26,283 nucleotides of DNA from a virus (IMGVR_UViG_3300049215_000790:1-26283); one strand, 5' to 3'; shown: positions 1 to 26,283, counted from the stretch's first letter. Notes: generated by a model not told the origin, from the sequence alone. Translations and numbers: made by a program.

Positions 1-939
1 CTAGAGGCGCTTCATAAGCGCTTCGGTCTCGGCCGCGGTGCCGACCGACGCTGCCGGCAGCTCGCGGTCGATACGCTTCACCAAGCCGGCGAGTACACGG
101 CCCGAGCCGATCTCGACCACCTCTTCGATTTCGCGTTCCTTGAAAAACAGCACGGTCTCGCGCCAGCGCACCATGCGGATGACCTGCTCGACGAGCAGCT
201 CGCGGATTTCGCTGGGGTCAAGGGTCGGTGCCGCCGTCACGTTGGCGACCACCGGCACGCGCGGTGTTTCCAGCGAGATGTCGGCGAGGGCCATCTCCAT
301 GACCTCGGCCGCCGGCGCCATCAAGGGACAATGGAAAGGGGCACTGACCGGCAGCATGATGGAGCGCCGCGCACCGCGCCCGGCGGCCAGCTCCACCGCC
401 TTCTCGACCGCGGCCGTGTCGCCGCTGACCACGATCTGACCGGGGCAATTGTCGTTGGCCACGACGCAGACGCCATGCCCGGCCGTAGCGGCCGCTACCT
501 CGCGCGCCACGTCGACGTCGAGACCGAGCAGCGCCGCCATCGCCCCCTCGCCCACCGGCACCGCCTTCTGCATCGCTTGGCCGCGCTGCTTGACCAACCG
601 CACCGCATCGGCAACGGGAAACGTCCCCGCGACGGCGTGTGCGGAATACTCGCCGAGCGAATGCCCGGCGACATAGCCGAGCGAGCCGACATCGAACCCG
701 GCCTCCGCCTCCAGCACGCGGATCACCGCGAGGCTTGCCGCGAGCAGCGCCGGCTGTGCGTTCTCGGTGAGGGTCAGTTCGCTCTCCGGCCCTTCGAACA
801 TCAGCCGCGAAAGGTGCTGCGACAACGCGTCGTCGACTTCCTCGAACAGCAGCCGCGCCGGCGCAAACGCCTCGGCCAGATCGCGCCCCATGCCAGGAGC
901 CTGCGACCCCTGGCCGGGAAAGACAAAAGCTCGCTTCAT
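1..939 (-). CDS. fabD: Malonyl-CoA:ACP transacylase (FabD)
   Basis: Cytoplasmic enzyme that moves malonyl from CoA to acyl carrier protein for fatty-acid synthesis. The 312-aa product has the family's usual length. It shows FPGQGSQ at residues 7-13, the nucleophile motif GHSLGEYSA with Ser94, an Arg in VKQRGQAMQ near 119, and His203 in APFHCPLM, so the Ser/His pair and the oxyanion Gln are all present. I chose the ATG at 939 because GGGGAGG sits eight bases upstream. An upstream ATG at 975 would add 12 residues that do not belong to the family. The TAG stop is at the very edge of the window, so the gene is complete. It is a host gene and marks the chromosomal side of the prophage. In alphaproteobacteria fabD is usually followed by fabG and acpP, which would lie beyond the left edge. 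Confidence 0.97.
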   Translation of the reverse strand: MKRAFVFPGQGSQAPGMGRDLAEAFAPARLLFEEVDDALSQHLSRLMFEGPESELTLTENAQPALLAASLAVIRVLEAEAGFDVGSLGYVAGHSLGEYSAHAVAGTFPVADAVRLVKQRGQAMQKAVPVGEGAMAALLGLDVDVAREVAAATAGHGVCVVANDNCPGQIVVSGDTAAVEKAVELAAGRGARRSIMLPVSAPFHCPLMAPAAEVMEMALADISLETPRVPVVANVTAAPTLDPSEIRELLVEQVIRMVRWRETVLFFKEREIEEVVEIGSGRVLAGLVKRIDRELPAASVGTAAETEALMKRL

Positions 940-1026
940 GCGCGGCGCCTCCCCTTGCACCGTCGCATTCGTCATAGACCCGTCACGGAGGGAGTCAAGC
1001 GGACTTGGCCGCGAGCGTGCCGGCCC

Positions 1027-1323
1027 CTACTGGCACATGCGCAGGTTGTCGCGCTCGACCTCGTAGTCGGTCATCGCCTTGCGCAGCGCACTGTCCTTGG
1101 GGAGGGTGTCGAGTTCCTGCTGAATCTTGCGCGAGGTGGCATCGTCATAGGCCACCGGCACCGGGCAGCGCGCCACCAGATGCGGTCCCATCGGCTTGGT
1201 GATTTCGTTCGGGACCTCGGATTGCGGCTCGGGCTTCTTGCCGAGCCCCATCCAGCTGCCGCCGCCCGCGCATCCGGCAACCGTCACCGCAATGGCCAGA
1301 GCCACTGCCCCCTGAAGTCGCAT
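1027..1323 (-). CDS. Small lipoprotein, possibly Rz1-like (phage or host)
   Basis: The 98-aa protein starts MRLQGAVALAIAVTVAGC. This is a lipoprotein signal peptide with lipobox VAGC and the lipidated Cys at residue 18. A Gly/Lys/Pro linker follows, then a soluble part containing ARCPVP and a C-terminal helix ending TDYEVERDNLRMCQ. From memory, a short lipoprotein ending in a 'YxxxRxxLRxCQ' helix resembles outer-membrane spanin-like lysis proteins of alphaproteobacterial phages, but this rests on motif resemblance only. It is separated from fabD by 87 bases and from the holin fusion by 79 bases. It could therefore be the last phage gene or a host gene. The ATG at 1323 is preferred over 1380 because it places the signal peptide at the N-terminus. 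Confident as a lipoprotein gene, unsure of its role. Confidence 0.7.
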   Translation of the reverse strand: MRLQGAVALAIAVTVAGCAGGGSWMGLGKKPEPQSEVPNEITKPMGPHLVARCPVPVAYDDATSRKIQQELDTLPKDSALRKAMTDYEVERDNLRMCQ

Positions 1324-1402
1324 CGATTCCCCGTTTCTCGCCTTTTCGCGCACGATGGCGAGGGCAACGCGCGGGATCAAGCAAGATCGGCGCAGTGCGG
1401 CC

Positions 1403-1948
1403 TCAGGTAGCGGGGCCGACGCTGGTCAGCGTTGCGATCTGGCCGACCAGCGTGCCGAGCCAGATCGCCGTCGCGACGGCGTCACCCGAAGGCGGGTCGG
1501 CACAGGCGGCGTCGCCGTATTGCTCGATGACCCCGACCTTGTTCGCCGCGTCGGGCGGCACGACGCCGGCAGCAAGCGCCGCGCCGGCGGCGGCCTTTCC
1601 TTTCTCGTACGCGCTGCAGGCGGTCTTGAGCGCCCTATCGGCCGCGCCGGTCACGTTATTGGCGACCTGCAGCCCCGCGCCGACCGTGCCCAACGCCGCG
1701 CCGGCGCCGACCAGGGGCGCGCAGGCACCCAGCGCGCCGCCAAGCAGCAGCCCGAGCGCGACGGTCTTGATGACGCCGCGTTCCTTCAGCAGCAGCGCCG
1801 CGAGCCCGCAGCCAGCGGCGAGAAATTGCGCGATCTGGCCGAGATCGCTGTCCGAGAAATGCCACCCGGCCAGCGCCAGAACGGCGCCAAGACCGGCATA
1901 GCTCGACGGCTCGCTGAACCGCGCGAGCAGGAACGCAAAGGCCTGCAT
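1403..1948 (-). CDS. Holin fused to a lipoprotein-like domain
   Basis: A 181-aa membrane protein in the lysis cluster. Residues 1-56 look like a small holin: a short N-terminus, hydrophobic segments at about 17-30 (YAGLGAVLALAGWHF) and 36-54 (LGQIAQFLAAGCGLAALLL), then charged LKERG. A third hydrophobic stretch, about 62-76, ends LGAC and looks like a lipoprotein signal with lipobox Cys76. It is followed by an Ala/Gly-rich domain with VANNVTG and CSAYEKGKAAAG. The ATG at 1948 has AGGA six bases upstream. I see no ATG or GTG before the lipobox that would give a separate lipoprotein gene, so this reads as a fusion. It lies downstream of the endolysin, consistent with timing of lysis. The alternative is a single three-TM holin with a long tail. 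Confidence 0.75.
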   Translation of the reverse strand: MQAFAFLLARFSEPSSYAGLGAVLALAGWHFSDSDLGQIAQFLAAGCGLAALLLKERGVIKTVALGLLLGGALGACAPLVGAGAALGTVGAGLQVANNVTGAADRALKTACSAYEKGKAAAGAALAAGVVPPDAANKVGVIEQYGDAACADPPSGDAVATAIWLGTLVGQIATLTSVGPAT

Positions 1949-2062
1949 GGGGAGTCCTTTCAAGAAAAAGGCCGCACGCGGCAAATGCAGCGGCGACCAA
2001 AAAAGGAGCTGGGTCTTACCGCTCGCCGTCCCGACAACAGCTTGTCCGCGTCGGTTTGGTCG

Positions 2063-2247
2063 CTATCCGAGGTCGGCGGCATAGCCGGAACGGGATGGTG
2101 GCGTCGGTCGACAGGCTTCGGTCTCGCCAGAGCCGCCGCAGCGGTCGGAGATTTCGTGGTGCCGGCCGATGATGTCCAACGGGTCGCGGCTGCCGTCGGC
2201 ACGCGGCCGCTGCCGGCGCAGCGCTCGCAGGGGGTGGGGTTGCTCAT
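2063..2247 (-). pseudogene. Zinc-ribbon-like small protein, apparently frameshifted
   Basis: An ORF begins at 2247 with an ATGA overlap on the endolysin stop and reads MSNPTPCERCAGSGRVP, a CxxCxGxG zinc-ribbon start. After about 16 residues this frame becomes low-complexity and continues to 1960. A different frame over the following bases reads DGSRDPLDIIGRHHEISDRC and GGSGETEACRPTPP and stops at 2063. That second stretch looks like the natural second half, including another C-GGSG knuckle. Restoring one base near 2200-2203 would join them into about 61 residues. Most likely a single-base deletion has broken the gene, or the base was lost in sequencing. Small CxxC/GSG proteins of this kind are common near phage lysis genes, with no known function. 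Confidence 0.5.
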
Positions 2248-2837
2248 CGTCCGGCCGAGCGCCGCCGGTAGGCGGCGGCAAGCTTGCCCGCGTAATTGTT
2301 CTCGGCCTCGCCCGGGCCGTTGTAGCCGAGCGCGAAATGCGTCCAGTCAAGCGCGCGCAGAAAGCGGTCGAGACCGCCGTGCCGGCAGAACGCGGCGAAC
2401 GCCGCGAGCTGCGCGCCTTCGCTCTCGCACATCGCCGCCACGTAGGTCTCGACATCGGCGTAGCCGCAGACCGCGAAATTCATCCCCATGATCTGAAACA
2501 TGCCCCAGCTCGCCGACTGCAGCGCGGCGGCGCGGTCGAGCGAGACTGCCTCGGCCAGCCGGTCATACTGATGCGCCCCGCCGGTGCCGTAGAGCGCACG
2601 GTTCCATGCCGGCGACGAGATGTTGGGATGGGTCGCGTCCCAGCGATGGCGGGTCAGCCGACCGAAGACATGCGCCTCGAACAGGATTTTCGGCCGCCTG
2701 TCGGGAAGAAATCCGCCGCCCGCGCTTTCGATGTCGCACACCGCCCAGACCGCCGCCGCCTGGCATTGCAGCTCCGCGGCAACCACAGCGACATCCTGCG
2801 GGCCGAGCGGTGTCGCCGCCCCCGTGAAATCGGTCAT
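2244..2837 (-). CDS. Endolysin, N-acetylmuramidase domain protein
   Basis: A 197-aa single-domain peptidoglycan hydrolase of the N-acetylmuramidase (DUF3380) family. Supporting motifs are CDIESAGGGFLPDRRPKILF with the expected catalytic Glu in DIES, FEAHVFGRLT, the central SASWGMFQIMGMNF and the C-terminal FALGYNGPGEAENNYAGKL. It would cut the glycan backbone during host lysis. No signal peptide is visible, so release would depend on a holin such as the one encoded downstream. The ATG at 2837 is preceded by GGAGAAAAAG. The further upstream ATG at 2894 would overlap the previous gene and add unrelated residues. The stop overlaps the next start in an ATGA, so translation is probably coupled. 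Confidence 0.93.
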   Translation of the reverse strand: MTDFTGAATPLGPQDVAVVAAELQCQAAAVWAVCDIESAGGGFLPDRRPKILFEAHVFGRLTRHRWDATHPNISSPAWNRALYGTGGAHQYDRLAEAVSLDRAAALQSASWGMFQIMGMNFAVCGYADVETYVAAMCESEGAQLAAFAAFCRHGGLDRFLRALDWTHFALGYNGPGEAENNYAGKLAAAYRRRSAGR

Positions 2838-2859
2838 CTTTTTCTCCGGAAAATGCCCG

Positions 2860-3195
2860 TCAGGGCCGGTTCTGCTTCTGCACCAGCTCGGCACGCATAT
2901 CCGCGAGCGCCTGCATCACGCGTTCGAGCGAGGCACGCATCTCGGTCTGGAATTGGCGGTCCTCGCGCCGCCGCTCGGCCAGTTCGCGCTCCGCCTGGCC
3001 GAGCCGCGTCTCATGCGCCGCGAGCGCGACCCGGTACTCGGCGCGTCCAGCCTCAACGTCGCTCCGCAGACTAAGGTAGCCGCCCAGAATGCCGCCACCG
3101 CCGGCGACCAGCACCACCGCCGCCTGGAGCAAGTGCCCGAGCGTGATGTCCGGGCTGAAGTGCGGGTGCAGCATGTGGCCAAACCCGGAGCTCAC
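2860..3195 (-). CDS. Membrane-anchored coiled-coil protein, i-spanin-like
   Basis: The 111-aa product has one hydrophobic segment at about 22-42 (LLQAAVVLVAGGGGILGGYL). A long charged helix follows, with EAGRAEYRVALAAHETRL, ELAERRREDRQFQTEM and a C-terminal ALADMRAEL stretch. This layout, an N-terminal TM followed by a coiled coil, matches inner-membrane spanins and small accessory holin proteins encoded beside endolysins. The start is a GTG at 3195, overlapping the preceding stop as GTGA. An internal ATG eight codons later is the alternative. The order fibre gene, this gene, endolysin, holin fits a lysis cassette. I am confident it is coding, but the spanin role is inferred from topology and position. 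Confidence 0.75.
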   Translation of the reverse strand: MSSGFGHMLHPHFSPDITLGHLLQAAVVLVAGGGGILGGYLSLRSDVEAGRAEYRVALAAHETRLGQAERELAERRREDRQFQTEMRASLERVMQALADMRAELVQKQNRP

Positions 3196-3560
3196 GACAG
3201 TACGCTCCACTGGTTGCCGCCGATATAGACAATACGAAGCACCGCATAGAGCGTGCTCAACGCCGCCGTCGACGCGCCGTCGATGGTCTGGCCGGCCGGC
3301 GCGGCGATCGTCATCGTGAAGCTGCCGCTGGCCGCAAGGTACTTGAAGCGGTGTTGTTGGCCGACCTGCGGGCTCGCCGGCAGCGTAAAGGTCGTCGCCG
3401 CCGGGGTGCCGGGGACCCAGGCGATCAGGTCGTCGGTGATCGCGACGCTCTGCGCCCCGGTGCCGGTCACGACGCGCACGTTGAGCCGGGGCCGGACCAC
3501 CCAGCCGCCGGCCGTCACGCCGTCCTGCGCCTGCAGGCTCCAATCGTCGGTGTTGAGCAC
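3192..3560 (-). CDS. Tail-fibre-type protein, possibly missing its original start
   Basis: The annotated ORF starts at GTG 3560 and encodes 122 aa with ELVLNTDDWSLQAQDGVTAG near its N-terminus. It continues with LPASPQVGQQHRFKYLAA and IDGASTAALSTLYAVLRIVY. The motif 'GELVxNTDxWxLxxxDGxTAGG' is typical of N-terminal domains of phage tail fibres and hyaluronate-lyase-type fibre proteins, and the second half resembles generic beta-rich fibre modules. In-frame sequence above the GTG reads QVQWARGGTSAVAAYTGPAG, which also belongs to this family. It extends to a stop near 3700 without any ATG, GTG or TTG. The true N-terminus may have been lost or may use an odd start. A palindromic element at 3716-3800 lies just upstream. 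Last structural gene before lysis. Confidence 0.7.
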   Translation of the reverse strand: MLNTDDWSLQAQDGVTAGGWVVRPRLNVRVVTGTGAQSVAITDDLIAWVPGTPAATTFTLPASPQVGQQHRFKYLAASGSFTMTIAAPAGQTIDGASTAALSTLYAVLRIVYIGGNQWSVLS

Positions 3561-3715
3561 CAGCTCGCCCGCCGGCCCGGTATAAGCCGCGACGGCAGAC
3601 GTGCCGCCGCGCGCCCATTGTACTTGCGTGTGCGACCAGGGTTTCTCCGCTGAACACGACCGTAGGAATGTCGGCGGATGGCGCTGCGCCGGTCCACCCT
3701 ACCGATCGCGGTGCG

Positions 3716-3800
3716 GTGCCGGCCCCCACCCCAACCCTCCCCCGTGTCCACGGAGGAGGGAGAGTTGCCGCGTCAGCGGCAAATGGGAGGAGGCCGGCAC
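3716..3800. repeat. 85-bp palindromic dispersed-repeat element
   Basis: The ends form a perfect inverted repeat: GTGCCGGCC at 3716-3724 and GGCCGGCAC at 3792-3800. Inside are an imperfect stem around CCTCCCCCGTG/CGGAGGAGG (3737-3760) and a perfect stem TTGCCGC-GTCA-GCGGCAA at 3765-3782. The 'CCCCCACCCCAACCCTCCCCCG' style core resembles intergenic repeats seen in many alphaproteobacterial genomes (recalled, not searched). It occupies most of the 268-base gap between the hub gene and the fibre gene. The rest of the gap shows no complete gene. Confidence 0.7.
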
Positions 3801-3828
3801 CACCGCTTCGATCAAAACGCAGAACGCG

Positions 3829-4674
3829 CTAACCGACCGCGCCGAGGTTGATGTCGCCGCCTGGCGGCGCGGTGATCCAGGCAAGGTCCGCCTGCGCCGC
3901 GACGGTGGTGCCGAGCAGGCCCCAATCCTGATTGACCCCGACCGCCAGCGTGGCGAGCACATTCACTGCCGCACCGCCGCTGCCGGTGAGTGTGTAGCTG
4001 TAGGCCGGCACCGCCGCGATATCCTGCAGCGCCTGCCCGAAGATGTTGAACCCCGGCAGCTTGATGAACACGGTCTGCCCGGCGAAGCTCGCCGGATAGC
4101 TATAGCGGAACAGGGACGGGTCATTCGGACCAAACCGCGCGAACGGCGCGCCGACGGCATGCGCGGCGATCGTCGTGCCGTAGGCGCCGCGCCGCAGATA
4201 GGTCAGCTCGTATTTGTGGGTGGCGGTGAGCGTCGCGGTCTCGTACGACACCAGTTCGCCGCCGCAATAGCACAGCGTCACATAGCCGTCCGCGTCGGCC
4301 TGCGTTCCCGACAGCAGTTGGCCTCGCGATTGGGTCAGATCGACCGTCAGCGTACCCACCGTATCGGGATCGCCGGCGGCGGGCAGGCCCGCGCTCAGGA
4401 CACCCTGCCGGGCGCCTCGGTAGATCGTCCCGGCCAGAGCGTAGTGGTTGCCGTCGGTGGAAACCCACACCTGGCAACCGCCCCAATCCGCGCCGCCGCT
4501 GGCGATCAGCCAAGCCTCGACCGACCCGCCGGTAAGCGCCGCGGGCGGTTCGAAGACGATGGGCGCATTCGTGTCGCCTGGGTCGGCGAACGGGTCGAGC
4601 GGCGCGCCCGCGGTCGCCTGCTTGGGATGCAAGACCGCCGTGCCGACGCCGATCGGCGCGATCGTACCCGTCAC
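3829..4674 (-). CDS. Tail hub/fibre-network protein, C-terminal half
   Basis: A 281-aa protein with IVFEPPAALTGGSVEAWLIA, GADWGGCQVWVSTDGNHY, QADADGYVTLCYCGGEL and ATHKYELTYLRRGAYGTTIA. From memory, these motifs form the C-terminal part of the roughly 750-aa 'phage tail protein' found after the NlpC/P60 gene in GTA-like tails. The role would be at the tail tip, linking the hub to receptor-binding parts. Here it is a separate ORF beginning at a GTG that overlaps the preceding TGA (GTGA) in a different frame. The last 50 residues (YTLTGSGGAAVNVLATLAVG, ending GDINLGAVG) look like a natural end. It could be a natural split with coupled translation, a frameshift product, or an old indel. Confidence 0.85.
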   Translation of the reverse strand: MTGTIAPIGVGTAVLHPKQATAGAPLDPFADPGDTNAPIVFEPPAALTGGSVEAWLIASGGADWGGCQVWVSTDGNHYALAGTIYRGARQGVLSAGLPAAGDPDTVGTLTVDLTQSRGQLLSGTQADADGYVTLCYCGGELVSYETATLTATHKYELTYLRRGAYGTTIAAHAVGAPFARFGPNDPSLFRYSYPASFAGQTVFIKLPGFNIFGQALQDIAAVPAYSYTLTGSGGAAVNVLATLAVGVNQDWGLLGTTVAAQADLAWITAPPGGDINLGAVG

Positions 4675-6035
4675 GGCGTCACCCCGGGGATTTCCTCGGC
4701 GGTGACCGTGAGTTCGCCATTCTGGTCTTCCTCGATCTGGATGATGCGTACCGGCGCCGCCGACAGGCCGAGCGCCGTGTCAGTGATCAGCACGATGTCC
4801 ATCGGCTCCAGCAGCGCGTACCGCCAGCCGAGCCTGAATTTGTAGGAATTGCGGACATAAAGCCGTCGCTGAAGGATCAGCTGCGCCGCGATCGCCGCGC
4901 TCGTCGGATTGGTAATCCCGTGCGCCTGGACCGAAGGCTGCGTGCGCAACCCATAGGCGTCGATCGTCCCTTGGTCGAAGGTCGCGATAACCTGCGGGTT
5001 GTAGCTGTTCGCCGCGTCGAGATACTCGATCGACAGCCAGTTGCCCGCCTCGGCCGGATCCGCGCGACTCAGCAGCACCGGATCGGTCGCCCCCGCGCCG
5101 GCTTCCGACCAGGGCAGAAAATCGTCGTCATTGAGGCTGTATTGCCAGGTGAGGTTCGGCGCCCAGCTCGCCCCGTTAGCGGACAGCGGGAGATCCCCGT
5201 AGGGGATGATCTTCAACTGCGCGCCCGACCATATCACCGCCGACACGCTGAGCTCCGCCAGTTCCTCGATCCAGCGCGCGGCCGGCTGCTGCTTGTCGAG
5301 CAGCAGCGACATGGCAAGTCGTGCCGCCTGGCAATAATTGCCCCAGTCCGCCAGCGTCCCCGCCGCGTCGAGATTGACCGGCGGAAATCCCGCGCCGTAG
5401 CGCGGATTGGTCAGCAGATCGGTCACGATGCGATCCGGCCGGGCGTCGTCGGGAAAATCCGGCCCGGCGGTGCCGCTTTCGAGCCCGGTGATCTCGAATG
5501 AGATATCCGGCAACGCCGCCGAAGAACCCAGGTTAAGCGGCGTGCCGGTCACGTAGCACGTGCCGGAATAGCCGATGACCGGCTGGTTGACGTCCGAGCT
5601 GGCAAAAACCGGATCGGGCGATTGCCCGTCATTTCCGCCATAGCCGTTGAGCCCGGCGGCGCCGAGCCCGCCGGCGATGCCGCCATTGGCCCAGATCCGG
5701 TTGTTGCCGCCGGGGCCGTATGTCGAGCCGGTAAACGACACCGGCCCCTGGCAGACGCCAAAGGCGACGTCGACCGAATATTGCTGGTTGGCGCCTTTCT
5801 TGCCGCCGCTGCTGCCCAGCCCCTTGCCGCCGACCGAACCGCCGCCGCTGCCGGTGCCTTGGAAGTTCCAGAATTCGATCAGGTTGATCGCCACGCGCTG
5901 CGTCCCATAGCAGATAAAGACCGGACTGCCGGCTTGGCTGGTGTTGTAGCGCAGCGAGCCAAGCGTCGGATTGCTGAACGCATTGACAAAGGGCGTCGGC
6001 CCGCCGCCCTTCCCCGTCGGTGCGAGATCAGCCAT
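4671..6035 (-). CDS. Tail hub protein, gp27/Phage-tail_3-like N-terminal half
   Basis: A 454-aa baseplate-hub protein following the peptidase gene, the place held by the g15-type hub in GTA tails. It begins MADLAPTGKGGGPTPFVNAF, has a Gly/Lys-rich loop (SGGGSVGGKGLGSSGGKKG, about 62-80), then PDISFEITGL, PDRIVTDLLTNPRYGAGFP, LLLDKQQPAARWIEELAEL and VSAVIWSGAQLKIIPYGD. These are recognisable hub motifs, and the Gly-rich part suits a membrane- or peptidase-facing loop. It ends abruptly after LTVTAEEIPGVTP, where relatives run straight on into the domain encoded by the next ORF. The ATG at 6035 overlaps the peptidase stop by eight bases, indicating tight coupling. Confidence 0.88.
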   Translation of the reverse strand: MADLAPTGKGGGPTPFVNAFSNPTLGSLRYNTSQAGSPVFICYGTQRVAINLIEFWNFQGTGSGGGSVGGKGLGSSGGKKGANQQYSVDVAFGVCQGPVSFTGSTYGPGGNNRIWANGGIAGGLGAAGLNGYGGNDGQSPDPVFASSDVNQPVIGYSGTCYVTGTPLNLGSSAALPDISFEITGLESGTAGPDFPDDARPDRIVTDLLTNPRYGAGFPPVNLDAAGTLADWGNYCQAARLAMSLLLDKQQPAARWIEELAELSVSAVIWSGAQLKIIPYGDLPLSANGASWAPNLTWQYSLNDDDFLPWSEAGAGATDPVLLSRADPAEAGNWLSIEYLDAANSYNPQVIATFDQGTIDAYGLRTQPSVQAHGITNPTSAAIAAQLILQRRLYVRNSYKFRLGWRYALLEPMDIVLITDTALGLSAAPVRIIQIEEDQNGELTVTAEEIPGVTP

Positions 6036-6456
6036 CGATCACCTCAAAGAAACGCACCTTGCGCCCGGCGAGCGGGTTGAGCGCCGCATCGCCCCAGACC
6101 ACCCCGCGCTGCCAATACGCATGGATCAGCCGCGGCCAGGCGACGACGATCGCGCCGTGCGAGAAGGTGCGGCCGAACTGGAACACCGCGACATCGCCCG
6201 GCGCCGGGTCCCCTGCCAGCTCCCGCGCATAGGGCATGAGCCGGTCGAGATAGCGCTCGGCATCGCGGTGCAGATGCCAGTCGGGCGGGTAGTAGCCGGG
6301 CTCGACAAACGGCACGAGACCGCAGCGGTGATAGATCTCGGCCAGCAGCATCGCGCAATCGACGCCGGCGCCCTTGACCCGGCCCTGATGGTGAAACGGC
6401 GTTCCGAGCCAGCTCCGCGCTTCGGCGACGACGGCATCGCGGGCGCTGGGGCTCAT
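6028..6456 (-). CDS. NlpC/P60 tail-tip peptidase
   Basis: A 142-aa cysteine peptidase at the tail tip, expected to open cell-wall peptides during DNA injection (as GTA g14 and phage-lambda K-type proteins are thought to do). The catalytic Cys is in GAGVDCAMLLAEIY and the His in TFSHGAIVV. WLGTPFHHQGR near the N-terminus and PAPGDVAVFQF in the middle are typical family signatures. The ATG at 6456 overlaps the DUF2163 stop as ATGA. The reading frame upstream of that ATG is only a shadow of the DUF2163 gene. The single domain and size match phage and GTA relatives. Confidence 0.95.
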   Translation of the reverse strand: MSPSARDAVVAEARSWLGTPFHHQGRVKGAGVDCAMLLAEIYHRCGLVPFVEPGYYPPDWHLHRDAERYLDRLMPYARELAGDPAPGDVAVFQFGRTFSHGAIVVAWPRLIHAYWQRGVVWGDAALNPLAGRKVRFFEVIDG

Positions 6457-7373
6457 ACCGCCAGCTCCGGTGGCGGGATGTAGGGGAACCCGCCGAAATG
6501 GATCAGATTGTTGAACACGCTCTGGCAGGTCGCGACCGTGTGATCGCATCCCGGCAGCAGCTGAAAGCCGTCGCCGGCCGTGACCGGTTGCAGCCAGGCC
6601 TTGAGCAGCACGATGTTGCCCCCGGCGAGTTGCGCGATGGTCCGGCTCTGCCCGGCATTGGCGCCGCTGGTGGCGACGATCGTGCCCTGGTCGTAAAGCG
6701 TCGCGGGGCTCGGGCTCAGCGTCGTCACGATGATCGCCTGGGTCGATCCCGCCTGTGCGGTGATGCTGGCGGCGAGCGAAGCGCGGTTGAAGCCGCACAT
6801 CGCGTCGCCGAAAACATGCGTGCACGCGGCCTGGTAGAGCCGACGCGGCATCTGCTGCTGCGCCAGCAGGTCCAGCAGCGACTTCACCTTCATCTCGATG
6901 CGGCTGCGTCCGACCTGCGCCTCCGCGACGCGGCCGTAGAACCACACGATCGCGCCGAGGTTCGCTGCCGGCGCGGCGGAGCCGTTCGCGAGCGGCGGTG
7001 CAAACAGCCGGTCCAGCTCGACGGTCGCGCCATCGAACTGCCCGCCCCGCACGGCATCGGCGAAGTTCGCCCCGCCGATCAGATCGCCGGCGCCGGCCAG
7101 AATTGAAATGTCGAGCTCGGTCGGCTCAATCCCGATCTTGGTGGTGACGGTAGAGCGGTCGAAGCGTGGGCCGAGGACAAAATCGGTATAGCCCGCCGCG
7201 TCGTAATTGAGGCTTCCGGCAGGGAAAGCCGTGCCCGGAATTGTCAGCGGCGTAGTCCACCCCGAGTAGCGCAGCACCTCCCCCGACGGCAGCGCAAAGG
7301 TGTGAAGATCGATCGCCACACAGACGTCATTGGCCGCGAGATAGCTTCGCAGCGCCGCGGTAGCCGGTCGCAT
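6453..7373 (-). CDS. DUF2163 family tail-tip protein
   Basis: A 306-aa tail-tip protein of the DUF2163 / phage_BR0599-type family (GTA g13 position). Family features are the N-terminal VCVAIDLHTFALPSGEVLRY, TKIGIEPTELDISI and GATVELDRLFAP, followed by the C-terminal cysteine-bearing segment CTHVFGDAMCGFN and LLPGCDHTVATCQSVFNN. In GTA structures such cysteine-rich C-terminal regions bind iron-sulfur or metal. The four closely placed cysteine motifs suggest the same here, as inference. I chose the ATG at 7373 because GAGG lies five bases upstream. An ATG at 7391 is in frame but sits beside an A-run. Neighbours DUF2460 and NlpC/P60 give the standard GTA-type order. Confidence 0.92.
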   Translation of the reverse strand: MRPATAALRSYLAANDVCVAIDLHTFALPSGEVLRYSGWTTPLTIPGTAFPAGSLNYDAAGYTDFVLGPRFDRSTVTTKIGIEPTELDISILAGAGDLIGGANFADAVRGGQFDGATVELDRLFAPPLANGSAAPAANLGAIVWFYGRVAEAQVGRSRIEMKVKSLLDLLAQQQMPRRLYQAACTHVFGDAMCGFNRASLAASITAQAGSTQAIIVTTLSPSPATLYDQGTIVATSGANAGQSRTIAQLAGGNIVLLKAWLQPVTAGDGFQLLPGCDHTVATCQSVFNNLIHFGGFPYIPPPELAV

Positions 7374-7408
7374 CACACACCTCGATCTCATTTTTTTTGG
7401 CGATCGTC

Positions 7409-7428
7409 ATACCGGCCACGGCCGGTAT
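7409..7428. repeat. Perfect 9-bp inverted repeat, family A
   Basis: ATACCGGCC-AC-GGCCGGTAT, preceded by TCGTC. It lies in the 118-base gap between DUF2460 and DUF2163, the largest break inside the tail-tip cluster. The same stem and flank occur at 19487-19506. It resembles short palindromes dispersed between genes in alphaproteobacterial chromosomes. No T-run follows on the minus strand that would make it a clear terminator, though an RNA-stabilising role is possible. Confidence 0.75.
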
Positions 7429-7491
7429 CCAGGCTTCGGTCGCAAGAGCGGTCAAAGAGTAGAGAGTTCGTCCCTCCGCCGGGATGCGTGC

Positions 7492-8118
7492 CTAGACAAA
7501 CACCGATTGCAGCTTCACCTGCTTCAGCGCCCAGAGCTGATAGAGAAAATTCTCGAAATCGACGGTGTCGTCAGCGAAGCGGACGCGGAAGTAATAGGTG
7601 AAGTCTGCCGTCACCAATTGCCCGCTCGGCGGCGGGCTGACGAACGTCACCCGTCCCGCCGCTGGGTCGATACCATAGGTCGAGCCGTCCTGTCGCACTC
7701 CGTTGAAGTAGATCGCCGACACCGTATTCGGCGCGGTGATCGGCTCAGCAAAACCGCCCATGGTCCGCACCAGCTGGAACACCGTGGCGCTGCCGTCGCC
7801 GATGCCGAGCGCCTGGGCGGTCGCCCGGTCATCGGTCGGGTCGTCGAACAGAAAGGGCTGGAACGCTCCCTGCTGCTGTAGAAAGAACCCCATCAGCGTG
7901 CGCAGCTCGTCATAACCCATGCCGGGCCCGCCGGCAGCCCGCGTGTCGTTGCCGTCGCGCAGCAGTTCGTAGGTCAGCGTCCACGTCCACACCGGACTTG
8001 GTTGGTCGACCATCCGCAGTTCCCGCCCGGAAATGGCGCGCTGGACGCGGGTCGCGAAACGGGGCGCCTTGCTGACGCTCCAGCCGAGCCCCGGCAGCGC
8101 GGGAAAGATCGCCGTCAT
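7492..8118 (-). CDS. DUF2460 family distal tail protein
   Basis: A 208-aa distal-tail protein of the DUF2460/TIGR02217 type (GTA g12 position), forming the ring that joins tail tube and tip. It opens IFPALPGLGWSVSKAPRFAT and carries WTLTYELLRDG, LRTLMGFFLQQQGAFQPFLF, YFNGVRQDGSTYGIDPAAGR and the C-terminal RFADDTVDFENFLYQLWALK. These are all recognisable family blocks in the right order and the length is typical. The ATG at 8118 follows the tape-measure stop by nine bases. A gap with a palindrome separates it from the DUF2163 gene. Confidence 0.93.
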   Translation of the reverse strand: MTAIFPALPGLGWSVSKAPRFATRVQRAISGRELRMVDQPSPVWTWTLTYELLRDGNDTRAAGGPGMGYDELRTLMGFFLQQQGAFQPFLFDDPTDDRATAQALGIGDGSATVFQLVRTMGGFAEPITAPNTVSAIYFNGVRQDGSTYGIDPAAGRVTFVSPPPSGQLVTADFTYYFRVRFADDTVDFENFLYQLWALKQVKLQSVFV

Positions 8119-8127
8119 GGATGCGCC

Positions 8128-9384
8128 TTAGAAGCTGCGCGGGGTCAGCGCGTTCTGGCGGAACAGGTCGCGCAGCGCCCCGGCATTGGCCTGGAGATTG
8201 TCGCGGAACCAGCGGCTGACCGCCGGCGCGTCGGCCGGTCCGTGAAAATGCGCGTGGAACTGCGCAACGCCGGAGCCGCCGGCGGCGATCATGCCTTGCA
8301 GCCCCTGCGAGATAGCCGCCGGCAGCACCATCTCCCGCGCGTGCAGCAGCGCGGGAGTCGCGCCGGCAAGGTTGGGGACCGCCCACCCGCCCGCCGCCGA
8401 CGGCACGATCCCGCCCTGCGCAAAACCGAAGAGGCCGCCGACCCACGAGAAAAAGCTGCTGCCTCCTGCGGCTGCGCTGCCGATCCCGGCCGCGCTGGCG
8501 ACCGACGCACCCGCCCCCGTGGTCGCCGCCGCCGCTGTCCCGGTGAGGGCCGCGGTCAGCGCCGCCATCGCGGACGTCGATGCCCCCAATGCGGTGGTGT
8601 TCGCGGTCATCGCGGCGGCCTGGGTCGTCGCCGCTGCGCCGCCAGCACCCGAGAGCAGGCCGGTGCCGAGCAGCCCTCCCGGCTGGTTGATGCCCAAGAG
8701 CGCGGTCAGGCCCGCCCCGAGTCCGGTCGCGCCAGTCCCCTGCGCGGCATTGACCGCGTTGGCCACCGCCCCGCCGGCAAGGTTGGCGAGGCCCGATGCG
8801 GCCCATTTCGCAGCCATCGACTCGATCTCGTCGAGAAAGAACGTCTCGACCTCCTGCATCAGGCGGGTCATGCCCTTGGCCCAGCTCGTCTGCCCTGTGA
8901 GCATCGCATTCAAGCTGCGCTGCACGGCGCCCCCGGCGCGGTCGAAGGCTCGTTCGTACGATGCCGCAACACGGTCCGCCTGGCTGCGCGACGCATCGGC
9001 CAGCTGCCGGTATTCGGCGCTCGTCTGCACCATGTAGCGCTCGTCGACCTGCCGCATCAGCGCCGCCGCCGAGAGTCGGTCGGCGATCGAAGCCCTATCA
9101 CTGTCGCGGATTGCCTGCAGCCGCGCCTGCTCCTGAGCGAACAGCTGCGCGGTGTAATCGATATCGAAGCCGAGCGCCTGCTGCAACGACAGCTGCTTGC
9201 TGTCCACGAGAACCTGCATCTCGTTCTTGAAGGCGGCAAGATAGGCGGCATCGGCTTGTCGCATCGTCTGCGTCGCTTGAAGCGCGGCATGCGTCAACTG
9301 GTCGAGCCGCCCTTGCAGCAGGCCGAGCGCATCGACCGCGGCGTCGATATTGGCGCCGATGGAGATTTCCATTTTGTCGGGCAT
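8128..9384 (-). CDS. Tail tape measure protein (short)
   Basis: A 418-aa protein in the tape-measure position, between the chaperones and the DUF2460 tail tip. The N-terminal half is helical (TQTMRQADAAYLAAFKNEMQ, SRSQADRVAASYERAFDRAG). Next come an amphipathic segment (MTRLMQEVETFFLDEIESMA) and an Ala/Gly-rich hydrophobic region. The C-terminus has the usual FAQGGIVPSAAGG, TPALLHAREMVLP and QFHAHFHG. Using about 0.15 nm per residue as a rule of thumb, the tail would be short, around 60 nm. The ATG at 9384 is preceded by GAGGTGG. Upstream sequence in the same frame belongs to the shadow of the neighbouring gene. Confidence 0.9.
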   Translation of the reverse strand: MPDKMEISIGANIDAAVDALGLLQGRLDQLTHAALQATQTMRQADAAYLAAFKNEMQVLVDSKQLSLQQALGFDIDYTAQLFAQEQARLQAIRDSDRASIADRLSAAALMRQVDERYMVQTSAEYRQLADASRSQADRVAASYERAFDRAGGAVQRSLNAMLTGQTSWAKGMTRLMQEVETFFLDEIESMAAKWAASGLANLAGGAVANAVNAAQGTGATGLGAGLTALLGINQPGGLLGTGLLSGAGGAAATTQAAAMTANTTALGASTSAMAALTAALTGTAAAATTGAGASVASAAGIGSAAAGGSSFFSWVGGLFGFAQGGIVPSAAGGWAVPNLAGATPALLHAREMVLPAAISQGLQGMIAAGGSGVAQFHAHFHGPADAPAVSRWFRDNLQANAGALRDLFRQNALTPRSF

Positions 9385-9430
9385 GACCCACCTCGCGGCG
9401 TCGGCCGCGCGGCGGCGGACCGATCGGGGG

Positions 9431-10105
9431 TTACTCGATGGTGATGAGCGAGAGCGTCTTCGGGTTGCGATTCGGCATATCCGGAACGCCGCTGAACTCG
9501 CTGCGACTGTGCAGGCTGAACATCGCGCCGCAGAACGGCGCCGGCTCGGTGTCGATCGCCTCCTTCGTGTAGCGGAAGATGCCGTATCGCTGGACGGCAA
9601 CCTTCGTGTTTTCGCGCGGTTTGATCACATTCTCGTAGAAACGGTAGAGCGCCATCCGGTCGAGCCCCGGGCAGCGATTGCCGAGCACGACCGAGACCAC
9701 GTCGTAAAGGCGCGTACTGTCGTATTCCGACGCGGTATGCGCCAGCTCCGGGTCGCCCGGCAGATCGAATTCGATCTTCTCGACGCGGTCGTTCGGCGAG
9801 GGCGACGCAAGCGTCAGGGTGATCCCGATCACCTCGGCGTGTCCTGGCAGCCGCGCATCGATGGTGATCTTGCGATGCGCGGTCCGGCCGTTGACATCGA
9901 GCTCATTGCGCTTGGCGATCTGCGCTGCGACGACGCTCATGTCGAACCAGAACGCGGTGCCCAGCGATACCATGCAGACGCGCAGGTCCGTCTTATAGCA
10001 GCCGGCATGGGCTTCCTCCGGCGTGAAGCCAGGGCTCGACGACGCAGCGCTTCCCTGCCCCATCCCGGCCAGGAAAAGCATCACTGCCGCCGCTGCTCCC
10101 CGCAT
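9431..10105 (-). CDS. Secreted protein of unknown function inside the tail module
   Basis: The 224-aa protein begins MRGAAAAVMLFLAGMGQGSA, a clear Sec signal peptide with cleavage near residue 20-22. The mature part has paired cysteines early (HAGCYKTDLRVCM), then two further single ones (NRCPGL and APFCGAM). It contains FWFDMSVVAAQIAKRNELDV and IKPRENTKVAVQRYGIFRYT. I do not recognise the family. The ATG at 10105 has GGGGAGG nearby. It sits between chaperone and tape measure, normally adjacent in siphoviruses, and breaks that pair. Its fairly ordinary amino-acid mix and export signal suggest a moron-type cargo gene acting in the periplasm or on the cell surface, but there is no direct evidence for its role. 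Confidence 0.85.
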   Translation of the reverse strand: MRGAAAAVMLFLAGMGQGSAASSSPGFTPEEAHAGCYKTDLRVCMVSLGTAFWFDMSVVAAQIAKRNELDVNGRTAHRKITIDARLPGHAEVIGITLTLASPSPNDRVEKIEFDLPGDPELAHTASEYDSTRLYDVVSVVLGNRCPGLDRMALYRFYENVIKPRENTKVAVQRYGIFRYTKEAIDTEPAPFCGAMFSLHSRSEFSGVPDMPNRNPKTLSLITIE

Positions 10106-10135
10106 CCGCGCCTCCCCGCGCCGCTCGCGCGAAGG

Positions 10136-10402
10136 CTACAATCGTTTCCCGCTATTCGCCAACCGCGCGTGGTTGCGCGCCCGCAAGGCGTCGATATCGA
10201 ACACCGGTGGCGGCATACCGAGATCGCTCCGGACGGCCACCGCCAGGCCCAGCGGGACCATCGCCGCCAGATCGGCCGGGCTCGGCCGCGTGCGATCCGC
10301 CGGCTTCCAACCGAACGCCCTCGCAATGACCTGCAGCATGAGATGCGCGGGCGGGTTTTCGGCCCAATACGCGAAGATTTCCTCCGCCTCGGCGAGCGTC
10401 AT
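10136..10402 (-). CDS. Tail assembly chaperone, T-type frame
   Basis: The ORF from ATG 10402 encodes 88 aa: MTLAEAEEIFAYWAENPPAH, LMLQVIARAFGWKPADRTRP, then LGMPPPVFDIDALRARNHAR. Coding character continues upstream of this ATG in the same frame as AIYAALATGCAYPYAAIDD, with no usual start codon, right into the end of the 105-aa gene in the -1 frame. This is the layout of the lambda G/GT tail chaperone pair, where a frameshift makes a longer fused protein. So the true product is probably a G-T fusion, made by slipping near the GGGGGAA run at 10486-10492, rather than a separate 88-aa protein. Confidence 0.8.
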   Translation of the reverse strand: MTLAEAEEIFAYWAENPPAHLMLQVIARAFGWKPADRTRPSPADLAAMVPLGLAVAVRSDLGMPPPVFDIDALRARNHARLANSGKRL

Positions 10403-10461
10403 GTCGTCGATAGCGGCGTAGGGATAAGCGCAGCCGGTGGCGAGTGCGGCATAGATCGCCG

Positions 10462-10779
10462 CTAGCCGGTCGCCACCGGCAAGGCTTCCCCCGCCGGCAC
10501 GTCTCCGCCGCGCGACAGCCCGGCGACCGCGAGGATCGCCGCCACGGCGGCCGTCACCTCATCCATCGTCGCCTCCAGCTCGAGCACGCCATCGAGCGTC
10601 AGTTCGGGCATGGCTTGGGACAAGCCGGCCTGGATGACCCGCGCCGCCGCGTCGACCATGGCGCCGCCGCGCTTGCCCGACAGGTCGTCCAACGCATCGA
10701 GCAGCGCCCGCAATTGCCCGAGCCGCAGCGGCTCGACCTGAAACTTTCGCCCGCCTAACGTGACCGTCACTCCGCTCAT
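10462..10779 (-). CDS. Tail assembly chaperone, G-type frame
   Basis: The 105-aa protein lies just after the tail tube gene: MSGVTVTLGGRKFQVEPLRL, then LRALLDALDDLSGKRGG, LTLDGVLELEATMDEVTAAV and a Gly/Ala C-terminus. Short acidic-helical proteins in this position are tail assembly chaperones that coat the tape measure while the tube polymerises. The ATG at 10779 is five bases past the tail tube stop. The -1 frame stays open through the whole 3' part of this gene and continues in the next ORF. Close spacing to the tube gene suggests coupled translation. Confidence 0.82.
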   Translation of the reverse strand: MSGVTVTLGGRKFQVEPLRLGQLRALLDALDDLSGKRGGAMVDAAARVIQAGLSQAMPELTLDGVLELEATMDEVTAAVAAILAVAGLSRGGDVPAGEALPVATG

Positions 10780-10783
10780 CGCC

Positions 10784-11548
10784 CTACTCCAGGGTGCTGA
10801 GCGTGCCGATCGTCCCGCTGCCGTCGGCGAAGGCGCTGAAGTCGAATTGCTGGATCTCGTAGTCGTCCGTCTTCGTCGGCAGTGACAGCTTCGTCGCGGT
10901 GCAGGCATTGAGCACCAGCGCCAGTCCCGCCGGCACGCCCAGTGTGGATTTCTGCGTGTAGAAGGTCGCCTTGAAGGTCGGCGTGAAGCCCATCAGCTGG
11001 TTGTTGATGACCAGCTTCTTGCCGCCGCTCGGGGCGTAGAGATACGAGATCAGCACCGCCGCGCTCGCATCCGCCGCCGCAAATGTATAAACCCCCGTCG
11101 CGGCATTGACCGAATACTGCCCGGCCGCGGACGGGGTGGTCACGCGGGTGAAGCGCTGCCCGGCATTGGCGCCGGTCGCGTAGAAGACGCCGAGATCGTC
11201 GGAAAAATTGGACGCATTGGCCGCGGTCACCGTATAGGGCGTCGTCGCCGGCACGTTGCCGGCCTCGTTTTCCGACACGGTCAACTGGCCGCTCGCCGCT
11301 GTTTGGCCGAAGAACAGATCGCCGTAGATCGCCCCGAAGATGCGCGCGAACTTGGCCTTGCCGGTGATCTTGCCTTGGCCGCGCGCGATGTCGACCGGGA
11401 ATTGGAACTGGCCCCAGAGTTCCTTGGTCTGCCAGTCCCAATCGATCTGCACGTCCTGCAGGATGCCGAACTGGTCGGGACCGATGCCCGATCCGGTGAC
11501 GTCCGTGCGGTTGCCCCACAGCGCCCCGGCGCCGAAAGCGAGTTGCAT
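10784..11548 (-). CDS. Major tail tube protein
   Basis: A 254-aa tail tube protein. It opens MQLAFGAGALWGNRTDVTGS and has GILQDVQIDWDWQTKELWGQ, IARGQGKITGKAKFARIFGA and GFTPTFKATFYTQKSTLGVP. It ends DDYEIQQFDFSAFADGSGTI. The 'fused at start to a gpV-like tube fold, aromatic W-D-W segment, and KLS-[TL]PTKTDDYEI' pattern matches tube proteins in alphaproteobacterial prophages. A region around residues 90-170 (PYTVTAANASNFSDDLGVFY, TGVYTFAAADASAAVLISY) looks like an extra domain on the tube surface. The ATG at 11548 has AGGAGG nine bases upstream. The chaperone pair follows directly, as expected. Confidence 0.88.
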   Translation of the reverse strand: MQLAFGAGALWGNRTDVTGSGIGPDQFGILQDVQIDWDWQTKELWGQFQFPVDIARGQGKITGKAKFARIFGAIYGDLFFGQTAASGQLTVSENEAGNVPATTPYTVTAANASNFSDDLGVFYATGANAGQRFTRVTTPSAAGQYSVNAATGVYTFAAADASAAVLISYLYAPSGGKKLVINNQLMGFTPTFKATFYTQKSTLGVPAGLALVLNACTATKLSLPTKTDDYEIQQFDFSAFADGSGTIGTLSTLE

Positions 11549-11549
11549 G

Positions 11550-11768
11550 TCAGTTGTCCTCCTTGAGGCTGGCCCCTTGGGCATCGGCGAGGCGCCGCTT
11601 CAGCTCTTCCTTGGCGGCGAAGGCGTGGTTCCAGGCCGCCGTCATCACAGCGACTGGCGACCCCGGGAAATGGTCGGCCCACCAGCGCTCGACCAGAGCC
11701 TCGTAAGCCGCCGATGACGGCACGACGGCGACCGGTTTCCGCGCCTTGGACGCGGCAGTGTCGTTCAT
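11550..11768 (-). CDS. Small conserved-type protein, unknown function
   Basis: A 72-aa, mostly helical protein: MNDTAASKARKPVAVVPSSA, then YEALVERWWADHFPGSPVAV and AFAAKEELKRRLADAQGA. The ATG at 11768 has AGGAGA nearby, and the stop is one base before the tail tube start, which is strong evidence that it is real. The central WWADHFPGSPVA and helical tail recall small proteins next to tail tube genes of other prophages, but I cannot name a family. Possible roles are minor tail or assembly factors. No TM segment or signal peptide is visible. Confidence 0.8.
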   Translation of the reverse strand: MNDTAASKARKPVAVVPSSAAYEALVERWWADHFPGSPVAVMTAAWNHAFAAKEELKRRLADAQGASLKEDN

Positions 11769-11793
11769 GCTGGTTCTCCTGGTCTTTGGCCGG

Positions 11794-12894
11794 TCAGCGT
11801 GCGATCTGCTGCAGCAGCGCGTTCGGCAGCCGGCGGTTCGGCCAGATCGCCAGGCGCGCGATCGTCCCATTCCACTGATGCGTGCCGGTGCCATTGGCGC
11901 CGACGACAACGCGGGACGGTACGAACATCGTGTTCCCCGCCGTGGTCGCGAGCGTGCCGCCGCTGGCGACGGCCTCGTCGTTCACCGTCACGGCATAGGC
12001 GATCGCGAGCCAGCCGCCGGTAGGCCATACGACGCTCTGGGCCGGGGCCGGCTGCGCCGAGCCTCCCACAAACATCCCGAGCCCAATGATGCCGTTGTTG
12101 CTGTTGCGGTCGATGTCGATCCGCTGGTTGTTGTCGCCCTGGTCGATCTGCAACGGCGTCTGCGTCGTGCCGTAATTGATCGCCATCGCCGGTACGCCGC
12201 CGATGAACGCCGACAAGCTGGAGCCGAAATTCGGCTGCCGCGCGATCGTCACAAAGTCTCCGTTGCGCGTTGCCGGCGCTCCCCCGGTGACGATCAGCGG
12301 CGTCCCGCCATTGCCGTTCTCAAGCTGAAATGCGTTGAGCAAGCCGGAGACGGTCACCGTCACCGTGCCTCCCCCGGACAGCACGAAGATGTTGGGGGCC
12401 CCCTGCGTCGCGGCCCCGAACCCGGTGCCCGTGGCCGTGCCCGCCGAACTGGTCGCCGACCCGGAACCGTTGACCCATAGCGTGTAGGTTCCGGCACCGA
12501 GGCTTGCCGTCGTCTGCGTCGCCGGCGCCGTGCTGTTGAGCAGGTAATTGGTTCGTGCCTCGAAAATCTGCAGGCCGGCGCCCGGCACCACAGCCGCCAC
12601 GCCGGCGGCAAAGGTCACATAGGCCGTGCCGCTTGCCGATGTCGGCAGCAGCGAGGTTTCGGGAGCGGCGCGATTGACGGTCAGGCACGTCGCCGCGCTG
12701 CGACACCCGGTCCGGGCCTGCCAGTAGCGGCCGTTGAGGAAATCGAGGTCGAGCGCGGCGCCAGGCAGCACCCAGCCGGGAACGCCCGTCTGCTCGCGCT
12801 CCCGCACGCGGTCCGCTTCAGCCGCGCCGACCGCCAACCCGGCCAGCGCCAGCCCGGTCAACACGGCGACGCCCCGGCAGAGAATCCCGCGCAC
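11794..12894 (-). CDS. LamG/concanavalin-like surface protein with signal peptide
   Basis: A 366-aa protein beginning at GTG 12894, three bases after the previous stop. Residues 1-27 look like a signal peptide (GVAVLTGLALAGLAVGAAEA). The next block has GAALDLDFLNGRYWQ and LQIFEARTNYLLNSTAPATQ, a familiar arrangement in phage head/tail decoration proteins. The C-terminal part (FVPSRVVVGANGTGTHQWNG, TIARLAIWPNRRLPNALLQQ) matches a laminin-G/concanavalin lectin fold that often binds sugars. It is placed between tail terminator and tail tube, so it may be virion-associated. The signal peptide is odd for such a protein and could instead mean surface export from the lysogen. The start codon is the weakest point. 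Confidence 0.78.
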   Translation of the reverse strand: MRGILCRGVAVLTGLALAGLAVGAAEADRVREREQTGVPGWVLPGAALDLDFLNGRYWQARTGCRSAATCLTVNRAAPETSLLPTSASGTAYVTFAAGVAAVVPGAGLQIFEARTNYLLNSTAPATQTTASLGAGTYTLWVNGSGSATSSAGTATGTGFGAATQGAPNIFVLSGGGTVTVTVSGLLNAFQLENGNGGTPLIVTGGAPATRNGDFVTIARQPNFGSSLSAFIGGVPAMAINYGTTQTPLQIDQGDNNQRIDIDRNSNNGIIGLGMFVGGSAQPAPAQSVVWPTGGWLAIAYAVTVNDEAVASGGTLATTAGNTMFVPSRVVVGANGTGTHQWNGTIARLAIWPNRRLPNALLQQIAR

Positions 12895-12897
12895 GGC

Positions 12898-13641
12898 CTA
12901 ATTGTCCCGGTCCGTGGATACGAGCAGCGTCTCGACCTCGCCCGAAATCGGCGTGTAGCCGCCCGCGCCGATCGCCACCAGCGCATAAAGATAGGTTTGT
13001 CCGGCCAGCGCCTTGAACGGCAACGCGCCGATCACCGCATTGTTGGTCGAACACGGCGAAAACCATTTGGCGGTGCCGTCGTTGGTCTTCTGCCACGACG
13101 CGCAGGTCAGCGTCCCGAGATACGAGCCTCCGGTCAGGTCGGCGAGATACGGCCCGACATAGGCCGAACCGTCGACAAGACCGGAGACCGTCACCGCCGC
13201 ATTCGAGAACAGATGCCAATACTGCGTCGGTGGTGTCGATGCGCCCGTGTAGCTCGACGCCGCGAACGCGGCGACGATCTTGCCGGACCCTGCGGCGGTG
13301 CCGGTGACCGAGATTTGGCTCGGCGTTACACTGCCTGCGGTGTTGTTGGCGATCAGCTGGCTCCCGGTATAGGCCGTCGTGTTCGCCGGGCGGGTCACCG
13401 AACCGCCGCCATTGATGCTCGCGAGCGCATTGATCGACACGGTGCCGCTGACCGGCAACGGCAGGCTCGCACTCGGCGGCGCGGTGCCGCCGCTGCCGTT
13501 GGGGATGACCAGTTCCGCCGGCGGCGCCAGCGCACCGGGAGATGCCGCTTGATAGGGTCCCTGGCTGTTATCCGCACGGGCCGGGACGCAAAGCGCCAGC
13601 AGCAGCGCCGACGCCAAGCAGCGAATGGGTCTGCGAATCAT
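12898..13641 (-). CDS. Phage structural-type protein with signal peptide
   Basis: A 247-aa protein opening MIRRPIRCLASALLLALCVP followed by ARADNSQG, a clear signal peptide cleaved near residue 23. A Pro/Ala-rich linker follows, then VTRPANTTAYTGSQLIANNT, the common start of a beta-sandwich module in phage structural proteins. The remainder has PTQYWHLFSNAAVTVSGLVD, GSYLGTLTCASWQKTNDGTA and a fibronectin-like YLYALVAIGAGGYTPISGEV. The ATG at 13641 has GGGGA eight bases upstream. It is paired tightly with the following LamG-like gene. Known relatives generally lack a signal peptide, so its export suggests a surface or periplasmic job rather than ordinary capsid assembly. This last point is inference. 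Confidence 0.8.
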   Translation of the reverse strand: MIRRPIRCLASALLLALCVPARADNSQGPYQAASPGALAPPAELVIPNGSGGTAPPSASLPLPVSGTVSINALASINGGGSVTRPANTTAYTGSQLIANNTAGSVTPSQISVTGTAAGSGKIVAAFAASSYTGASTPPTQYWHLFSNAAVTVSGLVDGSAYVGPYLADLTGGSYLGTLTCASWQKTNDGTAKWFSPCSTNNAVIGALPFKALAGQTYLYALVAIGAGGYTPISGEVETLLVSTDRDN

Positions 13642-13683
13642 TCGATATTCCCCAAAAGATATGAGGGCACGTTCGCCTCTGCG

Positions 13684-14121
13684 TCAGCCGACGCAGAGTA
13701 TCTCGACGGGCACGATGGCCACGGCCTGGTCGCCCAGCACGCCTTCGTCGGTCTCGATCTTTCCGCTGATGTAGGCGTGCTGGACGGTCGCCGGCAGCCC
13801 AAGATCCTGAAGCCCGGTCGCCGCCGAGCCGGCGAGTGCCGCCTCAACAGCGTCGAGCAGCGGGTTCAACAGCGTCGCCGGCGCGACATACGGATCGCTC
13901 GAATGGACATAGAGGAAGAGGTCCACCGACAGCGCCCATAGCGTTGGCGCACCGAGCGTCTTGATCGTCGCCAGTTCGCTCTTTTGCGCCATGAACAGCG
14001 TCGGCTGCTCGGCCGGCGCCACATCGCTCCAATGCCGCAACCGCCGGTCCACCAACGCGAAGTCGGCCGCGGCGCCCAGCAGTTCGAACAGCGCCGCGTA
14101 GATCGGCTCGCGTGCTATCAT
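13684..14121 (-). CDS. Tail terminator protein
   Basis: The 145-aa protein starts MIAREPIYAALFELLGAAAD and has VDRRLRHWSDVAPAEQPTLF, LWALSVDLFLYVHSSDPYV and ISGKIETDEGVLGDQAVAIV. This is the usual pattern of a tail terminator/completion protein. It would cap the tail tube and join the head. The ATG at 14121 overlaps the gp10-like stop as ATGA, so the longer upstream extension in this frame is only a shadow. Its place, directly after the gp10-like neck gene, is typical. The normal partner, the tail tube gene, is displaced about 2 kb downstream by three inserted genes. Confidence 0.88.
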   Translation of the reverse strand: MIAREPIYAALFELLGAAADFALVDRRLRHWSDVAPAEQPTLFMAQKSELATIKTLGAPTLWALSVDLFLYVHSSDPYVAPATLLNPLLDAVEAALAGSAATGLQDLGLPATVQHAYISGKIETDEGVLGDQAVAIVPVEILCVG

Positions 14122-14594
14122 GACTGCAGCGCCTCGGCCGCCGCCGCCTCGATCGCGGCTCGAATTTCCGGCAGTGTCTCGTTGAGCGCCGAACGCATGA
14201 ACGATCGCTCGGGCATCGTCGTCGCCGGTAGCTGCACGCGCTTGAAGAAGCGCTGCTGGCCGCGCCAAGGAAAAGCCAGCACCCGCGCGGCCTGCGGCAG
14301 GACGGTCCGCGCCGGAAGTATGCCGCCATATTCGTGGATCGCGGCATAGGGCGAGCCGCTGCCCACCGTGACGCTGGCCCCGAGGCCGACGCGCTCCGCC
14401 GTCACCGTGATGCTGCCGGCGAGCCGCCCGGTCCGCCGCCGCAGCACCTCGCCCGACAGCTTGCGGTCGATCCGCGCACGCAGCACGCCGCCGAGCCGCT
14501 CGATCTCCTGCGCCAGCCGCTCTGCCAGCGTCTGCGGCAACGCGCCGACGCGGGTGCTGAGCGCGCCGAGCCCATCCACCGATACAGTGATCAT
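14118..14594 (-). CDS. HK97 gp10-like neck protein
   Basis: A 158-aa head-tail joining protein: MITVSVDGLGALSTRVGALP, a helical segment with RLAQEIERLGGVLRARID, then LRRRTGRLAGSITVTAERVG, SGSPYAAIHEYGG and MRSALNETLPEIRAAIEAAA. The 'RTGRLAGSI ... YAAIHEYGG ... FMRSALNE' triplet is diagnostic for the HK97 gp10 / virion morphogenesis family. The start overlaps the gp6-like stop as ATGA. Both neighbours are neck components, which makes the assignment firm. Confidence 0.93.
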   Translation of the reverse strand: MITVSVDGLGALSTRVGALPQTLAERLAQEIERLGGVLRARIDRKLSGEVLRRRTGRLAGSITVTAERVGLGASVTVGSGSPYAAIHEYGGILPARTVLPQAARVLAFPWRGQQRFFKRVQLPATTMPERSFMRSALNETLPEIRAAIEAAAAEALQS

Positions 14595-15241
14595 AGCGCG
14601 CCCGCGAGCATGGCCGGATCGGTCGCGGTCGGGGCCAGCCGCCGGGCAAAGCCCGACACCGGCGTCACCGCACGGTACGGCGCGAGCAGCGTCTTCACGC
14701 CGTCGCTCATGTCCTTTTGCGAAAACGTTACCGTCTCGCCGCTCATCAGCGCCTTCGACACCTCGCCAATCCGCGTCCGCTCGCGATAGCGTTGCGCCAC
14801 CAGCTCGATGCAGGCCTGCGCGATATCCGGCGGCGCGCTCGAATAGCCGGCGGTGTAGGTCACCACGACGTTCTGCGCCCGGCGGGTGAGCACATAACCG
14901 CGCAACGCCAGCTCGGTCGGTGTGAACACATAACCGGCGGCAAAGCCGCCCCCCGCGCCCACAGCGTCAGCGGCGGGCGGGATGGCAAGCCCGTCGATCG
15001 ACAGCGACAGCACCGCAGTAACCGGCGTATTGGCAAAGACCAGCCGCTGGCCGCCGGTGCCATCCCGTATCTCGATCCAGTCGGCCGACAGGATCGGCCG
15101 GTCCAGCCAGCTCTCGATGAACCGGCTCGCCGCCCCGATCAGCCGCAACAGCAGCGCGTCGTCAGTGGCCGGAAACGGGTTCTGCCCGGTCTGCAGCCAC
15201 GCCGTGACATCGGCCAGGCTGCACAGATCGCCGATCGCCAT
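14591..15241 (-). CDS. gp6-like head-tail connector
   Basis: A 216-aa connector of the HK97 gp6 type: MAIGDLCSLADVTAWLQTGQ, LLLRLIGAASRFIESWLDRP, QNVVVTYTAGYSSAPPDIAQ, ACIELVAQRYRERTRIGEVS and DMSDGVKTLLAPYRAV. A dodecameric ring below the portal is the known role. The central insertion IDGLAIPPAADAVGAGGG FAAGYVF is common in relatives with a beta-hairpin. It lies six bases after the capsid gene and overlaps the neck gene, consistent with one transcript. Confidence 0.93.
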   Translation of the reverse strand: MAIGDLCSLADVTAWLQTGQNPFPATDDALLLRLIGAASRFIESWLDRPILSADWIEIRDGTGGQRLVFANTPVTAVLSLSIDGLAIPPAADAVGAGGGFAAGYVFTPTELALRGYVLTRRAQNVVVTYTAGYSSAPPDIAQACIELVAQRYRERTRIGEVSKALMSGETVTFSQKDMSDGVKTLLAPYRAVTPVSGFARRLAPTATDPAMLAGAL

Positions 15242-15247
15242 AGCGGA

Positions 15248-16741
15248 TCAGCCGTTGCCGATATTGGTGATGACGCCCATCGCGAACGGTGCGTATACCG
15301 CCAGCACCTCTTCGGCGTAGACGCCGACCTGGCGCTGCCGCGTCACCACCGGCCAATCGATCTGGTAGTAGTCCTGCCGGGTCTTCACCTCGGCGACGTT
15401 CGGCACCTCGTTGGACTGGTACTGCACCGGCAGGTTTTCCGCCCAGCCGATGATCGTCCCCGGCGGCACTTTGGGGTGAATGCGAATGGGAATGCGCAGC
15501 CCGCCGTTCAGCGCGAAGGGGTTGAAGTAGTATGACACCGCCCCGGCCGCCGCCAGATCGTAGGCATTGCCGTCGCCGCTCACCTCGTAGCGCAGCAGCG
15601 GGGCCGAGGCGTTCGACAACACCTTGGCGGTGATGTTTTTCAATTCCTGGACGTTGACGTAGAGCACGGTCGGCGACAGCTGATAATTGTTCCACATCGT
15701 CTGGAACATCGTGTCGATCTCGACCACCGAACCGCGCCCCGAGGCGGTCAGCGGCGTGCCGGTGCCGGCGGTGCCGGTCGCCTGCGTCGCGACATAGGCG
15801 TTCGACCCGTTTTTCAGCGCCGTCGTCAGCAGCCCGTCATAGGCATAGCTCGGATTGGCCGAATTGTCGGCGGTGATCGCCGATTGCGCCTGTCCGGTGC
15901 CGGCGAGCGGCGCCGAGAACGCGGCGCTGTTGATCGTGGTGATCGCCTCGAGCTTTTCGCCGCCCGTGGCGGTGCCGACATACCAGGCGTAAGCGACGGC
16001 GCCCGGCACCGGCGCGATGCTGGCGAACAGCGTCTGGCCGAGGGTCACCGGCTGGCCGGAGCTTTCGGCGCTGATATTCGACGAGCCGCCGCTGAGGTCG
16101 TAGGTCTTGCCGTCGGCGCCGGTGATGTGCTTCGTCGTGGCGATGCCGCCGGCAAGGCTCGAATTCTGGTAGCCTTCGAGGGTCAGCGCCACGACCTTGA
16201 CGTAATAGGTCGCGGCCGGGAGGGTCGCGCCGGTGCCCGAGGCCGACAATGCCGGCGTGCCCGGCACGCCCAGCTGCAGCGAGGCATTGCCGGCGAGGAT
16301 CGCCATCTCCTCCTTCAGCATCATCTTCTGCAGCAGACGGAAGGTCATCCGCGCCTGGATGTCCTCGAAGTTGCGCCCGGCGTTGATCGCTTCGTAGGTC
16401 GCCGCGTCCTCTTCGCCGATCGTCACAAAGCCCGCCGACTTCGACGCGGTGGTATACGACATCTGGGCCGAGCGCTGCCCTTCCGGAACCCAGCCCATCG
16501 CGTCAAAACCCGAGCCGACAAGTTGCGTCACCTGGCGCCAGTTGGTCGCCGTGCCGGTGCCGCCGCCGACGCGTGGGATGACGTTCCGCAGCGGCGTCAC
16601 GAACGGGTACAGGTTTTTGGCCGGCGCCTGCAAATCGAACGCCACCAGACCGGTGCCGGTCGAGATCGTCTTGGCGAGCTGGTCGCTGGGCGAGCGCAGC
16701 GCGCCCTTGACCAGATCGAGCGTGTCTTGTGTCGGGTTCAT
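15248..16741 (-). CDS. Major capsid protein with inserted Ig/FN3-like domain
   Basis: A 497-aa HK97-fold-like capsid protein. The core is recognisable on both sides: APAKNLYPFVTPLRNVIPRV and LQKMMLKEEMAILAGNAS before residue 155; TMFQTMWNNYQLSPTVLYVN, YYFNPFALNGGLRIPIRIHP and VKTRQDYYQIDWPVVTRQRQ after 330. Between about 160 and 285 lies LPAATYYVKVVALTLEGYQN and GAVAYAWYVGTATGGEKLEA, the cadence of a fibronectin/Ig-like module. Removing it gives a core of about 370 residues. Such modules on capsids can bind cell surfaces or mucus. The start is certain: ATG at 16741 with GGAGGGA nine bases upstream. A terminator hairpin lies between this gene and the protease. Confidence 0.93.
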   Translation of the reverse strand: MNPTQDTLDLVKGALRSPSDQLAKTISTGTGLVAFDLQAPAKNLYPFVTPLRNVIPRVGGGTGTATNWRQVTQLVGSGFDAMGWVPEGQRSAQMSYTTASKSAGFVTIGEEDAATYEAINAGRNFEDIQARMTFRLLQKMMLKEEMAILAGNASLQLGVPGTPALSASGTGATLPAATYYVKVVALTLEGYQNSSLAGGIATTKHITGADGKTYDLSGGSSNISAESSGQPVTLGQTLFASIAPVPGAVAYAWYVGTATGGEKLEAITTINSAAFSAPLAGTGQAQSAITADNSANPSYAYDGLLTTALKNGSNAYVATQATGTAGTGTPLTASGRGSVVEIDTMFQTMWNNYQLSPTVLYVNVQELKNITAKVLSNASAPLLRYEVSGDGNAYDLAAAGAVSYYFNPFALNGGLRIPIRIHPKVPPGTIIGWAENLPVQYQSNEVPNVAEVKTRQDYYQIDWPVVTRQRQVGVYAEEVLAVYAPFAMGVITNIGNG

Positions 16742-16768
16742 GCGTTTATTTCCCTCCGCTCGGGCAAC

Positions 16769-16790
16769 AAAAAACCCGCCGAACGGCGGG
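16769..16790 (-). terminator. Intrinsic terminator between protease and capsid genes
   Basis: On the minus strand the stem CCCGCC-GTTC-GGCGGG (16775-16790) is followed by TTTTTT (16769-16774). This is a textbook rho-independent shape. It lies 26 bases after the protease stop and 27 bases before the capsid ATG. The capsid SD is untouched beyond it. It may set the ratio of upstream to downstream transcripts, or force a separate start for the capsid transcript. Confidence 0.8.
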
Positions 16791-16816
16791 CTGGGTTCGA
16801 GTCGCAGGCCTTTTGA

Positions 16817-17965
16817 TCAGCGCATGCCGAAAGGCCGGATCGGGTTGGCGTGTGCGGCCTTGATCAACGTCAGGGTACGTTCCTCGTCGCTCATCCGGGC
16901 AAGCGCAACGACGACGTCTTCGGTTGAGGCCTCGGGATGGCCGCCGTCCTCGCTTTTCGAGATGCCCGCGGCGCGAGCCATCGTCCGAGGCGGCAACGGT
17001 GTCGCCTGCAAAACTGCGACGGACTTTTCTAGCTCTTCGAGGCGCGGCAGGATCGCGGCTGCAAACGCCTTCGCCAGATCGTCGGCACGCACCGCCTTGT
17101 CGCTTTCCTCGGGCACGGCCTCGGCCTCATTGGCAAATCCATCGCAATGGGCACCAGCGCGGCACAGTGCGTCGTGCGCGTCCTTCAGATGACCGAGCCA
17201 AGTCTTCGAATGCCGCCCCATCGCCGTCGTTGCCCAACAGCAATCGCCGCCGGTCAGCATCCGCAAGCGCTCATGCACATGGTCGAGGGTCGCCCGCTCG
17301 TCCGACATCGAGGATTTGACCCCCGGCGGCCCCGCCGGATCGATCTTCTCTTTCCACGCCGTGACGATGCGCGCTTTGATCTTGGCGGCCTCCTCGGCCG
17401 TGTACCGCGCGGCATTGCCGGGCATGTGGATATAGGCCCAAGCAGCGCGGATGTGCCGTTCCCCATCGAGCGGGTAGCGCTTCTGCCCATCCGCCTGGTA
17501 ACCGGGATCGGCGTAACCGGTGTCATCGGCCATCGCCTCGCCGCCCTCCGCCTTCCAGCAATCGAACACCGCTTCCGGATTGGCCGGCCGGTCGACCAGG
17601 CTGATCTCGGTCAGCGCCAGCGCGGTGATGACGTGCCGGTCGCGCGCATCCCGCCCCCGCACTTTGCCGCCGACCGAAAACCCCTTGTAGACACCGCTCT
17701 TCACCTTCTCCCAGGCGCGCGGATCGACGATGCGGGCGCCGACATAAAGCCCCTTGTCGTCGACCCCCGCCTCCTCGGCAACGCCGACCGCCGACATCTG
17801 GTGCATCTCGCGGATATTGGCGAATTTCAGATAATCGCCGAGCGCCTCGGCCAGGGCGTCGCGGGTGATGATTTCGCCCTGGTCGTCCTCGGCATCGGTC
17901 GAGGCATAGCCCCAGACCATCCGCTCCTCGGCATCGACCTTGGCGATCGGAGCATAAAAGCGCAT
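16817..17965 (-). CDS. XkdF-type prohead serine protease with DUF6582-like domain
   Basis: A 382-aa phage protease upstream of the capsid gene. The N-terminal domain has VWGYASTDAEDDQGEIITRD, FANIREMHQMSAVG, VDPRAWEKVKSGVYKGFSVG and LALTEISLVDRPANPEAVF. The GxYxGFSVGG and ISLVDRPANP motifs are the family signature, and the MHQ/GFS residues are candidate catalytic ones. From about 155 there is a second domain: KRYPLDGERHIRAAWAYIHM, AEEAAKIKARIVTAWKEKID, like DUF6582. A coiled C-terminal stretch follows (DDLAKAFAAAILPRLEELEK), suited to a scaffold role. ATG 17965 with GGTGA upstream is preferred; GTG 17974 is possible. No separate scaffold gene is seen. Confidence 0.9.
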   Translation of the reverse strand: MRFYAPIAKVDAEERMVWGYASTDAEDDQGEIITRDALAEALGDYLKFANIREMHQMSAVGVAEEAGVDDKGLYVGARIVDPRAWEKVKSGVYKGFSVGGKVRGRDARDRHVITALALTEISLVDRPANPEAVFDCWKAEGGEAMADDTGYADPGYQADGQKRYPLDGERHIRAAWAYIHMPGNAARYTAEEAAKIKARIVTAWKEKIDPAGPPGVKSSMSDERATLDHVHERLRMLTGGDCCWATTAMGRHSKTWLGHLKDAHDALCRAGAHCDGFANEAEAVPEESDKAVRADDLAKAFAAAILPRLEELEKSVAVLQATPLPPRTMARAAGISKSEDGGHPEASTEDVVVALARMSDEERTLTLIKAAHANPIRPFGMR

Positions 17966-18001
17966 GCGGCTCACCGTGTGGTTGAAAGACTTACGATCGG
18001 G

Positions 18002-18172
18002 CTATCCACCTGACCTCTTTCGGGTCCGGCTCGGCACCCTGGCAAATTCGTGCGTGAGCGGCTTGATACCGCCGATCCATCTGGAGAAGGCGTCGTAAAT
18101 CTCAGGCGGAAGCGGCGCCACGCAGTCGATCTTCGTGCGCGGCGCCTTGCACGCCGTACACCGTCGGCGCAT
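18002..18172 (-). CDS. Possible small ORF between portal and protease
   Basis: A 56-aa ORF overlapping the portal 3' end and filling the gap before the protease. After a Cys-bearing start (RCTACKAPRTKIDC) it reads APLPPEIYDAFSRWIGGIKP, then LTHEFARVPSRTRKRSGG. The composition there (Tyr, Phe, Trp, Ile, acidic residues) looks coding. The start ATG at 18172 has only a weak GGTGG, and the whole first half is shared with the portal frame. Function unknown. It could be a chance ORF. Confidence 0.4.
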   Translation of the reverse strand: MRRRCTACKAPRTKIDCVAPLPPEIYDAFSRWIGGIKPLTHEFARVPSRTRKRSGG

Positions 18173-19454
18173 CGCCACCCGGTACCGGGTCGAGCCCCAG
18201 CAGCGCGCGCGCCTCGTTGACCGCATACACGCCGTTGCGGACATACGTGTCGATGATCTTCGCCTGCTCCATGGGGTCGGCGGGCCGCAAATCCGCCCAG
18301 GCGAATTCGAGGTCGGTGTGCCCCATCACATCCTGGATCGCCTGGTCGGCCAGCCGCTTGACCCAGCCCATCAGCGGCGCCAGGCCTTCGTCCTGCGCGG
18401 CTTCTTGCGCAGTCTCGGCGGTGGCCCGGTTGACCTGCCGGCTGAACGCCGTCGCCGGCAGCGAAAACGCAAAACACACGATGCGCGCCAGCCACTCGTC
18501 GAAATCGTCCTTGTAGGGCGCCTCCTTGAAGGCTTGGTACTTGGCCCCCGCCGGCCCCCACAACAGCCGCGAGCGCGAGCCGGTATTGCCGGCCAGCACG
18601 CTGTCGAACCATTCCTGGAACTGGCTGATCTGCTCGACATTCCAGCCGTCCGGGGCGTTAAGCAGCCCCGGTGGGACGTTGCCCTCGGTGAAGTGCTGCA
18701 GCTGCATCAGTTGGCGGCGCAGCGCGATGTTCACTGTCATCACGATCTGCTCGACCGGCCCAAAGCCGTAGGCCTTATGCGGCCGCGGGTTGCGCGGCAG
18801 ATAGAGCAGTTCGTCCGTGGTCAAGAGCTTCCACGGCCGCCCCTTGATAACCTGCTCGTAGGCAGGCGCCGGCGGCCTCGGCCGCCGTCCGGTTTCGTCG
18901 ACCAGCACCTTGATCGTCGCGCCGTCGACGACGTCGAGCCCGATCAGCGCGCCGCCGCGATTGCGCCGCAACTCCAATGCCGGCGCATCGATCACCAGCA
19001 CGTCTTCGAGCAACTCGCGCAGCCAGGTCGCAAACGGCCGCTCGCCATCCGGCCGCCGCCAGAAATCGGCAACAGCCGCGCTCCGCGCCCGCGCATCGAG
19101 GCGCGCCGCCTGGCCGCCGCGCACGCGGATCGACCAGTCGAGCCGCTCGATCTGGTCCTTGCGCGTCTCGATCGCTAGCCGGGTGATGTCGTGTGAGTCG
19201 GCGAGCCGCCGCAGCTCCTCGAACGATACCGTCTCGTAGGATCGCGGCGTATAGACCGTATTGACGCCGACCGGGTAGTCCCACACCCGCACCCGTTCGC
19301 GGTCGAGCGGCGTCAGCGGATAGCCGGGCGAGAACACTCCCTGTCCGGGCTGGTAGACGTCACGGAACCGCGTCTCCAACCCCTGCTGCCCCCAAGTGAA
19401 AGAGGCCGTGAGGCTGGCCTTCGCGCCGCCAAGTCGAGTATCGATCTCGGGCAT
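18102..19454 (-). CDS. Portal protein
   Basis: A 450-aa portal protein. Key stretches are VSFEELRRLADSHDITRLAI, LDWSIRVRGGQAARLDARAR, WLRELLEDVLVIDAPALELR, KGRPWKLLTTDELLYLPRNP, VEQIVMTVNIALRRQLMQLQ, GNVPPGLLNAP and FDEWLARIVCFAFSLPATAF. The last of these is close to the portal signature around SRQVNRATAETAQEAA. The portal is the DNA channel and joins head and tail. The ATG at 19454 follows a gap with two palindromes separating it from the tailspike gene. The length is standard for phages of this capsid type. Terminase, the normal neighbour, lies 3.3 kb upstream because two genes are inserted. Confidence 0.95.
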   Translation of the reverse strand: MPEIDTRLGGAKASLTASFTWGQQGLETRFRDVYQPGQGVFSPGYPLTPLDRERVRVWDYPVGVNTVYTPRSYETVSFEELRRLADSHDITRLAIETRKDQIERLDWSIRVRGGQAARLDARARSAAVADFWRRPDGERPFATWLRELLEDVLVIDAPALELRRNRGGALIGLDVVDGATIKVLVDETGRRPRPPAPAYEQVIKGRPWKLLTTDELLYLPRNPRPHKAYGFGPVEQIVMTVNIALRRQLMQLQHFTEGNVPPGLLNAPDGWNVEQISQFQEWFDSVLAGNTGSRSRLLWGPAGAKYQAFKEAPYKDDFDEWLARIVCFAFSLPATAFSRQVNRATAETAQEAAQDEGLAPLMGWVKRLADQAIQDVMGHTDLEFAWADLRPADPMEQAKIIDTYVRNGVYAVNEARALLGLDPVPGGDAPTVYGVQGAAHEDRLRGAASA

Positions 19455-19486
19455 TTCTTGTTCAGTCCTGATATCAACACCTCGTC

Positions 19487-19540
19487 ATACCGGCCCAGGC
19501 CGGTATCCATGGTAGGACTGGCCCCCGGCCTTCGCCGGGG
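19487..19540. repeat. Two adjacent palindromes in the tailspike-portal gap
   Basis: ATACCGGCC-CA-GGCCGGTAT (19487-19506) has the same stem and flank as 7409-7428. It is followed by CCCCGGC-CTTC-GCCGGGG (19523-19540). Together they resemble bipartite dispersed repeats of alphaproteobacteria. They fill much of the 153-base gap, which holds no gene. No long T-run follows the hairpins on the minus strand. Confidence 0.7.
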
Positions 19541-19607
19541 TGACGCGGAGAGTTGTTTATGGGTTTCACGCTCGGCCGTGCCGCGCCGGTGATGGCGGCA
19601 CCGTTAG

Positions 19608-22238
19608 CTAAAAGCTGCTCCACGCCGCCCGCTTCCAATTGTTGGGCGCGGTGCAGAAGTAGAGATAGTTGCTGTCCGCCTCGATCTGGCCGGTCTGGCA
19701 GGCGGCGCTCGACGAGGACGGTGTCCCGGTCGCCGGGAACATCCCGTTTGCCGAGGCGCTCGCCGGCGTCAGCGACGCCACGCGAAAATTCGAGCCGTCG
19801 AACTCCAGCCGCAAGAACTCGTAGTTCTGCCCGTACAGCGTCAGCGCCGATTGTGCGCCACGCGTGCCCGGCATCAGAATACTGCCGCCGCTGGTGCCGT
19901 TGGCCTGCACCGTCAGCGCCTTGCCGTTGTCGCTGGTGAACCCCATCGACCAGCCGGCTGCGATTGCCGTCGTTGACGGCAGCGTCACCGTGAGGCTGCC
20001 GATCGGCGAATTGTACGACGAGACCACCAGCCCGCAATCCGCCAGCGTCGCGCTATAGCTGCTGACGGCGGGGAAGCTCGCCTTCGCCACGCATCCGGCG
20101 CCGCTCACTCCAAGCGAGGCCGCCGAAGCGGGCGTCACCTGGACTACGCGAAAATTCGACCCGTCAAACTGCAGCAGCGCCTGCTCGTAGTTGCCGGCTG
20201 CCAGCTGCAACGACGTCACCGTGGCGCCGCTCCCCGGGTAGAGGATCCGCGCACTGTCGCCCGCGGCGATCTGCGCGGCGGCGGTCTTGCCGTTGTCGTT
20301 GGCGATCGCCGCCGTCCATCCCGCATTGAGCGCGCTCGCTGGCGGCAGCGTCACAGTGAGAAAGCCGAGCGGGCTGTTATAGGCCGAGACCGCGTTCCCG
20401 TTATCCGCGACAACGGCGGTGTAAGCGCTCACCGCCGGAAAGCTCCAGCGCGACACCCCGCCGCCGCTGCCGGCGATGCCCAGTTGCTGCGCCGTCGCCG
20501 GCGTCACCTGCTCGACGCGGAAATCGCCGCTGCCGTCGTATTGCAGCGTCACGTACTCGTATTGGTATCCCGCGAGGGTCAGCGTGCTCTGCGCGGCGGC
20601 GTTGATCAGCGGGTAGAGGATGTGCCCGCCGCTGGTGTCGTTGACCCGCACCTGTAGCGATTTGCCCTGGTCGGTCGCAAACCCCATCGACCACCCCGAC
20701 GGCAGCTCGCTCGTCGGCGGCAGCGTCACCGTGAGACCCGCGCTGGTGTTGTAGCTCGACACCACGTTGCCGTTGTCGCCAAGCTGGGCCGCGTAGCCCG
20801 CGCTCGACGGGTACAGCCAGTTGCCTGGCCAGTCCCGGCTTTGCAGCCCGTTTGTCGCCAGCGTGTTGCGCGTCCCGGCGGTGACCCGGAAGTTGTTCCC
20901 GTCCGATTGCAGCTCCAGGTACTCGAAATTCCCCGGCCCCAGCGTCACCGCCGTCAGCGCCTTGCCGCCCGACAGGATCGTGCCGGACGGCGCCGTCACG
21001 GTCATGCCTTTGCCGTTGTCCGTGGCAAACCCCATCCGCCACCCGGCATTGACCGCCCCCGGGGCCGGCAAGGTCACCGCCAGCGACACGCCCGGTGCGT
21101 TGTAGGACGAGAGCGCCGAGCCGTCGTCGACCCCGCCCGCCGTGTAGTTCGCAACGGCGGGAAACTGCCAGGCCGCCCAGCTGCCCCCGCCCACCACCTG
21201 GACCCCGACCGATTGCGGCCCGCGATTGGTCACCAGCCCGGCATACGTCGGATTGATGAGCAGGTTGCGGTTGCTCGCCGTCGCGCTGACCGCGGTGGCG
21301 CAGTTGAAATAGGGTGAGACGAAGGTATTCTGCCCGTCATGGTTGAAGGTGATCGCCAGGCAGGTGGGCGCCACCTCGAAATCGAAGCCGAACACCGTGT
21401 TGGCGAAGTTGAACCCATTTTCCAGCAGCATTGCCGCGCCGCCCGTGCCTGCCGCCGAGCCGGCGCCGGAAATCCGAGAGAATTGGGTTTGTTCGAGGGC
21501 GATCCCGGCCGCGCCGCCAGCGCTGTCGGCCACCGCATAGATATCGCTGTTGAGCACGTAATTGAGCTGCAGCCCGCCGGCCCCGGCCGCGGTGCTCGCG
21601 TTGTTCACCACCAGATGGTCGAGCTTGATCGCGTTCTGCGCGTCGGAGAAGTCGCTCTTGCCGATCACCACCGCATAGCCCGGCGTATTCGCACGGACGA
21701 ACAGCGCGCCCTCTTCCTTGAAATAGAAGCACCCGGTCGGGCTTGCCGTCGTGCCGCCCGAGCATTCGACCCGCAGCACCGGGCCCGACGCGATGCTCGT
21801 CCCATCGATCGCCGCGCCCTCGGAGATCACCCTGAACCCGTTCCCCGCTTGCCCCGCATAGTCGATCACAAGCCCGCTCGTCACCTTGTAGACGCCGGCG
21901 GAAAAATGCACCGGCCAGCCATGAGCGACCGCCGCGTCGATCGTCGCTTGGATCGCGGCCGTATCGTCGTGGCTGCCGTCGCCGGCGGCACCGTTACACT
22001 TCACGTCGATCCACGGTTGCCCCGAGCACATCAGCACCGCACCGCCGAGCGTTGCCGTGCCGCTGGTCGACAGCGTCGAGAAATTTCCCGGCGATTGCGC
22101 CAGCGCCGCCGCCGCCATCATCCCGCCTGCCGCAAACACCGCCAGCGCAAGCGCCCGCTCGATCAGGGTCTGCCGGTGCGTCCTTCGAGGCTTCGCTGCG
22201 CGATGCACCTCAGAATGAGGACGATTGGAGGATGCCAC
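19608..22238 (-). CDS. Beta-helix tailspike/pectate-lyase-like protein with fourfold repeat
   Basis: A large surface protein, about 876 aa from GTG 22238 (GAGAGAGG seven bases upstream) or 902 aa from ATG 22316. Residues 26-48 look like a signal peptide (ERALALAVFAAGGMMAAAAL AQ). The next region (WIDVKCNGAAGDGSHDDTAA IQATIDAA, then VHFSAGVYKVTSGLVIDY) is the start of a pectate-lyase-3-like beta-helix. About four copies of a 115-125-aa module follow, each with FPAVxxYxAxxxDxGxxxSSYN, LTVTLP, GWxMGFxxDxGK and an FRVxxxTPA turn. The C-terminus ends SNYLYFCTAPNNWKRAAWSS. Likely a receptor-binding or depolymerase protein. Its position between terL and portal is unusual. The start is uncertain. Confidence 0.88.
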   Translation of the reverse strand: MASSNRPHSEVHRAAKPRRTHRQTLIERALALAVFAAGGMMAAAALAQSPGNFSTLSTSGTATLGGAVLMCSGQPWIDVKCNGAAGDGSHDDTAAIQATIDAAVAHGWPVHFSAGVYKVTSGLVIDYAGQAGNGFRVISEGAAIDGTSIASGPVLRVECSGGTTASPTGCFYFKEEGALFVRANTPGYAVVIGKSDFSDAQNAIKLDHLVVNNASTAAGAGGLQLNYVLNSDIYAVADSAGGAAGIALEQTQFSRISGAGSAAGTGGAAMLLENGFNFANTVFGFDFEVAPTCLAITFNHDGQNTFVSPYFNCATAVSATASNRNLLINPTYAGLVTNRGPQSVGVQVVGGGSWAAWQFPAVANYTAGGVDDGSALSSYNAPGVSLAVTLPAPGAVNAGWRMGFATDNGKGMTVTAPSGTILSGGKALTAVTLGPGNFEYLELQSDGNNFRVTAGTRNTLATNGLQSRDWPGNWLYPSSAGYAAQLGDNGNVVSSYNTSAGLTVTLPPTSELPSGWSMGFATDQGKSLQVRVNDTSGGHILYPLINAAAQSTLTLAGYQYEYVTLQYDGSGDFRVEQVTPATAQQLGIAGSGGGVSRWSFPAVSAYTAVVADNGNAVSAYNSPLGFLTVTLPPASALNAGWTAAIANDNGKTAAAQIAAGDSARILYPGSGATVTSLQLAAGNYEQALLQFDGSNFRVVQVTPASAASLGVSGAGCVAKASFPAVSSYSATLADCGLVVSSYNSPIGSLTVTLPSTTAIAAGWSMGFTSDNGKALTVQANGTSGGSILMPGTRGAQSALTLYGQNYEFLRLEFDGSNFRVASLTPASASANGMFPATGTPSSSSAACQTGQIEADSNYLYFCTAPNNWKRAAWSSF

Positions 22239-22290
22239 GCAAAAACCTCTCTCATGCTGAGCAGCGCCGCCAGGCGCGTCCGGAACGACA
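22179..22290. repeat. Inverted dispersed-repeat element at the tailspike 5' end
   Basis: GTCCTTCGAGG (22179-22189) and CCTCAGAATGAGGAC (22208-22222) flank a hairpin core. A second, partly inverted and degenerate part follows (CTCTCATGCTGAGCAGCGC to GCGTCCGGAACGAC, up to 22290). The 'TCCTTCGAGG...CCTCAG-ATGAGG' form matches, from memory, a repeat that is abundant in Rhizobiales-type genomes. It lies exactly over the first codons of the tailspike ORF and supplies its putative SD. Confidence 0.7.
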
Positions 22291-22324
22291 CACCCTGCCC
22301 TTGCAGCATTACCCATCACGGCCG

Positions 22325-22765
22325 TCACCACCGCCGCGCCGCGAAGACCTGGCCGGTCGTCGCACCATAGAGGCTCACCGCCCCAGCCGGCTTGTAGCCG
22401 GATGGCGTTGCGAATAGCCCGCCATTGGCCGTCAGTTGAATGCTTGCTCCGCCGTCCGAGGCGATCCCGGTGTCGCAAATCCACAGCGCGGCCGAGGAAT
22501 TGTTCTGCACCAAAAACCCGTTCACCGGAACTATGCCGCCGAAAAGGGTCTGCGCGCTGCCGCCCGTCGCGACCGCGCCGCTGCCATCGCTCGCGGCGCT
22601 GCCGGCGGTGTTGATCACCGGCAGCGGGTTGCCCGGCCCGACCGGGCTTGCGACGCCCGCAACCACAGAGGCCGCCGCGTGGAGCGGCACGAGATTGCCG
22701 CTGCCGTCCGGCTCGGTGGCCAGCGACTGGACGGTAGTATTCGCGTCTTTGACGAGCAGCGTCAT
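22325..22765 (-). CDS. Small structural-type protein after terL
   Basis: A 146-aa protein: MTLLVKDANTTVQSLATEPD, VPLHAAASVVAGVASPVGPG, TLFGGIVPVNGFLVQNNSSA, LWICDTGIASDGGASIQLTA and YKPAGAVSLYGATTGQVFAA. I have seen closely similar unnamed proteins near phage terminase and tail genes. The 'GFLVQNNSSAALWIC...IQL...GGLFxTPxGYKPAG' core suggests a beta-sandwich decoration or fibre-base protein. The start overlaps the TerL stop as ATGA. The tailspike gene starts 9 or 87 bases after its stop, so it may be the adaptor that holds the spike. This last idea is inference. Confidence 0.85.
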   Translation of the reverse strand: MTLLVKDANTTVQSLATEPDGSGNLVPLHAAASVVAGVASPVGPGNPLPVINTAGSAASDGSGAVATGGSAQTLFGGIVPVNGFLVQNNSSAALWICDTGIASDGGASIQLTANGGLFATPSGYKPAGAVSLYGATTGQVFAARRW

Positions 22766-24102
22766 GGCGCCTCCTGCTCCTTTTGTGCGAGGCGCCGATA
22801 CGCCTCGAAAATGCCCTGTCCCGCAACCGGTCGCACCAGCAGTTCGCTGAGCGCCCAGACCAGCGCGTCGACCCGGTCGGGTGAATAGCCCGCTGCTGTC
22901 CGGTCGAAATCGTGGACGAAAGCACACATCTGGTCTTCGAGCCGCGGCAGCGCACCGAGATGATGCACCCTGCCTTGCTCGTAGAGCGCGGCGACCGGCT
23001 CGGCCCGCGCGACTTTGCCGTGCGCCGCATGCACGGCGGCAAACGGCACGCTGGCATCGACGACGCGCAGCGTTGCCTCGACCATTTCCCCGCCGTTGTT
23101 GACCTCGGCGACGATGCGGTCGGCGCCGTGCGACCGATAGCCAGCGATCGCCGCCTTCGCCCACTCCGTCGGCGCGTAGCGGCCCGACAGATCGGCCAGT
23201 ACGTAGCCGTGCCCGCCGCCGTCCTTGCCGGCGACGACGATCCCGGTCTCGTCGGAATGCTCGCCCGAGCCCGCCGCCGGGTCGATCGCCACGACGACCC
23301 GTGTCAGCTCCGGCACCTCCGACACGCGGCCGGCTTCGATCAGCCCGTGAGTCCACAGCGCGCCCGGCGCGTCTTCGAGCAGTTCGGCGTCGAGTTCCTG
23401 CCGGCCTAGTCGTGTTCCTTCGTACCGCCTCACGATCTGTTCGAGAAAAACCGGCGCGAGGTTCTCGTGGTTCTCGGCGGTTGTCCCTCGCGTCACCGCG
23501 ACCTTCGGGTCGGCGAGCAGCCCCTTGATGAGCGGCGTCGGCCGCGGCGTCGTGGTCACCACGGCGCGTGGGTCGCTACCGAGCCGCAGCCCGAACATCA
23601 GCATGTCCCACGCCTCCGGATAGCGCCAGGCGGCCAGCTCGTCGCACCACGCGAGGTCGTGCTGCGGCCCGCGCAGCCGCTCCGGCTCGTCGGCCGAGTA
23701 CGTTGTCGCGATCGCTCCGTTCGGCCAGGTCAGCCGTCGCTTCGAAGGCTCGTAGTCCGGCCGGCGGCCAAACAGCGACACCGCCAGCAACCCGCTTTCT
23801 CCTTCCACCATCACATCGCGCGCGTCGGCCGCGGTCGGCGCGACCAGTGCGATATGTCCTGCCCTGTGCGCCGCGACCTGCGAGCGAACAAACTCGGCGC
23901 CCGTTCGCGTCTTGCCGAAGCCGCGTCCGGCCAGCAACAGCCAGACACGCCAATCGCCGTCCGGCGGCAGCTGGGTGTCTCGCGCCTTCAGCTCCCAATC
24001 ATGGTCGACTTGGTAGACGATCGCTCTCGGCAGCGTCTTCAGCAGCCTTGCCCTCGTCGCGCTCGGCAGCGAGTCGAGCCAGCCAACGAGCAAGTTCTTC
24101 AC
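22762..24102 (-). CDS. terL: Terminase large subunit
   Basis: A 446-aa packaging motor. The ATPase domain has Walker A GRGFGKT (59-65), Walker B HDLAWCDE (148-155) and the coupling motif VVTTTPRPTP (181-190). The RNase-H-like nuclease carries acidic candidates in VVAIDPAAGSG (Asp274), RIVAEVNNGG (Glu333) and SPDRVDALVWA (Asp408/412). The GTG at 24102 gives a normal start (VKNLLVGWLDSLPSATRARL). The ORF extends to 24213, but those residues are basic shadow of the small subunit. The gene overlaps the small-subunit end by 104 bases. Overall it is of the alphaproteobacterial prophage/GTA type. Confidence 0.96.
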   Translation of the reverse strand: MKNLLVGWLDSLPSATRARLLKTLPRAIVYQVDHDWELKARDTQLPPDGDWRVWLLLAGRGFGKTRTGAEFVRSQVAAHRAGHIALVAPTAADARDVMVEGESGLLAVSLFGRRPDYEPSKRRLTWPNGAIATTYSADEPERLRGPQHDLAWCDELAAWRYPEAWDMLMFGLRLGSDPRAVVTTTPRPTPLIKGLLADPKVAVTRGTTAENHENLAPVFLEQIVRRYEGTRLGRQELDAELLEDAPGALWTHGLIEAGRVSEVPELTRVVVAIDPAAGSGEHSDETGIVVAGKDGGGHGYVLADLSGRYAPTEWAKAAIAGYRSHGADRIVAEVNNGGEMVEATLRVVDASVPFAAVHAAHGKVARAEPVAALYEQGRVHHLGALPRLEDQMCAFVHDFDRTAAGYSPDRVDALVWALSELLVRPVAGQGIFEAYRRLAQKEQEAP

Positions 24103-24541
24103 GCGCGTCCTCCGCGGCCATCGCCCATTCTTCGTTCTCTTCCTGTCGGCGCGGGTTTGGCGTGAACATTCCGAGATGGCGCGCGATCGCGTCGAGCGCG
24201 GCCTTGCGGTCATAGAGCTTGACCCGGACCGGTCCCTTGCCCGTCGTTCCGGTGCTGATCTCGGCGATCGCCGCGGCGTCCGCTTTGCTCAGCCGCGCCT
24301 TGACGTGCAGGCCCTCGTCGTCCCACCACACGATGTGGCGGAGGTCGGCGAACGCGATCCGCGCGTACTCGCGAAGCACCTTCTCGACCGTGACGCCGAG
24401 CCGTTTGGCGCGCGCTTCCACATCCTCGAATTGGCCGTCCGCCGATGCGTCGTCGGCGTCCGGCTCGGGCGGTCCGAGATGGCGCAGCGCATCGTCCAGG
24501 GAACGCTGCGAGCGCGTCCGCCGCGGTGATCGGATGGCCAA
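23999..24541 (-). CDS. Terminase small subunit-like protein
   Basis: A 180-aa protein. The middle resembles the C-terminal part of small terminase subunits: KRLGVTVEKVLREYARIAFA, DLRHIVWWDDEGLHVKARL, then the VKLYDRKAALDAIARHLGMF motif typical of this family. A helical tail (EEWAMAAEDAREELARWLAR) follows. The usual N-terminal helix-turn-helix (xTxRQxxFVxxYL) is absent, leaving a short basic/acidic lead. The start used is TTG 24541, because no ATG lies in frame before the conserved part. The leader holds hairpins at 24550-24560 and 24571-24591. It is upstream of TerL, as expected. Confidence 0.82.
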   Translation of the reverse strand: MAIRSPRRTRSQRSLDDALRHLGPPEPDADDASADGQFEDVEARAKRLGVTVEKVLREYARIAFADLRHIVWWDDEGLHVKARLSKADAAAIAEISTGTTGKGPVRVKLYDRKAALDAIARHLGMFTPNPRRQEENEEWAMAAEDAREELARWLARLAAERDEGKAAEDAAESDRLPSRP

Positions 24542-24570
24542 TGCCGTTGCCCCGATGGGGTTGCTGCGGC

Positions 24571-24591
24571 GGCGAGGCCTGTCGCCTCGCC
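24571..24591 (-). other. 8-bp inverted repeat in the terminase leader
   Basis: GGCGAGGC-5 nt-GCCTCGCC is perfect. A smaller CCCC-GAT-GGGG sits at 24550-24560. Both lie between the putative promoter and the TTG start of the small terminase gene, so they would be in the mRNA leader. No T-run follows, so it is not a classical terminator. Possible translational control or packaging-site structure; evidence is the palindrome only. Confidence 0.5.
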
Positions 24592-24635
24592 CAGTTCCGT
24601 CAGCGTGGCGATCTTGTACCTCATCGATCCGGATT

Positions 24636-24659
24636 TGTCAATCGAAAAGTGCGAGTATA
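24636..24659 (-). promoter_or_regulatory. Putative late promoter region for the terminase operon
   Basis: On the minus strand, TATACT (24654-24659) is a good -10-like box, and further on TTGACA (24636-24641) is a perfect -35 with TACAAG 17 bases later. Either could start a transcript into the terminase genes. The first overlaps the operator-like motif at 24657-24670. The short AT-rich patch stands out in GC-rich sequence. Confidence 0.5.
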
Positions 24660-24670
24660 GCAATTTATCG
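24657..24670. promoter_or_regulatory. Operator-like motif at the end of the DUF6456 gene
   Basis: ATAGCAATTTATCG. Its halves recur at the repressor: ATAGCAAT at 25603-25610, and TTATCGCAAT at 25561-25570. It overlaps the stop of the DUF6456-like gene and the putative -10 of the terminase promoter. Likely a repressor site, by motif sharing only. Confidence 0.5.
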
Positions 24671-25201
24671 GAAATGAGTTTCGAGCGCGCCCAGCGTGGC
24701 AATCAAAATGCCGGCGGCGGTCTCCTGGCTGACCCGGCGGCCGGCCCACCCCTGCTCCAACGCCCATTCCTTGAGCGAGCGCTCCCAGCCGACGACGTGC
24801 CACAGGCACGATCCTGCGGGCGAGGCGATGCCGCCGACCGCCTGAACCGCGCGCCAAACAGCGGTGCGCGCGGCTTCGACCCGCAGGCCCGGCGCATGGT
24901 CGTTGCGCCGCGACGGCTTGTCGCCGATGTTCAGCCGCGCGATATCGAGCGCCCGCAGTGGATCGAGCTGCGCCAGGGCGAAGCGCCGGCGAAACTCTTC
25001 GCCCGCCTGCCGCATCCCGGCGGTGATCGATCCCCGCCGTTCCATCAGCGTCAGCGTGTCGACCGCGCGGTACGGCCGCGCCGGCCGCCCGTCTGCATCG
25101 GCGATGATCGCCGGGACGAGTTCGATGGGCCCGTGCTGCAGTCGCTCCGGACTGATGACACTCTCCCGCGCAAAGGACCGCGATGGCCGCTGGCGGGTCA
25201 T
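24665..25201 (-). CDS. DUF6456-like early protein
   Basis: The 178-aa protein begins MTRQRPSRSFARESVISPER. It has YRAVDTLTLMERRGSITAGM, RQAGEEFRRRFALAQLDPLR, ARTAVWRAVQAVGGIASPAG, SCLWHVVGWERSLKEWALEQ and GWAGRRVSQETAAGILIATL. This matches, by recollection, DUF6456-type proteins common in alphaproteobacterial genomes and prophages. The final half may be a helix-turn-helix-like DNA-binding part. The ATG at 25201 is chosen because it overlaps the previous stop as ATGA. Upstream residues from 25237 are low quality. Expected role is early phage or host-gene regulation, unproven. Confidence 0.85.
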   Translation of the reverse strand: MTRQRPSRSFARESVISPERLQHGPIELVPAIIADADGRPARPYRAVDTLTLMERRGSITAGMRQAGEEFRRRFALAQLDPLRALDIARLNIGDKPSRRNDHAPGLRVEAARTAVWRAVQAVGGIASPAGSCLWHVVGWERSLKEWALEQGWAGRRVSQETAAGILIATLGALETHFR

Positions 25202-25536
25202 TGTCCCTCTCCACCATCTTGAACAATACGTGAACATCTCGGGCGTGCCAAACTGCGTACAATCAACTCAAGCCGGCGCAGAAACGTCTCGGGCGGCTGG
25301 CGCGCGGCATGGCCCCGTCGCCCGCCAACCGCTCCCGCCAGCGCCTCCGCTTCGCGCAGCCGGCGGCGTTCGCCCGCACTGCCTTCGGCGATATGGCACA
25401 GCCGGTGGTGCGCCTCGCAATAAGCCGAGCCGCGGCGCCGCCGGTCCCCGCAAGTCCCACCCCCATCCTGAATGAACGCGCAGCCATCGCGTGACGCGCG
25501 GCCGTCGAGCAAGCCCCATGATGCCCCGCCATCCAT
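25198..25536 (-). CDS. GcrA-like zinc-binding protein
   Basis: A 112-aa protein. GCAFIQDGGGTCGDRRRRGS and AYCEAHHRLCHIAEGS contain Cys19, Cys29, Cys40 and HH43-44 with Cys47, a Zn-binding arrangement like the C-terminal part of GcrA-family cell-cycle regulators (CxF...C...YCxxHH). A charged helix ERRRLREAEALAGAVGG follows. It lacks the N-terminal DNA-binding domain of full GcrA. The ATG at 25536 has GGGAGAGG upstream. It is the first gene of the early operon diverging from the repressor, so it may change host cell-cycle transcription or act as a small regulator. Confidence 0.75.
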   Translation of the reverse strand: MDGGASWGLLDGRASRDGCAFIQDGGGTCGDRRRRGSAYCEAHHRLCHIAEGSAGERRRLREAEALAGAVGGRRGHAARQPPETFLRRLELIVRSLARPRCSRIVQDGGEGQ

Positions 25537-25554
25537 GGCCCTCTCCCAAGCCCA

Positions 25555-25583
25555 TTGCCATTATCGCAATGCCGATATATCAT
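25555..25583 (+). promoter_or_regulatory. Repressor promoter
   Basis: TTGCCA (25555-25560), 17 bases, TATCAT (25578-25583), reading into the repressor gene 35 bases ahead. Both boxes are five of six. The spacer contains TTATCGCAATGCCGATA, an operator-like palindrome with ATCG...CGAT arms, so the repressor may control itself. Confidence 0.6.
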
Positions 25584-25601
25584 CGTGTCTCGACATGTCA
25601 A
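25574..25601 (-). promoter_or_regulatory. Early promoter opposing the repressor
   Basis: On the minus strand, TTGACA (25596-25601) with TATATC (25574-25579) after 16 bases. It points to the GcrA-like gene. The perfect palindrome GCAATATTGC (25606-25615) lies just upstream of its -35 and beside the repressor start codon. This is a compact immunity region. Confidence 0.55.
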
Positions 25602-25605
25602 TATA

Positions 25606-25615
25606 GCAATATTGC
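25606..25615. promoter_or_regulatory. Perfect palindrome, candidate operator
   Basis: GCAATATTGC, two bases before the repressor ATG. The half site GCAAT recurs at 25566-25570 and at 24660-24664. AT-rich against the GC-rich surroundings. Best guess is a binding site for the repressor encoded downstream. Confidence 0.55.
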
Positions 25616-25617
25616 AA

Positions 25618-26283
25618 ATGGACACGATCTGGTTTCACAACGTGCTGGAACGCGCCGGCCACACCCAGGCGGACCTTGCCCGCCATCTCGGGCTGCCGCC
25701 CTCCGCGGTGTCGCGGATGTTGCGCGGGGAGCGTCAGATCAAGCTGCTGGAGGCGGTGCAAATAGCGCAGTTCCTCGGCGTGCCGCAGGAGGAGGTGTCG
25801 CGCCGCGCCGGCGACACCGAGGCGGCGCCGCCGCCCGAGACCGGGCGTCGCGGGCGCCCGCCGCGGGCAGTGCCGCCCTATGCCCCGCCATCGCGGCAGG
25901 ACACGATGCCGATCCGCAGCGGGGCCCGCGGCGGCGGCAGCGACCGCGAAATGTTCCTGCAGGACGGCCCGATCGGCTACACACCGCGCCCGGCAAACCT
26001 CGCCGGCGTGCGCGACGCCTACGCCATCTACATGACCGGCGATTCCATGGAGCCGCGCTACACCCAGGGCTGGCTGCTGCACGTCAACCCGTTCAAGCCG
26101 CCGATCCGCGGACGCGATGTCGTCGTCTATAAGACCGACCACGCCGTGCTCATCAAACAGTTCGTCGGCTGGAACGATGACGCGCTGGTGCTGCGCCAGC
26201 TCAACCCGGACGAAACCTTCCGCATCCCGCGCGGCGACGTCGTCGAGTGCCATCTGATCGTCGGCGTCGACCAGGAGGGCTGA
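25618..26283 (+). CDS. Phage repressor, HTH plus S24 (LexA-like) peptidase
   Basis: The 221-aa repressor is on the plus strand. An HTH occupies about 5-45 (VLERAGHTQADLARHLGLPP, SAVSRMLRGERQIKLLEAVQ). A Pro/Arg-rich linker spans 66-105. The S24 domain has the nucleophile Ser143 in YMTGDSMEPRYTQGW and the Lys180 general base in DHAVLIKQFVGW. The C-terminus ends HLIVGVDQEG. Expected to hold lysogeny and to self-cleave during the SOS response. The exact cleavage site is not obvious: LAG (128-130) and RAG (63-65) are both possible. ATG 25618 is preferred; the longer ORF start at 25555 would cross the promoter and operator. Confidence 0.94.
   Translation: MDTIWFHNVLERAGHTQADLARHLGLPPSAVSRMLRGERQIKLLEAVQIAQFLGVPQEEVSRRAGDTEAAPPPETGRRGRPPRAVPPYAPPSRQDTMPIRSGARGGGSDREMFLQDGPIGYTPRPANLAGVRDAYAIYMTGDSMEPRYTQGWLLHVNPFKPPIRGRDVVVYKTDHAVLIKQFVGWNDDALVLRQLNPDETFRIPRGDVVECHLIVGVDQEG

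Follow-up and report, generated by a model that had tools for sequence, protein, structure and literature searches.

We analysed a virus-like gene cluster of a kind that is common in soil Alphaproteobacteria, contained in a 26,283-bp IMG/VR record (the window, by which we mean this whole stretch of DNA). Its minus strand carries TerS, TerL, g146, the spike, portal, protease, major capsid protein, connector and neck proteins, and continues with SP247, SP366, g72, the tube, a chaperone with a −1 frame extension, SP224 and the tape measure. RcGTA-like tail-tip proteins, lysis genes and a host-like FabD follow, while an S24-type repressor occupies the plus strand. The genes for the spike, SP247, SP366 and SP224 all lie on the minus strand and encode proteins with predicted signal peptides:

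9431..10105, minus strand: SP224 precursor, 224 aa, four invariant Cys (homologues, alignment, structure model)
10043..10105, minus strand: predicted signal peptide of SP224 (Sec scorer; lipoprotein-type in some homologues)
11794..12894, minus strand: SP366 precursor, 366 aa (signal-peptide score 7.8; C-terminal part resembles a phage tail protein family)
12814..12894, minus strand: predicted signal peptide of SP366 (Sec scorer)
12898..13641, minus strand: SP247 precursor, 247 aa, 2 Cys in the mature part (signal-peptide score 9.7, homologues)
13573..13641, minus strand: predicted signal peptide of SP247, MIRRPIRCLASALLLALCVPARA (Sec scorer)
19608..22238, minus strand: spike precursor, 876 aa (PF12708 2e-9, PHROG tail proteins, signal-peptide score 7.8–8.8)
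22098..22238, minus strand: predicted signal peptide of the spike (homologues: varied signal sequence, fixed mature start)
22325..22765, minus strand: g146, small conserved protein with no signal peptide, adjoining the spike

The spike gene is placed between TerL/g146 and the portal gene, SP366 and SP247 lie between a DUF3168-like tail terminator and the tube, and SP224 separates the tail-assembly chaperone frames from the tape measure; gaps of 3–86 nt lie between the four genes and their neighbours. The chaperone (10136–10779) has an apparent −1 frameshift extension into the g88 frame, judged by reading the sequence, and a terminator-like hairpin (16773–16792; 8 pairs, then a T run) lies between the protease and capsid genes. 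Relatives comprise at least 587 IMG/VR contigs and 49 located genome loci; gene calls were home-made and the contigs of relatives are fragmentary. Capsids of the closest cultured phages share ~41% identity or less with that of the window, and tblastn searches with the spike, SP247, SP366 and SP224 returned zero matches in 50,697 phage records, among which no characterised phage shows the four genes.

The spike combines a pectate-lyase-like region near its N-terminus with repeats and a fibre-tip-like C-terminus, and matches the pectate-lyase-type tailspike domain PF12708 at 38 bits against a cut-off of 27. Its exact start codon is uncertain (GTG at 22238 or GTG at 22208). A repeat-like stretch at 22175–22220 overlaps the spike start, apparently providing both the start codon and the n-region of the signal; a search of other loci by one pattern did not recover it. 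No other obvious spike is present in the window. The neighbouring g146, for which the Sec scorer detected no signal peptide among 15 homologues, is a possible partner of the spike, and its C-terminal alignment to a small exported protein of relatives is suggestive at most (probability 2.8%).

SP366 matches phrog_5939 (553–759/801, 4e-10) and is weakly similar to the head-spike-fibre protein of a related locus, L133 (E 0.005), and the NCBIfam GTA_spike_fiber model (NF048003) left it unmatched at E up to 0.1. SP247 belongs to no known family, and its structure model is unusable (pLDDT 31). For SP224, neither Pfam nor PHROG yielded a family and the PDB held no credible match in sequence; its structure model is confident but corresponds to no known fold (Foldseek and VIA-align rows weak, best Z 3.4). 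When 385 genomes drawn from the class of genome G010 were searched with an SP224 profile, the sole match was G010's own element.

Predicted export signals and paired cysteines

The original prediction proposed that signal peptides begin all four late-operon proteins and that these interrupt the core gene order at three places. The three places are confirmed by the layout above, and the signal peptides by a home-made Sec/signal peptidase I scorer that combines n-region charge, h-region hydropathy and the −3/−1 residues. By this scorer each of the four proteins has a predicted N-terminal signal peptide and signal peptidase I site, with scores of 9.7 for SP247, 7.8–8.8 for the spike, 7.8 for SP366 and 6.3 for SP224, compared with 6.1–8.7 for 12 E. 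coli signal peptides used as positive controls. The sole other window protein scoring 6 or more is the lipoprotein-like g117 of the lysis region.

Signals persist in homologues down to ~30% identity, being retained in 15 of 17 for the spike and 16 of 18 for SP224, in all three homologues of SP366, and in SP247 clearly in two homologues and near threshold (5.3–5.7) in two more. The SP224 signal ends in a lipoprotein-type AAC box in L014 (11855), L015 (7173) and L074 (7873). With its predicted signal, shared by most homologues, the window spike does not conform to a cytoplasmic tailspike without a signal peptide. Cleavage of the spike is probable after ALA, ahead of QSPGNFSTL: identity among homologues averages 33% over the 25 residues before this cut and 73% over the first 100 after it. 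Because the signal property is kept while its sequence varies and the mature start is fixed, the spike appears to carry a real signal peptide.

The cysteine pattern points in the same direction. The mature spike has 10 Cys in 15 of 17 sequences and one extra in the remaining two, arranged in close homologues as five near pairs at fixed places, and SP224 has exactly four in every complete homologue, invariant in the alignment. Across 30 exported-protein families of the clade the modal Cys number is even in 27, odd in 2 and none in 1 (p ~8e-7), a count that forms no part of the signal score, yet the families tested were chosen by that score. Core head-tail proteins have mixed Cys counts, often odd or zero. 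Since periplasmic disulfide bonding would select for even numbers, they offer independent support for export.

We considered whether alanine-rich proteins had given spurious signal predictions, or whether the hydrophobic N-termini are anchors that stay uncleaved, a concern raised by the high-GC genome with its alanine-rich N-termini, the home-made predictor and the two SP247 homologues that fall short of clear scores. However, just one of ~1000 core head-tail proteins of related loci reaches 6.3. Of 707 antisense ORFs, 1.1% do so when the first start alone is scored and 2.4% when any of the first four may count. The signal property moreover persists without sequence conservation, conservation of the mature protein begins at the cut site, and cysteine counts are even. 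We regard this reading as very improbable, with chance prediction in alanine-rich proteins ruled out by the core-gene, antisense and cysteine controls. Export of the spike, SP247, SP366 and SP224 is well supported in silico, and further so by the retention of signals in diverged homologues and the even cysteine numbers.

Distribution across loci and exported proteins of relatives

It had also been suggested that the four genes form a coordinated set, and a synteny comparison refutes this. Counting loci in which both flanking genes were seen, the spike is present in 18 of 18, SP224 in 18 of 41 and SP247/SP366 in 2 of 60, with three further cases of the last pair partial or separately found (five known). 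As these junction counts differ, the four genes are not one set travelling together: SP247 and SP366 travel as a pair, and the spike, SP247–SP366 and SP224 are three independent units.

Exported proteins of relatives also occur at the portal/protease and TerL/portal junctions and at the tail-fibre place after gp15. The portal/protease junction holds a 136-aa exported protein together with a fibre or spike of 300–950 aa, and in L061, L082 and L083 it holds 4–5 exported-protein genes, including an exported GDSL esterase-like protein (L082 3910–4641) and an exported, weakly alpha/beta-hydrolase-like protein (L061 3855–4973). Exported fibre-, spike- and esterase-like proteins fill many junctions of the clade and are nearly absent outside it, the trait marking a clade with capsid identity of ~76% or more and nearly vanishing below 67%. 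In L004 (5380–8118) a second partial portal 3' copy lies behind the portal gene (7404–7781, 7750–8118), and there the portal/protease cassettes look as if they bring a duplicated gene end.

Several of these exported proteins match only C-terminal parts of virion fibre or spike families, with the signal replacing the N-terminal part. A 411-aa protein of L135 matches phrog_4492 (785–1094/1096, 2e-33), and a 481-aa protein of L133 matches GTA_spike_fiber (7e-13) and phrog_5939 (372–743/801), with a sub-threshold LamG match; a 723-aa protein of L025 matches PF12708, as the window spike does. As a control, 190 genomes from G010's class were searched; 10 of them contained GTA_spike_fiber matches, 14 in all and none with a convincing signal, and among 14 other spike-like loci a signal was found in two (L178 and L187). 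Exported spikes are therefore not unique to the clade, but are the rule there.

Possible roles of the exported proteins

The usual assumption is that the cytoplasm is where tailed phages fold their spikes and fibres and fit them to particles. Given the export signals and paired cysteines, the spike- and fibre-like proteins described here are probably secreted and not incorporated into particles within the cell. The explanation we favour, to which we give slightly less than an even chance, is that they are Sec-exported, disulfide-stabilised proteins that bind or degrade polysaccharide, are made late, are released at lysis and act mostly in soluble form. All four proteins would be expressed late, together with the head-tail genes, and exported by the host Sec pathway. 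Their signal peptides would direct the spike, SP247–SP366 and SP224 into the periplasm; there signal peptidase would cleave them and the paired cysteines would be oxidised. Once lysis genes opened the cell, the spike and fibre-like proteins would be set free to bind or cleave polysaccharide of the surface or matrix around the producer and nearby cells, mostly in soluble form. SP224 would be a separate small periplasmic protein, or a lipoprotein in some relatives.

The predicted signals and their retention, the cysteine pairing, the spike and fibre homology and the clade-wide spread support this explanation in silico. Its remaining elements go further: periplasmic oxidation, release at lysis and a polysaccharide target are what we infer from this pattern. 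Late expression is suggested by operon position, the short gaps and the lack of a promoter sign; a consensus scan found no promoter or terminator belonging to the exported-protein genes, and Alphaproteobacterial promoters may differ from consensus. Two points favour soluble over particle-bound action: export separates the proteins from particles under assembly, and N-terminal parts are absent. Counting against solubility, a spike that is universal in the clade, in a window with no second candidate, fits a virion receptor-binding protein.

That last point belongs to the main rival, which we think less likely than soluble release and according to which some virion parts are Sec-processed: the spike, perhaps with SP247–SP366, would be exported, acquire periplasmic disulfides and dock on particles during or after lysis through its mature N-terminus, possibly on g146. 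The constant position of the spike beside g146, its strongly conserved mature N-terminus and the homology to spike and fibre families are consistent with docking, as is the finding that nine N-terminal residues fix the RcGTA head fibre to its base (PMC7296036). Docking is made less likely by the same separation of the exported spike from assembling particles, by the several exported proteins without the N-terminal parts of known families, and by the dispensability of SP247–SP366 and SP224. Less likely still, and in our view improbable, is that these are lysogenic-conversion genes whose products, made in the lysogen, alter its surface or block other phages. SP247–SP366 and the portal/protease genes do appear and disappear like morons, and lambda Lom shows that a protein with a signal peptide can be encoded amid virion genes (PMC12309495), but the tight operon spacing, the lack of a promoter sign and a universal spike homologous to virion spikes argue otherwise. 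The lysogen-surface effectors of the original prediction thus find weak support at best, although the export it assumed for them is well supported in silico.

Soluble action, which we prefer, has a close parallel in the RcGTA tailspike TspA, a phage-like tailspike thought to act off-particle on biofilm matrix, whose authors suggest that surplus soluble enzyme escapes at lysis (PMC13420450). TspA itself sits loosely on the baseplate, and its description nowhere uses the terms signal peptide, signal sequence or periplasm (PMC13420450), whereas the spikes studied here carry predicted Sec signals and cysteine pairs. The domain of the RcGTA head spike fibre (Rcc01080/GTA_spike_fiber, NF048003), a spike that binds capsule (PMC7296036, PMC10218006), is present in the exported L133 protein; in contrast, the 14 family matches in genomes of G010's class lack a convincing signal and SP366 gives no match to the model. 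Pectate-lyase-type tailspikes (phrog_2234, phrog_7458 and others) share with the window spike the N-terminal portion of a beta-helix fold and repeats or tip regions, but the window spike has a predicted Sec signal in front and conserved Cys pairs. Lambda Lom, likewise encoded amid virion genes with a signal peptide, differs as an outer-membrane beta-barrel expressed in lysogeny, whereas the proteins here are fibre- or spike-like with no promoter sign of their own.

We found no report of Sec-exported tailed-phage spikes in the open-licence literature, and phages are not known to encode soluble lysis-released depolymerases, according to a 2026 preprint (PMC13420450). If our reading is true, a whole clade with Sec signals and disulfide-type cysteines on its spikes and fibres would be a clear exception, implying either soluble lysis-released depolymerases or particles assembled with periplasm-matured parts, and it could yield disulfide-stabilised polysaccharide-active enzymes from soil bacteria.

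Nature of the element

No tyrosine or serine recombinase was found in eight related virus records or in the element's contigs G009:C60 and G010:C142, although fragments may hide one; this agrees with the integrase-free cluster expected of a gene transfer agent (GTA). The window's tail-tip genes are RcGTA-like, with DUF2460, BR0599 and Rcc01698_C above cut-off, NlpC/P60 slightly below it and Phage-tail_3 also present. The gene next to and upstream of TerS (24665–25237) matches DUF6456 at 27.7 bits against a cut-off of 26.3. Homologues of GafA, the activator of RcGTA, carry this annotation (PMC9638019), which points to a GafA-type regulator. The element could be either a gene transfer agent or a defective prophage. 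We tentatively propose, while thinking it less than probable, that an abundant, integrase-less and possibly GTA-like soil lineage has repurposed its receptor-binding proteins as a secretome that depends on Sec. Disulfide-bonded spikes, fibres and an esterase would then be exported for use beyond the cell, either as soluble depolymerases of the matrix or, once matured in the periplasm, as parts docking on particles at lysis.

The edges of the element (window 1–975 and 25555–26283; L133, L134, L140 and L144–L146) have a repressor on one side and lysis or lipoprotein genes on the other. Directly outside lie host-type genes that differ between loci, namely fabD (window, G002), the rpsF-rpsR-rplI region and cysN (G010) and clpB (G005), all except fabD named by reading the sequences.
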